Part shown: piece by piece, positions 1-64,000 of the stretch
How positions within the stretch are numbered: position 1 is the first letter of the stretch
How the letters are laid out: each line of letters opens with the position of its first letter
NCBI GenBank assembly: GCA_025869365.1
Contig: JAOZVV010000200.1
Location: 1 to 64,000 of the forward strand
Length of the DNA stretch: 64,000 nucleotides
Direction: 5' to 3'
Source of the DNA: Pseudonocardia sp.
Lineage (GTDB): Bacteria > Actinomycetota > Actinomycetes > Mycobacteriales > Pseudonocardiaceae
Notes under the pieces: generated by a model
Told to the model about the DNA's origin: nothing
The model's input: the letters and a program-made list of their open reading frames with translations, nothing else
The model's database searches: none
Program-made: the position numbers and the translations under genes

Positions 1-718
1 CCTCCGCCATGCGCTCGCGCACGCGCCGGGTGGCCGTCTCCCGGTCCTCGCCCCCGGCGACGAGCGCGTCGACGAAATGGGCGACGTCCTGGTACTGCCC
101 CTGACCGGGGGTGTGGTCCTCGTGGGAGAGCAGGATGCGGCCCGTCCCGGGGGAGAGCCGGCGCAGCCGCTCGCGGAGCAGGTCCGCCCCGTCGGCGGCC
201 CGCACGTCGAACCGGTGCAGCACCCGGTGGTCGACCCGCCCGCCGGTGAACCCGTCGACGGCCGCGCACAGCTCCAGGGCGGCCGACGGCCGCCGGGCAT
301 GCCCCGCGGAGACCTTGGTGTGGAACCCGGCGCCGTGGAAGATCGTGGTGATCCCGGCCGCCACCGTCTTCGCCTCGAACGAGGTCAGCGCGAAGTCCCA
401 GGTGAGCTGCGCGCTCGGCCGCGGCGCCTGCTCCCGTTCGAGGGCGTCGCTGTGCACGTCGATCAGCCCCGGCAGGAGCAGCAGCCCGGTCCCGTCGACG
501 TCCCCGCGCAGGCCCGTGCCGCCCTCCACCACGTCCGCGATGAGCCCGTCCTCGACCACGACGGCCGAGGCCCCGGTGACCCGGCCGGGCAGCACGACGC
601 GGACGTCGGTGATCACGTAGGAGGCCGGGGTGCGGCCCAGCGGCCAGCCGCCGGGCCCCCCAGCGGGCCGGACGCCCGCCGCCGGGTCGTCCGGGAGGGT
701 GACCGCGGCGCCGCTCAC
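1..718 (-). CDS. phnM: PhnM, alpha-D-ribose 1-methylphosphonate 5-triphosphate diphosphatase (3' end off window)
   Basis: Cytoplasmic amidohydrolase of the C-P lyase pathway. In the family it removes pyrophosphate from ribose 1-methylphosphonate 5-triphosphate, making the PhnJ substrate. About 239 codons are visible, read leftward from GTG at 718. The reading frame carries the metal-binding signature LLLPGLIDVHSD at residues 80-91 (His89, Asp91), followed by an Asp-Ala-Leu-Glu-Arg stretch as in PhnM. A long conserved core runs on to the window edge. The start overlaps the phnL stop (GTGA), so the two are translationally coupled. The N-terminus has about 30 low-complexity Pro/Gly residues before the fold, so a start nearer residue 33 is possible. 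The missing C-terminus lies left of base 1. Confidence 0.88.
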   Translation of the reverse strand, partial: MSGAAVTLPDDPAAGVRPAGGPGGWPLGRTPASYVITDVRVVLPGRVTGASAVVVEDGLIADVVEGGTGLRGDVDGTGLLLLPGLIDVHSDALEREQAPRPSAQLTWDFALTSFEAKTVAAGITTIFHGAGFHTKVSAGHARRPSAALELCAAVDGFTGGRVDHRVLHRFDVRAADGADLLRERLRRLSPGTGRILLSHEDHTPGQGQYQDVAHFVDALVAGGEDRETATRRVRERMAE

Positions 719-1485
719 GCGTACACCTCGCCGAGCGCCCGGTGCCCGGCCCCGAGCACCTCGTCCACCGTGCCCTCGGCGGTGATGGCGCCGTCCTCCA
801 TGAGCAGCACCCGGCTCGCGACCCGCCGGATGATCCCCATGTCGTGGTAGATCGCCAGGACGCTGACGTCGCGGTGGCGCAGGTCCTCGATCACCGCCAG
901 GGCCAGCGCCCGGTTGGCCGGGTCGAGGGCGGAGACCGGCTCGTCGAGCAGCAGCAGCCGCGGCGGGCTCACGGTGCCCGCGGCGAGGTTCACCCGCTGC
1001 CGCTCCCCGCCGGACAGGACGCTGCAGTCGACCTCCCACAGCCGCTCCTCGACGCCCAGCGCCCGGAGAGACTCCGCGGCCGCGTCCCCCGCGGCGGCGG
1101 CGTCCAGCCCGCGGCGCAGCGCCGCGGCCGTGACCAGCCGCAACGGGCCCTGCCGGGGCGGAGCCTTGAGGAACTGCGAGACGTAGCCGAAGTCGCGCCC
1201 GCGCAGCCGGGCCATGCTGCGGTCGCCGAGCGTGGTCAGGTCGATCTCCCGGTCGCCGTCGTGCAGGACGACCGATCCCGCGTCCGGGAGGTAGTTGCGG
1301 TGGATGCAGCGCAGCAGGCTGGACTTGCCCGCGCCGCTCGCCCCCGCGAGGGCCAGGTGCTCCCCGCGGTTCAGGGTCAGCGACACCGACCGCAGCGAGA
1401 CCACGCTGCGGTCGATCGCGTGCAGGGTGAAGGACTTGCTCAGGCCGCGGACGGTGAGGATCGGCCGCGTCGGTTCGTCGGTCAT
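715..1485 (-). CDS. phnL: PhnL, C-P lyase ABC-type ATPase subunit
   Basis: ABC ATPase of 256 residues, close to the usual 226-240 for PhnL. It has Walker A GASGAGKSS at about 48-56, the signature LSGGERQRVNLA near 158 and Walker B LLLLDEPVSALD near 177. PhnL is not a membrane transporter ATPase. With PhnG, H, I and M it supports the transfer of ATP-derived ribose triphosphate onto phosphonate. The gene starts 16 bases after the phnJK stop and overlaps phnM by four bases. It is assigned to PhnL rather than PhnK by order (between PhnJK and PhnM) and by its lack of the C-terminal PY/QQL tail found in PhnK. Confidence 0.9.
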   Translation of the reverse strand: MTDEPTRPILTVRGLSKSFTLHAIDRSVVSLRSVSLTLNRGEHLALAGASGAGKSSLLRCIHRNYLPDAGSVVLHDGDREIDLTTLGDRSMARLRGRDFGYVSQFLKAPPRQGPLRLVTAAALRRGLDAAAAGDAAAESLRALGVEERLWEVDCSVLSGGERQRVNLAAGTVSPPRLLLLDEPVSALDPANRALALAVIEDLRHRDVSVLAIYHDMGIIRRVASRVLLMEDGAITAEGTVDEVLGAGHRALGEVYA

Positions 1486-1501
1486 GGATCGCCTCTCGGG
1501 C

Positions 1502-3295
1502 TCAGCTGCGCGCGGCGGCGACGAGCTGCTGGGTGTAGGGGTGGTGGGGGTCGGCGAAGAGCTGGTCGGTGAGCCCGGCCTCGACGATGCGGCCCTGCCG
1601 CATCACCACGGCCCGGTCGGTCAGCGCGTCGATCACCGAGAAGTCGTGGCTGACCACCACGACCGCCAGCTCCCGCTCGGCGAGCAGCTCGCGCAGCAGG
1701 TCGAGCACGCCCGCGGCGACGGAGGCGTCCAGGCCCGTCGTGGGCTCGTCGAGCAGGAGCACCTGCGGATCGGTCGCCAGCGCCTTCGCGATCTGCACCC
1801 GCTGGCGCATCCCGCCGGAGAACTGGCCCACCACGTCGTCCATGCGGCCCAGCGGCACCTCCACGCGGTCGAGCAGCTCCGCGGCGCGGCGCCGGATGTC
1901 GTGGTAGGACCGCCACCCCGCGGCGATCAGCGCGTCGGCGATGTTGCCGCCCGCCGAGACGCCGAGGTCCAGGCCCAGCGCCGGGTCCTGGTGGACGACG
2001 CTCAGCACGTGGGTCCGCAGGCGGCGGCGCGCCGGCGGGGAGAGTTCCAGCAGGTTGGCCCGGCCCTCCTCGACCGCGCCGATGCGCACCGCGCCGGTCG
2101 CGCCGAGCTCGTCGCCGATGATGCAGCGCATCACGGTGGACTTGCCGGAACCGGACTCGCCGATGACCCCGAGGGCCTCTGCGGGCGCCACGTCGAAGCT
2201 CACTTCCCGGGCGGCGACGACCTCGCTGGATCCCCGGGAGCCCGGGTAGACCTTGCCCAGGTCCTCGACCTTGAGCGACCAGTCCTCGCCCGGTGCGGTG
2301 ATGCCCGCTGGCCCCGGGACGCGGCGGGTGCCCACCGCGGGCACGAAGGAGCGGACGCGGCGCGCGGGGTCCGGGTAGTAGTGCCGGGGGACGAGCCGGT
2401 CGTGGCGGTCCAGGTCGGCCAGGCCCGCCCGCACCTTCAGGCAGAACTGCACGTCGGAGCAGATGAACTCGCCGGTCCGGGTCTCGACCATGAACGACTC
2501 CGCGGTGCCGCACTTCGCGCAGGCGACGCCCTCGATGTGCTCGACCTCGAACGGGACGTCGTCGAAGGTCAGCGGGTCCACGGCGGTGTGCGGCGGCACC
2601 GCGTAGACCTTCTTGTCCCGGCCGTGGCAGAGGATCGTGAGGTGGTCGCTGCGGTGCAGCCGCGGGATGTCCCAGCGGGGGATCGGGCTCGGCGCCATGA
2701 GGTAGCGCCCGTGCACCATCACCGGGTGCCCGGTGCCGGTGCCCATGACGCCGGTGAGGGCGAGGCGCTCGTAGAGCGCGACCCACATCTTCGCGTAGTC
2801 CCCCTCGGCGTGGCGGCGCTTGCACTCGTAGACGGACTTCTCCACCTGGCGCAGGGGCTCGGACTGCGGCACCTGCAGCACCAGGACCTGGTCCTCGCCC
2901 AGGTACTCCTCCGGGACCCGGTGGCGGGACTGCACGATACTGGCGTCGGCGGTGTCGGCGGTGGCGCGGCTGCCGAGCGTGCCGACGATCAACCGGCGCA
3001 GATTGACGGCGTTGACGCCCTCCTCGTCGCCCTGGTCGATCACCTTCACGCTGTCCTCGGGGCCGCCGATCGCGAGGGTGACCTGCAGCCCGCCGGACCC
3101 CCAGCCGCGGGCCACCGGCATCTCGCGGGACCCGAACGGCACGATGTAGCCGGGCACGCAGACGCCGGCGAGCACGCCCCGGCGCACCTCGCGCTTGGCC
3201 TGCTCGTCCATCACCACCGGCCTGCCCTCGTGCGGGTCCGCGGGCAGCAGCGCGGCGAGCGCGGCGGGCTGCCCTGCCTGGCTCTGGAGGGTCAT
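1502..3295 (-). CDS. phnJ: PhnJ-PhnK fusion: C-P lyase catalytic subunit joined to its ABC ATPase
   Basis: A single 597-residue reading frame with no stop between two known subunits. Residues 1-300 are PhnJ, the radical-SAM enzyme that breaks the carbon-phosphorus bond. Gly49 in the VPGY motif matches the glycyl-radical glycine of E. coli PhnJ (Gly32). The cysteines Cys259, Cys262, Cys279 and Cys285 correspond to its four iron-sulfur cysteines, with a shorter middle spacer (16 residues against 21). Residues 340-597 are PhnK, with Walker A GESGSGKST at 379-387, signature FSGGMRQRVQIAKAL and Walker B LLLLDEPTTGLD. The linker (300-340) contains in-frame GTG codons, so a separate PhnK could also be made internally. 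In E. coli PhnK docks on PhnJ, so a fusion is structurally reasonable. ATG 3295 overlaps the phnI stop (ATGA). Confidence 0.88.
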   Translation of the reverse strand: MTLQSQAGQPAALAALLPADPHEGRPVVMDEQAKREVRRGVLAGVCVPGYIVPFGSREMPVARGWGSGGLQVTLAIGGPEDSVKVIDQGDEEGVNAVNLRRLIVGTLGSRATADTADASIVQSRHRVPEEYLGEDQVLVLQVPQSEPLRQVEKSVYECKRRHAEGDYAKMWVALYERLALTGVMGTGTGHPVMVHGRYLMAPSPIPRWDIPRLHRSDHLTILCHGRDKKVYAVPPHTAVDPLTFDDVPFEVEHIEGVACAKCGTAESFMVETRTGEFICSDVQFCLKVRAGLADLDRHDRLVPRHYYPDPARRVRSFVPAVGTRRVPGPAGITAPGEDWSLKVEDLGKVYPGSRGSSEVVAAREVSFDVAPAEALGVIGESGSGKSTVMRCIIGDELGATGAVRIGAVEEGRANLLELSPPARRRLRTHVLSVVHQDPALGLDLGVSAGGNIADALIAAGWRSYHDIRRRAAELLDRVEVPLGRMDDVVGQFSGGMRQRVQIAKALATDPQVLLLDEPTTGLDASVAAGVLDLLRELLAERELAVVVVSHDFSVIDALTDRAVVMRQGRIVEAGLTDQLFADPHHPYTQQLVAAARS

Positions 3296-4470
3296 GCCGT
3301 GGCTCCTTCGACTGGTTCTGCGACGGGGTCCGGGCCGGGCTCTGCGACGGGCTCGGCCGCCGCGCCGGTGACGTCGGCGAGCAACCGGTCGAGCTCGGCC
3401 CGCGCCTCGGCGCGGGCGGCGGCAGCCGCGTCCAGGCCGGACTGGAAGGTGACGTAGTGGGGGAGCTTGAGGTGTTCGAGGAAGCCGCTCGCGGCCAACC
3501 CGTCCGTGGTGTGCAGGACGATCTGCTCCAGCCGCCTGCCGGTCTCGCTGCCCTTGAACCGGACGAGGGAGACGTCCAGCGAGGCGGCGGCGATGACCTT
3601 GCGCTCGTTGTGCCCGAACGCCATCGCGTAGCCGACGTCGTAGGTCGTCGGATCCTCGCCGCGCAGCTCGCCGAGGTGGGCGACGGCCTCGGTCTCCGAC
3701 ACCCGGACCCGGCCGATCTCGACCGGCTCGCCGGTGTGCGGGTGGCGCACCCGCACCGGCAGCCGCCCGTGGCGGACCTCGCCGAGGGTGACCGCCTCCG
3801 CGGCGTAGCCGTCCGGACCCAGCACGGACTGGTACCAGATGGTGATCAACGCCCCGGTGTCCGCCTGGGCCATCGCGGACAGCCAGGCCGAACGGTGGGC
3901 CGGCAGCCGGGGCGCGACCATCTGGATGTCGAAGGGCTCCTCGTCCTCGGCCCCGGACCGGTCGACGAGCACGCCCCGGTCCGCGAGGTAGTCCCGGTAG
4001 CGGCGGAACGGGCCGTCGGCGGGGTGCTCCGGGGGCGGCCCGTCGCGCTCCTCGACGACCGGCAACGGCAGGTCCGGCCCGTCGTGCAGGATGCGCGCGG
4101 TGTAGTCGACGGTCTCGCCGAGCAGGATCGGCCCGTCGGGCCGGCGCTGGGTCGACACCACCCGCCGCAGCAGCTCCATCTCCCGGGGATCGATCGGGTC
4201 GCTGAACGCGACGCGGGGGAGGGTGGAGCGGTGGGCCCGGATCAGGTGCACCGCCTCGGAGAGATCGCCGTTGGCCTGCCGGAAGGCCGCGGCCGCGGTG
4301 TCCGGATCCCACAGCCCGCCCTCACCCATCACGCGGTCGATCGCGAGCGGGAAGCTCTCGACCACGGCGTCCGCGGTCAGGCCGCTGTCGAGCCGGGCGC
4401 GACGGTCGAGGACGAGCCGCTCCGCGGCGACGATCGCCTCGGTGCCGCCCTTGTTCGTTCCGGCGTACAT
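3292..4470 (-). CDS. phnI: PhnI, C-P lyase core subunit
   Basis: PhnI is a core component of the PhnGHIJ complex. With PhnG, PhnH and PhnL it displaces adenine from ATP to attach ribose triphosphate to the phosphonate. The product here is 392 residues against about 354 in E. coli; the excess is a low-complexity Ala/Glu/Pro-rich C-terminal tail after about residue 365. The start ATG at 4470 gives the family-typical opening MYAGTNKGGTEAI (E. coli begins MYVAVKGGEKAI). An upstream extension in the same frame has no family resemblance. The stop of the preceding gene overlaps the start (TGATG). Confidence 0.88.
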   Translation of the reverse strand: MYAGTNKGGTEAIVAAERLVLDRRARLDSGLTADAVVESFPLAIDRVMGEGGLWDPDTAAAAFRQANGDLSEAVHLIRAHRSTLPRVAFSDPIDPREMELLRRVVSTQRRPDGPILLGETVDYTARILHDGPDLPLPVVEERDGPPPEHPADGPFRRYRDYLADRGVLVDRSGAEDEEPFDIQMVAPRLPAHRSAWLSAMAQADTGALITIWYQSVLGPDGYAAEAVTLGEVRHGRLPVRVRHPHTGEPVEIGRVRVSETEAVAHLGELRGEDPTTYDVGYAMAFGHNERKVIAAASLDVSLVRFKGSETGRRLEQIVLHTTDGLAASGFLEHLKLPHYVTFQSGLDAAAAARAEARAELDRLLADVTGAAAEPVAEPGPDPVAEPVEGATA

Positions 4471-5189
4471 CAGGCGACCTCGATCCGGGTGGTCCGGGGG
4501 ATCCCGGCGACGGTGCCGGCGTCGGTCACGAACAGCACGTCGATGCCGGTCGGGTAGTCGCCGACGAGGTCGGCGCGCGCGGCGAGGAACCGGTCGCCGA
4601 GGCCGGTGACCTCGAGGTGGACGGGTTCGCCGGCCGGCACACCCGGACCGGTGAGCCGCCAGCCGCGCCCGGGTGCGTCGGTCGGGTACGCGACGGACGA
4701 CCCGGACCAGCTCAGCCAGGCCCCGAGGGCCGTCGCGACCGGCTGCGACGAGCCCGACGAGGGGATCAGGATCCGTCGCGCGGTCCGCATCGCGACGGCG
4801 GCCCGGGTGATGGCCGCGCGGTCGACGCTGTCGATCGCCCGCGACAGCCCGTCCATGGTGATCGCGAACACGTCGTCGATCGTGTCCCGGCCTGCCGGGG
4901 AACCGGCCGGCACCCGGGCGCACCGGCAGCCCGGGCAGCCCGTCTGCGCCGCGAGCCGCAGCTTGAAGTCCTTGAAGCTCGCGATGCCCAGGCTGTGACA
5001 GAACCGGACGACCGAGCCCACCGAGCTTCCCGAGGCCTCGCCGAGCCGGACGGCGGACATCGTCAGGACCCGTTCGGGATCGTCGAGCACCGTCTCGGCG
5101 ATCCGGCGGCCGCTGGCGGACAGGCTCGGCACGCGTGCCCGGAGGAACTCGAGCATGTCGACCTGGGGTCCGGACGCCTGTGCTGTCAC
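4470..5189 (-). CDS. RpiR-type regulator fused to the C-terminal third of PhnH
   Basis: A 239-residue chimera. Residues 15-82 are an RpiR helix-turn-helix (LSASGRRIAETVL, then SVGSVVRFCHSLG). Residues 101-165 are the linker and first half of an RpiR SIS sugar-phosphate domain (ARRILIPSSGSSQPVATAL). From about residue 176 the sequence becomes the end of PhnH: GWRLTGPGV, then YPTGIDVLF and the hallmark IPRTTRIEV at the C-terminus. The second half of the SIS domain and about two thirds of PhnH are missing, and phnG, which normally sits between regulator and phnH, is absent. An in-frame deletion from rpiR across phnG into phnH would explain this. GTG 5189 was chosen; ATG 5156 is an alternative. 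Neither has a strong ribosome site. Confidence 0.72.
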   Translation of the reverse strand: MTAQASGPQVDMLEFLRARVPSLSASGRRIAETVLDDPERVLTMSAVRLGEASGSSVGSVVRFCHSLGIASFKDFKLRLAAQTGCPGCRCARVPAGSPAGRDTIDDVFAITMDGLSRAIDSVDRAAITRAAVAMRTARRILIPSSGSSQPVATALGAWLSWSGSSVAYPTDAPGRGWRLTGPGVPAGEPVHLEVTGLGDRFLAARADLVGDYPTGIDVLFVTDAGTVAGIPRTTRIEVA

Positions 5190-5241
5190 GACAACGACGC
5201 TAAGGACGGTGTGCGGCCCGCCGGCGGCGCGCAAGGTGAAT

Positions 5242-5282
5242 GGAATCCATATTCCGGTGACGATTCGGAGTCGGAAGAATCG
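5242..5282. promoter_or_regulatory. Two inverted repeats upstream of the phn operon, candidate operators
   Basis: GGAAT-CCAT-ATTCC at 5242-5255 and CGATTC-(10)-GAATCG at 5261-5282 lie in a locally AT-rich patch 50-95 bases upstream of the RpiR-PhnH start. The position suits a repressor site for the operon. Binding by the RpiR part is inference. The rest of the gap 5190-5506 holds this patch, a long-armed inverted repeat (5439-5501) and no gene I can see. Confidence 0.35.
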
Positions 5283-5438
5283 TCCACCCGGCCCGCAGCA
5301 GCCGCCCGGACGGCCGGGGTCCGCGTGTCTCATGACAGGACGGGGCCCGGATCCGCTGGCCGGGCAGCCTCCGGCAATGAACCGATAATCGACGTTATGA
5401 CAGTTCGCAGTGTGGGGGCCGCCCCAGCGGGACCCCCC

Positions 5439-5501
5439 TGATCGCCGTTCGGGAGCACCGGACCGCGTCCACCACGGCTCGCGGCGCCCGAACGGCGATC
5501 A
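5439..5501. terminator. 15-bp perfect inverted repeat downstream of the crotonase gene
   Basis: TGATCGCCGTTCGGG at 5439-5453 and its exact reverse complement at 5487-5501 flank a 33-base loop. It sits 5 bases past the stop of the minus-strand crotonase gene. A bidirectional terminator is likely. The loop is long and lacks a T tract, so a dispersed palindromic repeat is an alternative. Confidence 0.45.
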
Positions 5502-5506
5502 CCGCA

Positions 5507-6310
5507 TCAGCGGCGCTGGTACACCGGCGGCCGCTTCTCGAGGAAGGCCTGGGTGGCCTCGTCGCGGTCCGAGGTCATGCTGGTGAGGATCTGCTGGCGG
5601 TTCTCGAACTCGACCGCACCGGTGAAGCTGGAGTTCTCCACCGACGCCCACATGCCCTGCTTGGTCAGCTCCACCGAGAACGGCGGGTTGAGCATGATCT
5701 CCGCGGCCTCGGCGTAGGCCGCCTCGAGCAGCTCGGCGGGATCCACGACGTGGGTGACGAGCCCGATCCGCAGCGCCTCGTCCGACTTCGCCCGGCGGCC
5801 CGTCAACATCAGCTCATGGGCCCGGCCCGTGCCGACGATCCGCGGCAGCAGCCAGGACAGGCCGATGTCGCAGGCGGAGAACCCGGCCCGGATGAACCCG
5901 ACCGCGAAGATCGCGGGCTCGGCGGCCATCCGGATGTCACTCGCCAGCGCGAGGGCCAGTCCCCCGCCCGCCGCGGGACCGTTGATCGCGGCGATCACCG
6001 GCTGCGGCAGCTGGTGCAGCTGGATCGCCAGCTGCGCGATCTCCCGCTGACGGGCCAGCCCGTCGATCGGGTTGCGCCCCTCGGTCGTGGAGGGGCCGTC
6101 GTCGTAGCCGGTCAGGTTCAGCCCGGCGCAGAAGCCCCGCCCGCTGCCGGTGAGGATGACGACGCGGCAGGTGCGGTCGGTCGCCAGCTCGGTGAGGGTC
6201 TCGGACAGCGTCCGGACCATCTCCGCGTCGAGCGCGTTGAGCCGCTCGGGCCGGTTCAGGGTCAGTTGGACGACGCCCTCACGCGGACGACTCTTCTCCA
6301 CCACGGACAT
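5507..6310 (-). CDS. Enoyl-CoA hydratase/isomerase family protein
   Basis: Crotonase-fold acyl-CoA enzyme of 267 residues, the usual size. The first oxyanion-hole segment is GRGFCAGLNL (about 57-66) and the second NGPAAGGGLALALASDI (about 108-124). The acid/base region CDIGLSWLLPRIVG follows. The Asp in CDIG occupies the position where hydratases often have Glu, so isomerase or another crotonase activity is possible; the substrate cannot be read from sequence. The start at 6310 has a good GAGGAGG ribosome site 8 bases upstream. It is a single gene, divergent from the nat gene. Confidence 0.85.
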   Translation of the reverse strand: MSVVEKSRPREGVVQLTLNRPERLNALDAEMVRTLSETLTELATDRTCRVVILTGSGRGFCAGLNLTGYDDGPSTTEGRNPIDGLARQREIAQLAIQLHQLPQPVIAAINGPAAGGGLALALASDIRMAAEPAIFAVGFIRAGFSACDIGLSWLLPRIVGTGRAHELMLTGRRAKSDEALRIGLVTHVVDPAELLEAAYAEAAEIMLNPPFSVELTKQGMWASVENSSFTGAVEFENRQQILTSMTSDRDEATQAFLEKRPPVYQRR

Positions 6311-6333
6311 GTATGCGGCCTCCTCGAAGTACT

Positions 6334-6348
6334 GAACGAACGAACGTT
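6334..6348. promoter_or_regulatory. GAAC-repeat motif before the crotonase gene
   Basis: Three tandem GAAC units running into GTT (GAACGAACGAACGTT) lie 24 bases upstream of the minus-strand crotonase start, in an AT-richer patch. TetR-family repressors of fatty-acid genes often bind such short repeats. No regulator gene is adjacent, so this is a weak call. Confidence 0.25.
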
Positions 6349-6473
6349 AATCGATCGAGCCGCTCAGCAGAAGGGGGCGGAGGCCACGGGCCGCGGGGCC
6401 GCCGGAACCGGGTGACCGGCCGGGCGGCGGTGCCCTAGGTTCGAGTCATGGCGGTCACCTGCAGGACCTCTGC

Positions 6474-7298
6474 ATGAGCCCGGACGAGTGGGACGTCGGT
6501 CGGCTCGACGTCGCCGGGTACCTCGCACGGATCGGCGTCGCCGGGGATCTCCCGCCGGACGGCGCGACGCTGTCCCGGCTGCACCGTGCCCACGTCGCGT
6601 CGATCCCGTTCGAGAACCTGGACGTCCTCCTCGGCCGCGGTGTCGACGTGGACCTGCCGGCCGTCGCCGCCAAGCTCGTCGACCGCGGGCGCGGCGGCTA
6701 CTGCTACGAGCACGGGACCCTGTTCTCCGCCGTGCTGGTGCGACTCGGCTTCACCGTGCACCGCCTGCTCGCGAGGGTCGGCGACGACCGGACCCGGCCC
6801 GGGCCACGCACCCACATGACGCTGGACGTCCGGGCCGGTGAACAGCGGTGGTTCGCGGACGTCGGTTTCGGCTCCGGGCTGCTGTGGCCCCTGCCCTGGC
6901 ACGACGGTGCGACCGCCACCCAGGGCACCTGGCTGCACGGCCTCGTCCTCGCCGACGACGGGGTCTGGGAGCACCGCCAGCACCGCCCGGACGGGCGCTG
7001 GGAGACCCTCTACCGCGTCACCGAGGAGCCCCAGCACGTGAGTGACGTGCGGATGGCCAACCACTTCACGTCGACCTACCCGGCCTCCCCGTTCGTCGGG
7101 CACCTCCTCGCGATCCGCAAGAACGAGATCACCCGGCACGTCCTGCGGGACCGGGTGCTCGTGACCACGGACGCCCAGGGGGCGGAGAAGAGCCGCACGC
7201 TCGACGACGGTGAGCTCGCGGCCACCCTGCGCGGGGACTTCCGCATCCCGCTGAGCGACGCGGAGATCCGCACCGTCCTCGATCGACTCCCTAGCTGA
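6474..7298 (+). CDS. nat: Arylamine N-acetyltransferase
   Basis: Cytoplasmic enzyme that moves an acetyl (or propionyl) group from CoA to arylamines and hydrazines. It has 274 residues, as expected. The catalytic triad is visible: Cys77 in RGGYCYEH, His114 in RTHMTLDV and Asp129 in FADVGFGSG. The usual RGG-x-C-x-E-x-N reads Gly in place of the final Asn (EHG). The IPFENLD motif at 44-50 is also typical. The ATG at 6474 has a weak AGGACC upstream. In mycobacteria nat sits in a cholesterol-degradation operon; here it stands alone between a crotonase and a nitroreductase gene. Confidence 0.9.
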   Translation: MSPDEWDVGRLDVAGYLARIGVAGDLPPDGATLSRLHRAHVASIPFENLDVLLGRGVDVDLPAVAAKLVDRGRGGYCYEHGTLFSAVLVRLGFTVHRLLARVGDDRTRPGPRTHMTLDVRAGEQRWFADVGFGSGLLWPLPWHDGATATQGTWLHGLVLADDGVWEHRQHRPDGRWETLYRVTEEPQHVSDVRMANHFTSTYPASPFVGHLLAIRKNEITRHVLRDRVLVTTDAQGAEKSRTLDDGELAATLRGDFRIPLSDAEIRTVLDRLPS

Positions 7299-7344
7299 CC
7301 CGGACCGAACACGCCGGACTGCCGGGGCAGTCGTCCAGGAACGG

Positions 7345-7382
7345 GTGATTGAGAGTTGAACTCTTCGATGTCAAGTGATTGA
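7345..7382. promoter_or_regulatory. Inverted repeat flanked by direct repeats before the nitroreductase gene
   Basis: AGAGTT-G-AACTCT (7352-7364) is a perfect inverted repeat, bracketed by two copies of GTGATTGA (7345-7352 and 7375-7382). The site is 52-89 bases before the nitroreductase start in a GC-poor patch. A dimeric repressor of the MarR/HxlR type is a reasonable guess. Confidence 0.35.
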
Positions 7383-7433
7383 CGCCACGGCCCGGCCCGG
7401 AATGACGGCCTCCCTGCGGAACTTCGAGAAGAC

Positions 7434-8060
7434 ATGACCACCACGTCCCCCGAGACCTCGCTCGCGCTCCCCCTGCTCGACGTCGCCGGTCGCGAGGTCC
7501 TGTTCACCGAGGCCCGCACCGCGAACACCTTCTCCGACGAGCCCGTCGCCGACGAGACCCTGGCGTCGGTCTGGGACCTCGCGAAGTGGCCGCCGACGGC
7601 CGCGAACACCCAGCCGGTGCGCGTGACGTTCGTGCGGACGCCGGAGGGCAAGGAGCGGCTGCTCCCCCTGATGTCCGAGGGCAACCGGGGCAAGGTGGAG
7701 GCCGCGCCGGTCACCGCGATCTTCGCCGCGGACCTGGACTTCCACGAGTTCACCGAGCAGACCTTCCCGATCCGGCCGGAGATGAAGGACGCCTTCGAGG
7801 CCAACGGTCGCGAGGGCCGTTCCGCCATGGCGACCTTCAACGCCACGCTCCAGATCGGCTACTTCCTGCTGGCGGCCCGCGCCCACGGCCTGGCGACCGG
7901 ACCGATGGCCGGCTTCGACGTCGGCGGCGTGACCGCGGAGTTCTTCCCCGGAGGGCGCCACCGCGCGCTGCTCGTGGTCAACATCGGGCACCCGGGGCCG
8001 GACGCCTGGTTCCCCCGCCTGCCGCGGCTCGCGCACTCGGACGTCGTCCGCTGGGCATGA
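7434..8060 (+). CDS. Nitroreductase-family protein, malonic semialdehyde reductase (RutE)-like
   Basis: FMN-dependent oxidoreductase of 208 residues resembling the RutE/HadB branch. It shows FTEARTANTFSDEPV near the N-terminus, the FMN-contact segment WPPTAANTQPVR (about 50-61), GREGRSAMATFNATLQIGY with the alternating dimer-interface helix, and a glycine-rich MAGFDVGGV. RutE reduces malonic semialdehyde to 3-hydroxypropionate in pyrimidine breakdown. No other rut gene is nearby, so detoxification of nitro or quinone compounds is equally possible. The ATG lies just after AAGAC with no strong ribosome site. Confidence 0.78.
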   Translation: MTTTSPETSLALPLLDVAGREVLFTEARTANTFSDEPVADETLASVWDLAKWPPTAANTQPVRVTFVRTPEGKERLLPLMSEGNRGKVEAAPVTAIFAADLDFHEFTEQTFPIRPEMKDAFEANGREGRSAMATFNATLQIGYFLLAARAHGLATGPMAGFDVGGVTAEFFPGGRHRALLVVNIGHPGPDAWFPRLPRLAHSDVVRWA

Positions 8061-8105
8061 CCGTTCGCCGTCCACGGACGGCTCGGGCCCGGTAGCAGGG
8101 GCGAA

Positions 8106-8146
8106 CCCGTGTTCCGGTCGAACCCCCTCGCCGGCCGGAACACGGG
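8106..8146 (+). terminator. Hairpin after the nitroreductase gene
   Basis: CCCGTGTTCCGG at 8106-8117 pairs perfectly with CCGGAACACGGG at 8135-8146 across a 17-base loop, 45 bases past the stop. There is no T run, as is common in actinobacterial terminators. Confidence 0.5.
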
Positions 8147-8249
8147 CCGCAGTGGTACCCCGTACCTGATGAGCGTTCAGGCGGGGCCCGTCGTTAAATT
8201 CCGCCGGGTCCGGATGATCCCGCGTGTCGCTTATATAAGTGACTGCTGC

Positions 8250-8255
8250 TAGATT
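8250..8255 (+). promoter_or_regulatory. -10 element TAGATT for a probably leaderless SRPBCC transcript
   Basis: TAGATT ends 6 bases before the ATG at 8262, which puts the transcription start at or next to the start codon. There is no ribosome site, fitting a leaderless mRNA, which is common in actinobacteria. The AT-rich TATATAA at 8232-8238 lies just upstream. No clear -35 is seen. Confidence 0.4.
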
Positions 8256-8261
8256 CTCGCC

Positions 8262-8756
8262 ATGTCGGACGTGACGACCCCCGCCGGTACCGTGTCCCCC
8301 ACCGACGGGCGGCATCGCGTGACGTTCCGGCGGCTCGTGCCCGATCCCGTGGACGAGGTGTGGTCCGCGGTGACCGAGTCCGACCGGCTGGGCCGCTGGT
8401 TCGGCACCTACACCGGCACCGGCCGCGTCGGCGGGACGGTCCGGCTCGTCATGGTGGCCGAGGACCCGGACGGGCCGCCTTCGACGGTCGCGATCCTGGA
8501 ATGCGTGCCGCCCGAGCGGCTCGTCGTGGAGGTGGGCCCAGCGGAGGAGGCCGAGCCGTGGCGGATCACCGTCACCCTCTCCCCCGACGACGGCGGGACC
8601 CTTCTCGTGTTCGACCAGCTCGTCCCCGAGGGCATGACCCCGGCGGACATCGGCCCGGGGTGGCACTTCTACCTTGACCGGCTGGCCGCTTCGCTCACCG
8701 GGGCGCCCCTGCCGCCCTGGGAGGACTACGAAGGCCTCGGCGGGCTGTACGCCTGA
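8262..8756 (+). CDS. SRPBCC/AHSA1-like domain protein
   Basis: A 164-residue START-like (AHSA1) protein. Diagnostic pieces are VTFRRLVPDPVDEVWSAVTE (first strand and helix), RLGRWFGTYTGTG, the strand pair ending VVEVGP, and a C-terminal helix from GWHFYLDRLAASLTG. The fold forms a hydrophobic pocket for small ligands. In many actinobacteria such genes follow an ArsR repressor, but none is adjacent here. The ligand is unknown. Confidence 0.78.
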   Translation: MSDVTTPAGTVSPTDGRHRVTFRRLVPDPVDEVWSAVTESDRLGRWFGTYTGTGRVGGTVRLVMVAEDPDGPPSTVAILECVPPERLVVEVGPAEEAEPWRITVTLSPDDGGTLLVFDQLVPEGMTPADIGPGWHFYLDRLAASLTGAPLPPWEDYEGLGGLYA

Positions 8757-8763
8757 CACCGGT

Positions 8764-8783
8764 GTCCGCCGCGAGCGGACTTT
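8764..8783 (+). terminator. Short hairpin with T tract after the SRPBCC gene
   Basis: GTCCGC at 8764-8769 and GCGGAC at 8775-8780 form a 6-bp stem with a 5-base loop, followed by TTT. It is placed 8 bases past the stop, a compact intrinsic terminator. Confidence 0.45.
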
Positions 8784-8923
8784 GCCTCCGGTGAGGTCCC
8801 CTCGGCGGGCTCACCCGGCCCGGCCGGCCTCCGGCGCATCCTGGGGATGGCGCCGGAGGCTCAACCGGGCCCCGCGAGATCGGCGTGCGGCTCGCCGTCG
8901 AGCGGCCGCCGTCCCCGTCCGGT

Positions 8924-9565
8924 CTACCGCGCGGTCATCGTCTGGACCTGCAGCTGCGGGGACGGCGTGGTGCCCGCGCAGCCGGTGGTCTCCAGCGGGA
9001 CGAACGCGGACGCCTTCTCGCCGGGCGGGTAGACCCGCAGTCCCCGCACGGCCGTCGGCGTGCAGGCGGCAGGATCGAAGTTGCCCGCCTGCGCCATCTG
9101 CAGTACCGCGCCCGCCGAGCCGCCGGGAGCGAGGCGGACCTCGCCGCCGCGCGGGCCGCTCATCGCCGCGGCCGCGCCCACCTGCTGCCCAGTGTCCCCG
9201 GTGACGTAGGAGACGCCCGGGAAGCCCCGGAGCTGGCACGGGGCGGACCCGGTGTTCTGGAAGGCGAGCGTGACGAACCGCGAGCCCGCGGCGGCGTCGC
9301 CGTCGACCGCGGTCACCTTCAGGTTGCCGGTGGCGCAGTTCGGCGGGTCCAGGGCCCCGCCGCCCGAGGCCGGTGCGGCCGCAGGCTGGGCGGTCGGCGC
9401 GGCCGTGGTGGCGGACGGGCCCGGCACCGCGGTCTGGCTCGCGCTGGGCACGGTGACCCCGCCGTTGACCTCGTCCGTGCCGCCGCTCGAACAGCCGGCC
9501 GCCAGGGCGCCGACGGCCGCGAGGGCCACCGCGCCGATCTTCATTCTCGTGTTCATGCTGCTCAT
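8924..9565 (-). CDS. Secreted DUF4232-type lipoprotein
   Basis: A 213-residue exported lipoprotein. The signal peptide spans about residues 1-25 (MSSMNTRMKIG, then AVALAAVGALAAGCSSG) with lipobox LAAGC. An Ala/Pro/Thr-rich linker follows at about 26-72. The rest is a DUF4232-like domain: four cysteines, a NTGSAPCQLRGFPGVSYV segment and a C-terminal GLRVYPPG strand. Such proteins sit on the outer face of the membrane; the function is unknown. The start at 9565 is supported by AAGGA 8 bases upstream (about 9575), which precedes the first of three candidate ATGs. Confidence 0.82.
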   Translation of the reverse strand: MSSMNTRMKIGAVALAAVGALAAGCSSGGTDEVNGGVTVPSASQTAVPGPSATTAAPTAQPAAAPASGGGALDPPNCATGNLKVTAVDGDAAAGSRFVTLAFQNTGSAPCQLRGFPGVSYVTGDTGQQVGAAAAMSGPRGGEVRLAPGGSAGAVLQMAQAGNFDPAACTPTAVRGLRVYPPGEKASAFVPLETTGCAGTTPSPQLQVQTMTAR

Positions 9566-9781
9566 GTTCGTGTCCTTCCCTCCCCGACATCGGACTCGTG
9601 GCCCGACGGGTGCCGACCGGGATGCTGCCGGCACCTGATCTTCAGACGGCCGGGGAGGCGCGTGGGTTGCGTCGGACAACGATCGCACCGCGTCGAGGTG
9701 ATCTTCGTCGAGCCCGGACGGCCGAGTTCGCCCGATCGGGACGTCCGGCCGTGGGCCGCCGGGCCTCGTTAGGGTGGCCTC

Positions 9782-10360
9782 GTGTCCGCGACCCGCCTCC
9801 TCGTGCTCGGGGTCGTCCGCGGCTACGGCCGCGTACACGGCTACCGCGTGGGCAACGACCTGCTCTCCTGGGGCGCCGACGAGTGGGCGACCGTCAAGTG
9901 GGGGTCGATCTACCACGCCCTGCGGGCCGGCGTGAAGGCCGGACAGCTGCTCGACCACGACGAGGTCCCCGGCCGCACGGACTACGAGCTCACCGAGCGC
10001 GGCGAGGCCGAGTTCCTGCGCCTGCTGCGCGATGCGCTCCGCCGCCCGGAGCACCGCCCGGACATGCTGGGTTCGGCGCTCGCCCTCCTCCCCGCGCTCA
10101 CCCGGGACGAGGCCCTGATCCTGCTCCGGGAGCGGCTCGTGAGCTGCGAGGCGCTGCGGGACAAGGCGACGGCCCAGCTCGACGGGTGGGCGGGCCCGCC
10201 GCACGACCGCGAGCTGTTCGGGCTCTGGGCCGGCTCCGCCGCGGGCGGGGCCGGGTGGACCCGTGGGCTGATCGACCGGCTCGAGTCCGGGATGTACGCG
10301 ATGGCCGGCGAACCCGGCTCGGTCGGCATCCCGGGCAGCTGGGCGCACGCCGCGCGCTGA
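9782..10360 (+). CDS. PadR-family transcriptional regulator
   Basis: A 192-residue DNA-binding protein. Residues 1-85 are a PadR winged helix (GRVHGYRVGNDLLSWGADEW, the wing around SIYHALRAG, and ELTERGEAEFLRLL). Residues 90-190 form the helical Vir_act_alpha_C-like dimerisation part. It starts with GTG at 9782, with no strong ribosome site. PadR proteins usually repress a neighbouring transporter or enzyme gene and respond to small aromatics or stress; no obvious target is adjacent. Confidence 0.85.
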   Translation: MSATRLLVLGVVRGYGRVHGYRVGNDLLSWGADEWATVKWGSIYHALRAGVKAGQLLDHDEVPGRTDYELTERGEAEFLRLLRDALRRPEHRPDMLGSALALLPALTRDEALILLRERLVSCEALRDKATAQLDGWAGPPHDRELFGLWAGSAAGGAGWTRGLIDRLESGMYAMAGEPGSVGIPGSWAHAAR

Positions 10361-10411
10361 CCCACTCCCCCGCGGGCCGGCTCGGCCAGCCTTGTCCTTG
10401 CTGTTTTTGTG

Positions 10412-10465
10412 GTCATCGATTGATCGACAATCCGTTGGCGTCAATGAATCGATGACATTATAATG
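10412..10465 (+). promoter_or_regulatory. Promoter with perfect TATAAT and a 10-bp inverted repeat, upstream of the SNF2 gene
   Basis: TTGGCG (10435-10440), an 18-base spacer and consensus TATAAT (10459-10464) form a good sigma70-type promoter, predicting a start near 10471. The -10 sits inside the palindrome CATTATAATG (10456-10465). GTCATCGATT (10412-10421) and its exact complement AATCGATGAC (10447-10456) flank the -35 with a 25-base spacing, a plausible operator pair. The block is strikingly AT-rich for this genome. Confidence 0.5.
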
Positions 10466-10562
10466 ATCAGCCGCTGCGGACGTGGGAACGGCACGTACCG
10501 CCGCCGTCGATCACCGGCAGTGATTTGCCTCGACGCCAGGGCGGCGGGCAGACTCGACCGTC

Positions 10563-13058
10563 TTGTTCAAGTTTGAACACCGTCCCTGCCGTGCCGACTG
10601 CCTCGGGAGGCCTCCCATCACCCACGAGCCGGACCTCGATCCCCGCTTCTCCCCTGCCGATCCGCCCCGGGACGGCGTCGTCCACCTGGCCGGGGAGCAG
10701 CTCGGCATCCTCGATGCCCTGCCGGTCCTGCTCGCGCTCCCGGACGGCCGGTGGCCACGGCTGGCCGAACGGGCACTCCGGCTGGTGGCGGCCGGGCGGA
10801 TCGAGCCCTCCGTCTCCCCGTCGGGCATCGCCTCGTGGCGGGTCCTCGGCGAGCACGACGACCGGGACCTGCTGGACGCCGTCGCGGACGCCCTCCCCCG
10901 CTCATCCGGCGCGGAGGGGCCGTACGCCGGCACCACACCCCGACGGGTCGACGCGGTCGAGGCGGCGGACCAGGCGAGCATCTCCCTGCGGGTCGACGCG
11001 CCCCGCGACCCGGCCCTGCCCGGGTGGTCGGCGGTCGTCCAGGTGCACGTGGGGGGCGCGGTCGCGGACGCCGCGCAGCTCTGGGCCGCCCGGCCCGCCG
11101 GGTTCGCCCCGCGGCACCGGATCGACGCGGTGCTGGCGATCCGGCGGGCGGCCGAGGTCTGGGCACCGCTGCACGGGCTGCTGTCCCGGCCGGTGCCGGA
11201 CGCGGTGGATCTCGACGACGGTGATCTCGCGGAACTCCTGGAGACCGCCGCGGCCGCGCTCACCGCGGACGGGGTGCCGGTGCACTGGCCGCGGGAGATG
11301 GTCGGCGGGCTGGCGGCCCGCGTCGTCGTCGGGCGGGAGGCGGACGGCCCCGGGATCGGCGCCGAGTGGGGGCTCAGCCTGCGCGGCAGCCCGCTCACCC
11401 CCGCCGAGCTCGACGAGCTGGCCGCGTCCCGTCGGCCGGTCGTCCGGCTCCGCGGGGAGTGGACACTCGTCGCGCCCGCGCTGTCGGATCGGGCCGGCAA
11501 GCGGGAGCTCGCCCCGCTCGGCCGGGGCGAGGCCCTCGGCGCGGCGCTGGGCGGGACGCTCGACGTCGACGGCACCGCGATCGCCGTGGACGCCGAGGGC
11601 TGGGTGGCAGGGCTGCGCGAGGCGCTGGGCCGGGAACCGGAGCCCGTCGAGGTGCCGCGGGCCCTCACCGCGACGCTGCGGGACTACCAGCTCCGGGGCC
11701 TGCACTGGCTGGCCCGGACGACCGGGGTCGGCCTCGGCGCCTGCCTCGCCGACGACATGGGGCTCGGCAAGACCGTCACGGTGATCGCTCTGCACCTGCA
11801 TCGTGCTGCCGCGGACCCGACGTTGATCGTCTGCCCCGCGTCGCTGCTCGGGACCTGGGAGCGGGAGTTCGCGCGGTTCGCACCGGGCACCCCCGTCCTC
11901 CGCTTCCACGGCACCGAACGCACCCTGCCGGAACGCGGTGTCGTCCTCACCACCTACGGCACGCTGCGCAGCGATCCCGCGCCCCTCACGGCACACACCT
12001 GGGACCTGGTGGTCGCCGACGAGGCCCAGAACGTCAAGAACCCGCGCTCGGAGACCGCCCGCGCGCTGCGGGGCATCGACGCCGTGGCCCGGGTCGCCCT
12101 CACCGGCACCCCCGTCGAGAACCGCCTCACGGACCTGTGGGCGATCCTGGACTGGGCCACGCCCGGCCTGCTGGGCGCGCCCGCGGCGTTCCGCCGGCGA
12201 TGGGCCGAGCCGATCGAGTCCGGCCGGGAGCCGGAGCGGGCCGCGGACCTGGCCCGGCTCGTCGCCCCGTTCCTCCTGCGCCGCCGCAAGACGGACCCCG
12301 GCATCGCCCCCGAACTGCCCGCCCGCACCGAGACGGACACCCCGGTGGGCCTCACCCGCGAACAGGCCGGGCTCTACACCGCCGCCGTCGCGGAGCTGAC
12401 CGGACGCGTCGAGGGCAGCGAGGGGATCGCCCGGCGGGGCGCGATCGGGGCGCTGCTCACCGCGCTCAAGCAGATCTGCAACCACCCGGCCCAGTACCTC
12501 GGTGAGACCGACGGCCCGCTCACCGGCCGCTCCGGCAAGCTCGACGCCCTCGACGAGCTGCTGGACGCCCTGCTCGACGCCCGGCCGGACGGCGGGGTGC
12601 TCGTCTTCACCCAGTACGTCACCATGGCCCGGTTGCTGCAGCGCCATCTCGCGGGCCGCGGGATCGGGACCCGGCTGCTGCACGGCGGCACGCCCGTCGC
12701 GCGGCGCACGGAGCTCGTCGACGAGTTCCAGGCCGGTGGCTTCCCCGTCTTCCTGCTCTCGCTGCGCGCCGCCGGGACCGGCCTCACCCTGACCCGCGCC
12801 GATCATGTCGTGCACTACGACCGCTGGTGGAACCCGGCCGTCGAGGACCAGGCGACGGACCGCGCCCACCGGATCGGGCAGACGCGGGCGGTGCAGGTGC
12901 ACCGGCTCGTCGCCGAGGGCACCCTGGAGGACCGGATCGCCACGATGCTGCGCGAGAAGCGGGCGTTGGCGGACTCGGTGCTGAGCAGCGGCGTGGAGTC
13001 CGCGCTCACCGGGCTCTCCGACGCGGATCTGGCCGAGCTCGTGGCGCTGCGCTCATGA
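10563..13058 (+). CDS. SNF2-family DEAD/DEAH-box ATPase (helicase-like)
   Basis: An 831-residue Swi2/Snf2 ATPase. The N-terminal 380 residues resemble the SNF2_assoc-type region of bacterial HepA-like proteins. The motor then shows motif I DDMGLGKT (near 397), motif II DEAQNVKNP (near 486), motif III GTPVENRLTDLW, and the C-terminal lobe with VFTQYVTMARLL and motif VI RAHRIGQTRAVQV (near 769). These proteins translocate on duplex DNA and remodel protein-DNA complexes. The listed start is TTG 10563, 92 bases past the predicted transcription start; the true start may be slightly downstream, since residues 1-25 look unstructured. The stop overlaps the SWIM gene (ATGA), a pairing common in actinobacteria. 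Confidence 0.88.
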   Translation: MFKFEHRPCRADCLGRPPITHEPDLDPRFSPADPPRDGVVHLAGEQLGILDALPVLLALPDGRWPRLAERALRLVAAGRIEPSVSPSGIASWRVLGEHDDRDLLDAVADALPRSSGAEGPYAGTTPRRVDAVEAADQASISLRVDAPRDPALPGWSAVVQVHVGGAVADAAQLWAARPAGFAPRHRIDAVLAIRRAAEVWAPLHGLLSRPVPDAVDLDDGDLAELLETAAAALTADGVPVHWPREMVGGLAARVVVGREADGPGIGAEWGLSLRGSPLTPAELDELAASRRPVVRLRGEWTLVAPALSDRAGKRELAPLGRGEALGAALGGTLDVDGTAIAVDAEGWVAGLREALGREPEPVEVPRALTATLRDYQLRGLHWLARTTGVGLGACLADDMGLGKTVTVIALHLHRAAADPTLIVCPASLLGTWEREFARFAPGTPVLRFHGTERTLPERGVVLTTYGTLRSDPAPLTAHTWDLVVADEAQNVKNPRSETARALRGIDAVARVALTGTPVENRLTDLWAILDWATPGLLGAPAAFRRRWAEPIESGREPERAADLARLVAPFLLRRRKTDPGIAPELPARTETDTPVGLTREQAGLYTAAVAELTGRVEGSEGIARRGAIGALLTALKQICNHPAQYLGETDGPLTGRSGKLDALDELLDALLDARPDGGVLVFTQYVTMARLLQRHLAGRGIGTRLLHGGTPVARRTELVDEFQAGGFPVFLLSLRAAGTGLTLTRADHVVHYDRWWNPAVEDQATDRAHRIGQTRAVQVHRLVAEGTLEDRIATMLREKRALADSVLSSGVESALTGLSDADLAELVALRS

Positions 13059-13792
13059 GCGGCCCGTCCGCACGGGGCTTCCCCGCGTTCCCCGCCCGGC
13101 GCGGCGGGACCCGTGGCCGCTCGTGGTGGGCGCGGGAGTGGGTAGCGGCGATGGAGGACACGTCGCTGGACCTCACCGAGCTCCGCCGCGGGCGCAGGCT
13201 CGCCGGGAGCGGGCTGCTGGGGCCGATCACGGTCTCCCCCGGCCGGATCACGACCGTCGCCGAGGACCCCGACGAGCAGGCCGTGTACGTCGTGGCGGTG
13301 ACGCTCGCCGTCCTCGACGAGGCAGGCCGGGCCCGGTTCCTGGACCGGGCCGCGGCGGAGGCGGGGCACCTCGCCGCGCTGCTGGCCGGGGAGGTCCCGC
13401 GGGAGCTGGTCCGTGCCGCGGCCGCCGCGGACGTCGCCCTGCTGCCGGGGATCGGGGACCTCGAGGGCAGCTGCGGCTGCCCGGACTGGGGCGATCCCTG
13501 CCGGCACGCCGCCGCCCTGTGCTACCAGGTCTCCTGGCTGCTCGACGCGGACCCGTTCCTACTGCTCCTCGCCCGCGGCCTGGACCGGGAGACGCTGCTG
13601 GCGGAGCTCGCCGGGCGGGACGGCCCGGCCGCCGGACCGGCCCGACGACGGGGGCGGGGTCGGGGTCGAGGAACCTCGGGTGCTCGCCGCCCTCGTCGAT
13701 CTCGCGGCGGCGCGGGCCCGGGCCCTGCTCGCCGACGCCGGCCGCGAGCCGTGAGACTCCGGCCACGAACACGGCTCCGGGCCCCCGGCTGA
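13055..13792 (+). CDS. SWIM zinc-finger protein, 3' end probably frameshifted
   Basis: Partner gene of the SNF2 ATPase, coupled through ATGA. Residues 1-195 are normal. They include a SWIM zinc-binding motif CGCPDWGDPCRHAAALCY (C-x-C-x(6)-C-x-H) near residue 145, followed by a helical LLARGLDRETLLAELAG. After about residue 197 the frame turns into an Arg/Gly/Pro tail typical of out-of-frame GC-rich DNA. Shifting one base near 13,640 gives the sensible ending EEPRVLAALVDLAAARARALL and a stop at 13,752-13,754. One extra base near the C/G-rich stretch 13,638-13,660 would explain it: a real mutation or a sequencing error. SWIM proteins paired with SNF2 ATPases are thought to bind DNA or protein partners. 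Confidence 0.75.
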   Translation: MSGPSARGFPAFPARRGGTRGRSWWAREWVAAMEDTSLDLTELRRGRRLAGSGLLGPITVSPGRITTVAEDPDEQAVYVVAVTLAVLDEAGRARFLDRAAAEAGHLAALLAGEVPRELVRAAAAADVALLPGIGDLEGSCGCPDWGDPCRHAAALCYQVSWLLDADPFLLLLARGLDRETLLAELAGRDGPAAGPARRRGRGRGRGTSGARRPRRSRGGAGPGPARRRRPRAVRLRPRTRLRAPG

Positions 13793-13837
13793 TCCCTAGG
13801 GTCGGTCGACCGCCCCCGCATCCGGAAGGCCCACCGC

Positions 13838-14587
13838 ATGACCGCCGGCACGTTCGCGCTGCTCGTGGTCGCCGGGATCGCGGCGGGGCTGTCCGGCTCG
13901 ATCGCCGGCCTGGCGTCGCTGTTCTCCTATCCGGCGCTGCTCGCGACCGGTCTGCCCGCCACGACGGCGAACGTCACGAACACCGTCGCGCTCCTGGCCA
14001 ACAGCGTCGGGTCGGTGGCCGGGTCCGGGCCGGAGCTGGCCGGGCAGGGCCGGCACGTGAAGCGGCTGCTGCCGATCAGCCTGGTCGGCGGCGCCGCCGG
14101 GGCCGGACTCCTGCTGATCACCCCGGCCGGCGGGTTCGAGCGGATCGTGCCGTTCCTCGTCGGCGGCGCGTCGATCGTGCTGCTGCTCCAGCCGCGGATC
14201 CGGACGGCCGCCGCCGAGACCTCCGGCCCGACGACGGCGCCGGTCGTGATCGGGATGCTCGCGGTCGCCGTCTACGGGGGCTACTTCGGCGCCGCCTCCG
14301 GGGTGCTGCAGCTGGCGCTGCTGCTCGTCGCGCTCCCGGTGTCGTTGCTGCAGGCCAACGGGCTCAAGAACGTGCTCTCGGGGGGCGCGAACGCCGTCGC
14401 CGCCGTCGGGTTCGCGCTGTTCGGACCGGTCGCGTGGTCCGCCGTCCTGCCGCTGGCCCTCGGGCTCCTCGTCGGGGGCCGGCTCGGGCCGGTCCTCGCC
14501 CGGCGGCTGCCGACCGGGGTGCTGCGGGTGGGCATCGCGCTGGCCGGGATCGGGCTCGCCGTCAAGCTCGGCCTCGACGCGTTCTGA
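13838..14587 (+). CDS. TauE/SafE-family sulfite exporter-like permease
   Basis: Integral membrane protein of 249 residues with about seven to eight hydrophobic segments. The family repeat is visible twice: GLSGSIAGLASLFSYPALL near residue 18 and YGGYFGAASGVLQLALLL near 147. Both carry the Gly-rich bend and Pro of TauE permeases. Family members export sulfite, sulfoacetate or other organosulfur anions; the substrate here is unknown. It lies 45 bases after the SWIM reading frame and is convergent with the kinase gene. Confidence 0.85.
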   Translation: MTAGTFALLVVAGIAAGLSGSIAGLASLFSYPALLATGLPATTANVTNTVALLANSVGSVAGSGPELAGQGRHVKRLLPISLVGGAAGAGLLLITPAGGFERIVPFLVGGASIVLLLQPRIRTAAAETSGPTTAPVVIGMLAVAVYGGYFGAASGVLQLALLLVALPVSLLQANGLKNVLSGGANAVAAVGFALFGPVAWSAVLPLALGLLVGGRLGPVLARRLPTGVLRVGIALAGIGLAVKLGLDAF

Positions 14588-14612
14588 CCGGATCGGCGAC
14601 CGCCGGCCGGGC

Positions 14613-16550
14613 TCAGCGCCGGGCGAGCGCCGTGGACACCGGGCCGTCGACCGGCGCGCCCGACCGCCGTAGCCAGTCCTCGAGGGTCCGGTTCGTGGTC
14701 AGCAGGTCCGGCCGCTTCGTCGGCAGCATGCGCAGCGCCGCCTTGAGCAGGCCCAGGTGCGCGGTCCGGCGCGGCAGGTGGGTGAGCTTCGCCCCGCTCG
14801 CCGCCGCCCGCAGCCCGGACACCGCGTCCGCGTGCCCGCCCCGCGGCGGGTACCCGGTGAGGGCGTAGGAGATCGTCGCCGCGAGCTGCCAGGCGTCGGA
14901 CTCGGGGCTGGCCTTCTTCCCGGCTGCGACCTCGGGCGCCAGGTAGTCCGGCGTGCCGAGGACGAACCCGGTCATGGTCATCGTGGCGTCCCCGGTGCGG
15001 CGGGCGATCCCGAAGTCGATCAGGTGCGGGCGCCCGGCCCGGTCCACGATGATGTTGCTGGGCTTGATGTCGCGGTGCAGGACGCCCTTGCTGTGCGCGG
15101 CGGCGAGGGCACTCGCGACCCCGGACCACACGCGGGCGGCGGCGACGTCGTCCAGCACACCCTGCTCGCGGACCAACTGGCCGAGCGACACCCCCTCGAC
15201 GTGCTCCATGACGATGACCAGCCCGTCCAGCCCCTCGAGGCCGGGATCGCTGCGGGCCTGGACGAGATCGTGGATCCGGACGCAGTTCGGGTGCCGCACC
15301 GCGGCGAGCGCGGCGGCCTCCCGGCGGATGCGCTCCTCGGTCTCCGCGTCGGGCGCGTGCGCGGCCTTCACCGCGACGGTGTGCCCGAGCCGCGCGTCGT
15401 GCGCCAGCCAGACCCGGCCGAAGCCGCCCTCGCCGATCCGCCGGATCAGCCGGAAGCGCGGGGCGCCGTTCGGCGGGCCCGGGGCCCCCGCGAAGGGTGC
15501 GGGTGCGTGCAGCGTGCCGCCCGGGCCGATCGGCCCTGTCTGCGGCCGGCCGGTGGGCTGCGGGCCCTGTGCCGGACCGGGCATCCGCGGAACCGGACCC
15601 GGTTGCGCCGCGAGTGCGGCCGGCGGGACCGGCCCGGCGTTCGCGCCACCGCCCCGCGGCCCCTGCTCCGGGACGAGCGGCGGCTCCGGCCGGCGCTCGG
15701 CGAACCGCTGCGCGAGCCGTTCCTTGAGCGGGGGCGGCGGGTTCGTCTCCTGGAAACCCGCGTAGGGCACCTGGGCGCCGGTGCGCGCCGGTGTACCCGG
15801 GCCCGGCTGGGCCGTGCTCCCTGACCTGCGGGGATCGGGGGCGCGGGGATCGGGCCGGGACGGAGCGGGCGTGAGCGACCGCCGCACGGTCTCCTTGGAC
15901 GGCACCGGGATCGCCGCGGCGACGACGATCCCCGCGAACGCCCCCACCAGCATGCCGAACCACAGGTGCTCGGCGGTCCCGGCCGGCACCCCCGCGGTGA
16001 CGACGGCCAGGCCGAGCACCGGGAGCCAGAAGAGCTTCGACGGCCAGGACGGGCCGCGCCGCAGCACCAGCCGTGCCTGCCCGGCGACGAACAGCGCGGT
16101 GAACAGCGGCACGAGACCGAGCAGCAGGGCCGCCACGCCGAAGCGCACCGGGTCCGACGGATCGAACGCCTCGATGACGGACCCGCGCCCCAGGTAGGTG
16201 CTCTGCGTGCCGACGAAACAGGTCTCGACCTGCACCGACCGCAGCCGGATGCCCGGGGTCGCCACCCCGTTCGAGGCGTTGGTGAAGATCTGTCCCGCCG
16301 TGACGAAGACGGCGAGCGGGAGCAGCCCGGCGGATGCGATCCCGAGCCCGCCGAAGGCGAGGCCCGCGCCGCCGCCGTAGCGCGAACCGACCCGCATCCG
16401 CAGCGCCGCGACCATGGCGAGCCCGGCTGTCGGCAGCAGGCCCAGGACCGCGCCCAGGGCGGACACCGCCCAGGCCCAGCCGCCCGGGCAGACCTCCGGG
16501 GCGACGGACGAGTGCAGGATCGACAGCAGCCGGCCGACCAACCACTCCAC
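14613..16550 (-). CDS. Membrane-anchored Ser/Thr protein kinase with C-terminal kinase domain
   Basis: A 645-residue eukaryotic-type kinase. The N-terminal 215 residues hold about five transmembrane segments (about 25-50, 62-88, 137-157, 173-190, 198-214), with a roughly 45-residue loop between the second and third. A Pro/Gly-rich linker (about 220-365) precedes the kinase: P-loop IGEGGFGRVWLAHD, catalytic Lys in VAVKAA (near 394), HRDIKPSN (near 490), DFG in LIDFGIA and APE in YLAPEVAAG. All catalytic residues are present. Most actinobacterial Pkn proteins put the kinase first and a single membrane span after it, so this order is unusual. The start at 16550 was chosen because it opens directly into the first hydrophobic stretch. 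Confidence 0.87.
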   Translation of the reverse strand: MEWLVGRLLSILHSSVAPEVCPGGWAWAVSALGAVLGLLPTAGLAMVAALRMRVGSRYGGGAGLAFGGLGIASAGLLPLAVFVTAGQIFTNASNGVATPGIRLRSVQVETCFVGTQSTYLGRGSVIEAFDPSDPVRFGVAALLLGLVPLFTALFVAGQARLVLRRGPSWPSKLFWLPVLGLAVVTAGVPAGTAEHLWFGMLVGAFAGIVVAAAIPVPSKETVRRSLTPAPSRPDPRAPDPRRSGSTAQPGPGTPARTGAQVPYAGFQETNPPPPLKERLAQRFAERRPEPPLVPEQGPRGGGANAGPVPPAALAAQPGPVPRMPGPAQGPQPTGRPQTGPIGPGGTLHAPAPFAGAPGPPNGAPRFRLIRRIGEGGFGRVWLAHDARLGHTVAVKAAHAPDAETEERIRREAAALAAVRHPNCVRIHDLVQARSDPGLEGLDGLVIVMEHVEGVSLGQLVREQGVLDDVAAARVWSGVASALAAAHSKGVLHRDIKPSNIIVDRAGRPHLIDFGIARRTGDATMTMTGFVLGTPDYLAPEVAAGKKASPESDAWQLAATISYALTGYPPRGGHADAVSGLRAAASGAKLTHLPRRTAHLGLLKAALRMLPTKRPDLLTTNRTLEDWLRRSGAPVDGPVSTALARR

Positions 16551-16615
16551 GTGGGTCCCCCTCGTTCCGCGTCGCCTCCACTATGTCAGAGCAGCGGCTC
16601 CTCGCCGCGGCGCGT

Positions 16616-17785
16616 TCACGCGGTCCGGACCGCGTCCTTCGCCGCGCGCAGCGAGGCGAGGTCCGCGAACCCGCTCAGCGCGAGCGTGAGGTCCAGCTCG
16701 GCCAGCACGCTCCGCAGGACGTGCCGGACGCCGTCCTCGCCGCCGAGGGCCAGCCCGTAGGCGTACGGGCGGCCGAGCAGGACGGCGTCGGCGCCGAGCG
16801 CGAGGGCCACCGCGACGTCCGCGCCGCTGCGGATCCCCGAGTCGAAGAGCACGGCGGCCCGACCGTCGAGGGCGTGCACGACCTGCGGCAGCACCTCGAG
16901 CGCGCCGATGGCGCGGTCCACCTGGCGCCCGCCGTGGTTCGACACCACGACGCCGTCCATCCCCGCCTCGACGGCTCGGGGCGCGTCGTCGACGTGCTGG
17001 ACGCCCTTGAGCACGATCGGCCCGTCCCAGTGCTCGCGCAGCAGGTCGAGCCGGTCCCAGCGCAGCGCCGTCCCGGTGAACATCGGCACCCAGCGCCCGA
17101 CGGCGGCCATCAGGTCGTCCTCGGGCGCCTGCGCCAGCCCCGCGCGGAACGCCGGGTCGGAGAACGGGATCGCGGTCCCGACACCGCGCAGGAACGGCAG
17201 GTAGGCCTGGTCCAGGTCCGCCGGACGCCAGCCGAGGGTCCAGGTGTCCAGGGTGACCACGAGCGTCGTGTACCCGGCGGCGCGGGCCCGCCGCAGGATC
17301 GAGACCGTGACGTCGTCCTCGGTGGGCCAGTAGAGCTGGAACCAGCGCGGCCCCTCCCCCGCGGCCGCGGCGACGTCCTCGAGGGTGTGCGACGAGGCGG
17401 TCGAGAGGATCGACGCGACGCCCAGGGACGCGGCCGCGCGCGCCACCGCCGGTTCGGCCGCCTCGTGCAGGATCGACATCACCCCGACCGGCGCGAGCAG
17501 CAGCGGGGCCGCCATCGCGGTGCCGAGCACCGTCGTGGACCAGTCCCGGTCCGTCGTGTCCCGGAGCATCCGGGGGACGAGGGCGAAGCGTTCGAACGCC
17601 GCGCGGTTGGCGCGCATCGTGGCGCCGCCGCCGGCACCGCCGGCGACGTAGCCGAAGGGGCCGTCGTCGAGGACCTCGCGCGCGGCCGATTCCAGCGCGG
17701 CCGGGTCGGTCGGCAGCACGGGTGTCTCCCCGCCGAGCCCGCGCAGGTAGATCTCGGCGGCGTAGGAGGACAGCGGCGGTGTCAT
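16616..17785 (-). CDS. FMN-dependent 2-hydroxyacid oxidase, lactate 2-monooxygenase-like
   Basis: A 389-residue TIM-barrel flavoenzyme. The active-site His/Arg signature SNHGGRQVD, the phosphate-binding end LFDSGIRSGADVAVALALGA, and RPYAYGLALGG are those of the LldD/GOX family. TLDTWTLGWRPADLDQAYLPFL is a version seen in lactate 2-monooxygenases, which turn L-lactate into acetate, CO2 and water. Oxidation of lactate or mandelate to the keto acid is the alternative. It is followed 34 bases downstream by a MarR gene on the same strand. Confidence 0.85.
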   Translation of the reverse strand: MTPPLSSYAAEIYLRGLGGETPVLPTDPAALESAAREVLDDGPFGYVAGGAGGGATMRANRAAFERFALVPRMLRDTTDRDWSTTVLGTAMAAPLLLAPVGVMSILHEAAEPAVARAAASLGVASILSTASSHTLEDVAAAAGEGPRWFQLYWPTEDDVTVSILRRARAAGYTTLVVTLDTWTLGWRPADLDQAYLPFLRGVGTAIPFSDPAFRAGLAQAPEDDLMAAVGRWVPMFTGTALRWDRLDLLREHWDGPIVLKGVQHVDDAPRAVEAGMDGVVVSNHGGRQVDRAIGALEVLPQVVHALDGRAAVLFDSGIRSGADVAVALALGADAVLLGRPYAYGLALGGEDGVRHVLRSVLAELDLTLALSGFADLASLRAAKDAVRTA

Positions 17786-17819
17786 GCCGGTCGACCCTAG
17801 GACGTCCCGGCCCCGGGGC

Positions 17820-18350
17820 CTATCGCTCGCGGTAGGCGTCCAGGTCCCGGTTGAACGCCCCGAGCAGGGTGCTCAGCGCCTCCCGGTCCGACTCCGGCCA
17901 CGCGGCCATGACCTGCTGCAGCGGACGGAGCCGGGCCGCCCGCACGCGCTCCCGTTCGATCTCCCCCTCCGCGGTCAGATCGATGATCACCGAGCGCGAG
18001 TCCCGCTCGTCGGGACGCACCTTCACCAGGCCCGCGGACGCGAGGCGCGAGACCTGCCGGCTCGCGGTGGGCTTGCTGACGCCGAGGCGGCCGGTCAGCA
18101 CGGTCAGCGACTGCTCGCCGTGCTCTCCCAGCATCGCCAGCACCGGGTAGGTGTAGCGGTCCACGGCGCCGTGGGCCCCGTACCCCCCGGCCCACACCGG
18201 CTCCATGGTCCGCCGGATCAGCACGGTGATCTCGTTCTCCAGCCGGGCGAGCGACTCGCTCGGGGCGGGCTCCGACCGGGCCGCGCGGGCTGCGTCGACG
18301 GTGAGTGAGGTCACGGCGCCTGCGGGCGGGGGATCTGGACTTTCCGGCAT
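17820..18350 (-). CDS. MarR-family transcriptional regulator
   Basis: A 176-residue winged-helix regulator. Helices around LTVLTGRLGVSKPTASRQVSRLASAGLV form the recognition unit, and RPDERDSRSVIIDLTAEG is the wing followed by the family-typical LTxEG turn. It is divergent from asnB, and its start is separated from a perfect inverted repeat by only 17 bases, suggesting autoregulation. It shares a strand with the 2-hydroxyacid oxidase gene downstream and may control it. Confidence 0.87.
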   Translation of the reverse strand: MPESPDPPPAGAVTSLTVDAARAARSEPAPSESLARLENEITVLIRRTMEPVWAGGYGAHGAVDRYTYPVLAMLGEHGEQSLTVLTGRLGVSKPTASRQVSRLASAGLVKVRPDERDSRSVIIDLTAEGEIERERVRAARLRPLQQVMAAWPESDREALSTLLGAFNRDLDAYRER

Positions 18351-18356
18351 GAATCG

Positions 18357-18382
18357 ATCCTAGCGTGGTTGCGCCGCGCAAC
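18357..18382 (-). promoter_or_regulatory. MarR operator and -10, leaderless marR transcript
   Basis: GTTGCG-CCG-CGCAAC (18368-18382) is a perfect 6-bp inverted repeat. On the minus strand TAGGAT (18362 to 18357) stands 6 bases before the ATG of the MarR gene, so its mRNA is probably leaderless. The repeat covers the -35 region, where a repressor would block transcription. A MarR family match is inference. Confidence 0.45.
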
Positions 18383-18453
18383 GTTTCGTCGTGCACTGAT
18401 GTTACGTCGGCGTGACGGCGCCGATACGCAGCGTAGCGAGGAGGTAGGTCAGT

Positions 18454-20325
18454 ATGTGCGGCATCTGCGGATGGGTCGGCTTCGACCGGGACCTGGGTGA
18501 CGACGCCTCGAGACGGACACTCGCCGGGATGACCCGGACCATGCAGTGCCGGGGCCCGGACGACGAGGGGATCCGCGTCGACACCCACGCGGCGCTCGGG
18601 CACCGCCGCCTCGCCGTGATCGACCTGCCGGGAGGCCGGCAGCCGATGGCGCTGACGGGCGAGCCGGACCCGACCGCCCCGGTGATCGTCTACAGCGGCG
18701 AGACCTACAACTTCCGCGAGCTCCGCGCCGAGCTCGCCGCCACCGGCCACCGGTTCCGGACGGACAGCGACACCGAGGTCGTCCTGCACGCCCACCGGGA
18801 GTGGGGCCGGGAGGACCCGGGCAGGGCCGTGCAACGGCTCAACGGGATGTTCGCCTACGCGATCTGGGATCCGGGCGCCGAGGAGCTCGTGCTGGTCCGG
18901 GACCGGCTCGGCGTCAAACCGCTGTACTACCTCCCCACCGCGGACGGCGTGCTGTTCGGCTCCGAGCCGAAGGCGATCCTGGCGAACCCGCTCGCCGGGC
19001 GGCGCGTCGACCTCGACGGGCTGCGCCGGGCGCTGAGCTGGGTGCACGACCCGTCGAACGCGGCGTTCACGGGGCTGCGCGAGGTGCCGCCGGGCGCCGT
19101 CGTCCGGGTGTCCCGCGGCGGGATCACCGAGGAGCGGTACTGGCGGCTGGCGGACACCGGGCACACCGACGACGTCCCGACGACCGTGCGGACGGTCCGG
19201 GAGATCCTGGAGGACACCGTGCGGCGCCAGCTGATCGCGGACGTCCCGCTGTGCACGCTGCTCTCCGGCGGGCTGGACTCGTCCGCCCTCACCGCGCTGG
19301 CCCAGAAGCACGTCGAGGGCACGGTGCGCTCGTTCTCCGTGGACTTCACCGGCTACGAGGACTCCTTCACCGCCGACGACGTCCGCGGCACCCCGGACTC
19401 CCCGTTCGTGCGGGAGGTGGCGCGGTTCGTCGGGACGGACCACACGGACATCACGCTCTCCACCGAGCAGCTGATGGATCCGGCCGTGCGCGCCGCCGCA
19501 CTGCACGCGCGGGACATCCCGGCGGGCATCGGGGACATGGACACCTCGCTGTACCTGCTGTTCCGGGCGGTCCGGGAGCGGTCGACGGTGGCGCTGTCCG
19601 GCGAGTCCGCGGACGAGGTCTTCGGCGGCTACCGGGACTTCCACGACGCGGACACCGTCGCGGCGGACACCTTCCCGTGGCTCGCGGGCCGGATGATGAA
19701 CCACGACTCCGCGGACCCCGGGCTGTTCGACGGCGGGCTCTACGCGAGCCTCGACATCCCCGGCTACCTGGACGCGCAGTACCGCACGGCACTGGCCGAG
19801 GTGCCGGAGCTGACCGGCCCGGCCGCGGACGATCCGCTCGAACGCCGGATGCGCGAGGTCTGCTACCTCTACCTGACCCGGTTCCTGCCGAACCTGCTCG
19901 ACCGCAAGGACCGGATGAGCATGGCGGTCGGCCTCGAGGTCCGCGTCCCGTTCTGCGACCACCGGCTCGTCGAGTACGTGTTCGGGACGCCGTGGGCGCA
20001 CAAGACCTTCGACGGGCGGGAGAAGAGCCTGCTGCGCGCCGCGACGGCGGACCTGCTCCCGGAGTCCGTGGTGCAGCGCGTGAAGAGCCCCTACCCGTCG
20101 ACGCAGGACGACGGTTACGAGAAGGAGCTGCGCGGGCGGGCCCACGACCTGCTGCGCCGCGAGGACTCGCCGGTCGCCCCGCTGATCGACCGCGCGGCCG
20201 TGCAGCGGCGGATCGACGCGCCGCTGGACGGGAGCTCGTCGATGGGGACCCGGATCCAGCTCGAGCGGGTCCTGGACCTCGACGCGTGGCTGCGGGACTA
20301 CTCGGTGGAGCTCGACCTGCGCTGA
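18454..20325 (+). CDS. asnB: Asparagine synthase (glutamine-hydrolysing)
   Basis: A 623-residue two-domain enzyme that makes asparagine from aspartate, ATP and glutamine. The N-terminal Ntn glutaminase uses Cys2 (MCGICGWVGF), exposed after Met removal; glutamine contacts RRLAVIDL and YNFRELR follow. The C-terminal synthetase has the PP-loop SGGLDSSALTAL near residue 272 and SGESADEVFGGY near 385. Length and motifs fit AsnB. A strong GAGGAGG lies before ATG 18454. The gene is divergent from marR. It could also serve amidation in natural-product or cell-wall chemistry, as some AsnB paralogues do. Confidence 0.92.
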   Translation: MCGICGWVGFDRDLGDDASRRTLAGMTRTMQCRGPDDEGIRVDTHAALGHRRLAVIDLPGGRQPMALTGEPDPTAPVIVYSGETYNFRELRAELAATGHRFRTDSDTEVVLHAHREWGREDPGRAVQRLNGMFAYAIWDPGAEELVLVRDRLGVKPLYYLPTADGVLFGSEPKAILANPLAGRRVDLDGLRRALSWVHDPSNAAFTGLREVPPGAVVRVSRGGITEERYWRLADTGHTDDVPTTVRTVREILEDTVRRQLIADVPLCTLLSGGLDSSALTALAQKHVEGTVRSFSVDFTGYEDSFTADDVRGTPDSPFVREVARFVGTDHTDITLSTEQLMDPAVRAAALHARDIPAGIGDMDTSLYLLFRAVRERSTVALSGESADEVFGGYRDFHDADTVAADTFPWLAGRMMNHDSADPGLFDGGLYASLDIPGYLDAQYRTALAEVPELTGPAADDPLERRMREVCYLYLTRFLPNLLDRKDRMSMAVGLEVRVPFCDHRLVEYVFGTPWAHKTFDGREKSLLRAATADLLPESVVQRVKSPYPSTQDDGYEKELRGRAHDLLRREDSPVAPLIDRAAVQRRIDAPLDGSSSMGTRIQLERVLDLDAWLRDYSVELDLR

Positions 20326-20382
20326 TCCGGCCGGAGGCACGGCACCGGGAACAGGGGGCCGCCGGGGTGGGTTGCCCGTCAC

Positions 20383-21180
20383 ATGGGACTCACCTTCAGC
20401 GACGGCCCCCTGTCCCCCCGGCCGCCCGCCACGGTCAACTACGAGATCGCCGGCCCCGCGCACAAGCTGTTCATGCAGCCGTTCCCGCGCCGCGTGCGGG
20501 CCGAGTTCGCCGGGCGCACGGTCCTCGACTCCCGGGACGCCGTGCTGGTCCACGAGACCGCCCTGCCGCCGGTGCTCTACGTCCCCTTCGCCGACATCGA
20601 CGCGGACGTGCTGGTCCCCACGGACCACTCGACGCACTGCCCGTTCAAGGGCGACGCGAGCTATCACTCGCTCACCGTCGGGGACCGGACGGCCGAGAAC
20701 GCCGTCTGGTCCTACCCGGAGCCCACGGCCGGGGCGCCGTGGCTGAAGGGGTACGCCGCGTTCTACTGGGACCGGCTCGACGCCTGGTACGACGAGGACG
20801 AGAAGCTCCTCGGCCATCTCACCGATCCCTACCACCGGGTCGACGTCCGGCCGTCGAGCAGCTCGGTCCGGGTCCTGCTCGGGGACACCGTGATCGCCGA
20901 GTCCTCCTCGCCGATGCTCCTGTCCGAGACCGGCCTGCCGAACCGCTGGTACCTCTCCCCCGACGCGGTGACGGTCCCGCTCACCCCGACGCGGACCCGC
21001 TCGGTCTGCCCGTACAAGGGCGAGGCCCACTACTGGTCGGCCACGCTGCCGGACGGCACGGAGGTGACGGACGTCGCGTGGGGCTACCCGGAGACGCTGC
21101 CCGAGTCCAGCAGGGTCAGCGGGCTGCTGAGCTTCTGGGGTGACGACGTGACCGTGCTGGTGGACGGCCGACCCGCCTGA
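20383..21180 (+). CDS. Double DUF427-domain protein
   Basis: A 265-residue protein made of two DUF427 beta-tent domains. Copy one (about 30-125) has VFAD-type loops and the motif CPFKGDASYHSL. Copy two (about 150-250) repeats the pattern with CPYKGEAHYWSA, followed by WGYPETLPES against WSYPEPTAGA in copy one. The CP(F/Y)KG motif is the family hallmark. DUF427 proteins are widespread in actinobacteria and have no established reaction. It lies 57 bases after asnB on the same strand and may be cotranscribed with it. Confidence 0.85.
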   Translation: MGLTFSDGPLSPRPPATVNYEIAGPAHKLFMQPFPRRVRAEFAGRTVLDSRDAVLVHETALPPVLYVPFADIDADVLVPTDHSTHCPFKGDASYHSLTVGDRTAENAVWSYPEPTAGAPWLKGYAAFYWDRLDAWYDEDEKLLGHLTDPYHRVDVRPSSSSVRVLLGDTVIAESSSPMLLSETGLPNRWYLSPDAVTVPLTPTRTRSVCPYKGEAHYWSATLPDGTEVTDVAWGYPETLPESSRVSGLLSFWGDDVTVLVDGRPA

Positions 21181-21194
21181 TCCGGTGTCCGCCG

Positions 21195-21207
21195 AACATG
21201 GGATGTT
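21195..21207. promoter_or_regulatory. Inverted repeat before the GntR gene
   Basis: AACAT-GGG-ATGTT is a perfect 5-bp inverted repeat 30 bases before the GntR-family start, with GTGTTC close behind. The spacing and location suit an autoregulatory GntR operator. Confidence 0.4.
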
Positions 21208-21236
21208 AGGGTGTTCTCCTGTTTCGGGGAGGTTAC

Positions 21237-21929
21237 GTGACATCAGCGCTGTCCACCGTGCGTGCGGGCCGGGTCTGCGAGGCCGTGATCGCCCAGCTCG
21301 AGGAGCGCATCGCGACCGGTGACTGGCCGGTCGGGACGCGGATCCCGCCGGAGCCGGAGCTGGTCGCCGCGCTCGGCGTCGGCCGCAACACGGTGCGGGA
21401 GGCGGTGCGGGCGCTGGAGCACGCCGGCCTGCTGGAGCCCCGACGCGGTGACGGCACCTACGTGCGCGCCACGAGCGACCTGGGCGCGGCCCTGCTGCGC
21501 CGGGCCCGCCGCTCCACCGCGCTGGAGGTGCTGGCCGTGCGCGCGAGCCTGGAACGGGACGCGGCGGCCACCGCCGCCGAGGTCCGGACCGAGGCGGACG
21601 TCGTCGCGATCGCCGCGGCGACGGCGGCCCGCCGGGCCGCCGTCGAGGACGGGGACCGGGAGGCGTTCGTGGCAGCGGACCTCGAGTTCCACCGGGCCGT
21701 CGTCGTCGCCACCGGGAACTCGGTCCTCGTCGACCTCTACGCCGGGCTCACCGAGGCGCTCCGCCTGACCGTGACCACCGTCGACGAGCTGGACGACGAT
21801 CCGGCGGCCTTCCCCGGCCACGAGGCGCTCGCCGAGGCCATCGCGGCCCGGGACCCCGAGGCCGCGCGCGCCGCCGTCGACACGTACCTGGGCGCGGCCC
21901 GCTCGCTCGTCGAGCGGGAGCGCCCGTGA
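21237..21929 (+). CDS. GntR/FadR-family transcriptional regulator (FCD domain)
   Basis: A 230-residue regulator. Residues 10-80 are a GntR winged helix (IPPEPELVAALGVGRNTVREAVRALEHAGLLEPRRGDGTYV, quoted in parts). Residues 95-225 are an all-helical FCD ligand domain with the metal-binding pattern (D-x3-H in DLEFHRAVV and later His). GTG 21237 follows GGGGAGG at 4 bases. Its stop overlaps the MFS transporter start (GTGA), so it very likely controls that transporter. Confidence 0.88.
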   Translation: MTSALSTVRAGRVCEAVIAQLEERIATGDWPVGTRIPPEPELVAALGVGRNTVREAVRALEHAGLLEPRRGDGTYVRATSDLGAALLRRARRSTALEVLAVRASLERDAAATAAEVRTEADVVAIAAATAARRAAVEDGDREAFVAADLEFHRAVVVATGNSVLVDLYAGLTEALRLTVTTVDELDDDPAAFPGHEALAEAIAARDPEAARAAVDTYLGAARSLVERERP

Positions 21930-23158
21930 CCGCCGCACCCGTCCGCGAACCCGCCGCGCGGCGGGCGTCCCCGGCCTGGTGGATCGGCGTCTCGATCGTC
22001 CTGGTGGCGGCGAACCTGCGCCCGGCGGTCGTCGCGGTGTCCCCGCTGCTGGAGGAGATCCGGGCGGTCGAACGGCTGTCCGGGACCGCCGCCGGGGTGC
22101 TGACCGCACTCCCTGTCCTCTGTTTCGGCCTGCTCGCCCCGGCCGCGCCCCGGCTCGCGGCGCGGTTCGGGATCGAGCGCAGCCTGCTGGGTGCCCTCGT
22201 CGTGCTGTGCCTCGGGTTCGCCCTGCGGATCGTCGACGCCACGGCCGCCCTGTTCGGCGGGACCGTCCTGGTGGGCGCGGCGATCGCGATCGGCAACGTC
22301 CTGCTGCCCGCGCTGATCAAGCGGGACTTCGCCCATCGCGCGGGGCTCATGACCGGCCTCTACACGATGGCGATCTCGGCGGGCGGCGGGCTCGCCGCCG
22401 GGCTCACCGTCCCGGTCGCCCGGGCCGCCGGCCTCGGCTGGCACGGCGCCGTCGGCGCGTGGGGCCTGTTCGCGCTGGCCGCGCTGCTGGTGTGGTCCCC
22501 GCGCGGGTTCGGCGCGCAGCACCGGCCCGACGCGGCGGAGACCGCCTCGCCCGGCGGCCTCTGGCGCAACGCCCTGGCCTGGCAGGTCACCGCGTTCATG
22601 GGCCTGCAGTCGCTGAGCTTCTACGCGGCCGCGGCCTGGCTCCCGGCGATCTTCGTCTCGCGCGGCGCGGACCCGACGACGGCGGGCTGGCTGTTGTCCC
22701 TGGCCAGCGGCGTGGGCATCGTCAGCTCGCTCGTGACGCCCGTGATCGCGGCGCGGATGCGCACGCAGACCGCCGCCGTGCTCGCGGCCACCGGGACCAG
22801 CGCGCTCGGGCTGCTCGGGATCCTGCTGCTGCCGGGCGCGGAGGTCGTGTCGATGGCGGTCCTCGGCTTCGGCCAGGGCGCGTCCCTCGCCCTCGCGCTC
22901 ACCCTGATCGTGCTGCGCGCCCCGGACGGTGCGCACGCCTCGCAGCTCTCGGGGATGGCGCAGAGCGTGGGCTACACGGTCGCGGCCACCGGCCCGTTCC
23001 TGCTGGGCGCGGTGCACGACCTCACGCAGACCTGGACGGTGCCGCTGGTCCTGCTCCTCGCCCTGTTCCTGCCGCAGGCGCTGTGCGGCGGGCTGGCGGG
23101 GCGGGCGCGGTTCGTCGTCCGCCGGGCCCGGGACGTCCGGCTCACCCGACCGGGCTGA
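21926..23158 (+). CDS. CynX/NimT-type MFS transporter
   Basis: A 410-residue major-facilitator protein with twelve hydrophobic segments. It opens with LVAANLRPAVVAVSPLLEEIR, the opening typical of the cyanate/nitroimidazole (CynX/NimT) family. The central loop (about 170-205) is basic and cytoplasmic. Family members carry cyanate, 2-nitroimidazole or similar small anions; no cyanase gene is present, so the substrate is open. It is coupled to the GntR regulator upstream. A CTGGG-rich repeat follows its stop. Confidence 0.85.
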   Translation: MTAAPVREPAARRASPAWWIGVSIVLVAANLRPAVVAVSPLLEEIRAVERLSGTAAGVLTALPVLCFGLLAPAAPRLAARFGIERSLLGALVVLCLGFALRIVDATAALFGGTVLVGAAIAIGNVLLPALIKRDFAHRAGLMTGLYTMAISAGGGLAAGLTVPVARAAGLGWHGAVGAWGLFALAALLVWSPRGFGAQHRPDAAETASPGGLWRNALAWQVTAFMGLQSLSFYAAAAWLPAIFVSRGADPTTAGWLLSLASGVGIVSSLVTPVIAARMRTQTAAVLAATGTSALGLLGILLLPGAEVVSMAVLGFGQGASLALALTLIVLRAPDGAHASQLSGMAQSVGYTVAATGPFLLGAVHDLTQTWTVPLVLLLALFLPQALCGGLAGRARFVVRRARDVRLTRPG

Positions 23159-23168
23159 GCGGGACCGG

Positions 23169-23203
23169 GCGGGGCTGGGCTGGGCTGGGCGGGGCTGGGC
23201 GGG
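23169..23203. repeat. GGGCTGGGC low-complexity tandem repeat
   Basis: Repeats of GGGCT and GGGCG fill the short gap between the convergent transporter and MarR genes. It ends in a GGGCGCCGCCC hairpin that may serve as terminator for both. G-runs could also form a quadruplex. Confidence 0.5.
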
Positions 23204-23220
23204 CGCCGCCCGGCCCGCGC

Positions 23221-23736
23221 TCAGGCGTCGTCGACCAGCAGGGCCTCGATCGCCGGGAGAGCCGCCCGCAGCGCCGCCCGCTGCGTCTGGTCGAGGCGGC
23301 CGAGCCTGCGCGCGACGAGCGCGGTGCGATGGGTGCGGATGCTGTCCAGCTCGGCGCGACCCTTGTCCGACAGGGTGATCAACACCCCGCGCGCGTCCTG
23401 GGGGTCCGCCGCCCGCACCACCAGCCCGTTCTCGTCCAGCGCGGCCAGCACCCGGGACATCGTGGGTGCGGTGACGGCCTCGCGCTTCGCCAGGTCCGAG
23501 AGGCGCAGCGGGCCGTGCATGTCGATCGTGGCGAGCGCGGAGAGCTGCAGCGGCGGCACGGACTCGCGGCCGTCGATCCGGATCCGCCGGTGCAGGCGAC
23601 CGACGGCGAGCCGGAGCCGCGTGGCCTCGTCCGTCAACCGGTCGTCTGCCTCGTCCTCCGGGACGAGCGCTCCGGCCGGGTCCGTGGTGCCGGGACCGGT
23701 CGGCGTGTCCCGCGGCGTGTCGGTCTCCGCTGTCAT
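23221..23736 (-). CDS. MarR-family transcriptional regulator
   Basis: A 171-residue winged-helix protein. LRLSDLAKREAVTAPTMSRVLAALDENGLV is the recognition unit, DPQDARGVLITLSDKG the wing. Acidic N-terminal and long C-terminal dimerisation helices are present. It is convergent with the MFS gene and upstream of coaA on the same strand, with 101 bases between. The target is not evident. Confidence 0.86.
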   Translation of the reverse strand: MTAETDTPRDTPTGPGTTDPAGALVPEDEADDRLTDEATRLRLAVGRLHRRIRIDGRESVPPLQLSALATIDMHGPLRLSDLAKREAVTAPTMSRVLAALDENGLVVRAADPQDARGVLITLSDKGRAELDSIRTHRTALVARRLGRLDQTQRAALRAALPAIEALLVDDA

Positions 23737-23837
23737 CGGTCCATCGTGCCAGTTGCACCTGCGGGCCCACCGGGGTGCCCGGATTAAGGCCTTTGCCCGG
23801 GTTCGGAACTTCGTCGGGGTTCGTGCTTCTGCCCGGT

Positions 23838-24842
23838 TCAGACCTTACGCAGCCGGATCCGGCTGACCCCGTGGTCCGCGCCCTTGGTGAGCACGAGGCT
23901 CGCGCGGCTGCGGGTGGGGAGGATGTTCTCCTCCAGGTTCGGGCCGTTGATCGTGGCCCAGATCCCCTCGGCGTGGCGGATCGCCTCCTCGGTGTCCAGC
24001 GCGGCGTACCTGCGGAAGTACGACGCCGGATCCCGGAACGCCGTCTCGCGCAGCCGCAGGAACCGGTTGACGTACCAGCGGCGGATGTCCGCGGTCGGCG
24101 CGTCGACATAGACGGAGAAGTCGATGAAGTCGCTGATCGTGAGCGCGCTGCCGCTCACGGCCGGCTGCAGGACGTTGAGCCCCTCGACGATCAGTATGTC
24201 CGGCCGGTGCAGGACCATCCGCTGGTCCGGGATGATGTCGTAGACCAGGTGGGAGTACATCGGCGCGCTGACCTCGGCGTTCCCGGCCTTGATCTCGGTG
24301 ATGAAGCGCAGCAGCGCGCGCCGGTCGTAGGACTCCGGGAAACCTTTGCGCGCCATGAGGCCGCGGGACTCCAGCACCGCGTTGGGGTGCAGGAAGCCGT
24401 CGGTGGTGATCAGCTCCACGCGGGGGTGCTGGGGCCAGCGCGCCAGCAGCAGCCGCAGCAACCGGGCCGTCGTGGACTTGCCGACGGACACCGAACCCGC
24501 GATCCCGATGACGAACGGCGTGCGCGCGGCCGTGCCGCCGAGGAACGTGCGGTAGGCGCGGTAGAGCCGGCCCCCCTCCTGGACGTGCAGGTTCAGCAGC
24601 CGAGACAGCGGGAGGTAGACCTCGCGCACCTCGTCGAGGTCGATGTCGTCGCCGAGGCTGCGGATCCGCTCCAGCTCGGCCGCGGTGAGCGGGAGCGGGG
24701 TGGTGGATCCCAGCTTCGCCCAGGCCGCACGGTCGAAGTCCACGAAGGGTGAGCTCGTGTGCCTGGAGTGGCCGTTCGGCTGGCCGGCCTGGGCGGTCGG
24801 CCGGGCGGTCGCCACGGGCGCGGCCTGCGTCGTTGCGGGCAT
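23838..24842 (-). CDS. coaA: Type I pantothenate kinase
   Basis: Cytoplasmic kinase that phosphorylates pantothenate in the first committed step of coenzyme A synthesis. It has 334 residues. P-loop GSVSVGKST lies at 116-124, VELITTDGF follows, and [12 protein letters not shown] and the [17 protein letters not shown] segment are diagnostic for CoaA. The first 28 residues are a disordered Ala/Thr/Gln extension; [10 protein letters not shown] starts the conserved part. ATG 24842 has a modest AGGTG at 6 bases. It is divergent from the AlkZ-like gene. Confidence 0.93.
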
Positions 24843-24965
24843 GTCGGCACCTGGTCCGGAGTCGGGGGTGAGGGACTCGCCGGAGATCACGGAACGGCCA
24901 ACGCGACCGGACGTACCGGACATCCGGGCAGGGCACCGGTACCGGGCGGCCGTCGCTCGTCGTGA

Positions 24966-24982
24966 ACCACCGACATGGTGGT
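24966..24982. promoter_or_regulatory. Inverted repeat in the coaA / AlkZ-like divergent region
   Basis: ACCACC-GACAT-GGTGGT is a perfect 6-bp inverted repeat in the 246-base divergent gap, with TAGACG eight bases beyond it as a possible -10 for the rightward gene. No regulator is assigned. The rest of the gap shows nothing gene-like. Confidence 0.3.
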
Positions 24983-25088
24983 CCAACCTAGACGCGGCGA
25001 CGACGTTCGGCCGCCGGTTCGTGGGCCGCGCCACTCGATCTCGCGTCGCCCGCCGGATCCTGTCGGGGAAGCCGGGCACGATGGACCC

Positions 25089-26228
25089 ATGACCCCGAGC
25101 CCGCTGCTCCTCGACCGGCACCGCGTCCTCGCCCACCGGCTGCGGGCACACGGCCTGCTCGAGCGCGTCGCCGACCTGCCGGACGTGGCCGTTCTGGGCC
25201 TGGGGGTGCAGGACACCCCGCCCGGCGCGCTGCGCACGGCGCTCTCGGCCCGGCTCACCACCCCGCTGGAGCCGGACGCGGACCTCACCGCGGGCGGGGC
25301 GCTGACGATCGTGTGGTCCCACCGGGGCGCGCCCCACCTGCATCCCACGGCCGGGCTGGCGGGCCTCGCCGCGGCGACGTGGCCGGTGTCGGACGCGGAC
25401 GCGGCCGCCCGCCTCGGCTGGCAGCGGGCCCGCCTGGCCGAGGTCGGTGGGGCGTCCCGCAGGGCGATCCGGACGGTCGCCGGGGCCGTCGCCGAGGTCC
25501 TCGCGGACAGCCCCGGCATGTCCAAGGCCGAGCTGAGCGGCTCCGTCACGTCGCGGGTGCCGCCGGAGCTCTCGCCCTGGTGCGCACCGTGCGACGTCCA
25601 CCACGTCGGCGAGCAGCTGCTGCGCCTCGCCGGCCTCGGGGGCGGCCTGCGGCTGCGGGCCGGCGCACGCCCGCTGCTCGTCGAGCCGGTCCCCGGCTGG
25701 GCGGGCCCGCCCGCGGACGGGGCCGCGGATCCCTCGCCCGTGATCGAGGAGTACCTCCGCCTGTTCGCGCCGGCCACCCCCGGGGACGTGGCCGGTTTCC
25801 TGGGGACGTCGGTCGCGGTCGTGCGCCCCCATCTGCCCGCGGACCTCGTCCGGGTGGAGGTCGACGGCCGGTCCGCGCTGTGCCCGCCGGCGCAGGTCGA
25901 GGCCCTGACCGGCGCGGACCCGGCGGCCGGGGACATCCGGCTGCTCGGGCCGTCGGACCCGTACCTGCAGGGCCGCGACCGCGAGGTGCTCGTCCCGGAC
26001 AAGGCGCGCCGGTCCGCGGTCTGGCGGTCGATCGGCCAGCCCGGCGTGGTGCTCGTCGGCGGCGAGGTCGTCGGCACGTGGCGGACCCGGCAGCAGGGCC
26101 GGCGGCTGGAGATCACGGTCGAGCCGTTCCGGACGCTCCACCCCGCGGAGCGGTCCGCGCTCGACGCCGACGCCGAGCGGGTCCGGACCACGCGCGGAGC
26201 GGGGAGCGTGCGGATGCAGGTCGGGTGA
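25089..26228 (+). CDS. AlkZ-like winged-helix DNA glycosylase family protein
   Basis: A 379-residue member of the HTH_42 (AlkZ/YcaQ) family. These are monofunctional DNA glycosylases, some of which unhook interstrand crosslinks or remove alkylated bases, often in antibiotic producers. [21 protein letters not shown] carries the VQDT segment that aligns with the catalytic Gln-containing motif. [11 protein letters not shown] and [17 protein letters not shown] are further family landmarks, and the C-terminal third is a beta-barrel/winged element. ATG 25089 was preferred over ATG 25081, which is out of frame. The actual substrate is unknown. Confidence 0.82.
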
Positions 26229-26308
26229 GCGGGTCCTAGACTCTGCGCACATCCCTCCCCCCGGGTTCTGCCGGGGTGGTACGGCGTCCCCACGGGGGCG
26301 GCCCCGCG

Positions 26309-26323
26309 CCCCCCCCCCCCCCC
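26309..26323 (+). repeat. Uninterrupted run of 15 C
   Basis: Fifteen consecutive cytosines lie about 99 bases upstream of the first CNNM gene, in its presumed leader (a TAGACT -10 candidate lies at 26237-26242). Such tracts slip easily in replication. The count may also be inexact because homopolymers are hard to sequence. Confidence 0.85.
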
Positions 26324-26421
26324 GCCGCGCGGGGCTGCTGTGGGGGGCCGGGTCGGCCGACCCGGCTCCCCGTCCACCGTGGCACCCCTCCCGCGCCGCC
26401 GCGCGCGCGCCGGGGAGCGCG

Positions 26422-27756
26422 ATGACCGTCCTCCTCCCGCTGCTGGGCCTGCTGGCCGTCGCCGCGCTGACGCTGGGCACCGCGATCTCCGTCGCGTCGG
26501 AGTTCTCGCTGACCGCGCTGGAGCGCAGCCAGGTCGACTCCCACGTCGCCCAGGTCGGTGACCGGCGCGCCCGCACGGTGCAGCGCGCCCACCGCGCGCT
26601 GTCCTTCCAGCTCTCCGGCAGCCAGCTCGGGATCACCGTCACCACGCTGGCCACCGGCTACATCGCCGAGCCGGCCATCGCGGAGCTGATCCGGCCCGGG
26701 TTGAGCGGGCTGGGCATGTCCGAGGGCCTCGCCGCCGGGTTCGCGACCGGGCTGTCCCTCGCGATCGCGACGACGCTGTCCATGGTCTTCGGCGAGCTGG
26801 TCCCCAAGAACATCGCGATCGCGAGGCCACTGGCCACCGCCCGCGCGGTCGTCTGGTTGCAGAGCGGGTTCGCCCACGCGTTCCGATGGCTGATCGACGG
26901 GCTCAACTCCTCGGCCAACGCGGTCGTGCGCCGGCTCGGTGTCGAGCCCGCGGAGGAGCTGCGCTCCGCCCGCTCGCCGCACGAGCTCAGCTCGCTGGTC
27001 CGCTCCAGCGCCCAGCACGGGACGATCGACGAGGGCACCGCCGCGCTGCTGGACCGCTCCCTGCGCTTCACCGACCGCGTCGCGGGGGACCTGATGACCC
27101 CGCGGGTGCGGGTCGAGACGCTCAGCGCGGACGACACCGTCGCGGACCTGCTCACGCTCTCCCGGCGCAGCGGGTTCTCCCGGTTCCCGGTGCACAACGG
27201 GGACCCGGACTCGATGCTCGGCCTCGTCCACGTCAAGCAGGCGTTCGGTGTGCCGCCGGACGAGCGGGACCGCACACCGGTGCGCGGGCTGGTCCAGGAC
27301 GCGGAGATCGTGCCGGAGTCCCTGGACGGCGACGACCTCCTGGTCCGGCTGCGCGGCTCCGGCCTGCAGATGGCCGTGGTGATGGACGAGTACGGCGGGA
27401 CCGCCGGGATCGTCACCCTGGAGGACCTCATCGAGGAGATCGTCGGGGACGTCCGGGACGAGCACGACCGCGCCGAGCAGCCGCAGGTCCGCCCGCTCGG
27501 CCGGGACAGCTGGATGGTGTCCGGGCTGCTGCGCGCGGACGAGATCGCCGAGGCCACCGGGTTCCACATGCCGGACGGCGAGTACGAGACCCTGGCCGGC
27601 CTGGTCCTCGACCGGCTGGGCCGCATCCCGGAGGTCGGGGACGACGTCAGCGTCGAGGGCTGGCGGCTGACCGTGATGCGCCGGGACCGCAACCGGATCG
27701 CCGAGCTGCGCCTCGCGCGCCTCGCCCCCGCCCAGGAGGCCACCCATGGCCGGTGA
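26422..27756 (+). CDS. CNNM/HlyC-CorC-type membrane protein with CBS domains
   Basis: A 444-residue membrane protein. Residues 1-200 are a DUF21/CNNM domain with about three to four transmembrane segments and the motif [16 protein letters not shown]. Residues 215-340 are a CBS pair ([10 protein letters not shown], then [24 protein letters not shown]). Residues 350-435 are the CorC_HlyC C-terminal domain. Bacterial relatives are linked to magnesium or cobalt efflux, and the 'hemolysin' name is historical. Start 26422 follows GGGGAGCG. It overlaps the next gene by 11 bases. Confidence 0.88.
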
Positions 27757-28792
27757 CCTGCTCGCGCTGCTCGCGGCGATCCTGCTGCTCGGCGCGAACG
27801 CGTTCTTCGTCGGCGCGGAGTTCGCGCTGATCTCGGCCCGCAAGGACCGGCTGCAGACCATGGCGGACGACGGCGTCGGCGGCGCCCGGACGGTGCTGCG
27901 GGCCAGCGGGGACATCTCCCGCATGCTCGCGGCGTCCCAGCTCGGCATCACGATCGCGTCGCTGCTGCTCGGTCGCCTGGGCGAGCCCGCCGTCGCGCAC
28001 TTCATCGAGGCCCCGCTCGAGTGGATGCACGTACCCGAGGCGTTCCTGCACCCCATCGCGTTCGCCCTGTCGCTGGCCCTGGTCAGCGTCGCGCACATCC
28101 TCTTCGGCGAGATGGTGCCGAAGAACATCGCGATCGCCGGGCCGGAGCGCGCGGCGATCCTGCTCGTCCCGCCGTTCCTGGTCTTCACCACCGTGATGCG
28201 GCCGTTCATCGAGCTGTTCAACCTGATGGCCAACGCGGTGGTGAAGCTCCTCGGGATCGAGCCCAAGGACGAGCTGGAGAGCGCGTTCACCTCGGGCGAG
28301 CTGTCCGAGATGATCGCGGACAGCCAGCGCGAGGGACTGCTGGACGACGAGGAGTCCACCCGGATCGCCCGTACCCTCCGGTCCGCGGAGACCACCGTCG
28401 CGGACGTGCTCGTGCCGCCCGGGGAGCTGGTCACGCTGCCGCCGCAGCCCCGGGTCGGGGACGTCGAGCGGGCGGTCGCGGAGACCGGCTTCTCCCGCTT
28501 CCCGCTGCGGGACTCCGACGGCCGGTTCACCGGCTACCTGCACGTCAAGGACATCCTGGACGTCGTCGACGACCCGTCCGCCGCGATCCCCCGCGGCCGC
28601 GTCCGCGGCCTGCCCGAGGTGCCCGCGGACGCGCGGCTGGACGAGGCCGTGGCGGCCCTGCGGTTCTCCCGGGCGCACCTGGCCCGGGCCGTCGACCAGT
28701 CCGGCGCCACGGTGGGGCTGGTGGCGATGGAGGACCTGATCGAGCACTACGTCGGGACGGTCCGGGACGCGACCCACACCTCCGACACCTGA
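27746..28792 (+). CDS. CNNM/DUF21 membrane protein with CBS domains, second copy
   Basis: A 348-residue paralogue of the gene before it, with the same order: DUF21 domain (residues 1-190, opening NAFFVGAEFALISARKDRL), then a CBS pair (FSRFPLRDSDGRFTGYLHVKDIL, LVAMEDLIEHYVG). It stops after the CBS pair and so lacks the CorC_HlyC tail. The 11-base overlap with the upstream paralogue implies coordinated synthesis, and the two may form a heterodimer, as CNNM proteins dimerise. A 22-bp tandem repeat follows the stop. Confidence 0.87.
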   Translation: MAGDLLALLAAILLLGANAFFVGAEFALISARKDRLQTMADDGVGGARTVLRASGDISRMLAASQLGITIASLLLGRLGEPAVAHFIEAPLEWMHVPEAFLHPIAFALSLALVSVAHILFGEMVPKNIAIAGPERAAILLVPPFLVFTTVMRPFIELFNLMANAVVKLLGIEPKDELESAFTSGELSEMIADSQREGLLDDEESTRIARTLRSAETTVADVLVPPGELVTLPPQPRVGDVERAVAETGFSRFPLRDSDGRFTGYLHVKDILDVVDDPSAAIPRGRVRGLPEVPADARLDEAVAALRFSRAHLARAVDQSGATVGLVAMEDLIEHYVGTVRDATHTSDT

Positions 28793-28797
28793 GCCCC

Positions 28798-28907
28798 GCG
28801 AGTCGCGATCTCAGACCCCGCGAGTCGGGGTCTGAGACCGTGCGAGTCGGGGTCCGAGGCCGTGCGAGTCGCGGTGTGAGGCCGTGCGAGTCGGGCCCGA
28901 GCGGCGG
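28798..28907 (+). repeat. Five tandem copies of a 22-bp minisatellite
   Basis: Units start with GCGAGTCG at 28798, 28820, 28842, 28864 and 28886. The consensus is close to GCGAGTCGGGGTCTGAGACC. The array fills almost the whole gap between the CNNM gene and the next gene. There are no spacers, so it is not a CRISPR. Within units, complementary stretches (GGTCTGAGACC) can form small hairpins. Confidence 0.9.
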
Positions 28908-28945
28908 GCCGAGCGCGGGTTCCGGGCGCCCGTAGGATCGTCGCC

Positions 28946-29557
28946 GTGTCCCGGGCCCTGCTGATCCTCGCGGAGCCCGAGTGGCGGGCCGCCGCCGCCG
29001 CGCACCGCGCACGGATGGGGCGCTGGACCCTCCCGCACCGGGACCGGCGCCGCCGCGGCGAGCCGCATCCCGTGCTGGACTTCCTGTTCACCTACTACTC
29101 GCTGCGGCCCGCCCGGCTCGAGCAGTGGCACCCCGGCCCGGGCGTCCGGCTCCTCGGCGACACGTCCTGGTTCGCGGAGCAGCCCGGCTACCGCCCGGAC
29201 GGGGACGGCGTCGTGCTGGATCCCTCGTCGCTGCCCGGCCGCATCCGGGACACCGCCGGTTTCGTGCACGGCCTGGTCCGGGCGACGGCGTCACGCCCCG
29301 CCCGGCTCGGCTGCTTCGGGCTGCACGAGTGGGCGATGGTCTACCGGACCGCACAGCCGCGGCACGGCGCCGTCCCGCTCCGGCTGGGCCCCGCGGGGAC
29401 GGACGAGGTCGTCGAGTCGATGTCCGTGGCGTGCACCCACCACGACGCCTTCCGCTTCTTCACCGCCGCGGCCCGCCCCCGCAACGCGCTACAACCGACC
29501 CGCGAGGACCAGGTCGCGATGGAGCAGCCGGGCTGCCTGCACGCGACCATGGACCTG
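28946..29557 (+). pseudogene. 5' part (204 codons) of a conserved actinobacterial gene split by the integrative element
   Basis: The protein from GTG 28946 has conserved blocks YRTAQPRHGAVPLRLG, CTHHDAFRFFTAAARP and EQPGCLHATMDL, after which homology ends at the element junction. The 3' part resumes at 40803 with YKWAYKLLPA. The family is annotated in some genomes as 3-methyladenine DNA glycosylase; I know of no biochemical proof. Joined, the two parts give 296 residues in one frame. As integrated, the frame runs on to a stop at 29773 across the integrase start, adding about 71 unrelated residues. The truncated protein lacks the conserved C-terminal third and is probably inactive. Its promoter reads into the integrase gene. 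Confidence 0.85.
29552..29557. other. Left attachment junction (attL core GACCTG)
   Basis: Host codons ATG GAC CTG end here; the element's own sequence (GTCGCAGGCTTAAGG) follows. The same six bases occur at the right junction. Serine integrases cross over at a 2-base centre within a short identity, which this matches. The exact crossover dinucleotide cannot be fixed. Confidence 0.75.
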
Positions 29558-29579
29558 GTCGCAGGCTTAAGGTACACAT

Positions 29580-30965
29580 GTGACCCCGGCCAAGCAAGCG
29601 CGTGCAGCTCTGTACCTCCGCATCTCGGAAGACACGGCCGGCGACGAACTCGGTGTCCGTCGTCAACGTGCCGACGCCGAGAGCCTCGCGCGGATGCGCG
29701 GGTGGGAGATCGTCGAGACGATCGAGGAGAACGACGTCTCCGCAGCGGGCAAGGCAGCCCGCCCGGGGTTTGAGCGGTTGCTACGCCTGATCGATGACGG
29801 CGCGGTTGACGCTGTCGTGGCCTGGGCACTGGACCGACTCACCCGTAACCGTCGGGACACGGTGCGACTGATCGAGGCCGCCCAGAAGCGCGGCACGGTC
29901 GTCGCGTTGGTCCGCGGGTCCGACCTGGACATGAGTACGACGTCCGGCCGCCTGGTGGCGGACCTGCTGGCCGCTACGGCGCGGGCGGAGATCGACCAGA
30001 AGGCGGAGCGGCAGGTGCGGGCGGCCCGGCAGCGGGCCGACCTGGGCAAGGCTTGGACGTCGCGACGTCCGTTCGCCTACTCCCCCGACGGCATGGCCTT
30101 GGTCGACACCGAGGCGGCCCGGCTCGCCGAGGCGTACGCCGAGTTCGTCGTGGGCAAGCCGATCGCCGAGATCGCCCGGGAGTGGAACGCCGCAGGCGTC
30201 CGCAGCTCGACGGGCGCGGAGTGGTCGCAGCCGTCGGTGCACCAACTCTTGCGGAACCCCCGGAACGCCGCGCTCCGCGCGTATCGGGGCGAGATCGTGG
30301 GCCCTGCCGCGTGGCCGCCGGTGGTGGACGAGGCGACGTACCGCGCCGCGCTGGCGCGGCTGACCAGTCCGGAGCGCCGCACGGGTGGCGGCGGGCAGGC
30401 ACGGTACCTGCTGACGGGACTGGCGCTGTGCGGACTCTGCGGGGCTACCGTCCGCAAGGGCCAGCGCCCCCGGGACGGGGTCGCGTTCTACCGGTGTGGG
30501 AAGGCGCAGCACCTCTCGAGGACGCTCGAGCACGTCGACCGGTTCGTGGTGGATGTCATCCTGGGCAGGCTCGCCCGGCCGGACGCGGCGGACCTGCTGA
30601 TCGACCACCAGGCGCCGGACACCGTCGGACTGACCCGCGAGGCCGAGGAGGTGCGCAAGCGGCTGGACACGCTCGCCGTGGAGTTCGCCGACGGCGCACT
30701 GACCGGCTCGCAGCTCCGGGCCGCTACCGAGCGCCTCCGGGCCCGCCTCACGGAGCTGGAGCAGCAGATGGCCCACGGGTCCCGCGCGCCCGTGCTCCGG
30801 GCGCTGGTGGCCGCACCGGACATCCGGGCCGAGTGGGAACGCACTCCGGTGCACCGTCAGCGCGCGGTGATCGACGCGCTCGCCGTGGTGACCCTGCTCC
30901 GCGCTGCTCGCGGCCCGCGGTTCGATCCGTCCTCGGTCGACATCGTGTGGCGCGACCAGACCTGA
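29580..30965 (+). CDS. int: Large serine recombinase (integrase)
   Basis: A 461-residue phage-type serine integrase. The catalytic N-terminal domain (1-150) has the nucleophile in YLRISED and Arg residues in AWALDRLTRNRRD and SGRLVADLLAATARAE. The recombinase domain follows (about 165-265, with RPFAYSPDG and VHQLLRNPRNAALRAYRGE). A zinc ribbon (CGLCGATV, then YRCGKAQH) comes next, and then a coiled-coil motif (about 350-410) that controls direction. GTG 29580 is 22 bases from the attL core. In the integrated state it is read from the split host gene's strand and probably its promoter; after excision it would be read from the right end. No recombination directionality factor is recognised with certainty. 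Confidence 0.93.
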   Translation: MTPAKQARAALYLRISEDTAGDELGVRRQRADAESLARMRGWEIVETIEENDVSAAGKAARPGFERLLRLIDDGAVDAVVAWALDRLTRNRRDTVRLIEAAQKRGTVVALVRGSDLDMSTTSGRLVADLLAATARAEIDQKAERQVRAARQRADLGKAWTSRRPFAYSPDGMALVDTEAARLAEAYAEFVVGKPIAEIAREWNAAGVRSSTGAEWSQPSVHQLLRNPRNAALRAYRGEIVGPAAWPPVVDEATYRAALARLTSPERRTGGGGQARYLLTGLALCGLCGATVRKGQRPRDGVAFYRCGKAQHLSRTLEHVDRFVVDVILGRLARPDAADLLIDHQAPDTVGLTREAEEVRKRLDTLAVEFADGALTGSQLRAATERLRARLTELEQQMAHGSRAPVLRALVAAPDIRAEWERTPVHRQRAVIDALAVVTLLRAARGPRFDPSSVDIVWRDQT

Positions 30966-31087
30966 GAAGCCGCTGAGACGGCCCCCTCGGGGCCGGAACG
31001 GGCAAGTGCTAAACCGTCGGTCACCGGGCATATGGTTCCTCTGCGCGGTTAGCGCATAGCAAATCTCGCCCGTGGAGGCAACCCCCG

Positions 31088-31318
31088 ATGAACGAGCGGT
31101 CCCGTCATGCCCGCGCCCGGCTCGCCCGCGCGCACCGGTTCGACCCCGACGCCGTGCCCGCGCTCGACGCGGCGTACCGCGATGAAGCCTGGCGGAGCCG
31201 CGTCGAGGAACTCGTCGACGCCGCGCCCCCGCTGTCCGACGGCACGCGCGCGCACCTGCGCAGCCTGCTCGCGCCGGTGATCGGCCGCGTCGACGACGAC
31301 GCCCAGGCGGCAGCGTGA
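31088..31318 (+). CDS. Small acidic/basic unknown protein, 76 aa
   Basis: Not recognised. It is predicted helical (RARLARAHRFDPDAVPALDAAYRDEAWRSRVEELV, read in parts), with alternating charged residues and no Cys. ATG 31088 follows GTGGAGGCAACCCCCG. The 122-base gap before it contains GCGC-GGTTA-GCGC (31039-31051) and CATAGCAAAT, a possible promoter/operator. It overlaps the next gene by four bases, so it is the first gene of the element's main operon. Confidence 0.65.
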   Translation: MNERSRHARARLARAHRFDPDAVPALDAAYRDEAWRSRVEELVDAAPPLSDGTRAHLRSLLAPVIGRVDDDAQAAA

Positions 31319-31536
31319 GCCTGAGCATCGGAGAGACCACCGCCGCGGTGCAGACCGTGGCCGCCCTGCTCGGTGGTAACCGTCGCAGCTTCGAGCGCGC
31401 GCAGCGCAGCGGGCTCCACTTCCTCGCGCTGTTCGCGATCACCGAGGCACTCCTCACCCGGTTCGATGACCCGGCCGAGGCCATCGCCTGGGCCGCGGAA
31501 GGCGTCGAGCACCGCGCCGCCGGGGAGGCCGCGTGA
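31315..31536 (+). CDS. Small unknown protein, 73 aa
   Basis: Not recognised. It starts with GTG in a GTGA overlap with the gene before. Two likely helices (TAAVQTVAALLGG, SGLHFLALFAITEALLTRF) are followed by an Ala-rich end. The second helix is hydrophobic enough to be buried or membrane-associated. It is likely cotranscribed with its neighbours. Confidence 0.6.
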   Translation: MSLSIGETTAAVQTVAALLGGNRRSFERAQRSGLHFLALFAITEALLTRFDDPAEAIAWAAEGVEHRAAGEAA

Positions 31537-31543
31537 GCGCCCG

Positions 31544-31879
31544 GTGAGCCTGCACCTGATTGCGGCTGACGCCTACGCAGCCCGGTTCACCAACGGAGCG
31601 GTGCTCCCGGTGCTCGCCGTCGCGGTCGGTCGTGACGGTGCGGCGCACGCCCTGGTGCTCGCCGCGAACGGAGCGCTGGTCCCGGCGGCCACGATGCCGG
31701 GGTTCGTCGAGGTGGCCCCGGCCGTCCGGTCGGCACCCCCGGCCGCACCGCCACGCCCACGCGCGCCGTCGCGGCCCACGCCGGAGCCCGATCCGGGGCC
31801 CCCTCCCCCCGAGGAGGACCCGTGGGAACCGAAGCGGCGGGAGGTCCGGGACCTGATGAGAGAGCGGGAGGGGATGTGA
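31544..31879 (+). CDS. Unknown protein with Pro-rich linker and EDPWE-KRREVR tail, 111 aa
   Basis: Not recognised. An N-terminal beta-rich part (VSLHLIAADAYAARF, LPVLAVAVGRDGAAHALVLA) leads to a Pro/Ala-rich linker (about 62-90). The tail EEDPWEPKRREVRDLMRERE is nearly the same as the C-terminus of the next gene's product (EDPWEEKRREVRALMAERE). GTG 31544 is 7 bases past the previous stop. The stop overlaps the next start (GTGA). Confidence 0.62.
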   Translation: MSLHLIAADAYAARFTNGAVLPVLAVAVGRDGAAHALVLAANGALVPAATMPGFVEVAPAVRSAPPAAPPRPRAPSRPTPEPDPGPPPPEEDPWEPKRREVRDLMREREGM

Positions 31880-32901
31880 CGCAGCGACGAAGATCCGGCG
31901 GGATCCCGCTCGCCGACCGGCTGGAGCACATCGAAGCGGTACGGCGGGTCGCGGTGTCGGTGCTACTGCCGTTGGATCCGCGGGCTCAACTGTCCGCGCG
32001 GGAGGTGCTCGACTTCATCTGCGCCCACATCGCCGAGCTGCCGGCCGACGCCGGCCGGATGTCGGTGCGGGTGGCGGTGGACTACATCGCCCGGGGCACC
32101 CACCTCGCGCCGAAGACGGTGCGGAAGGCGCTGGCAGCGCTCGACGAGCTACACCTGATCAGAGTGGTCCGATCGACGCCGCGGGCACAGCGCGTTGTGG
32201 ACGCGACGAAGGTCGAAGACCCGCGGAGGGCCGAGAAGCGGGCCCCGCAGGCCCGGACGGCCTCGGTTTGGACGATCTCCACCGACCTGCGGGAGCAGGC
32301 CGCCGTACTCCCGCCCGCGGAGCCGAACTTCTGGGCCACCGAGGAGGGCGCGGCGTTCCGCCGCCGGGGTGCAGCGATCACCGAGGACACTGCCGCGCGC
32401 GAGCGCGAGGCCCGGGAGCGTCGCGCGGTTCGGTCGTCGTTACGACACCAGAGGCGCCCAGAGGATGACGCCGCGGTGGACGCGGAGCTCCGGCGGCTTG
32501 CGCCGGAGCCCGGGATCTCCTACCCGATCTCCTACCCGAACTCCTGCCCGAAGTGTTACCCGAACTCCTGCCCGGTTTCCTGCCCGAACTCCTACCGGGT
32601 TTCCTACCCGCAAGCACAGCGCGACTCTCTGCGTTCGTCGGTCGTCTGCGACGACGGCCTGGCGGCCTCTGTCTCCGACTCTCCTGGGTCCAATGAACGG
32701 GTGCCACCGACATCACCCAGGCGGCACTCCACCCAGGCCAGCACTTCCGGCGCCCGGCCGGCGGAGCCGGGCGCAGCGAGCGCAACCGCGAGCGGAACAC
32801 CCGCGTTCCCCCCGGGCCCGGAGGACCCGTGGGAGGAGAAGCGACGAGAAGTCAGAGCGCTGATGGCCGAGCGCGAAGCGCGTGAGCGCGCGGAGCAGTA
32901 G
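31876..32901 (+). CDS. Winged-helix replication-initiator-like protein with NSYP repeats
   Basis: A 341-residue protein. Residues 25-100 form a winged helix (LSAREVLDFICAHIAEL, VAVDYIARGTHLAPKTVRKALAALDELHLIRVV), similar to helix-turn-helix replication or control proteins of actinophages and plasmids. Residues 160-205 are charged and helical. Residues 214-245 are eight tandem tetrapeptides of the kind NSYP/NSCP/VSYP. A low-complexity Ser/Thr/Pro/Ala linker follows, and a C-terminal tail EDPWEEKRREVRALM shared with the preceding gene. GTG 31876 overlaps the previous stop. Replication initiation is inferred from the DNA-binding fold and position after int; a transcriptional regulator is the alternative. 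Confidence 0.62.
   Translation: MTQRRRSGGIPLADRLEHIEAVRRVAVSVLLPLDPRAQLSAREVLDFICAHIAELPADAGRMSVRVAVDYIARGTHLAPKTVRKALAALDELHLIRVVRSTPRAQRVVDATKVEDPRRAEKRAPQARTASVWTISTDLREQAAVLPPAEPNFWATEEGAAFRRRGAAITEDTAAREREARERRAVRSSLRHQRRPEDDAAVDAELRRLAPEPGISYPISYPNSCPKCYPNSCPVSCPNSYRVSYPQAQRDSLRSSVVCDDGLAASVSDSPGSNERVPPTSPRRHSTQASTSGARPAEPGAASATASGTPAFPPGPEDPWEEKRREVRALMAEREARERAEQ
32515..32610 (+). repeat. Eight tandem 12-bp units inside a coding region
   Basis: Units such as ATCTCCTACCCG, AACTCCTGCCCG and GTTTCCTACCCG repeat in frame from 32515 to 32610, encoding (I/N/V)-S-(Y/C)-P. Seven or more Tyr/Cys/Pro-rich turns in a row give a stiff, Cys-containing spacer. The 12-bp units could change number by slippage without breaking the frame. 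Confidence 0.9.
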
Positions 32902-32942
32902 CCCGCACCCCCCCGAGCTGAAACGAGAGAGAGAAGACGATC

Positions 32943-33506
32943 ATGAATCGACGAGTGGTAGACGCCCCGGAGGGGCACCCGCTGATGGGCCTCTCGATCG
33001 GGAGTCTCACCCGCGAGCGCGGAATCGAGGACCGCGGCTACGTCGGCGTCGCCCCGGTCATCGTCCCCGAGGACGGTCCCGCGGACGTGGACCGGCGGCA
33101 CCGATGGGTGCGCGCCGACGAGGACCCGATGCCGCCGACGATCATCCGCCCGGACTACCACATCGGCCCGGGGTCCACGCTGATCATCGACGGCCGCACC
33201 GGCCGGGTGGTGATGGTGCGGCCGACGGTCGACGTCACGCTCGACGTCGACTTCTGGGAGCGGGCCTGTAGCGGCACGGTGGTGGGCGGTCCGACCGTGG
33301 TCACCCCGGAGTGCCAGCACGGACCCCGGAAGCTCTACGAGCACCGGCCCGCGCACGGGCCTAACGCCGGGCGGTTGCTCCGCTACATGCTGTGCTCCGC
33401 CCCGGCGGGCACGCCGAACGCCCAGCGCTGCGTTCCGCTCGACGGCCCGACGGGCCGCGAGCTGCCGGTGTCTCCCGCGACGTACGCCACCCCGGTCGCC
33501 GCCTAG
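32943..33506 (+). CDS. Unknown element protein, 187 aa
   Basis: Not recognised. It starts at ATG 32943 after GAGAGAGAAGACG. It has beta-rich central segments (VGVAPVIVPEDGP, HIGPGSTLIIDGRTGRVVMVRPTVDVTLDVDFW) and two Cys in the C-terminal half (VTPECQHGP and YMLCSAP). The order, between the replication-like gene and the tape-measure cluster, gives no clear job. A 163-base gap follows with TACTAG and TAGACT (33550-33555), a possible promoter for the rightward phage-type genes. Confidence 0.62.
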   Translation: MNRRVVDAPEGHPLMGLSIGSLTRERGIEDRGYVGVAPVIVPEDGPADVDRRHRWVRADEDPMPPTIIRPDYHIGPGSTLIIDGRTGRVVMVRPTVDVTLDVDFWERACSGTVVGGPTVVTPECQHGPRKLYEHRPAHGPNAGRLLRYMLCSAPAGTPNAQRCVPLDGPTGRELPVSPATYATPVAA

Positions 33507-33672
33507 CACACCTCGGGAATAAACGCAAGCTCGAGGTTGTTGTACTAGGTAGACTCGCAAGACCGCGCCGCCGGGCGTCTCTCCCCGGCCTGCGCCCCTC
33601 TCCCCCCGTTTCAGCCCGGCCCGCCTCCGCGCGCCCGGGCCATCCGCATGTCCGGACCCCGGAGGCCCCGTG

Positions 33673-33891
33673 ATGTCCACCCGCCCTGACCCGCTCGACG
33701 AGGTCGACCCGGACCCGGTCGACCTGCCGACCGCCGCCGCGGCGTTCGGCATCTCCCGGGCCGAACTCCGCTCGTGGATCCGTGAGGGCCTCGTGCCGGA
33801 GCCGGAGCCCGGCCTGCACGAGCTGGACCGGCTCGCCATCGCGATCTTGAGCCGCCCGGCCGCTGTGCTGCGGGGTGACTCCCGTGGCTGA
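33673..33891 (+). CDS. Small MerR/excisionase-like HTH protein, 72 aa
   Basis: Residues 18-55 read LPTAAAAFGISRAELRSWIREGLVPEPEPGLHEL, a helix-turn-helix with the LRxWIREG recognition helix and short wing typical of MerR/AlpA/Xis proteins. The N-terminus is acidic. It could be the recombination directionality factor or a regulator of the tape-measure gene it overlaps. ATG 33673 or GTG 33670 are both possible. Confidence 0.6.
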   Translation: MSTRPDPLDEVDPDPVDLPTAAAAFGISRAELRSWIREGLVPEPEPGLHELDRLAIAILSRPAAVLRGDSRG

Positions 33892-36800
33892 TCGCGTGGT
33901 GAACGTCAAGCTCAGGATGGACGCATCGGAATACGTCCGCTCCGCGGACCGGGCGGCCGAGAAGACCGAGCGCCTCGCCCGCGAGGCGGACAGGTTCTCC
34001 GGCAAGCGGTACGTGGCGTACGCCGGGGTCGACGGGGCCGAGAAGGCGCAGGCCAACCTCGAACGGATCCGCCGCGAGCTCAACTCGATCGACGGACGCA
34101 ACGTGAAGGCCCGCGTCCAGGTCCAGACACAGCCCGCGTCGCGCGACGTGGCGTTGCTGGGCAATCTGATCGCCGCCCTCGGTCCGGCCGGGATCGCCGC
34201 GGGCGCTGCCGGCTCCGCCGGACTGCTCGCGCTTGGCTCGACGCTGGGCACGGTCGCCGCCGCAGGCGGCGTGACCATGCTCGCGTTCGGCGGCATCGGC
34301 GACACGCTGGACAAGGTCAACAAGGCCCAGCTCGACCCGACCGAGGCCCACCTCAAGGCCGCGAAGCTCGCGATGCAGGAGCTGTCGGCGTCCGGCCGAC
34401 ACTTCGTGAAGTTCCTCGACGACCTCGAACCCAAGATCGACTCGCTCGAGGAGGCGGCCCAGGCGGGCCTGCTCCCCGGGGTGGAGCGCGGGCTGACGTC
34501 GCTGACGAAGATCCTGCCGGACGTCCGCGGGCTGATCGGTGAGACCGCCTCACAGCTGGGCAACCTCGCCGCCCAGGGCGGCGCGGCGCTGACGAGCCCG
34601 TTCTGGCAGGGCTACGTCAAGTTCCTGCAGACCAACATGGGCCCGACGCTGCAGTCGTTCGGACAGATCATCGGCGGCGTCGTGCACGGCCTGGCCGGCG
34701 TGCAGATCGCGTTCAACCCGCTCGCCCAGGATCTCCTCCGCGGCCTCGGGGAGCTGAGCCAGCGCTTCGCGTCCTGGGGCGAGGGTCTCTCGACCAACCG
34801 GAACTTCCAGGAGTTCGTCGACTACGTCCGCCAGACGGGCCCGCAGGTGCTTGACACGATCGGATCGATCGCGAACGCGCTGCTCAAGATCGGCCAGGCA
34901 GCGGCCCCGCTCGGTGGTCCGGTGCTCGCGATCATCGGCGGTATCGCCGATGCGCTCGCCGCCGTCGCGGCCTCCCCGGTCGGGACGCCGATCATGGCCG
35001 CCGCAGCGGCGTTCGGGGCCCTGGGGCTCGCGCTGCGCGGGATCGATGTGGCGCGGACGAGCGCCGTGGTCGGCGCGATGCGGTCGCTTCCCGGCGCCAT
35101 CGCAGCCGGGTCGCTGAACGCCGGCGTCTTCGCGGAGAAGATGGGGCTGTCCGCGGACAAGTCGGAGAAGCTCGCGAGCGCCGGGGGCAAGATCTCCGGG
35201 GCGCTCGGGAAGGTCGGCTCTGCACTGCCGATCGTCGGTATCGCCGCGATCGGACTCGGGTTCGCGTACGACGAGCTGCGCGACAAGTCCGACGATTTCG
35301 CGAAGAGCGTCATCGACGGATCGATGTCGATGCAGGACGCGATCAACGCGGAACGAAACTCGATCGAGAAGCGGAACTTCTGGATCGCCGATACCACCCC
35401 GCACCTCGACGACGAGGCCGAGGCTCGTCAGAATCTCCTCGACAAGCTCCGCGCGAACATCGATTCGATGCAGGGCGAGGAAAAGGCCCGCGGCCGGGCG
35501 ATTCTCGCCCAGGCGGACTACAACCAGAAGGTCATCGATTTCGGCGAGCACTCGCCGGAAGCCATCGCCGCACAGCGGGACCTCACCGCCGCTACGGCCG
35601 CCGAGACCGACGAGCGGCGCAGGGCCGCGGTTGCCACCCGCGACCAGGCCACCGCGCTGCGGGAGTTGCAGGGCTGGCAGATGTCCGCGGCAGAGTCCGA
35701 CATCGGCTACCGGCAGGCGCTGCTCAACCGCAAGCAGGCCCAGGAGGACGCCACCAAAGCGACCCGCGAGCACGGCAAGGGCTCGGACGAGGCCCAGCAG
35801 GCGAACATCCGGCTCGAGCAGGCCGACCTGGCGGTCGTCGCGGCGGCCGACCGGCTGTCCGAGGCGAACCTCGCCGGGGCGAGCGCCACGGACAAGGCGG
35901 AGCTGAGCTCGTTCAACCACACGAACACCGTGTTGGGCCTGGCCTCGGGGATCAACGGCCAGGCATCCCCGGCGTTGATCGACATGGCGTCGAAGATGAC
36001 GAACTCCGAACTCGCCGCGCACAACGCGAAGATCGAGACCGACGGCCTCGACTTCACGGTCCGGAAGCTCCCGGACGGGCGCACGATCAAGATCGCCACC
36101 GACTCCGCGGTGCGCGAGGCGGAGAACGCGGTCACGTTGAAGAAGCGGATCGAGGAGCTGCCGCTGTACCGCGACATGGTGGTGCGCGCCAAGGGCGAAT
36201 GGAGCCTGGGGACGTACCAGCTCGGTGACGGGACCACCGGCGGCGGAGCACGCAACTCCGCCGGCGGCACGTTCCAGAGCCCCGGGCGCCAGTACGCGAC
36301 CGGCGGATACATCACCGGCCCCGGCACGGCCACGTCGGATTCGATCCTCGCCAGGCTGAGCCGCGGTGAGTACGTCGTCCGGGCCGCCGCGGTGAACCGG
36401 GTCGGAGTGGCCACGCTGGACCGGCTCAACCGGACCGGGATGGTGCCGGGGCTGCCGGCGTTCGCCGACGGCGGCGTCGTCGGATCCGCCCAGTACCCGG
36501 CGATGATCGACAGCGTCGAGACCGGGATGTACGCCAAGATCGCGGCACGCGTCGCCGAGCAGATGTCATCGTTCGGCGCCGGTGCCTACGGCGGCGGCGG
36601 CAGCATCGGCGGTGCCGGGGTCCAGCGCTGGGCACCGCTCGTGTTGCAGGCGCTCGCGATGCTGGGCCAGCCCGCGAGCTACCTCGGAATCACGCTGCGC
36701 CGGATGAACCAGGAGTCCGGCGGCAATCCCAACATCGTCAACAACTGGGATATCAACGCCAAGCGCGGGACGCCTTCCGGCGGCCTGATGCAGACCATCG

Positions 36801-37231
36801 CCCCGACCTACCGGGCGTACGCGGACCCGCGTCGGAACCTGGGGATGTTCGACCCGCTGTCCAACATCCTGGCATCGATGCGGTACGCGCTCGCGCGCTA
36901 CGGCTCATTGCCCGCCGCGTACAACAAGCCCGGCGGATATGCGAATGGCGGAATCGTCCCGGGGACCCTTCCCGGGGATCGGTACCTGGTCGCCGCCCAG
37001 GCCGGCGAGCGCGTGCTCACCAAGGCGCAGACGCGGTCGTACGACCGGATGGTGGACGTGCTCGACCGCCCGCGGCCGGTGCCCTACGTCCAGCCCACGC
37101 CCGGCTCTGCCGGTGCTGCCGCCCCCGCCGGACCCAAGGTCCAGTTCGGCGACGTCCACGTCGCACAGCCCGTCGACATCGACCTTCTGTCCGACCGCAT
37201 GGAGTTCGCCATCGCGGCGACCAGCTTCTAG
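33875..37231 (+). CDS. Phage tail tape-measure protein with transglycosylase domain
   Basis: A 1,118-residue protein typical of siphophage tape-measure proteins. It has an N-terminal coiled coil (20-80), hydrophobic segments near 85-150 and 350-395 (LLALGSTLGTVAAAGG), long helical charged repeats (480-720) and a Gly-rich middle. The LT/SLT-type muramidase domain is near 915-1015, with Glu947 in MNQESGGNPNIVNNW and GLMQTIAPTYRAYADP. The C-terminus is short and beta-like. In tails it sets the length and opens the wall during DNA entry. No other tail gene is present. GTG 33875 is the longest start; GTG 33884, 8 bases after GGGG, is equally likely. The upstream HTH gene overlaps it. Confidence 0.85.
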   Translation: MTPVADRVVNVKLRMDASEYVRSADRAAEKTERLAREADRFSGKRYVAYAGVDGAEKAQANLERIRRELNSIDGRNVKARVQVQTQPASRDVALLGNLIAALGPAGIAAGAAGSAGLLALGSTLGTVAAAGGVTMLAFGGIGDTLDKVNKAQLDPTEAHLKAAKLAMQELSASGRHFVKFLDDLEPKIDSLEEAAQAGLLPGVERGLTSLTKILPDVRGLIGETASQLGNLAAQGGAALTSPFWQGYVKFLQTNMGPTLQSFGQIIGGVVHGLAGVQIAFNPLAQDLLRGLGELSQRFASWGEGLSTNRNFQEFVDYVRQTGPQVLDTIGSIANALLKIGQAAAPLGGPVLAIIGGIADALAAVAASPVGTPIMAAAAAFGALGLALRGIDVARTSAVVGAMRSLPGAIAAGSLNAGVFAEKMGLSADKSEKLASAGGKISGALGKVGSALPIVGIAAIGLGFAYDELRDKSDDFAKSVIDGSMSMQDAINAERNSIEKRNFWIADTTPHLDDEAEARQNLLDKLRANIDSMQGEEKARGRAILAQADYNQKVIDFGEHSPEAIAAQRDLTAATAAETDERRRAAVATRDQATALRELQGWQMSAAESDIGYRQALLNRKQAQEDATKATREHGKGSDEAQQANIRLEQADLAVVAAADRLSEANLAGASATDKAELSSFNHTNTVLGLASGINGQASPALIDMASKMTNSELAAHNAKIETDGLDFTVRKLPDGRTIKIATDSAVREAENAVTLKKRIEELPLYRDMVVRAKGEWSLGTYQLGDGTTGGGARNSAGGTFQSPGRQYATGGYITGPGTATSDSILARLSRGEYVVRAAAVNRVGVATLDRLNRTGMVPGLPAFADGGVVGSAQYPAMIDSVETGMYAKIAARVAEQMSSFGAGAYGGGGSIGGAGVQRWAPLVLQALAMLGQPASYLGITLRRMNQESGGNPNIVNNWDINAKRGTPSGGLMQTIAPTYRAYADPRRNLGMFDPLSNILASMRYALARYGSLPAAYNKPGGYANGGIVPGTLPGDRYLVAAQAGERVLTKAQTRSYDRMVDVLDRPRPVPYVQPTPGSAGAAAPAGPKVQFGDVHVAQPVDIDLLSDRMEFAIAATSF

Positions 37232-37239
37232 GAGACCCC

Positions 37240-37455
37240 GTGACCGCACGACTGACCTTGCAGGAACTCCACGACGCGGGCCTGCCGGACATCCGGCGCC
37301 GGATCGGCATCTGGCGCAACGAAGGCATGTTGACGTCCGACACCGCCGACCGGTTCCCGCTCGATCGCGTGCTGGCGCTCGTCGAGCACCACACCGAGAG
37401 CGCCGCGCGCCCCGAGCCTGAGCGGCGCGAGCGGCCCACCCGACGCGCCGCCTGA
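37240..37455 (+). CDS. Small HTH-like protein, 71 aa
   Basis: Not firmly recognised. LTLQELHDAGLPDIRRRIGIWRNEGML resembles a MerR/Xis-type helix-turn-helix with GIWRNEG in the recognition position, followed by a Glu/Arg-rich tail. It starts 9 bases after the tape-measure stop. The two HTH proteins on either side of the tape-measure gene may be related. Confidence 0.5.
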   Translation: MTARLTLQELHDAGLPDIRRRIGIWRNEGMLTSDTADRFPLDRVLALVEHHTESAARPEPERRERPTRRAA

Positions 37456-37562
37456 ACCTGCACCGCCCGTCCCGTCTGGTCGTCGAGCGGCGGTGCACCA
37501 ACGCTGGGCCGGGGCTGGTCACGACCTCTCACGTCGACCACCCCGGCCCGGCCCCTGAACAC

Positions 37563-37583
37563 CCGGCAGCGCAACGCTGCCGG
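37563..37583 (+). promoter_or_regulatory. Perfect hairpin before the 218-aa gene
   Basis: CCGGCAGCG-CAA-CGCTGCCGG is a 9-bp perfect stem with a 3-base loop, 23 bases before ATG 37606 in a 150-base non-coding gap. It may end the tape-measure transcript or regulate the next one. Confidence 0.4.
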
Positions 37584-37605
37584 CCACTGAGAGGACACAC
37601 ACGCA

Positions 37606-38262
37606 ATGCGATACATCGCACCCGGACGCAGCAACGCTGCCCTGGACCGCCTCGTGGCCAACACCCGGCCGGCGGACAACCTCCTGCCCGGCGACGTGGT
37701 CAAGCTGATCGCCGAGGGCACGAAGCTCCGCGTCAAGGCCGCCGAGGCCGCCGCACTGGCCCGCGACCTGGGTACCCCCGCGGCCGAGAAGGCCGCGCAG
37801 GCGGCCGATGACGCCGCCGCAGCGAAGGCGGCCCGCGAGGGCAAGCCGCTGCCGAAGCCGACAGCGGTCCCGAAGCTGCACCAGGACCGCGAGGACGCGG
37901 CCCGCACCGTCACCGCGCTGGAGACCGCGCTCACCGCGGTCCGTTACGAGCTGGACGAGGCGGCCCGTGCCGCCGCCCCGGACCGTGACGTCGAGCTGCG
38001 CACCCGCGCAGCCGCCCGCGCCCAGATCGAGAAGGCTGCCGCCGCGCTGGCCGACATGGTGCAGGCCGAGGTGGACCGGCAGGGCCTGGGCGGCTGGCTC
38101 AACGGTGCCGCGCTCGACCGCGGCGCGGTGCAGACCTACTGGCTCGACGTCATCCCGGAGCTGGGCTCCCGCGCCATCGGACGCGACACCCACTCCGGCG
38201 TCGGCATCCGCGACGTCATCACCCGCGCGGCCGTGACCGCGCTCGACCCCGAAGAGGTTTGA
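37606..38262 (+). CDS. Unknown helical protein, 218 aa
   Basis: Not recognised. It is almost entirely helical and Ala-rich with a long coiled coil at about 40-150 (AEAAALARDLGTPAAEKAAQAADDAAAAKAA, then LETALTAVRYELDEAARAA). Length and composition would suit a phage scaffold, tail chaperone or structural helper, but there is no diagnostic motif. ATG 37606 follows GAGAGGA at 12 bases. It is followed within 3 bases by a small gene. Confidence 0.6.
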   Translation: MRYIAPGRSNAALDRLVANTRPADNLLPGDVVKLIAEGTKLRVKAAEAAALARDLGTPAAEKAAQAADDAAAAKAAREGKPLPKPTAVPKLHQDREDAARTVTALETALTAVRYELDEAARAAAPDRDVELRTRAAARAQIEKAAAALADMVQAEVDRQGLGGWLNGAALDRGAVQTYWLDVIPELGSRAIGRDTHSGVGIRDVITRAAVTALDPEEV

Positions 38263-38264
38263 TC

Positions 38265-38456
38265 ATGAGCAACGACGATGGCACCCTGGACCCGACCGCG
38301 AGCATGAGCGCGGTGCGCCGCTCGATCATGATCAAGAGTCAGCGCGGCGGGGCGTACAAGCCCCGCGTGGACGTCAACGGCTACGTGCTCCCCTGGGCGG
38401 AGCAGTCCGAGGAGTACCGCAAGGCCCACCCCCAGCCCAAGCCGATCGATGGCTGA
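38265..38456 (+). CDS. Small unknown protein, 63 aa
   Basis: Not recognised. It starts at ATG 38265 with GAGG 8 bases before. The basic middle SIMIKSQRGGAYKPRVDVNGYV leads to a C-terminal Pro-rich LPWAEQSEEYRKAHPQPKP. No Cys. It overlaps the next gene by 8 bases. Confidence 0.55.
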   Translation: MSNDDGTLDPTASMSAVRRSIMIKSQRGGAYKPRVDVNGYVLPWAEQSEEYRKAHPQPKPIDG

Positions 38457-38649
38457 CGTCCCGCACGGCGTCGTGTCCGTGCTCCCCGTGATCAACAGCC
38501 CCGGCTACCGCACCGGACGTCCGCAGTACGCCGCGGAGTGTGCGTGTGGCGTGGTCCGCGTCGAGCTGTTCGAGGGCGGCGCAGCCGGCGCGCTGCGCGA
38601 CCACATCGCCGAGGCCACCGGATCGGCGGGTGTGGGTCATGGCGACTGA
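38449..38649 (+). CDS. Small CxC protein, 66 aa, paralogue of the next gene
   Basis: Not recognised. VSVLPVINSPGYRTGRPQYAAECACGVVRVELFEGGAA contains ECACG, a possible half zinc site. The same pattern, VVPVISSR then RCRCGYREV, occurs in the following gene. The two overlap by 11 bases and look like an ancient tandem duplication. Function is unknown. Confidence 0.55.
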   Translation: MADVPHGVVSVLPVINSPGYRTGRPQYAAECACGVVRVELFEGGAAGALRDHIAEATGSAGVGHGD

Positions 38650-38881
38650 GACCCCGGAGCCGGAACACCGCGTCTGGGTAGTCCCGGTGATCAGCTCCCG
38701 GATCGTCGGGCAGTCGTTCGTGTACGGCGGTAGCTACTCGCAGAGCCAGGTGCGCTGCCGCTGCGGGTACCGCGAGGTCGTCGTTGCCCAGCTCGCCGAC
38801 ACCTACGGCCGGGCGCACTACCGGCACCACGGCGTCAAGCCGCAGCCCATGCCGTACGGCTACAACGGCGGCGGCGACTAG
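38639..38881 (+). CDS. Small CxC protein, 80 aa
   Basis: Not recognised. VWVVPVISSRIVGQSF, VRCRCGYREVVVAQL and a C-terminal His-rich RAHYRHHGVKP are the visible segments. The Cys-x-Cys-Gly plus the His cluster could bind zinc. It is paralogous to the gene before. A hairpin 17-50 bases after the stop closes this group. Confidence 0.55.
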   Translation: MATETPEPEHRVWVVPVISSRIVGQSFVYGGSYSQSQVRCRCGYREVVVAQLADTYGRAHYRHHGVKPQPMPYGYNGGGD

Positions 38882-38897
38882 CGCCCACCGCACCGAC

Positions 38898-38931
38898 GCC
38901 CCGTCTCCCGTCCTCCAGCGGGAGGCGGGGC
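38898..38931 (+). terminator. 13-bp stem after the CxC genes
   Basis: GCCCCGTCTCCCG (38898-38910) pairs with CGGGAGGCGGGGC (38919-38931) with one T-G wobble and an 8-base loop. It is followed by CTGTT. It likely ends the upstream operon. Confidence 0.55.
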
Positions 38932-38969
38932 TGTTCGGTACCACACCCCTACCTCTCACAGGAGTAACC

Positions 38970-39152
38970 ATGATCGGCAACGTCAACGACCCGACCACCG
39001 CAACCACGATCACCCTGCTCGACGGCAGCGCCCACACTCCCGACGTCGGCAGCATCCGCCTCGTCTCGGTCGCCAGTATCAACGGACTGGCGTGGACCGA
39101 GGAGGGGTCCGCGATCGTGGCCCCGTTGCACGCAGTGCTGACGCTCTCGTGA
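38970..39152 (+). CDS. Small unknown protein, 60 aa
   Basis: Not recognised. A strong AGGAG lies 5 bases before ATG 38970. Sequence elements ITLLDGSAHTPDVGSIRLVSVASINGLAW suggest a small beta-barrel. The stop overlaps the next start (GTGA). Confidence 0.58.
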   Translation: MIGNVNDPTTATTITLLDGSAHTPDVGSIRLVSVASINGLAWTEEGSAIVAPLHAVLTLS

Positions 39153-39334
39153 TCACCACTACGTACGACCCCGAGGCTGTGTACCGCGAGGCATCCGAGG
39201 CATGGGCAGCACACGCGGACCGTGCCGCCCGTGAGGGATGGCGCCCGATGACGTTCTGCGTCTGGCACGGACGATGGTCCGCCTCGCTCGACGCGCTCGC
39301 GTCCGCCGTCGACACCGTGATGCACACCCGCTGA
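39149..39334 (+). CDS. Small unknown protein, 61 aa
   Basis: Not recognised. It starts with GTG in a GTGA overlap. It is helical (DPEAVYREASEAWAAHADRAAREGW) with WHGRW in the middle. Likely produced together with the gene before. Confidence 0.52.
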   Translation: MITTTYDPEAVYREASEAWAAHADRAAREGWRPMTFCVWHGRWSASLDALASAVDTVMHTR

Positions 39335-39484
39335 CGTCACCGTCCGTGAGGGTGGGGCGTGATCATCATGCCCTACCCCCGGGGGGTACCCCGCCGGCGA
39401 CCATGATCATGAACCGACGGGGAGCGCTCCGAGAAGTCGCACGCATGACAACGCTCGTTTTACATAGGACCCCCGGAGGGGATC
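39335..39484. other. Non-coding gap before terS with palindromes; possible packaging site
   Basis: The 150-base gap contains TACCCCC-G-GGGGGTA (39374-39388), the palindrome ATGATCAT at 39403-39410 with a related TGATCATCATG at 39360-39370, and CCCCCGGAGGGG just before the terS start. Packaging sites often lie beside terS, so this is where a cos or pac site would be expected. Nothing here identifies one directly. Confidence 0.3.
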
Positions 39485-39880
39485 ATGACGGATTGTGACC
39501 GGGATCCGCCGGCAGGGTTGGGCCCGCGCGGCTCTGCGCTGTGGTCGGACCTGACCGCGGAGTTCGAGCTTGACCTGGACGTCGCCCAGATCGCCATCGA
39601 GCTGTGCCGCGCTGTCGACGTCGCCGAGGCGCTGGCCTCGGTGCTCGCCGAGCAGGGGTACACGACGGGCGGCAGCCGCGGGCAGACCCGCGTGCACCCC
39701 GCGGTGGCCGAGCTGCGGGCGACTGGCCTGCTGATCGCCCGGCTCACGAAGGAGCTCGACCTGCCCGAGGACGAGCCGGTCGACAAGGCGACGTCGATGC
39801 GCACCGACGCGGCCCGCAAGGCCGCTAACGCGCGTTGGGACATGGATCGGATGCGTAGTCGTGGCCGCGCGGCGGCGTAG
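39485..39880 (+). CDS. terS: P27-type phage terminase small subunit
   Basis: A 131-residue protein with the pattern of P27-family small terminase subunits: GLGPRGSALWSDLTAEFELD near the N-terminus, then a helical segment (IAIELCRAVDVAEALASVLAEQG). GSRGQTRVHPAVAELRATGLLIARLTKELDLP, read in parts, is the family-typical RVHPAVAELR block. TerS recognises the packaging site and recruits the large subunit, whose gene is absent here. A stand-alone TerS is what PICI-type satellites use to redirect helper packaging. The next gene overlaps its end by 20 bases. Confidence 0.78.
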   Translation: MTDCDRDPPAGLGPRGSALWSDLTAEFELDLDVAQIAIELCRAVDVAEALASVLAEQGYTTGGSRGQTRVHPAVAELRATGLLIARLTKELDLPEDEPVDKATSMRTDAARKAANARWDMDRMRSRGRAAA

Positions 39881-40187
39881 GCGCCGCGAGCGGCCCGACG
39901 AGCATCAGCCGGCGGGGAACCGGCGTCACGACCACCTGATGCCCGACGAGCTGCGGGAGTTCGATCCGCGGGCCTGGGGCGCTACGGCGGAGGACGCGGT
40001 GGGACCCCCGGCGCGTCCGTGCTCGGACGCGTTCTACGCAGCACAGGGCCGTTGGTGGACGGCTCGCGCCGAGTGGTTGCTCACCCGCGGCCTCCCGATG
40101 GCCGCCCGTGAACGTCTCGCCCTGCCACCCGCCCGTCAGGAGGTCGCACGTGCCACTGCCCGCCGACGAGGACCCGACGCCGCCTGA
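39861..40187 (+). CDS. Basic unknown protein, 108 aa
   Basis: Not recognised. It starts with GTG 39861 inside the end of terS. The N-terminus is a run of Arg (VAARRRRRRERP); a middle helix ARAEWLLTRGLP follows. It resembles the small basic proteins that often follow terS in phages. Low complexity makes the assignment weak. Confidence 0.45.
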   Translation: MAARRRRRRERPDEHQPAGNRRHDHLMPDELREFDPRAWGATAEDAVGPPARPCSDAFYAAQGRWWTARAEWLLTRGLPMAARERLALPPARQEVARATARRRGPDAA

Positions 40188-40341
40188 GCGTCCACGCACG
40201 AAGCGGTGCGGCTGGTGCAAGTCGTCCGGTCTGCACCTGAACGGCCGGGGTGAGCTGGAGAGTCATCGAGTCCCCGGCCGCACCCTGCGGTGCCGTGGGT
40301 ATGAGACCTTCCTCGCCGAGGACACCCGCGAGCAGTACTAG
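40150..40341 (+). CDS. Small CxxC protein, 63 aa
   Basis: Not recognised. AGGAGG at 6 bases before GTG 40150 fixes the start. CGWCKSSGLHLNGRG and TLRCRGY give a possible three-Cys/His metal site, as in small phage HNH-associated or zinc-ribbon proteins. No HNH catalytic residues are seen. It is the last gene of the rightward operon before a strong terminator. Confidence 0.6.
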   Translation: MPLPADEDPTPPERPRTKRCGWCKSSGLHLNGRGELESHRVPGRTLRCRGYETFLAEDTREQY

Positions 40342-40375
40342 CCTCTGAGATCGCTTTTCCCGAACACGACACAAA

Positions 40376-40404
40376 GCAGCCCCCACCTTTCCGGTGGGGG
40401 CTGC
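40376..40404. terminator. Bidirectional terminator, perfect 12-bp stem
   Basis: GCAGCCCCCACC (40376-40387), loop TTTCC, GGTGGGGGCTGC (40393-40404). It lies between the convergent last genes of the element. Few T residues follow, but stem strength and position are convincing. Confidence 0.8.
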
Positions 40405-40422
40405 CGTCGTTCCTGGGCTCGA

Positions 40423-40701
40423 TCAGCCCCGGGAACCAGCTATCCTGACCAGCGCGACGAGCAACGCGGCGTGCGCGTCGTCGAAGTCGGGCCCGGGGAC
40501 GAGCGTCAGCCCGCCGTCCTCGGTGATCGTGACCGTGACCAGGTCGGCCGTGGTGAGTTCCTGGTCGTGGCGCGTCAGGTGTAGCGCGTGGTCCGGGTCC
40601 ATGACCAGCGCCCCGCACCGCGAGCACGACGACACGGTGTCCGGGTCGCGGGCGGGCTCGGATGTGAAGATCCGCCCGCGGCGGGTGAATGATGGAGTCA
40701 T
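40423..40701 (-). CDS. Zinc-ribbon-like small protein, only leftward gene of the element, 92 aa
   Basis: Not recognised. GGAGGAG 7 bases before ATG 40701 supports the start; a longer start at 40722 lacks this. CSRCGALVMDPDHALHLTRHDQEL has Cys-x2-Cys and His-x3-His spacing of a C2H2-like finger. A C-terminal helix DDAHAALLVALVRIAG follows. Reading opposite to the rest, at the right end, it could be a repressor-like or immunity gene, but no evidence beyond position. Confidence 0.65.
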   Translation of the reverse strand: MTPSFTRRGRIFTSEPARDPDTVSSCSRCGALVMDPDHALHLTRHDQELTTADLVTVTITEDGGLTLVPGPDFDDAHAALLVALVRIAGSRG

Positions 40702-40796
40702 GGCCGGTCTCCTCCGGGTCAAGGCCCCGGGGCCGGTGTTCGCTGCACCGCCCGGGGCCGTCTACAGGATGTATGCGCCCGGAGCACTTGTGGAGT

Positions 40797-40802
40797 GACC
40801 TG
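40797..40802. other. Right attachment junction (attR core GACCTG)
   Basis: Element sequence GTGGAGT ends with GACCTG, and the host codon TAC follows at 40803 in the frame that continues the gene cut at 29557. With attL this predicts an attB reading ATGGACCTGTACAAG and an attP reading GGAGTGACCTGGTCGCAGG. Confidence 0.75.
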
Positions 40803-41081
40803 TACAAGTGGGCCTACAAGCTGCTACCCGCCACCCCGTCGTCGCTGCTCGGGGACTGTTTCGCGCTCGCCGCGGAGGTCCGTGAGCTGGACATGCGGGC
40901 CAGCCCGTACGACCTCGCGACCCACGGGTACGAACCGGTGGCGATCGAGACGCCCGCGGGCCGGGCGGAGTACGCGCGGGCCCAGGCGGGCTTCGCCGAC
41001 CGTGCCGCCCCCCTCCGCACCCGCCTCCTGGACCTCTGCGAACGCCTCGCTCCCGGAGGTTCAGGAAAGCCACATTCATGA
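40803..41081 (+). pseudogene. 3' part (92 codons) of the gene split by the element
   Basis: Continues the protein cut at 29557: YKWAYKLLPATPSSLLGDC, RELDMRASPYDLATHGYEP and IETPAGRAEYARAQAGFADRA are the conserved C-terminal blocks. The element's right end supplies an in-frame ATG at 40773, so a 102-residue fragment (MRPEHLWSDLYK...) might be made if transcribed. The reading frame ends inside the 25-bp palindrome at 41059-41113. Confidence 0.85.
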
Positions 41082-41113
41082 AGAATCCCTTCATGAATGT
41101 GGCTTTCCTGAAC
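41059..41113. repeat. Perfect 25-bp palindrome, convergent terminator or dispersed repeat
   Basis: The arm at 41059-41083 begins GTTCAGGAAAGCCACATTC; the exact complement is at 41089-41113, with loop AATCC. It carries the stop codon of the split host gene and ends 12 bases past the gcvP stop. Position suits a shared terminator. Its length and composition also resemble palindromic repeats scattered in Pseudonocardiaceae genomes (recollection, not checked). Confidence 0.85.
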
Positions 41114-41124
41114 GTGGCCGGGGA

Positions 41125-43980
<2,856 letters not shown>

Positions 43981-44034
43981 GAACGAGCCTCCGGGGCGGA
44001 CGGCGTAGCAGGGCAGGACGACTGCGGGCGTGCT

Positions 44035-44255
44035 GCCCTCCCCCTCTGTCGATCCCCGGGTACCCGAGGGCCTGAGAGATTCACCCCGGTGGCGGCCAGG
44101 GCTTTCCCCGTCGGCGGACACCTGGCCACATCGGCCGGCGTCGCTTTCCAGAGGCGTCTCGCCCGTGCGGTCCGGGTGCCTGAGAGGTTCCGGGGAGGAT
44201 TTGCTCCTTCGGCGCCCGGCTCCGGAGTGCTCCGGGCCGGGACTCTCCCGCGCGG
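44035..44255 (-). promoter_or_regulatory. Tandem glycine riboswitch of gcvP
   Basis: On the minus strand two aptamers follow each other. The first starts GCGCGGGAGAGTCC with GGCGCCGAAGGAGCAA and ends CCTCTCAGGCA; the second has GACGCCTCTGGAAAGCG, CGCCGACGGGGAAAG and CTCTCAGGC, closing with ACAGAGGGGGAG. These are the conserved glycine-aptamer cores. Glycine binding turns on expression of the cleavage system in known cases. A -10 candidate TAAGCT (complement at 44275-44280) lies just upstream. Confidence 0.93.
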
Positions 44256-44350
44256 GATCGGCGACTACGCCCCCAGCTTAGCCCCAGGGCCCTCCCCGGT
44301 CCCGTAGTTCCACCGAGGATCACGCGGCGGATCCCCGCCACACTTCCCCC

Positions 44351-44650
44351 ATGACCAGCGCAGGCAAGCAGACCCCCGTCCCCGCCACCACCGCGGCGTT
44401 CCACATGCAGGCGGTGATCTCCTTCGCGGTCGGCCTCGCCGCCGTGGCGATCGGGATCCTGTACCTGCCCGCGGACCCGTGGGTGCGGGGCTTCCTGGCC
44501 ATCGCGGTGCTGTACGTGACGACGTCCGCGTTCACGCTGGCGAAGTGCGTGCGGGACAAGCAGGAGAGCCTGACCGTGGTGAACCGGGTCGACCAGGCCA
44601 GGCTGGAGAAGCTCCTGGCCGAGCACGACCCGTTCCGCAACGCGGCGTAG
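44351..44650 (+). CDS. YiaA/YiaB two-helix membrane protein
   Basis: A 99-residue inner-membrane protein with two transmembrane helices (about 20-40 and 47-66). FHMQAVISFAVGLAAVAIG and DPWVRGFLAIAVLYVTTSAFTLAKCVRD, read in parts, are the YiaAB domain hallmark. The C-terminal RLEKLLAEHDPF is also typical. Function is unknown; E. coli relatives are stress-linked. It is divergent from the gcvP leader. Confidence 0.88.
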   Translation: MTSAGKQTPVPATTAAFHMQAVISFAVGLAAVAIGILYLPADPWVRGFLAIAVLYVTTSAFTLAKCVRDKQESLTVVNRVDQARLEKLLAEHDPFRNAA

Positions 44651-44665
44651 CCGCACCGGCCGACC

Positions 44666-44694
44666 GGCTCCCGTCGCGCGAGCGCACGGGAGCC
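44666..44694 (+). terminator. Hairpin after the YiaAB gene
   Basis: GGCTCCCGT (44666-44674) pairs with ACGGGAGCC (44686-44694), with a secondary GCGC-GA-GCGC stem inside. It stands 16 bases past the stop. The remaining gap to 44914 holds no gene or clear signal besides a G-rich stretch before the next ribosome site. Confidence 0.6.
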
Positions 44695-44914
44695 CCCGGG
44701 CCGACCGTTCCGCGACATGGGCCGTTCGGCCCTGCCCGCCGCCCGCGTTCGAGGCGCATCCTCGACAGGTGCCGGTGGCGTGACGACGGCCGCGCCGGCC
44801 GCCACTCGTCAGCGGGGAGCGGACGGGTGGGACAGCCGGGGCGGGTGTTCACGGGGGAACGCCCGCCCTGGCGCACGTCCGGGTGGGGGGCCCCGCGTCG
44901 GGAGGGTGGGTCGG

Positions 44915-45901
44915 ATGGCACGGTTCGGTCTGGACATCGGCACCAGCGCCACGGTGGTGGCCGAGGCCACGGGAGGGTTCCTGCTCGACGAGCCGTCGGT
45001 CATGCTGGACCTGCCCCGGGGCGGCGGAACCGTGGTCGGTCGGGAGGCCGCCGAGCTGGCGGATCGCATCCCGTCCGGCCGGACCGCGATCCGGCCCGTG
45101 ACCGCCGGTGTGGTCGACGATCTCGACACGGCCCGGCGGTACGTGCGGGCCGTTCTGCGCCGGGTGCTCCCCCGGCCCTGGCAGCGCACCCGGCTGTCGG
45201 CAGCCGTCGTCGTGCCCGCCGGTGCGAGCGCCCTGGAACGGCGCGCGCTGGTCGAGGCCGTGGAGGAGGCGGGCGTCGCCCGGGTCGCACCGATCGTGGC
45301 CCCGCTCGCCGCCGCGATCGGCTGCGAGCTGGATCCGCTGGACCGGCGCGTGCACATGGTCGCGGTGGCGGGCGCGGGCACGGCCGAGATCATGGCGCTG
45401 TGCGCGGGTGAGGTGCTCGCCGTGCGCTCGACGCGCACGGCCGGGGACGCCCTGGCCGCGGCGGTGCGCCGGCACGTCCGCACGGAGCACGGGCTGATCC
45501 TCGACCGCGCGACGGCCGAGGACCTGGCCGTGCAGGCGGGCGCCGCCCCGGAGGGGGGCGAGGTGACGGCGGCGGGACGCGACCCCGAGCACGGGCGGCC
45601 GCGGTCGCTGCACCTCTCCACGGACGAGCTGCACGCCGTGTTGACCCCGCTGGTCACCGCCACCGCCCAGGCGCTGTCGGCGTGTCTCGACGACCTGCCC
45701 GGCCGGGCGGTGGACGACCTGGCCGCGGACGGTGTGCTGCTCGTGGGGGGCGCCTCCCCCACCCGGGGCCTGCGGGCGGGGCTGGAGGCCGGGCTGGGCC
45801 TGCCGGTCAAGCAGGTGGAGAACGCCGCGACCTGCGTCGGCGAGGGGGCCGCGCGCTCGCTGCTGCGCCCGGCGGTGCGGCACGCCTACACCCTCTCCTG
45901 A
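44915..45901 (+). CDS. MreB/actin-like ATPase family protein
   Basis: A 328-residue actin-fold protein. Phosphate-1 loop MARFGLDIGTSATVV opens the protein, connect-1 region VDDLDTARRYVRAVLRR follows, and phosphate-2 lies near VHMVAVAGAGTAEIMAL. The adenosine motif VLLVGGASPTRGLRAGLE is near 275. It is more divergent than true MreB, with a shortened domain IB. It is convergent with a SEDS-PBP fusion gene, which hints at a shared wall-growth role. ATG 44915 follows GGGAGGGTGGG. An Hsp70-like role is the alternative. Confidence 0.75.
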   Translation: MARFGLDIGTSATVVAEATGGFLLDEPSVMLDLPRGGGTVVGREAAELADRIPSGRTAIRPVTAGVVDDLDTARRYVRAVLRRVLPRPWQRTRLSAAVVVPAGASALERRALVEAVEEAGVARVAPIVAPLAAAIGCELDPLDRRVHMVAVAGAGTAEIMALCAGEVLAVRSTRTAGDALAAAVRRHVRTEHGLILDRATAEDLAVQAGAAPEGGEVTAAGRDPEHGRPRSLHLSTDELHAVLTPLVTATAQALSACLDDLPGRAVDDLAADGVLLVGGASPTRGLRAGLEAGLGLPVKQVENAATCVGEGAARSLLRPAVRHAYTLS

Positions 45902-45949
45902 CCCGGCCCGCGGGTCGGGTCGCGAACCCGGACGACCGGGCGGTCCCGG

Positions 45950-48847
45950 TCAGGGCGCGGGCGGCTGCGCGAGATACTGGGCCAGCCCGTCGACGACGAT
46001 CCGGCCCGCGCTGTTGGCGCCCCGGCCCGGGCCCTGGACCAGGCTGGTCAGCACCACCGTCGGCGCGTCGAGCGGCGCGGCGGCGGTGGTCCAGTTGTCG
46101 TAGGTGTCATCGCGCAGGCTGCCGTCCTGCGCGGTGCCGGTCTTGGCACCGGAGTCGACGGGGAGCTGGGCGAGCGAGCCGGCGGTGCCCGACCGCACGG
46201 CCGCCCGCATCCCGTCCTTCACGGGGCCGAGTACGCCGGCGAACGGCACCGGCGCCGGCGCCGGCACCGGGAGTGCCGAGGCGGCACCGCCCGGGCTCAC
46301 CACAGCGAGCCCGAGCCGGGGGGTGACCAGGCTGCCGGTGGTCACGGCGGCGGTCCAGAGCGCGTTCTGCAGGGGTGTGACCAGCAGCGGGCCCTGTCCG
46401 ATGCCCAGGATCACCGTGGTCCCCCCGTACCACGGCTCCGCGCCCCCGGGGCTGCCCAGGTACCCCGCGGACTCGCCGGGCAGGTCGATCCCCGTCGGCG
46501 CCCCGACGCCCAGCGCGCGGGCGGTGTCCACGATCGGATCGGGTCCCATCCGTGCCGCCAGCTGGTAGAAGTACACGTCGTTGGACCAGGCGATCGCCTG
46601 GGGCAGGTTCATCGGCCCCATCGGCCGCCAGTTGTCGAAGGTGTGCCCGCCGAGGGTGAAGCTCGCCCCCGTCGGGACGATCTGCTGGGGCGGAATCGTG
46701 CCCTGCACCATGTCGGCGGCGGCCACGACCAGCTTGAACGTCGACCCCGGAGGTACGGCGACCTGGGTGGCGTGGTTCAGGCCCGGGTGGCCGGGCCGCT
46801 TCTGCAGGGCGGCGAGGGCCGCCGCGTCCACCGGCGGACCGTAGGCGGAGCCGTCGTAGGACGGCAGGGAGGCCATGGCCAGGACCTGCCCGTCCCGCGG
46901 GTCCATCGCCACCGCGGCGCCGACGGCGCCCGGATCGGGCTGCGCCGCGAGCGAGACCCGCAGCGAGTCGGTCAGCCGGCGCTGCAGAGCCAGGTCGAGG
47001 GCCGTGCGCAGGTCCGCACCGGGCACGGCCGCGCGGGCCGGGCCGGGGGCCACCGGCGCGCCGGCCGGCGTCACGTACCAGCACCGCTCCCCGTCCGTCC
47101 CGCGCAGGACGGCGTCGTAGCTCGCCTCCAGCCCCGCCCGCCCGACGACGGTGCCCGCCGCCAGCGTCGGGTCCCGTTGCTGCTGCTCGGCGGTGACGAC
47201 GCCGACGAACCCGAGCACCGGGCCGAGCAGCTCGCCCGTCGGATACGACCGCCGCGGCGACGCCTGGACGGTCACGTCCGGAAGCCCCGCCAGCTCGCCG
47301 GCCCGCGTGACCGGGATGTCGCCGAGCGCCAGGTCGAGCGTGGTGGTGGGGGCTGCGGCGACCGCGGCCCGCAGGTCCTCCGGCGTCCGGCCGAGGGTGT
47401 CGGCGACCCGGCCGAGCTCCGCGGCGGTCACCAGGCTCGGCACGACGCCCACCGTGGCGGTCCCCGTCCCGGCCGTCGCCGCGTCCACCGCCAGCGGCGC
47501 ACCGTCGCGGTCGGTGATCGTGCCGCGCGCCGCCGGCACCCGCTCGCAGCGCACCATCTGTTCCTGGCCGGCGGCCCGCAGGGTGGCGCCCTCCGCCACC
47601 TGGCTCTGCCAGCCGATCACGCTGAAGGCCACGAGAACCCCGGTGACGCCGATGGCGGCGGCGCGGACGAACCGTGGCCGCTGCCGGCGGGGTATCGCCC
47701 ACAGCACCCGGCGTGCCCCGTCCCGGCGCACGCCGAGGACCGTGCCGATCGCCACCAGGTGGACCACCAGCGCGGTGCCGCCGTTGCTGAGCAGCGGGAA
47801 CGGGACGCCGGCCAGGGGGAGCAGGCCCAGGTTGCCGCCGACCGAGACGGCGACCTCAGCGCCCAGCAGGACGGCGAGCCCGCCCGCGAGCAGGGCGCCG
47901 TGGGCGGTGCGCGCGGTGCGCGCCGCCGTCGCCAACCGCCAGACCAGGACGAGGGCTGCGAGCAGGACGAGGATCCCCGCCGCCAGGCCGAACTGCTCGA
48001 CCAGGCTCGCCGGAGCCAGGTCGGTGTCCCGCTCGGGCAGGTAGCGTTCCATGACGTCGGTGATCGGGTGCCCGGCCCCGCCGAACCAGCCGCCGGTCGC
48101 CAGCGCGATCCGGGCCTGCGCCACCGCCCAGCCCGCGCCCGCGGGGGCCTCGGCCGATCCGGCCAGGAAGCTGCCGAGCCGCTGCACCTGGTAGGGCCGC
48201 AGCATCCCGACGGCGAGCGGGGCCGCGACCGCGGCCACGACGAACACCGGGAGCAGGAACCGGGCCGGAACGCGGCCGAGCACCAGCAGGGCGACCGCGA
48301 CCACCACCAGCAGGCCGGTCGTGCTCAGGTCGGGCTGCAACACCGTCAGCACGATCGGGACCGCGGCCAGCAGCACCGCACCGGTGAACCGCTGCCACGC
48401 CGGGCGCCCGGATGCCAGCACCCCCGCCACCACCAGCAGCATCCCCAGCTTCGCGAGCTCGGAGGGCTGGAAGGTGAACACGCCCACGCCGATCCAGCGG
48501 GTCGCGCCCTTGACGGAGATCCCGACCAGCGGGACCGCGAGGAGGGTGACCACGGCGAGCACGTAGACGACGATCCCGAGCACCCCGAGCAGGCGCACGC
48601 GGACCCGGCGGCAGAGCGGGATCAGCGCCAACCCGACGCAGGCGATCACCCCCTGGCGGACGGCGACGTCGGTCCCGTCGACGACGGCCAGGTTGGCCAG
48701 GCCGGCGATCACGAGGACGAGCGTGGCGACCAGCGCCAGGAGATCGAAGGTGGGACCCGCCGGGGGACGCCGCCGCCGCACCGGCCGTTCCCGGACCGAG
48801 GCCCAGGACGACATCCGGCGCCGGCCCAGCCGCCGCAGCCCTCTCAT
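45950..48847 (-). CDS. SEDS (RodA/FtsW) glycosyltransferase fused to a class B penicillin-binding protein
   Basis: A 965-residue membrane protein joining the two halves of a peptidoglycan synthase. Residues about 20-390 form a ten-helix SEDS domain with GVGVFTFQPSELAKLGMLL, QPDLSTTGLL, ERDTDLAPASLVEQFG and PFPLLSNGGTALV. One more helix (about 405-430) leads into a periplasmic bPBP: dimerisation part with RGTITDRDGAPLA, then transpeptidase motifs STFK (near 700), SND (near 753) and KTG (near 902). Polymerase and crosslinking activities would be in one chain. ATG 48847 follows GAGG; an upstream ATG at 48889 would overlap the previous gene. It ends convergent with the MreB-like gene. Confidence 0.88.
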   Translation of the reverse strand: MRGLRRLGRRRMSSWASVRERPVRRRRPPAGPTFDLLALVATLVLVIAGLANLAVVDGTDVAVRQGVIACVGLALIPLCRRVRVRLLGVLGIVVYVLAVVTLLAVPLVGISVKGATRWIGVGVFTFQPSELAKLGMLLVVAGVLASGRPAWQRFTGAVLLAAVPIVLTVLQPDLSTTGLLVVVAVALLVLGRVPARFLLPVFVVAAVAAPLAVGMLRPYQVQRLGSFLAGSAEAPAGAGWAVAQARIALATGGWFGGAGHPITDVMERYLPERDTDLAPASLVEQFGLAAGILVLLAALVLVWRLATAARTARTAHGALLAGGLAVLLGAEVAVSVGGNLGLLPLAGVPFPLLSNGGTALVVHLVAIGTVLGVRRDGARRVLWAIPRRQRPRFVRAAAIGVTGVLVAFSVIGWQSQVAEGATLRAAGQEQMVRCERVPAARGTITDRDGAPLAVDAATAGTGTATVGVVPSLVTAAELGRVADTLGRTPEDLRAAVAAAPTTTLDLALGDIPVTRAGELAGLPDVTVQASPRRSYPTGELLGPVLGFVGVVTAEQQQRDPTLAAGTVVGRAGLEASYDAVLRGTDGERCWYVTPAGAPVAPGPARAAVPGADLRTALDLALQRRLTDSLRVSLAAQPDPGAVGAAVAMDPRDGQVLAMASLPSYDGSAYGPPVDAAALAALQKRPGHPGLNHATQVAVPPGSTFKLVVAAADMVQGTIPPQQIVPTGASFTLGGHTFDNWRPMGPMNLPQAIAWSNDVYFYQLAARMGPDPIVDTARALGVGAPTGIDLPGESAGYLGSPGGAEPWYGGTTVILGIGQGPLLVTPLQNALWTAAVTTGSLVTPRLGLAVVSPGGAASALPVPAPAPVPFAGVLGPVKDGMRAAVRSGTAGSLAQLPVDSGAKTGTAQDGSLRDDTYDNWTTAAAPLDAPTVVLTSLVQGPGRGANSAGRIVVDGLAQYLAQPPAP

Positions 48848-48878
48848 CGGGACCTCGCTCCCGGCTCGCGCAGAACGG

Positions 48879-49430
48879 TCACGGCGCACAGCCCCCGCTC
48901 GGCGGCACCCGGACCGCGTCGGCCGCCGCGGCTGCCGGCAGCGTCGTCACCGCGGTCAGCGCCGTCGCGGGTCCCGTGGGTACGGCGACCGCCGTCACCA
49001 CGTCCGCCCGGTCCGATCCCGCGGGGACGGTGAGCGTGCCGGACCCGATCACCTGGCCGGTCCGGGCACACAGGTCATCGGCGCGCACCATCCAGCCGAC
49101 CGTCGGTGTGCTCCCGGCGTCGACCAGGACCCGGATCCGGACGAGGCACTCCGCGCCGGGGACGCATCCGGGAAGGACCCGCAGGTCGACGGCCTGCACC
49201 CCGCCCGCGGCCGCCGGGGCCGGGGCCTGCGGGACCGGCGGCAGGACGACGGCGGGAGCACCGCCGGTCGGGCCGGGTGCCGCGTCCCGGCCACTCTCGA
49301 GGACCAGCGCGACGTCGGCCGCGATCCGGTCGCCGAGCACGGCGAACTCCGCCGCCAGCACCGCCGCGACCGCCAACGGCACGGCGACCCACCAACCCCA
49401 GGCGCGCCGCGCCCGCCCCCCGAGCAGCAT
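48879..49430 (-). CDS. Membrane-anchored exported protein, unknown
   Basis: A 183-residue protein with one N-terminal transmembrane anchor (ARRAWGWWVAVPLAVAAVLAAEFAVLG). An extracellular region follows with a Pro/Ala linker (about 65-80) and a beta-rich domain containing four or more Cys (VLPGCVPGAECLVRIRV, DDLCARTGQ, GGCAP at the end). Not recognised. It precedes the SEDS-PBP fusion by 31 bases on the same strand and may be a partner of it. ATG 49430 was chosen as the first residue before the membrane segment. Confidence 0.7.
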   Translation of the reverse strand: MLLGGRARRAWGWWVAVPLAVAAVLAAEFAVLGDRIAADVALVLESGRDAAPGPTGGAPAVVLPPVPQAPAPAAAGGVQAVDLRVLPGCVPGAECLVRIRVLVDAGSTPTVGWMVRADDLCARTGQVIGSGTLTVPAGSDRADVVTAVAVPTGPATALTAVTTLPAAAAADAVRVPPSGGCAP

Positions 49431-49653
49431 CAGGCCCCCGCCCCGTTCCCCGCCCCCGTCCTGCGGGCCTGCCCCGGGCCGCAGATGTCGACCGTCCCGC
49501 GTTCGACGCGGATCCCGCACGAGGCGCACGATCCGGCGTCGGGGACCGGAGGACCCTGGAGAACGGGCCGAACGACCCTGGTGGCCCGGGCGCGACGGCA
49601 CGGCCGTCCGGAGACGGGACAGGGAGGAGGAGGCTCAGGCCGCGGACGGCCCA

Positions 49654-49733
49654 GTCAGGAGGCGGCCCCGTCAGGAGGCGGCCCCGTCAGGAAACGGCGC
49701 GGTCAGGAGATGGCGCGGTCAGGAGATGGCGCG
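49654..49733. repeat. Five tandem 16-bp units at the 3' end of ftsR
   Basis: GTCAGGAGGCGGCCCC (twice), GTCAGGAAACGGCGCG, then GTCAGGAGATGGCGCG (twice). The last unit contains the ftsR stop codon, so on the minus strand each unit repeats a version of the gene's final codons and stop. The array occupies the gap to the next gene; the rest of 49431-49718 shows nothing gene-like. Confidence 0.9.
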
Positions 49734-50297
49734 CCGGGCCCGGCGGCGGGAGAGCTCGTCCTCGGGGGACTCGTCGACGGTGCCGCCGTCCGCACGCTCG
49801 ACCGGGAAGTCCTTGATCGAGCCGCTGATCTCGCGCATGGCACCGGAGACCGCGATACCGAAGACGCCCTGGCCGCCCTGCAGCAGGTCCACGACCTCCT
49901 CGGGGGAGGAGCACTCGTAGACGGTGGTGCCGTCGCTGAACAGCGTGATGCCGGCGAGATCCCGTATCCCGCGGCGGCGCAGGTGCTCCACCGCGACCCG
50001 GATGTTCTGCAGGGAGACACCGGCGTCGAGCAGGCGCTTGACGACCTTCAGGACGAGGACGTCCTTGAACGAGTAGAGCCGCTGGCTGCCGGAGCCGGCC
50101 GCACCCCGGATCGACGGGACGACGAGCCCGGTGCGGGCCCAGTAGTCCAGCTGCCGGTAGGTGATGCCGACGACCTGGCAGGCCGTGGGTCCGCGGAAGC
50201 CGACCAGCTGGTCCGGCATACCGTCGAGTCCTTCACCGACCAGCGGGTCCGGGAAGAGCTCGCCCTGTCCGGGGGCGTCTGAGGACGACCCGTCCAC
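49719..50297 (-). CDS. ftsR: MerR-family regulator FtsR (Rv1828-like)
   Basis: A 192-residue MerR-type regulator. Residues 35-110 are the DNA-binding part ([42 protein letters not shown], in parts, then VLVLKVVKRLLDAGVSLQNIR). A C-terminal effector part lies at 120-185. Its order ftsR-DUF151-garA-gcvH is the same as the mycobacterial Rv1828 locus. In Corynebacterium FtsR activates ftsZ. GTG 50297 with AAGGAG at 5 bases fixes the start. The 3' end overlaps a 16-bp tandem repeat. Confidence 0.87.
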   Translation of the reverse strand: MDGSSSDAPGQGELFPDPLVGEGLDGMPDQLVGFRGPTACQVVGITYRQLDYWARTGLVVPSIRGAAGSGSQRLYSFKDVLVLKVVKRLLDAGVSLQNIRVAVEHLRRRGIRDLAGITLFSDGTTVYECSSPEEVVDLLQGGQGVFGIAVSGAMREISGSIKDFPVERADGGTVDESPEDELSRRRARRAIS

Positions 50298-50511
50298 GGC
50301 ACTCCTTCCCCGGCCGCGACCACCGGGAAGTGATCCCGGGGCACCGCGGCCACCCGCCTGTAGTGAATGACACCGCTGACGGTAAGCGGCCACGCGCCCA
50401 CGGTCAACGCGCCACGCCGCCACCGGTCCCCCTGCGCCGGGCGTGTCGGCGATCACCTGTGTGATCACCACATCCGCACGCGCCGGCGGTCGTTCGCCGA
50501 ACGGCGCCCGG

Positions 50512-50988
50512 TCAGCCGGGCTGGGCCCCCCGGAAGTCCTCCGGGGACACCGAGTCGAGGAACTCGCGGAACTTCTCGACCTCGTCCTCCTGCTCGTCCG
50601 GGATCACCAGGCCGGCCTCGGCCAGCACACTCTCGTCCGCGTGGATCGGCACCCCCACCCGGAGGGCGAGGGCGACCGAGTCACTCGGGCGGGCGGAGAC
50701 GGTGATGCCCCCGTCGAAGATCAGCTCGGCGTAGAAGGTGCCTTCCTGCAGGTCCGTGATCCGCACCTGCTCCAGCCGCCGTCCGAGCGCGCCGACCACG
50801 TCCTTGAGCAGGTCATGGGTCAGCGGGCGGGCCGGCTTGACCCCCTGCTGCTCGAGGGCGATCGCGGTGGCCTCCACCGATCCGATCCAGATCGGCAGAT
50901 AGCGGTCACCCGACGTCTCCCGCAACAGGAGGATGGGCTGGTTGGCGGGCAGTTCGACCCTGACTCCCACGACGCGCATCTCACTCAT
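50512..50988 (-). CDS. Bifunctional nuclease family (DUF151) protein
   Basis: A 158-residue BFN-domain protein, with VVGVRVELPANQPILLLRE, YLPIWIGSVEATAIALEQQG, RPLTHDLLKDV and SARPSDSVALALRVGVPI. Plant relatives have DNase/RNase activity; the bacterial role is unknown. An acidic tail follows. The gene is conserved beside garA and ftsR across actinobacteria (Rv1829 in M. tuberculosis), which supports a link to that regulatory block. Confidence 0.9.
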   Translation of the reverse strand: MSEMRVVGVRVELPANQPILLLRETSGDRYLPIWIGSVEATAIALEQQGVKPARPLTHDLLKDVVGALGRRLEQVRITDLQEGTFYAELIFDGGITVSARPSDSVALALRVGVPIHADESVLAEAGLVIPDEQEDEVEKFREFLDSVSPEDFRGAQPG

Positions 50989-51100
50989 GCGCCCGCCTCC
51001 TCACCCCTGGTCGCAACATGGTCGACGCTACACGCGAGTATCCACCGAACGCGCGCCGAACGGGCAGGCCGTTCGGTGGCGTTTCTCGCTCGGGACGAGG

Positions 51101-51553
51101 TCAGTGGTCGCCGTCCGGATCACGCGGTCCGGTGAGGAACACCAGACGGAACTTGCCGATCTGGACCTCGTCGCCGTTCGCGAGCACGGCGGTGTCCACC
51201 GGCTCCCGGTTGACGTAGGTGCCGTTGAGGCTGCCGACGTCCACCACGACGAACTCGCCGGAGTCCCGGCGGAACTCCGCGTGCCGCCGCGAGACGGTGA
51301 CGTCGTCGAGGAAGATGTCGCTGTCCGGATGGCGTCCGGCGCTCGTCGTGGGGCGGTCCAGCAGGAACCTGGATCCGGCGTTGGGCCCGCGCTTGACCAC
51401 GAGCAGCGCGGAGCCCGGGGGCAACGCGTCGACACCGGAGACCGGCGCGTCCTGGGCCGGTGGCTCGACGTCCGCCAGGAAGTCCGCCCGGAAGACCGAC
51501 GTGGTCTCGGGGGAACGCTCCGGCGGGACGCCGGGACCGTCGTTCGTGGTCAC
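51101..51553 (-). CDS. garA: GarA, FHA-domain regulator of central metabolism
   Basis: A 150-residue FHA protein. The N-terminal ETTSVFRADFL holds the twin threonines that PknB/PknG phosphorylate in mycobacteria. The FHA domain (about 55-140) shows GSRFLLDRPTTSAGRHPDSDIFLDD, VSRRHAEFRR and VGSLNGTYVNREPV, read in parts. Unphosphorylated GarA restrains 2-oxoglutarate dehydrogenase and NAD-glutamate dehydrogenase and stimulates glutamate synthase. GTG 51553 follows GGAGGAG at 8 bases. The kinase that acts on it is not in this block; the membrane kinase at 14.6 kb is one possible candidate, without evidence. Confidence 0.93.
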   Translation of the reverse strand: MTTNDGPGVPPERSPETTSVFRADFLADVEPPAQDAPVSGVDALPPGSALLVVKRGPNAGSRFLLDRPTTSAGRHPDSDIFLDDVTVSRRHAEFRRDSGEFVVVDVGSLNGTYVNREPVDTAVLANGDEVQIGKFRLVFLTGPRDPDGDH

Positions 51554-51678
51554 CTCGGGGTCTCCTCCTGCGATGATCTGTCCCGGTCGGTTCGCCGGGA
51601 TCGTGGTCCGGCCGGTCACGTGGGTGCACCGCCGGACGAAGTCCTGTGAACCTATCGTGCCGGACAGTGACCGGTGGG

Positions 51679-52080
51679 TCAGGACCCTTCGGTCAGCTGC
51701 CGGTAGGCGGCCGCGTCCAGCAGGTCGGCCAGCGCCTCGGACCCGCCGTCGAGCCTGAGCTCGACGATCCAGCCCGCGTCGTAGGCGCCGCTGTTGACGA
51801 GCTCGGGGTTGGCCTCGAGCGCGTCGTTCACGGCCACGACCTCCCCCGCCAGCGGGGCGTAGATGTCCGACACCGACTTCGTGGACTCGACCTCGCCGAA
51901 GGCCGCACCCGCGGCGACGGTGTCGCCGACGCCCGGCAGCTGCACGAACACGACGTCGCCGAGCTGCTCCTGGGCGTGGTCGGTGATCCCGACCCGGACC
52001 AGACCGCCACCCAGGTCCTTCACCCACTCGTGCGCATCGGTGTAGCGGAGGTCCTCGGGAACGGCAGGCTCGGAACTCAC
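51679..52080 (-). CDS. gcvH: Glycine cleavage system H protein
   Basis: A 133-residue lipoyl carrier that shuttles the aminomethyl group between GcvP and GcvT. The lipoyl lysine is in ESTKSVSDIYAPL; LRYTDAHEWV, GITDHAQEQLGDVVFVQLP and VNDALEANPELVN are the family signature. GTG 52080 was chosen over an upstream extension that lacks similarity. It sits between pgsA and garA. Confidence 0.94.
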   Translation of the reverse strand: MSSEPAVPEDLRYTDAHEWVKDLGGGLVRVGITDHAQEQLGDVVFVQLPGVGDTVAAGAAFGEVESTKSVSDIYAPLAGEVVAVNDALEANPELVNSGAYDAGWIVELRLDGGSEALADLLDAAAYRQLTEGS

Positions 52081-52090
52081 GCCGGGCAGC

Positions 52091-52720
52091 CTAGCCGTGT
52101 GTCCCCGGCCCGGTACCGGCACCCGCGACGACCGGGCCCGCCCGCATCGCGAGGGTGAATCGGCCCAGGTAGAGCAGCCCGGACCACAGGTAGAGCGCCA
52201 CCCCCCAGATCGCGAAGGCCGTGCCGAGCGGCAGCGCGACGTGCCCCCAGCCGTTGTCCGCCTGGCCGAGCAGCAGCAGCGGGAAGGCGTAGAGCAGCAG
52301 GAACGTGGCGGCCTTGCCGAGGTAGGTCACCGGGAACGGTCCGTACCCGTGGCGGCGCAGGACGACGACGCAGACGCCCAGCACGAGGTCCCGGCCGATC
52401 AGCACCGCAACGGCCCACCACGGGACGACGCCGCGGGCGCCGAGGGCCAGCAGCGCGGCCAGGATGTAGAGCCGGTCCACCGCGGGATCCAGCAGCTCCC
52501 CCACCCGGCTGTACTGGTTCAGCAGCCGGGCGAGCTTGCCGTCGAGCCAGTCCGTGGCGCCGCCCACCGCCAGCACGACGATCGCCCAGCCGTCCTCCCG
52601 GGGGCCCAGCAGCAGCCAGAGGAACAGCGGCACGCCCGCCAGCCGCAGCACGCTGAGCAGGTTCGGGATGGTCAGGACGCGGTCGGTGCGGTCCTGTTCG
52701 CCGGTTCCCGGGGTCGCCAC
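52091..52720 (-). CDS. CDP-alcohol phosphatidyltransferase (PgsA-type)
   Basis: Membrane enzyme of 209 residues with about five transmembrane segments. The catalytic motif D-x2-DG-x2-AR-x8-G-x3-D-x3-D is complete: DWLDGKLARLLNQYSRVGELLD followed by PAVDR, read in parts. It is likely a phosphatidylglycerophosphate or cardiolipin synthase, matching pgsA2 (Rv1822) near gcvH in mycobacteria. Which alcohol acceptor it uses cannot be told from sequence. It overlaps no neighbour; 10 bases separate it from gcvH. Confidence 0.88.
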   Translation of the reverse strand: MATPGTGEQDRTDRVLTIPNLLSVLRLAGVPLFLWLLLGPREDGWAIVVLAVGGATDWLDGKLARLLNQYSRVGELLDPAVDRLYILAALLALGARGVVPWWAVAVLIGRDLVLGVCVVVLRRHGYGPFPVTYLGKAATFLLLYAFPLLLLGQADNGWGHVALPLGTAFAIWGVALYLWSGLLYLGRFTLAMRAGPVVAGAGTGPGTHG

Positions 52721-52784
52721 ACGCCGAGCCTACCGACGGGCGCCCCGCCCGACCGGGCGGGCGACCGGGCCGCCCGGGCGGAAC

Positions 52785-52798
52785 TCCACCCGGGTGGA
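52785..52798. promoter_or_regulatory. 14-bp palindrome in the pgsA / OsmC divergent region
   Basis: TCCACCCGGGTGGA is its own reverse complement. It lies 32 bases before the OsmC-family start and 65 bases before the pgsA start. Candidate operator for either gene. Confidence 0.4.
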
Positions 52799-52829
52799 AT
52801 CTGCACGGCGCGCGGGTGACGATGGGCCC

Positions 52830-53339
52830 ATGGACGCCACGAAGCTCAAGGACGTACAGGGCCCGCTCAAGCAGCAGTACCGGGACGACCCGCAGTCCGC
52901 GGTCGTCACCCTCAAGGCGGACGGCGAGCTCGACGGCACCGGCGTGGCGTGCCGCGTGCAGACCGCGACCGTGCTGGCCGAGGCCGGGCTGCACCCCGCG
53001 ACCGGCGGCGACGGCACCCAGCTCTGCTCCGGGGACATGCTCCTGGAGGCACTCGTCGCGTGTGCCGGGGTGACCTTGCGCGCCGTCGCGACGTCGATGG
53101 GCCTGGAGGTCTCCGGGACGGTCCACGCCGAGGGCGACCTGGACTTCCGCGGCACGCTCGGCGTGGACAAGGAGGCCCCGGTCGGCTTCCGGGACATCCG
53201 GCTCGGGTTCACCCTCGACACCTCCGCCGACGCGGACCAGGTCGCCTCGCTGATCAAGCTCACCGAGCGCTACTGCGTGGTGCTGCAGACGATCAAGGGC
53301 AACCCGGGGACCGAGGTCACCGTCGCCACCGGGGCCTGA
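52830..53339 (+). CDS. OsmC/Ohr-family peroxiredoxin-like protein
   Basis: A 169-residue OsmC-fold protein. The two conserved Cys sit in LEALVACAGVTLRAVA and TERYCVVLQTIKGN, the positions of the peroxidatic and resolving Cys. GTVHAEGDLDFRGTLGV is the middle strand pair. Such enzymes reduce organic hydroperoxides or bind thiols. ATG 52830 begins close to the conserved VTLKADGEL. It reads directly into the FAD oxidase gene, 3 bases apart. Confidence 0.83.
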   Translation: MDATKLKDVQGPLKQQYRDDPQSAVVTLKADGELDGTGVACRVQTATVLAEAGLHPATGGDGTQLCSGDMLLEALVACAGVTLRAVATSMGLEVSGTVHAEGDLDFRGTLGVDKEAPVGFRDIRLGFTLDTSADADQVASLIKLTERYCVVLQTIKGNPGTEVTVATGA

Positions 53340-53342
53340 GCC

Positions 53343-54842
53343 GTGCCCGCCACCGCACTCGCGGCCGACCTCGCCGCCGCGGTGGGTGGGCCGCACGTCC
53401 TGACCGGGGACGACGCGCTGACGGACCACTCGCACGACGAGGCGCTGTCGATCACCTGGCGGCGGCCGTGCGCGGTCGTCCGCCCCGGCTCGACGGCGGA
53501 GGTCGCCGCGGTGCTGCGGGTGGCGGCGGCGCACGGCGTCTCCGTGACCGCGCGGGGCAGCGGCACCGGGCTCTCCGGCGCCGCGGTGCCCGCGGAGGGC
53601 GCGCTGGTCGTCTCCTTCGCGCGGATGAACCGCGTCCTGGAGATCGACACCGAGAACCACGTCGCCGTCGTCCAGCCGGGGGTCACGCTCGCCGAGCTGG
53701 ACGAGGCCGCGGGCGCGCACGGTCTCACCTACCCCGTGCAGCCCGGTGAGAAAGGGTCGAGCCTCGGCGGGAACGTCGCGACGAACGCGGGCGGGATGCG
53801 GGCGGTGCGCTACGGCGTCACCCGGGCACAGGTCCTCGGGCTCCAGGCCGTGCTGCCCTCGGGCGAGGTGCTGCGGACCGGGGGGAAGCTCGCCAAGTCC
53901 AGCACCGGCTACGACCTGACCCAGCTGATCGTCGGCTCCGAGGGCACGCTCGCCCTCGTCACGGAGGTGACGCTGCGTCTGCACCCGCGCCTCCCCCACC
54001 GGGCCACGGTCCTGGCCCCGTTCCCGACGGTCGACGCGGTGGCCGCCGCGGTGCCGAAGGTGGTGGCCTCCGGGCTCGGGCCCCTGATCCTCGAGTACCT
54101 GGACACGACCACGATGAACGCGATCACCCGCGCCGCGGACATCGAGCTCGGGCTGCCGGACGCCGTGCGCGCAGGTTCGGACGCCTATCTCCTGGTGATG
54201 CTGGAGAGCAGGACGAAGGACCGGCTCGACGCCGACGTCGAGGAGCTCGGCGCGCTGCTCGGGGGGCTCGGCGCGACGGACGCCTACGTCCTGCCCGGGC
54301 CGTCGGCCCGCCGGCTCGTCGAGGCCCGCGAACACGCCTTCTGGACCGTCCGGGCGATGGGCGCGACGGACGTGGTCGACGTCGTGGTGCCCCGGGCCGC
54401 GATGCCGGAGTTCCTGCGCCGCGCCGAGGAGATCGCCCGGCGGCACGGGTCCCGTCTCGCGGGCTGCGGCCACGCCGGGGACGGCAACGTGCACCTGTCG
54501 GTCTTCGAGCCCGACGACGACGCCCGCCACCGCCTCCTCGGCGAGGTGTTCCGGGCCGGCCGCGAGCTCGGCGGGCTGATCTCCGGCGAGCACGGGGTCG
54601 GCCGCAGCAAGCGCCGCCACCACCGCGAGCTCACCGACCCGGCGACGCTGACCCTGCTGGCCCGGATCAAGGCCGCCTTCGACCCGAGCGGGATCCTGAA
54701 CCCCGACATCTCCCCCGTGCCCGATTTCCCCGAGTCCGACTTCCCCGGGCCCGATTTCCCTGTGTCCGACTTCCCCGGGCCCGATTTCCCTGTGCCCGAT
54801 TTCCCTGTGTCCGACTCCCCCGTATCCGAGGAGCACCCATGA
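53343..54842 (+). CDS. FAD-linked 2-hydroxyacid dehydrogenase (GlcD/D-lactate type)
   Basis: A 499-residue PCMH-type flavoprotein with an FAD domain (residues 35-215: RPGSTAEVAAVLRVAAAHG, ARGSGTGLSGAAVP, GNVATNAGGMRAVRYG) and a FAD_oxidase_C domain (about 230-455, ending GEHGVGRSKR and FDPSGILNP). Substrates may be glycolate, D-lactate or another D-2-hydroxyacid. Residues 458-495 are a repetitive Pro-Asp-Phe-Pro tail added after the normal end. GTG 53343 follows OsmC closely; ATGA couples it to the TPP enzyme gene. Confidence 0.87.
   Translation: MPATALAADLAAAVGGPHVLTGDDALTDHSHDEALSITWRRPCAVVRPGSTAEVAAVLRVAAAHGVSVTARGSGTGLSGAAVPAEGALVVSFARMNRVLEIDTENHVAVVQPGVTLAELDEAAGAHGLTYPVQPGEKGSSLGGNVATNAGGMRAVRYGVTRAQVLGLQAVLPSGEVLRTGGKLAKSSTGYDLTQLIVGSEGTLALVTEVTLRLHPRLPHRATVLAPFPTVDAVAAAVPKVVASGLGPLILEYLDTTTMNAITRAADIELGLPDAVRAGSDAYLLVMLESRTKDRLDADVEELGALLGGLGATDAYVLPGPSARRLVEAREHAFWTVRAMGATDVVDVVVPRAAMPEFLRRAEEIARRHGSRLAGCGHAGDGNVHLSVFEPDDDARHRLLGEVFRAGRELGGLISGEHGVGRSKRRHHRELTDPATLTLLARIKAAFDPSGILNPDISPVPDFPESDFPGPDFPVSDFPGPDFPVPDFPVSDSPVSEEHP
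54720..54824 (+). repeat. Seven tandem 15-bp units in the oxidase C-terminus
   Basis: Units CCCGATTTCCCTGTG and TCCGACTTCCCCGGG alternate from 54720 to 54824, encoding pentapeptides such as PDFPV and SDFPG. They extend the oxidase past its family end and stop just before the next start. They lie in frame, so copy number can change without damage. Confidence 0.9.
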
Positions 54843-56425
54843 ACGGCGCGGAAGCACTCCTGCGCACCCTCGTCGGCGCAGGCGTCGACGTCTGCTTCGC
54901 CAACCCCGGCACCTCCGAGATGCACTTCGTCGCGGCGTTGGACGCGGTCCCGGAGATGCGCGGCGTGCTGGCGCTGTTCGAGGGGGTCGCGACCGGCGCG
55001 GCGGACGGCTATGCGCGGATGGCCGAGAAGCCCGCGGCCACGCTGCTGCACCTCGGCCCCGGCCTCGGCAACGGCCTGGCGAACCTGCACAACGCCCGCC
55101 GCGCCGGATCCCCGCTGGTCAACGTGGTCGGGGACCACGCCACGTTCCACACACCGCTCGACGCCCCGCTGGAGTCCGACATCGACTCGGTCGCGGGCAC
55201 GGTCTCCGGCTGGGTCCGGCGGACCGCGAGCCCGGCCGAGGTCGGCCCGGACGCCGCGGCCGCCGTGGCCGCGGCGATCGGCGGCGGGGTGCAGGCCGCG
55301 GGACAGGTCGCCACCCTGATCCTGCCCGCGGACGTCTCCTGGACCGAGGAAGCGGGCTGCGGGCCGGGGGAGGTCGCGCCCGGCACCCCGCTCGGCCGGG
55401 GCGCCCTCGACGCGGACGCGCTGGAGTCCGCGGCGAAGGCCCTGGGTTCCGGCGAGGAGTGCACGATCCTGCTCGGCGGCGACGCCACCCGGGAGGACGG
55501 CCTGCTGGCGGCCGGCCGGATCGCGGCCGCCACCGGGGCCAAGGTCCTCGTCGAGACCTTCCCCGCCCGGCACGAGCGCGGCGCGGGCCTGCCCGCGTTC
55601 GACCGGCTGGCCTACGTCGTGGAGGGCGCACTGCACCAGCTCTCGGGAACCCGGCACCTGATCCTCGCCGGCGCCGCTGCCCCGGTGAGCTTCTTCGGCT
55701 ACCCGGACAAGCCGAGCGTGCTCTCCCCCGACGGCTGCGAGATCCACGAGGTCGCGACGCACGGCGGCGCGGGGGCCGCGGGCCTGGCGGCGCTGGCGGA
55801 CCTCGTCGCCGCGGACGCCGAGGCGGTCCTCGCCGAACCGCGGCGCCCGGACCTGCCCAGCGGCGAGCTGACGGTGCAGGCGGTGGCGCAGACGATCGGC
55901 GCGCTGCTGCCGGAGGGCGCGATCGTCGTCGACGAGGGCGTGACGTCCAGCTTCGCCGTCCCGGCCGCCACCGCAGGTGCTCCCCGGCACGATCTGCTCA
56001 CCCTCACCGGCGGGGCGATCGGCTACGGGCTGCCCGCCGCCACCGGTGCCGCGGTGGCGTGCCCGGACCGGCCGGTCTGGTGCCTGCAGGCGGACGGCAG
56101 CGCGATGTACACGATCTCCGCGCTCTGGACGCACGCCCGCGAGCGGCTGGACGTCACCACGATCGTCTTCCACAACTCCGCGTACGCGATCCTGCGGATG
56201 GAGCTCGCGAACGTCGGCGCCGTGGCCCCCGCGGCCGGATCCCCCGCCCGCCGGCTGCTCGACCTCGGGGACCCGCGGCTGGACTTCGTCTCGATCGCGA
56301 CCGGCATGGGGGTCCCGGCCGTTCGGGTGACGACGGCCGAGGAGCTCGCGGACGCCCTGCGCCGGGCCGCGGCGGAACCCGGGCCGCACCTGGTCGAGGC
56401 CGTCGTCCCGCCCCTGGCGCCCTGA
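54839..56425 (+). CDS. Thiamine-pyrophosphate enzyme, acetolactate synthase-like
   Basis: A 528-residue TPP enzyme. The N-terminal domain has NPGTSEMHFVAALD, with the catalytic Glu in LALFEGVATGAADGYARM. A central domain follows, and the TPP domain has the GDG-like motif QADGSAMYTISALW with its metal-binding Asp and Asn (VFHNSAYAILRMEL). It lacks an obvious FAD-binding signature of true IlvB. It could decarboxylate a 2-keto acid (the product of the coupled oxidase) as benzoylformate decarboxylase-type enzymes do. Start ATG 54839 overlaps the oxidase stop. Confidence 0.83.
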   Translation: MNGAEALLRTLVGAGVDVCFANPGTSEMHFVAALDAVPEMRGVLALFEGVATGAADGYARMAEKPAATLLHLGPGLGNGLANLHNARRAGSPLVNVVGDHATFHTPLDAPLESDIDSVAGTVSGWVRRTASPAEVGPDAAAAVAAAIGGGVQAAGQVATLILPADVSWTEEAGCGPGEVAPGTPLGRGALDADALESAAKALGSGEECTILLGGDATREDGLLAAGRIAAATGAKVLVETFPARHERGAGLPAFDRLAYVVEGALHQLSGTRHLILAGAAAPVSFFGYPDKPSVLSPDGCEIHEVATHGGAGAAGLAALADLVAADAEAVLAEPRRPDLPSGELTVQAVAQTIGALLPEGAIVVDEGVTSSFAVPAATAGAPRHDLLTLTGGAIGYGLPAATGAAVACPDRPVWCLQADGSAMYTISALWTHARERLDVTTIVFHNSAYAILRMELANVGAVAPAAGSPARRLLDLGDPRLDFVSIATGMGVPAVRVTTAEELADALRRAAAEPGPHLVEAVVPPLAP

Positions 56426-56626
56426 TCCCCCGCGGACCGGACCGGCCGGGGTCGTCCTCCCGTCCGGTCCCCCGGGCCGCCGGACCGCTGGTCTCACCAC
56501 TCGTCGCCGACGGGTGGCGCTTCGGCGCCCGCCACCCCGTGTGAACAGGCCTTCGCGGGGGACCACCGCCCTACAGTGGGTCGGACGGGGCACGAACACA
56601 CAGCGCGAACTGCGGGGGCCGCACTG

Positions 56627-57574
56627 GTGGGAGCAACGGATGAGCTGACATCCGCTGATCACACCTGCGCGGTTCCGGTCAGTGACGAGCAGCTGTGGGA
56701 GATGACCGCGGACTTCCTCGCCCGCGGCCTGGCGCGCGGCGAGAAGGTCTACTACTTCGACGACGGCACGTCCGACGCCGTCCTCGAGCGGATGGCGGAG
56801 GACCGGGTCCCGGTGGCCGGGCCGCTGCGCCGGGGGCAGCTCGAGATCGTCTCCCCGGACATCACCCGCGGCGCCTTCCACACCCCGCTCCCGGACGTGC
56901 GGGACCTGCTGCTCAGCTACATCGACATGTCCGAGCGGGACGGCTGGACCGGCTTCCGGATGACCGGGCAGATGAGCTACGGCGCCACCCGGCCGGCGGG
57001 CATCCCGCTGAGCAGCTACGACGCGGTCCTCGACGGGGTGCTGGAAGCGCGGGACTCCGCCCGCGCCCTGTGCCTCTACGACCGGACCCGGTACACGGAT
57101 CAGCAGATCGAGGAGATGCGCGGCGTGCACCGGGAGGAGATCACCGCCCCGGCGGCCTACGACGACGGTCTGCTGCGCATCACCCGCACCGGCCTGGGGC
57201 GGGCCCGGCTGGCGGGCGAGATCGACCACAGCAACCGGCCGATGATCACCCGGCTGGTGCTCGCGGACCTCGACAAGGTGCTGCGCGCGGCGTCGGCGCC
57301 CACCGACATCGTGCTGAACCTGGCGTCCCTGCGGTTCCTGGACGTGACCACGGCGGTGAGCGTGGTGCAGGTGGCCGAGGGCTTCCCGGACACCCACCGG
57401 CTCGTCCTCACCGGGGTCCGGCCGCGGGTCCAGCGGGTGTTCGACCGCTGCGGCGCGGCGTTCGCCCGGCAGCTCACGATCGTGGAGCTGTCCGAGGCGC
57501 GCGGGGAGCCGGGCGTCCCGGCGGACACCGGGGTGGCCGAACGGGCGGCCTCGGCCGCGGAGGACACCGAGTGA
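56627..57574 (+). CDS. MEDS-STAS two-domain sensor/anti-anti-sigma protein
   Basis: A 315-residue protein. Residues 8-170 are a MEDS (DcmR-type sensory) domain (HTCAVPVSDEQLWEMTADFLARGLARGEKVYYF, in parts, then DGWTGFRMTGQMSYG). Residues 195-285 are a STAS domain of anti-anti-sigma type (RLAGEIDHSNRP, LRFLDVTTAVSVVQVAEGF). The conserved Ser/Thr position reads Asp-Val-Thr-Thr, possibly phosphorylatable. GTG 56627 is preferred; the longer start at 56576 overlaps a likely -10 (TACAGT at 56572-56577). The stop overlaps the next gene (GTGA). Confidence 0.8.
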   Translation: MGATDELTSADHTCAVPVSDEQLWEMTADFLARGLARGEKVYYFDDGTSDAVLERMAEDRVPVAGPLRRGQLEIVSPDITRGAFHTPLPDVRDLLLSYIDMSERDGWTGFRMTGQMSYGATRPAGIPLSSYDAVLDGVLEARDSARALCLYDRTRYTDQQIEEMRGVHREEITAPAAYDDGLLRITRTGLGRARLAGEIDHSNRPMITRLVLADLDKVLRAASAPTDIVLNLASLRFLDVTTAVSVVQVAEGFPDTHRLVLTGVRPRVQRVFDRCGAAFARQLTIVELSEARGEPGVPADTGVAERAASAAEDTE

Positions 57575-58539
57575 AGGTCACCCCCCGCACCCCCGCGGAC
57601 CTCGCGCTGCGGCACGCCGTCGCGTTCCACGACTCCGCGGCGGACCTGTTCACCCGGTCCGTCCGGCTCACCCGCGAGGCCCTGGAGCGGGGCGACCTGG
57701 TCGCCCTCGCCCTGCCCCCGGACGTCGAGCAGGCCGTCCACGCCGCCGTCGGGACCGCAGGCCTGGTCACGCTGGCACCGGCCGTCCCCCCGCTCAGCCC
57801 GGTGTCCGGCGCGGCCGAGGGGTCCGGCCAGACCACTGCGGCCCTGCGCGGCCGCGAGCTGCGCATGCTGTCCCGGGACCACCCGGGGCTCACCGTCCTC
57901 ACCGCGCACGACGAGCGGCTCGACGGCGCAGACGGCGCCTACTGGACCGAGCTCGACGCCGCGCTGAACGTCGCCGTCGCGGACCTCGACGTCACCCTCG
58001 TCTGCTCGTTCCCGTCGTATCCGCTGCACCTGGAGGTGCTGGAGGGTGCCCGGGCCAACCACGCGCTGCTCCTGACGGGCGGCGGGCTGCGGCCCAACCC
58101 GGACCACGAATGCCCGGCCGAGGTGCTGCGCACCCGTCCGGCGCAGTCGCCGATCGTGCTGGGACCGCCCGATCTGCGGTTGACCTACAACTCCTGGCAG
58201 CTGCACGACGTGCGGGGCGCCCTGGAGACCGCCGTGGGGCTCGTCGGGTTCGAGACCGCCCGGGGCGAGGACCTCGTGCTGGCCGTGAACGAGGTGGCGA
58301 CCAACGCCGTCGAGCACGGGACCGCGGACGCGGAGCTCTACCTCTGGGCCTCGCCAACGGAGCTCGTGTGCGAGGTGCACGACGGCGGCATCCTGCGCGA
58401 GCCGCTACCCGGCCTGAAGGCGCCCCACCCGAAGGACCCGCGGGGTCGCGGGGTCTGGATCGCGCGGCAACTGTGCGACCTGTTACACGTCTGGCGGGAC
58501 GGGTCCGGCACCCATGTGCGGATGCACGCACGGCCCTGA
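57571..58539 (+). CDS. MEDS-HATPase_c anti-sigma factor-like protein
   Basis: A 322-residue protein. The N-terminal half (1-185) is a MEDS-like domain (FHDSAADLFTRSVRLTREALERGDLVALAL, in parts, and LVCSFPSYPLHLEVLEGARANH). The C-terminal part (about 200-320) is an RsbW-type ATP-binding domain with N-box NEVATNAVEHGTA, the G1 motif DGG and G2 motif DPRGRGVWIARQLCD. Together with the preceding STAS protein it forms a classic partner-switch pair (kinase/anti-sigma plus antagonist), both with a sensor domain. No sigma factor gene is nearby; the target sigma factor is unknown. Confidence 0.82.
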   Translation: MKVTPRTPADLALRHAVAFHDSAADLFTRSVRLTREALERGDLVALALPPDVEQAVHAAVGTAGLVTLAPAVPPLSPVSGAAEGSGQTTAALRGRELRMLSRDHPGLTVLTAHDERLDGADGAYWTELDAALNVAVADLDVTLVCSFPSYPLHLEVLEGARANHALLLTGGGLRPNPDHECPAEVLRTRPAQSPIVLGPPDLRLTYNSWQLHDVRGALETAVGLVGFETARGEDLVLAVNEVATNAVEHGTADAELYLWASPTELVCEVHDGGILREPLPGLKAPHPKDPRGRGVWIARQLCDLLHVWRDGSGTHVRMHARP

Positions 58540-58761
58540 GTATGATCGCTACGGACCGTCACTCGTATGGCCGTACCTGCGGCGTTGTTGGTCGTGATCG
58601 CGGCGTGTAACTGTGACGAAACAGCCCCTTGGCAAGTTCGGCGGGTCGGAGAACACTGTTCGACGGCCCAGGGCGTCAGGGGCGTGCCGAGCGGCCAGAG
58701 CCAGAACGACCCTCACGAACGACCAGCGATCCATCACGCGCCACCATTTACGGGGATACCC

Positions 58762-59625
58762 ATGCTGTCAGACGGTCACCGTCGATCCTTCGCGACCCGA
58801 CCCTGTCACCGCATCACGGTGCTCGGTTCGTTCACCCTCCACTCGGACGGTGCCACCGTGCCGCTCGGGGTGGACGCCCGTCGCGTCGTCGCCTATCTCG
58901 CCGTACACCCGAGGCCCCAGCCGCGTGCCGGTCTCGCCGCGGACCTGTGGCCCGGCGTACCCGCCGCCTCCGCGGCCCGGCTCCTGGCCGACGCCCTCGC
59001 CGCCGTGGACGTACCGGGCCTGCTCGAAGGCGCCGACGACGAGTCCGCGCCGCTGTCGCTGAACGAGGACGTCGAGGTCGACCTCTCGGACTCCATGCTG
59101 CTGATCCGCGCGTTCGCCGGCGGCGGCCGCCTGGACGAGCGCCCCCACACGGACCTGCTCAGCGAGGACATCCTGCCCTCCTGGACCTCCCCCTGGATCG
59201 CCGTCGAGCGCGAGCGCTTCCGCCAGCTCCGGCTCTCCGCCCTCGAGCAGCTCGTCGGCAAGCTCAGCGACGCGGGCCTGCACGCCGACGCCGTCGAGAT
59301 CGCCGAGCTCGCCGTCTCCCAGGCCCCCAGCCGGGACAGCGCCCGTCGCGCCCTGATCGAGGCCCACCTGGCCCAGGGTGACGTCGTCGCCGCCGTCGCC
59401 CAGTACGACGCCTACCAGGAGCTGCTGCGCTCCAGCATCGGCGGCCCGGTGCCGGCCGGCATGGACAACCTGTTCCCGCCGTCGGCCGCGTGGCCCGTGA
59501 TGCGCGGCTTCCGCCGGCCGGTCCAGCGCTCCGCGGTGATGCTGCCGCAGCTGCGCGCCGCCCGTCCCGCCGGCGCGATCGGCATCCGCCGTCTCGTCAG
59601 CGGTGGATCCGTCCCCGGCCGCTGA
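58762..59625 (+). CDS. SARP/BTAD-type transcriptional regulator
   Basis: A 287-residue regulator with an OmpR-like winged helix (about 20-95, HRITVLGSFTLHSDGATVPLG then RVVAYLAVHPRP) and a BTAD helical domain (about 130-235, with LPSWTSPWIAVERERFRQLR and SRDSARRALIEAHLAQGDVVAAVAQYDAY, in parts). Small SARPs control antibiotic or other secondary-metabolite genes; none are visible nearby. ATG 58762 follows GGGGAT; an in-frame upstream extension is low complexity. The 222-base gap before it holds no clear promoter I can name. Confidence 0.78.
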   Translation: MLSDGHRRSFATRPCHRITVLGSFTLHSDGATVPLGVDARRVVAYLAVHPRPQPRAGLAADLWPGVPAASAARLLADALAAVDVPGLLEGADDESAPLSLNEDVEVDLSDSMLLIRAFAGGGRLDERPHTDLLSEDILPSWTSPWIAVERERFRQLRLSALEQLVGKLSDAGLHADAVEIAELAVSQAPSRDSARRALIEAHLAQGDVVAAVAQYDAYQELLRSSIGGPVPAGMDNLFPPSAAWPVMRGFRRPVQRSAVMLPQLRAARPAGAIGIRRLVSGGSVPGR

Positions 59626-59658
59626 CGCCGGGCTCGAACCATCGGGGCGCCTCGGTGG

Positions 59659-59689
59659 AGGCCCGGAACCCTGCCCGGGTTCCGGGCCT
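59659..59689 (+). terminator. Perfect 13-bp hairpin after the BTAD gene
   Basis: AGGCCCGGAACCC (59659-59671), loop TGCCC, GGGTTCCGGGCCT (59677-59689), ending in T-C-A-T-C-C-T. Strong intrinsic terminator 34 bases past the stop. Confidence 0.85.
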
Positions 59690-59743
59690 TCATCCTGTCC
59701 GGGCCGTCCCTCTGTCCGGGTCCTCGTCCTGCCCGGGGGCCCA

Positions 59744-59950
59744 TCACGTCCGGGGCGACCGGCGCCGCCGGGCCATGTAGAGCGAGTCCACGACGGCGAA
59801 GACGGCCAGGACCACCAGGACGACGCTGAACGCGGGATAGCCGGCGAGGAACATCAGCACGGCGGCGGCGAGCAGGACCGGGACGGTACCGGCGGACACC
59901 CAGGCCCGGATGCGGTGGGACCGGCCGTCCGCCGGAGGGGGTGTCGCCAT
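59744..59950 (-). CDS. Small two-helix membrane protein, 68 aa
   Basis: Not recognised beyond topology. Two transmembrane stretches (TVPVLLAAAVLMFLAGYPAF and SVVLVVLAVFAVVDSLYMA) are followed by a basic tail RRRRSPRT. The position of charges puts both ends inside. ATG 59950 was chosen as the start. It lies downstream of the anti-sigma-factor gene on the same strand. Confidence 0.65.
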   Translation of the reverse strand: MATPPPADGRSHRIRAWVSAGTVPVLLAAAVLMFLAGYPAFSVVLVVLAVFAVVDSLYMARRRRSPRT

Positions 59951-59985
59951 GACCGGGTGATACCCGGTCGGGTGATTCGCGAACC

Positions 59986-60483
59986 TCAGGCCGCGCACTC
60001 CACGGGGACGTCGAACGTCACCTTCGTTCCCGCACCCGTGGCGGAGACGTCGAGATCGTCCGCCAGCGCGCGGATCATCGTCAGCCCGCGGCCGCGGCCG
60101 CCCGGGTCGACCGGAGCCGGGTGCCAGACCCCGTGGTCCCGCACCCGCACCGACACGACGGACCCGCGGGGCGCACCGGGCGCACGGTCCGGGGTGTGCA
60201 GTGCGAGCGAGACCTCGACCGGGCCCACCGGCCGGCCCCGGTAGGCGTGCTCGACACCGTTGGCGACGGCCTCCCCCACGGCGAGCTGCAGGTCCGCGAG
60301 ACCGTCGGCGGCGAGCCCCACCTCGGCCGCCCACTCCGCGATATGCGCCCGGATCCGGGCCAGCTCCCGCGGTGCGGCGGTGTGCCGGAGCTCCAGCTGC
60401 CACGGGTCGCGGCACGCGGCACCGGCGGCGCAGGCCGGGTGGGGTCCAGGACGTCCGGCCGGGGCCGGACCACACGGCGTCAC
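59986..60483 (-). CDS. RsbW-type ATP-binding anti-sigma regulatory protein
   Basis: A 165-residue HATPase_c (anti-sigma factor serine kinase) protein. N-box variant GEAVANGVEHAYRG, VRVRDHGVWHPAPVD and G-box PGGRGRGLTMIRALADD are visible. The first 28 residues contain four Cys (PCGPAP, PACAAGAACRD), an unusual feature that might bind metal. It starts at GTG 60483. It could bind a sigma factor or a STAS partner, such as the MEDS-STAS protein 2.5 kb away, but nothing shows this. Confidence 0.8.
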   Translation of the reverse strand: MTPCGPAPAGRPGPHPACAAGAACRDPWQLELRHTAAPRELARIRAHIAEWAAEVGLAADGLADLQLAVGEAVANGVEHAYRGRPVGPVEVSLALHTPDRAPGAPRGSVVSVRVRDHGVWHPAPVDPGGRGRGLTMIRALADDLDVSATGAGTKVTFDVPVECAA

Positions 60484-60629
60484 AGGTTTCCTGCTTCCTC
60501 ACGGGGGCTGGCGACGACGCCCGCACCGTGGTGTCCGGTGGGCGTCCAGCCTCGGAGTTCCCCGCTCGGACCAGGTCAAACCCGACGGACAGGGGGTGTG
60601 ACGAGGGTCGGCAACGGGTAAGCGCGGGC

Positions 60630-61049
60630 ATGACGATTGCGGACAAGGCCGGCGACATCGCGAGCACGCTGAACCGGAAGGCGGCGGAGCTGAAGGAGCG
60701 GGCCGGCTCGACGGTCGAGCCCGAGTATCGCGCCGAGACCGTCGAGGCGACCGGTGAGGATCTCCCGGGCGCCCTGAGGCTCGCCTACAAACCGATCGGC
60801 ATCGTGTCCGGCCTGGTGGGCGGGCTGATCGCCGGCCAGGTGTTCGACCAGATCTGGAAGCGCATCTCGAACGAGGACGAGACCCCGGAGCCGCTGTCCC
60901 CCAAGTACAGCACTCGCGAGGTGCTGTTGGCGGCGACGCTGCAGGGCGCGATCTTCGGGCTCATCCGGACGGCGGTGAACCGGTACGGCATGAAGGCCTA
61001 CCGCAAGGCGGTCTTCACGCCGATCCCGGCCTCGTCCCGGAAACCCTGA
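60630..61049 (+). CDS. DUF4235 membrane protein
   Basis: A 139-residue protein with an N-terminal coiled coil (ADKAGDIASTLNRKAAELKERAG) and a DUF4235 domain with two hydrophobic helices: LAYKPIGIVSGLVGGLIAG, then EVLLAATLQGAIFGLIRTAVNRYG. The coiled extension is longer than in most DUF4235 proteins (about 90 residues). Function is unknown. ATG 60630 lies 6 bases past GCGGG. Confidence 0.8.
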   Translation: MTIADKAGDIASTLNRKAAELKERAGSTVEPEYRAETVEATGEDLPGALRLAYKPIGIVSGLVGGLIAGQVFDQIWKRISNEDETPEPLSPKYSTREVLLAATLQGAIFGLIRTAVNRYGMKAYRKAVFTPIPASSRKP

Positions 61050-61073
61050 GCCGCTACCGCCGGAGCTGGGCCG

Positions 61074-61871
61074 CTACTGCTGGAAACGGGGAACGCGTTT
61101 GCCCACGAACGCGGCGAGGCCCTCGGCCCCCTCCGGCCCCGACGCGCTGGCGGAGATCGCCGCCGCCTCCGCGTCGAGGTGGGTGCGCAGGTCCGCGCTC
61201 CAGCTGTCCGCGAGCAGCCGTTTGATCCGGCCGAGAGCGGCGGTGGGGCCCTGGGCGAGCCGGTGTGCGGTCCGCTCGGCCTCCGCCGCCAGCTCCGCGT
61301 CCTCGACGACGGTGGCGGCGATCCCGGTGTCCACGAGCGCGTCCGCCCCGAGGATCTGGTCCGTGAGCAGGATCTGGCGGGCTCGCCCGGCCCCGACGAT
61401 CCGCGGCAGGGTCCAGCTCATCCCGCCGTCCGGCGAGAAGCCGATGCCGGGGTACGCGGGCCGGAGCTTCGTCGAGTGCCCCACGACGACGATGTCCGTG
61501 GCCAGCACGACGCTCATCCCGGCGCCCGCGGCCCAGCCCTGGACCCCGGCGACGGTGGGCACCGCGCATCGCACGTAGGCCTCGAGGAACTCGTGGAAGG
61601 TGTCCGCGAGCTCCTTCACGTAGGCGCCGCGGTCCGGTGCGCTCTCGAACGCCCGGACGTCCCCGCCCGCGCAGAAGCTCGCGCCGTCGTGGGCCAGCAG
61701 GACCGCGCCGACCCCCTTCCCGGCCGCCTGCTCGGGGGTGGCCAGGCCGCGCAGGACCCGGGCGACGGCGACCATCGCCTCGCTGTCCAGGGTCCCGGCC
61801 TTGCCGGCCGCGACGCGGCAGCGGAGCACCCTGCCATCGAGAACACCGCCGTCGAGAACTGTGCTGGTCAT
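61074..61871 (-). CDS. Enoyl-CoA hydratase/isomerase family protein
   Basis: A 265-residue crotonase. Oxyanion-hole segments are ASFCAGGDVRAFESAPDRG (about 66-84) and QGWAAGAGMSVVLATDIVVVG (about 110-130); the catalytic-side helix FSPDGGMSWTLPRIVG follows. There is no Glu in the usual second catalytic position (PDGGMSW), which suggests isomerase or another reaction. It is coupled to the SDR gene upstream through ATGA, suggesting a shared acyl-CoA pathway. Confidence 0.85.
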   Translation of the reverse strand: MTSTVLDGGVLDGRVLRCRVAAGKAGTLDSEAMVAVARVLRGLATPEQAAGKGVGAVLLAHDGASFCAGGDVRAFESAPDRGAYVKELADTFHEFLEAYVRCAVPTVAGVQGWAAGAGMSVVLATDIVVVGHSTKLRPAYPGIGFSPDGGMSWTLPRIVGAGRARQILLTDQILGADALVDTGIAATVVEDAELAAEAERTAHRLAQGPTAALGRIKRLLADSWSADLRTHLDAEAAAISASASGPEGAEGLAAFVGKRVPRFQQ

Positions 61872-62695
61872 CGGTTCCCCTCCACGAAGAAGTCCATCTC
61901 GGGCTCGTCCCCGCCGCCGTAGCGCGAGAGGTCGGTGACGCCCTCCTCGGCCAGGACGTCCACGTCCAGGAAGGTCCGGCCGGTCACCTCGGGGCCGCGG
62001 CGCAGGACGGCCACCGCGGCGTCCGCCATGATCTCGGGGGTCCGCGAGCTCGCCGCCGCCTCCTCCCCGCCGAGCAGGTTGATCACGGCGGCGGTGGCGA
62101 TCGTCGTCTCGGGCCAGAGGCAGTTCGCGGCGATCCCGGCCTCCCGGAACTCCTCCGCGAAACCCAGCGTCAGCAGCGACATCCCGTACTTGGAGAGCAT
62201 GTAGGCCGGGAACCGCCCCAGCCACTTCGGCGCGAGGTCGATCGGCGGGGACAGCGTCAGGATGCGCGCCGCGTCCGACTCGAGCTGGTAGGGCAACGCC
62301 GTCTGCGTCAGCAGGAAGGTGCCCCGGGAGTTGATCTGCTGCATCAGGTCGTACCGCTTGATCGGCAGTTCCGCGGTGCCCGAGGTGTTCAGCGCGCTGG
62401 CGTTGTTCACCACGATGTCGATGCCGCCGAACGTCTCGGCCGCGGTGGCGGCGGCGCGCTCGACGTCCGCGGGCTCGCGCACGTCCCCGACGACCGCGAC
62501 GGCCTTCCCGCCGGCAGCCTCGATCTCCGCGACGGCCGTGTGCACCGTGCCGGGCAGGCGGGGATCGGGCTGGTCCGTCTTCGCGAGCAGGGTGACGTTC
62601 GCGCCCTCCCGGCCCGCGGCGACCGCGATCGCCAGGCCGATACCCCGGCTGCCGCCGGACATCAGGATCGTCCGCCCCCGCAGTGATCCCGCCAT
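61868..62695 (-). CDS. Short-chain dehydrogenase (HSDL2-like SDR)
   Basis: A 275-residue NAD(P)-dependent SDR. The cofactor motif SGGSRGIGLAIA lies at 14-25 (Ser replaces the usual Thr), VVNNASALN near 97 and YMLSKYGMSLLTLG near 178 carry the catalytic Tyr and Lys. DVREPADV fits the Asp before the adenine site. The long insertion TKDQPDPRLPGTVHTAVAEIEAAG-type segment near 38-60 resembles HSDL2. It is the first gene of the pair with the crotonase and is preceded by a palindromic operator-like site. Confidence 0.85.
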   Translation of the reverse strand: MAGSLRGRTILMSGGSRGIGLAIAVAAGREGANVTLLAKTDQPDPRLPGTVHTAVAEIEAAGGKAVAVVGDVREPADVERAAATAAETFGGIDIVVNNASALNTSGTAELPIKRYDLMQQINSRGTFLLTQTALPYQLESDAARILTLSPPIDLAPKWLGRFPAYMLSKYGMSLLTLGFAEEFREAGIAANCLWPETTIATAAVINLLGGEEAAASSRTPEIMADAAVAVLRRGPEVTGRTFLDVDVLAEEGVTDLSRYGGGDEPEMDFFVEGNR

Positions 62696-62746
62696 GTGGA
62701 TGCCTCCTCGCCGACCGGGCGCCGACGCCCGTTCCTCGGTGACCGG

Positions 62747-62770
62747 ACGGTAACAGTCAGGACTGACCGT
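62747..62770. promoter_or_regulatory. 24-bp near-palindrome before the SDR gene, TetR-type operator candidate
   Basis: ACGGT-AA-CAGTC-AG-GACTG-A-CCGT has perfect inner arms CAGTC/GACTG and outer arms ACGGT/CCGT offset by one base. It lies 52-75 bases upstream of the SDR start, where a TetR or similar repressor would act. No such gene is next to it. Confidence 0.4.
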
Positions 62771-62825
62771 TCGGAACGGGACGTCGGCGTGGCCGTGGTC
62801 TCGCGGCGCCGCCCGGCCGGCTCGG

Positions 62826-63830
62826 TCACCCCAGGGCGCGGAGCTTCGGGACGACGTCGGTGGAGAACTGCGCCAGGAAGCGCTCCTGGTCGTGCCCCGG
62901 GCCGTGGAACACCAGGTGGTTGAGCCCCGCGTCCAGGTACGGCTTGATCTGCGCGACCGCCTCGTCCGGGTCCGACGCCACGATCCAGCGCTTGGCGACC
63001 TGCTCGATCGGCAGCTCGTCCGCGAGGCGCTCCATCTCCTCAGCCGAGTCCACCGTGTGCTTCTGCTCGGCCGTCAGGGACAGCGGCGCCCAGAAGCGGG
63101 TGTTCTCCAGTGCCGCCTCGTGGTCCCGGTCGTAGGACAGCTTGATCTCGATGGTGTTGTCGATCGTCGACGCGTCCCGCTCCGCCTTCGCCGCGCCCTC
63201 GGCCACCGCGGGCATGAGCTTCTCGGTGTAGAGCTCCATGCCCTTGCCCGAGGTGCAGATGAACCCGTCGCCCGCGCGGCCCGCGTAGCGCGCCACCACC
63301 GGGCCACCCGCCGCGATGTACACCGGGACCGGCGTGTCGGGCCGGTCGTAGATGCTCGCGTTGACGAGCGTGTAGTACTCGCCGTCGAAGTCGACGTTCG
63401 TCTCCGTCCAGAGCTTGCGCATGAGCTGGACGGCCTCGCGGAGCCGCGCGAAGCGCTCCTTGAACTCCGGCCACTCGCGGCCGGACACGGCGATCTCGTT
63501 GAGCGCCTCACCCGTGCCCGCGCCGAGGATGATCCGGTTGTCGTAGAGCAGCGCCATCGTGGCGAAGGTCTGCGCCATCACCGCCGGGTTGTACCGGAAC
63601 GTGGGCGTCGTCACGCTGGTGCCGATCAGCACCCGGCGGGTGCGCTCCCCCACGGCCGCCATCCACGTCAACGCGGACGGCGCGTGCCCACCCTCGTGCC
63701 GCCAGGGCAGGAAGTGGTCCGACACCCACACGCTGTCCAGGCCCACCTCCTCGGCCCGCACGGCGTACTCCACCAGGTCACGGGGCCCGAACTGCTCCGC
63801 CGAGGCCTTGTAGCCGATCTTCAGGGTCAC
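62826..63830 (-). CDS. fgd: F420-dependent glucose-6-phosphate dehydrogenase
   Basis: A 334-residue luciferase-like barrel enzyme that oxidises glucose-6-phosphate and reduces coenzyme F420. Known FGD1 active-site positions are all present: Asp38 and His39 in VSDHFLPW, Glu108 in GTGEALNEI, the first Lys in [10 protein letters not shown], the second in EQKHTVD, and Arg in [11 protein letters not shown]. The N-terminus [18 protein letters not shown] matches the enzyme family closely. GTG 63830 follows AGAGGA. It supplies reduced F420 for other reductases and marks the host as F420-using. Confidence 0.92.
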
Positions 63831-63883
63831 CTGAGGGTCCTCTCCCGGTCTGCCGCGCGGCGCGGACGTCACGCGCGTCTCGT

Positions 63884-63991
63884 GCCACAGTGTCGATGCC
63901 AGAGTGCTACACCGCGACGTCGCCGCCACAGTGCTGCACCCCGACGTCGCTGCCACAGTGCTACACCGCGACAGTGCTACACCGCGACGGG
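63884..63991. repeat. Tandem 27-bp and 16-bp repeats upstream of fgd
   Basis: Two full 27-bp units (63899-63925 and 63926-63952), beginning CCAGAGTGCTACACC and CCACAGTGCTGCACC, are followed by partial copies, and CAGTGCTACACCGCGA recurs at the end. The array runs on towards the window edge and lies in the fgd leader region. No coding evidence is seen in it, although one shadow frame stays open. Confidence 0.75.
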
Positions 63992-64000
63992 CCCGCACCA

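Follow-up and report, generated by a model that had tools for sequence, protein, structure and literature searches.

A putative phage satellite of Pseudonocardia with its own small terminase and tape measure genes

An element of about 11 kb, at positions 29,552–40,802 of the window (the whole stretch of 64,000 nucleotides that was analysed), is a discrete insertion in one host gene of a Pseudonocardia chromosome. Judged from its genes it appears, with a probability that we would put at roughly two in three, to be an integrated phage satellite that packages itself by means of its own small terminase (TerS) and places its own tail tape measure protein (TMP) in tails built by a helper phage. Direct support covers the boundaries, the gene content, an architecture conserved in relatives and the identity of the TMP and TerS by homology; excision, replication, packaging and the exchange of TMPs are what we infer.

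Boundaries and gene content

The two ends proposed in the first-pass annotation proved to be copies of the core GACCTG, attL at 29552–29557 and attR at 40797–40802, and the period of the element is 11,245 bp. The insertion splits a host gene of 296 codons, of which the 5′ part starts at 28946 and the 3′ part runs from attR to 41081, and joining the flanks at GACCTG produces a single 296-codon frame. A match straight through the junction of the uninterrupted site was found in 51 of the 61 other genomes of the genus (a raw tally of 58 of 62 took in the element's own genome and short chance matches, and the 51 are only those spanning the junction), and no relative with a full capsid and tail module in the same insertion gene was seen. 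ORFs were called using a gene finder written for this analysis, and the calls are uncurated and serve as a guide to reading. All called genes except one near attR are on the + strand; the att cores, the tandem array and the non-coding gap described below have no strand. Only the integrase, the wHTH protein and the TMP exceed 250 aa. The integrase, wHTH protein, full-length TMP and TerS named in the first-pass annotation are all present, as judged by profile matches or homology, and the genes are, as it stated, intact, with whole ORFs. Two islands found elsewhere in the genus, L168 in P. acidicola and L170 in another genome, serve for comparison throughout.

The integrase is a large serine integrase of 461 aa (29580–30965; Resolvase 8.5e-27, Recombinase 1.8e-9, phrog_95 2.3e-90) and, with the defined attachment site, marks a mobile element. 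It is 38 % identical to the integrase of L060, a capsid-type satellite, and the codon-scored 76-aa ORF that follows (31088–31318) weakly resembles an ORF of 50 aa in L060 (E 0.004). A 73-aa ORF (31315–31536) is conserved in the P. acidicola satellite (39 % over 72 aa with L168 4457–4747), and the C-terminus of the product of a 111-aa ORF call (31544–31879) resembles, by eye, that of the wHTH protein. The latter, a replication-initiator-like protein of 341 aa (31876–32901, profile-scanned as 31822–32901), has weak matches only, to transcription regulator and replication-initiator-O profiles (phrog_678, phrog_391 and phrog_2030; E 0.004–0.03), and no relative was found when it was used as query against genome contigs. 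Its L168 homologue, similar to it over a stretch of 51 aa (E 5e-4), has a match of its own to phrog_678 (1e-4). A 12-bp iteron-like tandem array lies inside the gene (32517–32610) and is a candidate origin. Tandem arrays are also present within the corresponding genes of L168 and L001, with a weaker one in L003; the L170 gene in this position has none of note, and its product has no match in PHROGs. Hence, of the replication-like wHTH protein described previously the gene is there, and its role in replication, for which there is no confident family match, is suggested by these weak matches, the tandem array and the position of the gene.

The TMP gene (33875–37231) is intact, with 1,118 codons from the first GTG at 33875. 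The start is probably at 33884, which is favoured because it fits the P. acidicola homologue, and the predicted protein is approximately 1,115 aa. It matches many PHROG tape-measure families (8.6e-47 at best) and includes an SLT transglycosylase domain (1.7e-4). The longest stop-free run in the element is 1,126 codons, compared with a maximum of 606 in 200 single-base shuffles of the element, and this control together with the homology rules out a chance ORF. The TMP aligns end to end with that of L168 (45 %, 700 bits), whereas comparison with 14 others (11 prophage and three phage TMPs) gave 224 bits at most. The C-terminus is conserved between members, and TMP sizes across the genus range from 857 to 1,540 aa. 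PF10145 (PhageMin_Tail) misses this TMP in its own genome and is thus uninformative on other TMPs.

TerS (39485–39880) is of the phrog_1496 type (2.2e-15), and a match to Pfam Terminase_4 (0.0024) lies under the cut-off for that model. Upstream is a non-coding gap with palindromes (39335–39484), a candidate cos/pac region, though this is a guess. The packaging and morphogenesis genes are TerS and TMP only, an incomplete virion set, in line with the earlier statement that a large terminase (TerL), portal, capsid and other tail genes are absent: queries for TerL, portal and capsid, taken from three phages, had no match in the element, and neither did the small ORFs other than TerS in structural families, apart from a marginal terminase-small-profile match (E 0.095). 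This was to a 73-aa MerR/Xis-like HTH protein encoded just upstream of the TMP (33670–33891), which otherwise has weak matches and weakly resembles a small ORF next to the TMP gene of L170 (E 0.003), and which gave the sole PADLOC match (mad1, 1.7e-5, 29 residues). Profile searches of the small ORFs, a method that can miss chaperones, revealed no tail assembly chaperone; this is a weak counter-point because chaperones diverge fast.

Several of the remaining small ORFs, all on the + strand, are shared with the related islands. These are a 187-aa protein (32943–33506; 45 % over 58 aa with its L168 homologue), a mostly helical 218-aa protein (37606–38262; 39 % identical to its L168 homologue), a 63-aa protein (38265–38456; 51 % in L168, 38 % in L170), which had no match as query against viral contigs, and two CxCG proteins, one of 66 aa (38449–38649; 45 % over 49 aa with L170 8786–9004) and one of 83 aa (38630–38881; 52 % in L168, 56 % in L170). 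A family-wide search of 249 genomes, with P. acidicola outside the sample, returned the own copy and one marginal match each for the 187- and 218-aa proteins. Their single-sequence AlphaFold models were poor (mean pLDDT 37.6, no useful fold) and low-confidence and all-helical (mean pLDDT 46.4), respectively. The others are ORF calls: a 71-aa ORF that is HTH-like by eye and has no family match (37240–37455), a 60-aa ORF (38970–39152) and weakly scored ORFs of 61 aa (39149–39334) and 63 aa (40150–40341). The one call on the − strand, a 92-aa ORF close to attR (40423–40701), is Zn-ribbon-like by eye and has weak similarity (E 1e-4) to the end-of-element ORF of L170.

Related islands in the genus

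L168, with 51-bp end repeats and a period of 11,446 bp, and L170, with 17-bp end repeats and a period of 12,738 bp, share the gene order int, rep, TMP, small ORFs, TerS. Both include homologous small genes and encode only int, rep and TMP above 250 aa between their ends, but they have a tyrosine rather than a serine integrase and lie in other insertion genes. The unit thus recurs intact at different sites, which supports the first-pass view of a satellite and not a remnant. L175 and L169, the latter close to the start of a contig, also include TMP and TerS, confirmed using PHROGs as in L168 and L170, and bring the loci of the genus with both to five, the studied element included. In L175 these two genes are the only ones in common with the element.

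TerS was found in 19 places in the genus, including the element, and 16 of the 18 others were fetched (G287 and G260 were left out). No TerL or portal match was obtained within 11 kb of TerS in any of the 16 using BLAST, a test of limited sensitivity that does find them in L024, L056 and L064; a capsid match in L178 is not counted, since the query came from that locus and hit itself. The TMP was unmatched in 12 of the 16, so that it is no general feature of satellites with TerS. The family-wide TerS search gave 23 places, with G150 and G238 left out. Among 20 TMP-centred loci of 20 kb that were fetched, eight of them laid out gene by gene, BLAST found a portal in only four and TerL in only one, in part because windows of this size may not reach them. 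When viral contigs were searched with the TMP alone, nearly all of the 80 loci kept (of 152) matched in the SLT part, and L106, a small contig with a long TMP match and one of four loci laid out, looks like an ordinary tail-module fragment. A search of viral contigs with the TMP alignment yielded one weak locus, L185.

Alternative explanations

The element may be a satellite in which the TMP is a weapon of interference, one that titrates the tail chaperone of the helper or causes helper tails to be of the wrong size and dead; the satellite DNA itself would then travel in particles that contain the helper TMP. In favour are that satellites often block helper assembly and that none of the small ORFs was recognised as a chaperone gene. 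Against it, the TMP is full length, has an SLT domain and shares a conserved C-terminus with other members, which seems beyond the needs of a decoy. In the available text of PMC12987554, Rta of the Vibrio satellite PLE11 targets the helper TMP, which fits interference, though the same source provides a precedent for incorporation of a satellite TMP. On balance we consider interference rather doubtful.

It is very unlikely that the element is a deletion remnant of an ordinary prophage in which TerS and TMP were kept by chance. Homologues of both are found in complete prophages, but the islands that share its gene order and small genes have different integrases and insertion genes, the ORFs are intact, and neither frame or deletion damage nor fuller relatives at the same place were seen. 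Moreover, in the element TMP precedes TerS, and on the circle int and rep lie between TerS and TMP, whereas in three annotated phages TerS lies ahead of the head genes and TMP, so that one deletion would not be expected to yield this order. An integrase, rep and iterons are enough for an integrative plasmid, and the element could be such a non-phage mobile element with TMP and TerS as cargo that has no virion-related use. However, the two occur together in five loci of the genus, its own included, and elements of ~11 kb with TerS, capsid and TMP have been deposited as phages, and we give the cargo explanation little credence. That the large protein is a cell-wall lytic enzyme, as its SLT domain match might suggest, is scarcely credible, and an SLT lysin alone was rejected, since the tape-measure homology extends beyond the SLT part to much of the N-terminal 750 residues and annotated phage TMPs commonly match in the SLT region.

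Proposed cycle and comparison with known systems

If the element is a satellite, infection by or induction of a helper siphophage would lead the serine integrase to excise it as a circle, and the wHTH protein would start replication at the iteron-like repeats within its own gene. TerS would direct the large terminase of the helper onto satellite DNA, with the capsid, portal, tail tube, chaperone, baseplate and lysis supplied by the helper. The satellite TMP, whose SLT domain would cut the cell wall, may then replace the helper TMP, giving hybrid-tailed particles with length and entry properties set by the satellite. In a search of the same genome for a helper prophage, portal (PF04860) and TerL (PF03354) had no match, in an assembly that is ~90 % complete and with models that miss some phages.

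We lean, though not strongly, towards an actinobacterial satellite lineage with a virion module of TerS and TMP and no capsid gene, which would use the capsid and tail of the helper and keep its own control of tail length and DNA entry. Its TMPs would have evolved with the satellites, differing in size (857–1,540 aa) and showing exchange of N- and C-terminal parts among members, and integrases and attachment sites would have been traded with satellites of this bacterial family that carry a capsid gene.

PICIs of the SaPI type have an integrase, a replication initiator with a nearby origin and TerS, and no lysis genes. The studied element is alike in having an integrase and TerS and in lacking lysis genes, and its candidate rep gene has weak profile matches and a tandem array; the available literature gives some PICIs their own TerS. 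It differs in having a TMP and a large serine integrase and no recognised capsid-remodelling gene. PICIs also have a divergent stl/alpA-type regulatory region, and none was recognised here, with all but one of the called genes on the + strand.

Satellites are already known to take helper tails, as cf-PICIs and the Streptomyces satellite MulchRoom do according to the accessible literature. Like the element, for which it is a supposition, cf-PICIs and MulchRoom/MiniFlayer depend on phages, but in the available text of PMC10690885 they encode capsid, portal and both terminase subunits, of which the element has TerS only. The first-pass annotation had not seen a satellite TMP described; this does not hold, as some cf-PICIs have putative tmp genes and the Vibrio satellites PLE1, PLE4 and PLE11 encode a TMP, that of PLE11 having been shown to replace the helper's in chimeric tails (PMC12987554, as far as available). 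In the same portions of that source, from 2026, PLEs are reported to be the first case of satellites that use a tape measure of their own in building chimeric tails, tmp and tac occur in all PLEs, PLE11 has a baseplate hub and the helper ICP1 has a contractile tail. The element, known from its genes, resembles PLEs in its TMP and presumed dependence on helper tail parts, but it is actinobacterial, has its own TerS and has no hub or chaperone recognised by profile searches, which can overlook the latter.

The ~11 kb Mycolicibacterium aichiense phages JSForest2, Alyssa1 and WillG (OR387116, OR387110 and OR387121), which we read as satellites though the record titles do not say so, are similar in size and also have a serine integrase, an HTH protein, TerS and TMP. 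Their TerS are 30–36 % identical to that of the element, their TMP (651 aa) is marginally similar (E 0.002 at best), the HTH protein gene of JSForest2 holds a tandem array, and no TerL or portal is annotated in the three records. Unlike the element, they have a major capsid protein, adaptor and stopper, and a scaffold is annotated in JSForest2. TMPs of very different lengths in capsid-free actinobacterial satellites unrelated to PLEs suggest that satellites gained control of tail assembly on more than one occasion, and they form a natural set for testing how a satellite TMP is linked to host entry and to the tail length of the helper. With the Mycolicibacterium elements, which have both genes, and the satellites of the same bacterial family that carry a capsid gene, piracy of capsids could be compared with that of tails.

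Insertion site and gene content of the element

The window element has defined borders, intact genes, an empty site in related genomes and an architecture conserved in other islands. A 6 bp att core, GACCTG, lies at both ends (29552–29557 and 40797–40802), joining the flanks at one core yields a single unbroken frame of 296 codons, and uninterrupted sites are found elsewhere; hence, the element has inserted exactly, and its period is 11,245 bp. When the joined 500 bp flank sequence was used to search 62 same-genus genomes, its own included, a match spanned the junction in 51 of the 61 others (for example, positions 1–500 of the joined sequence at 89 % in genome G281), a count that takes in junction-crossing matches and leaves out the own genome and short chance matches. 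The other 10 gave no match, a short match or a one-sided match. The own genome, a draft assembly of 5.27 Mb in 200 contigs with 90.2 % completeness, matched in two pieces, each ending at a GACCTG core.

The first gene encodes a large serine integrase (29580–30965); three small ORFs come next, and then a gene for a 341 aa protein (31876–32901) with weak winged-helix (wHTH) and replication-initiator matches, so that the label rep-like is weak by sequence. An iteron-like 12 bp tandem array (32517–32610) lies inside this gene. Next come a 187 aa orphan protein, a 73 aa MerR/Xis-like HTH protein and the tail tape measure protein (TMP; 33875–37231), then a 71 aa ORF, a 218 aa helical protein and several ORFs of 60–83 aa, in this order, followed by the small terminase (TerS; 39485–39880) and small ORFs extending to attR. 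Profile matches identify the TMP (best PHROG 8.6e-47; SLT domain 1.7e-4) and TerS (phrog_1496, 2.2e-15; Pfam Terminase_4, 0.0024, under its cut-off). No protein of the element other than the integrase, the wHTH protein and the TMP is longer than 250 aa and there is, therefore, no space for an ordinary large terminase (TerL), portal or capsid gene; profile and BLAST comparison of the ORFs of the element gave no match to any of the three. A 150 bp gap with short palindromes lies directly upstream of TerS, and our guess would place the packaging site there. Between TMP and TerS, a small CxCG protein is present as two to three tandem paralogues, a block that is conserved (38449–38881 in the window; 8402–9004 in L170, a same-genus island).

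Islands and phage records with TMP and TerS

TerS, used as a query against the 62 same-genus genomes, matched at 19 places in 18 of them, the own genome included, and TMP residues 1–872 matched in 13 of the 62. A TMP occurs together with TerS in four genomes besides ours (loci L168, L169, L170 and L175), and both proteins were confirmed by PHROGs in all four, where genes, as in all relatives, were called by a simple script. The Pseudonocardia acidicola island (L168, genome G251) encodes a tyrosine integrase (phrog_1, 1.3e-44), a rep-like protein (phrog_678, 1e-4) with its own tandem array inside the gene (5466–5528), a homologue of the 187 aa protein, a TMP of 1,101 aa, homologues of our 218, 63 and 83 aa proteins, and TerS. 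It is bordered by 51 bp direct repeats (period 11,446 bp) inside a gene that appears by eye to be methyltransferase-like. Near its end (14028–14276, minus strand), an 82 aa membrane-like protein carries a C-terminal copy of a TMP motif, TLADGSAGGGARNSAGG, which corresponds to QLGDGTTGGGARNSAGG in the TMP of the window element.

L170 (genome G254) also has a tyrosine integrase, with a TMP of 1,540 aa, TerS and homologues of our 63, 66 and 83 aa proteins between 17 bp repeats (period 12,738 bp), and its insertion gene is 78 % identical to that of L168. The 402 aa protein in the rep position had no PHROG match, and its gene no tandem array of note. L169 (G253) has a 1,208 aa TMP and TerS close to the contig start, and L175 (G270) has a TMP of 857 aa, a head-maturation-protease/VG15-like gene, a stopper match and TerS. 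TMP length in the genus thus ranges from 857 to 1,540 aa.

Using tblastn (E up to 0.01), TerS matched 29 of 50,697 phage records, 12 of them from Mycolicibacterium. Three of these phages, JSForest2, Alyssa1 and WillG (10.9–11.1 kb), are annotated with a TerS-sized terminase, head-tail adaptor, stopper, serine integrase, HTH protein, major capsid protein and TMP, with neither TerL nor portal annotated. Read as circles, they have the order rep–(capsid)–TMP–TerS, which is that of the window element. A text search of the open literature found no paper on Mycolicibacterium aichiense phage satellites. In the two records tested, the HTH gene contains a 24 bp array (JSForest2) or shorter ones (WillG). 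In L001, apparently the JSForest2 record, the iteron-like array lies at 5805–5874 in the rep-like gene, as in the window element and L168, and from these in-gene arrays it is possible that the origin lies inside the initiator gene. In phage lambda, the origin is within the initiator gene O.

Capsid-type satellites and TMP history

Sixteen of the 18 non-own same-genus TerS places were fetched, some on short contigs, and no TerL or portal query matched within 11 kb at any of them (BLAST, E up to 1e-4). The TMP matched at four, and a capsid protein resembling the one in L060 (a family-wide locus) at three (L176, L179 and L180). The family-wide sample of 249 genomes gave 23 TerS places including ours, the weakest of which may be false matches; 20 non-own places were fetched, three of them common to the genus set. 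Strong TerL and portal matches adjoined TerS at two of the 20 (L056 and L064), a partial TerL match without portal was found at two (L070 and L071), and neither was matched at 16 (L068 and L073 being short contigs), with queries of limited reach that detected TerL at one of 20 TMP-centred loci and portal at four.

L060 encodes TerS, an HK97-type capsid protein (phrog_10, 3.6e-32) and a serine integrase that shares 38 % identity with ours. Like L176, L179 and L180 (and, by eye, L066 and L067), it is a small actinobacterial island that has a capsid protein and TerS and where TerL, portal and TMP were unmatched, and such capsid-type satellites are apparently common in this bacterial family. The serine integrase of L179 is 36 % identical to ours, and L066 and L067 adjoin a gene whose start resembles, by eye, the insertion gene of L168 and L170; hence, integrases and sites seem to have been exchanged between capsid-type and TMP-type satellites. 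Proteins of approximately 250–280 aa, similar at the N-terminus by eye, are encoded next to TerS or TMP in seven islands (L055, 10872–11645; L057, 11433–12203; L062, 10720–11493; L063, 8010–8804; L065, 8329–9177; L175, 15111–15941; L182, 8436–9227). The two copies tested, from L175 and L182, had no family match, and the protein is possibly a scaffold-like or capsid-size factor.

Among 21 TMPs compared (seven from satellites or islands, 11 from prophages and three from phages), that of the window element and that of L168, which align over the whole length at 45 % identity, gave 700 bits, against 224 bits for the highest-scoring prophage TMP (L193) and 223 for the TMP of L182. Identity with L170 is 56 % over the last 200 residues of our TMP, whereas the remainder of the L170 TMP is mostly weakly similar, and thus parts of the TMP appear to recombine among satellites. 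Eight TMP loci of the family were examined gene by gene: seven, like L183 and L193–L195, belong by eye to prophage-like tail modules, and the eighth is L028. L182, a Nocardioides caldifontis island (3900–14300), has an integrase, a DnaB/primase-like gene and a 917 aa TMP, and TerS was not found among its called proteins. This TMP is closest to that of prophage L193 (405 bits), suggesting that it was captured separately. L028 (G003:C1, about 9304–17100) has a 900 aa TMP with HTH genes and a 343 aa ATPase-like gene, no other head or tail genes being recognised, and is possibly one more small TMP-bearing island in the family.

Proposed life cycle and published satellite tails

The window element would excise and replicate from its iterons, and a helper TerL, directed by the TerS of the element, would package its DNA. 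Searching the own genome (90.2 % complete) for the portal and TerL of a helper phage gave no match. The satellite TMP would then be built into the particle, which we infer from the precedent of the Vibrio phage satellites (PLEs) and from a full-length TMP being conserved across several islands. Tail length is about 0.15 nm per TMP residue and, if the TMP sets length at this ratio, the predicted length would come to approximately 165 nm.

No account of a TMP-bearing, capsid-free actinobacterial satellite was recognised in a literature search that covered open journals and few preprints. Streptomyces satellites are described as encoding capsid and portal proteins and both subunits of terminase (PMC10690885), and putative tmp genes are noted in some capsid-forming satellites (cf-PICIs) (PMC12987554, Nature 2026). 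According to the latter report, PLE11 encodes a TMP, a chaperone and a baseplate hub, its virions hold the PLE TMP with that of ICP1 excluded, and deletion of tmp reduced transfer by 96 % in PLE1 and 99 % in PLE4 (PMC12987554).
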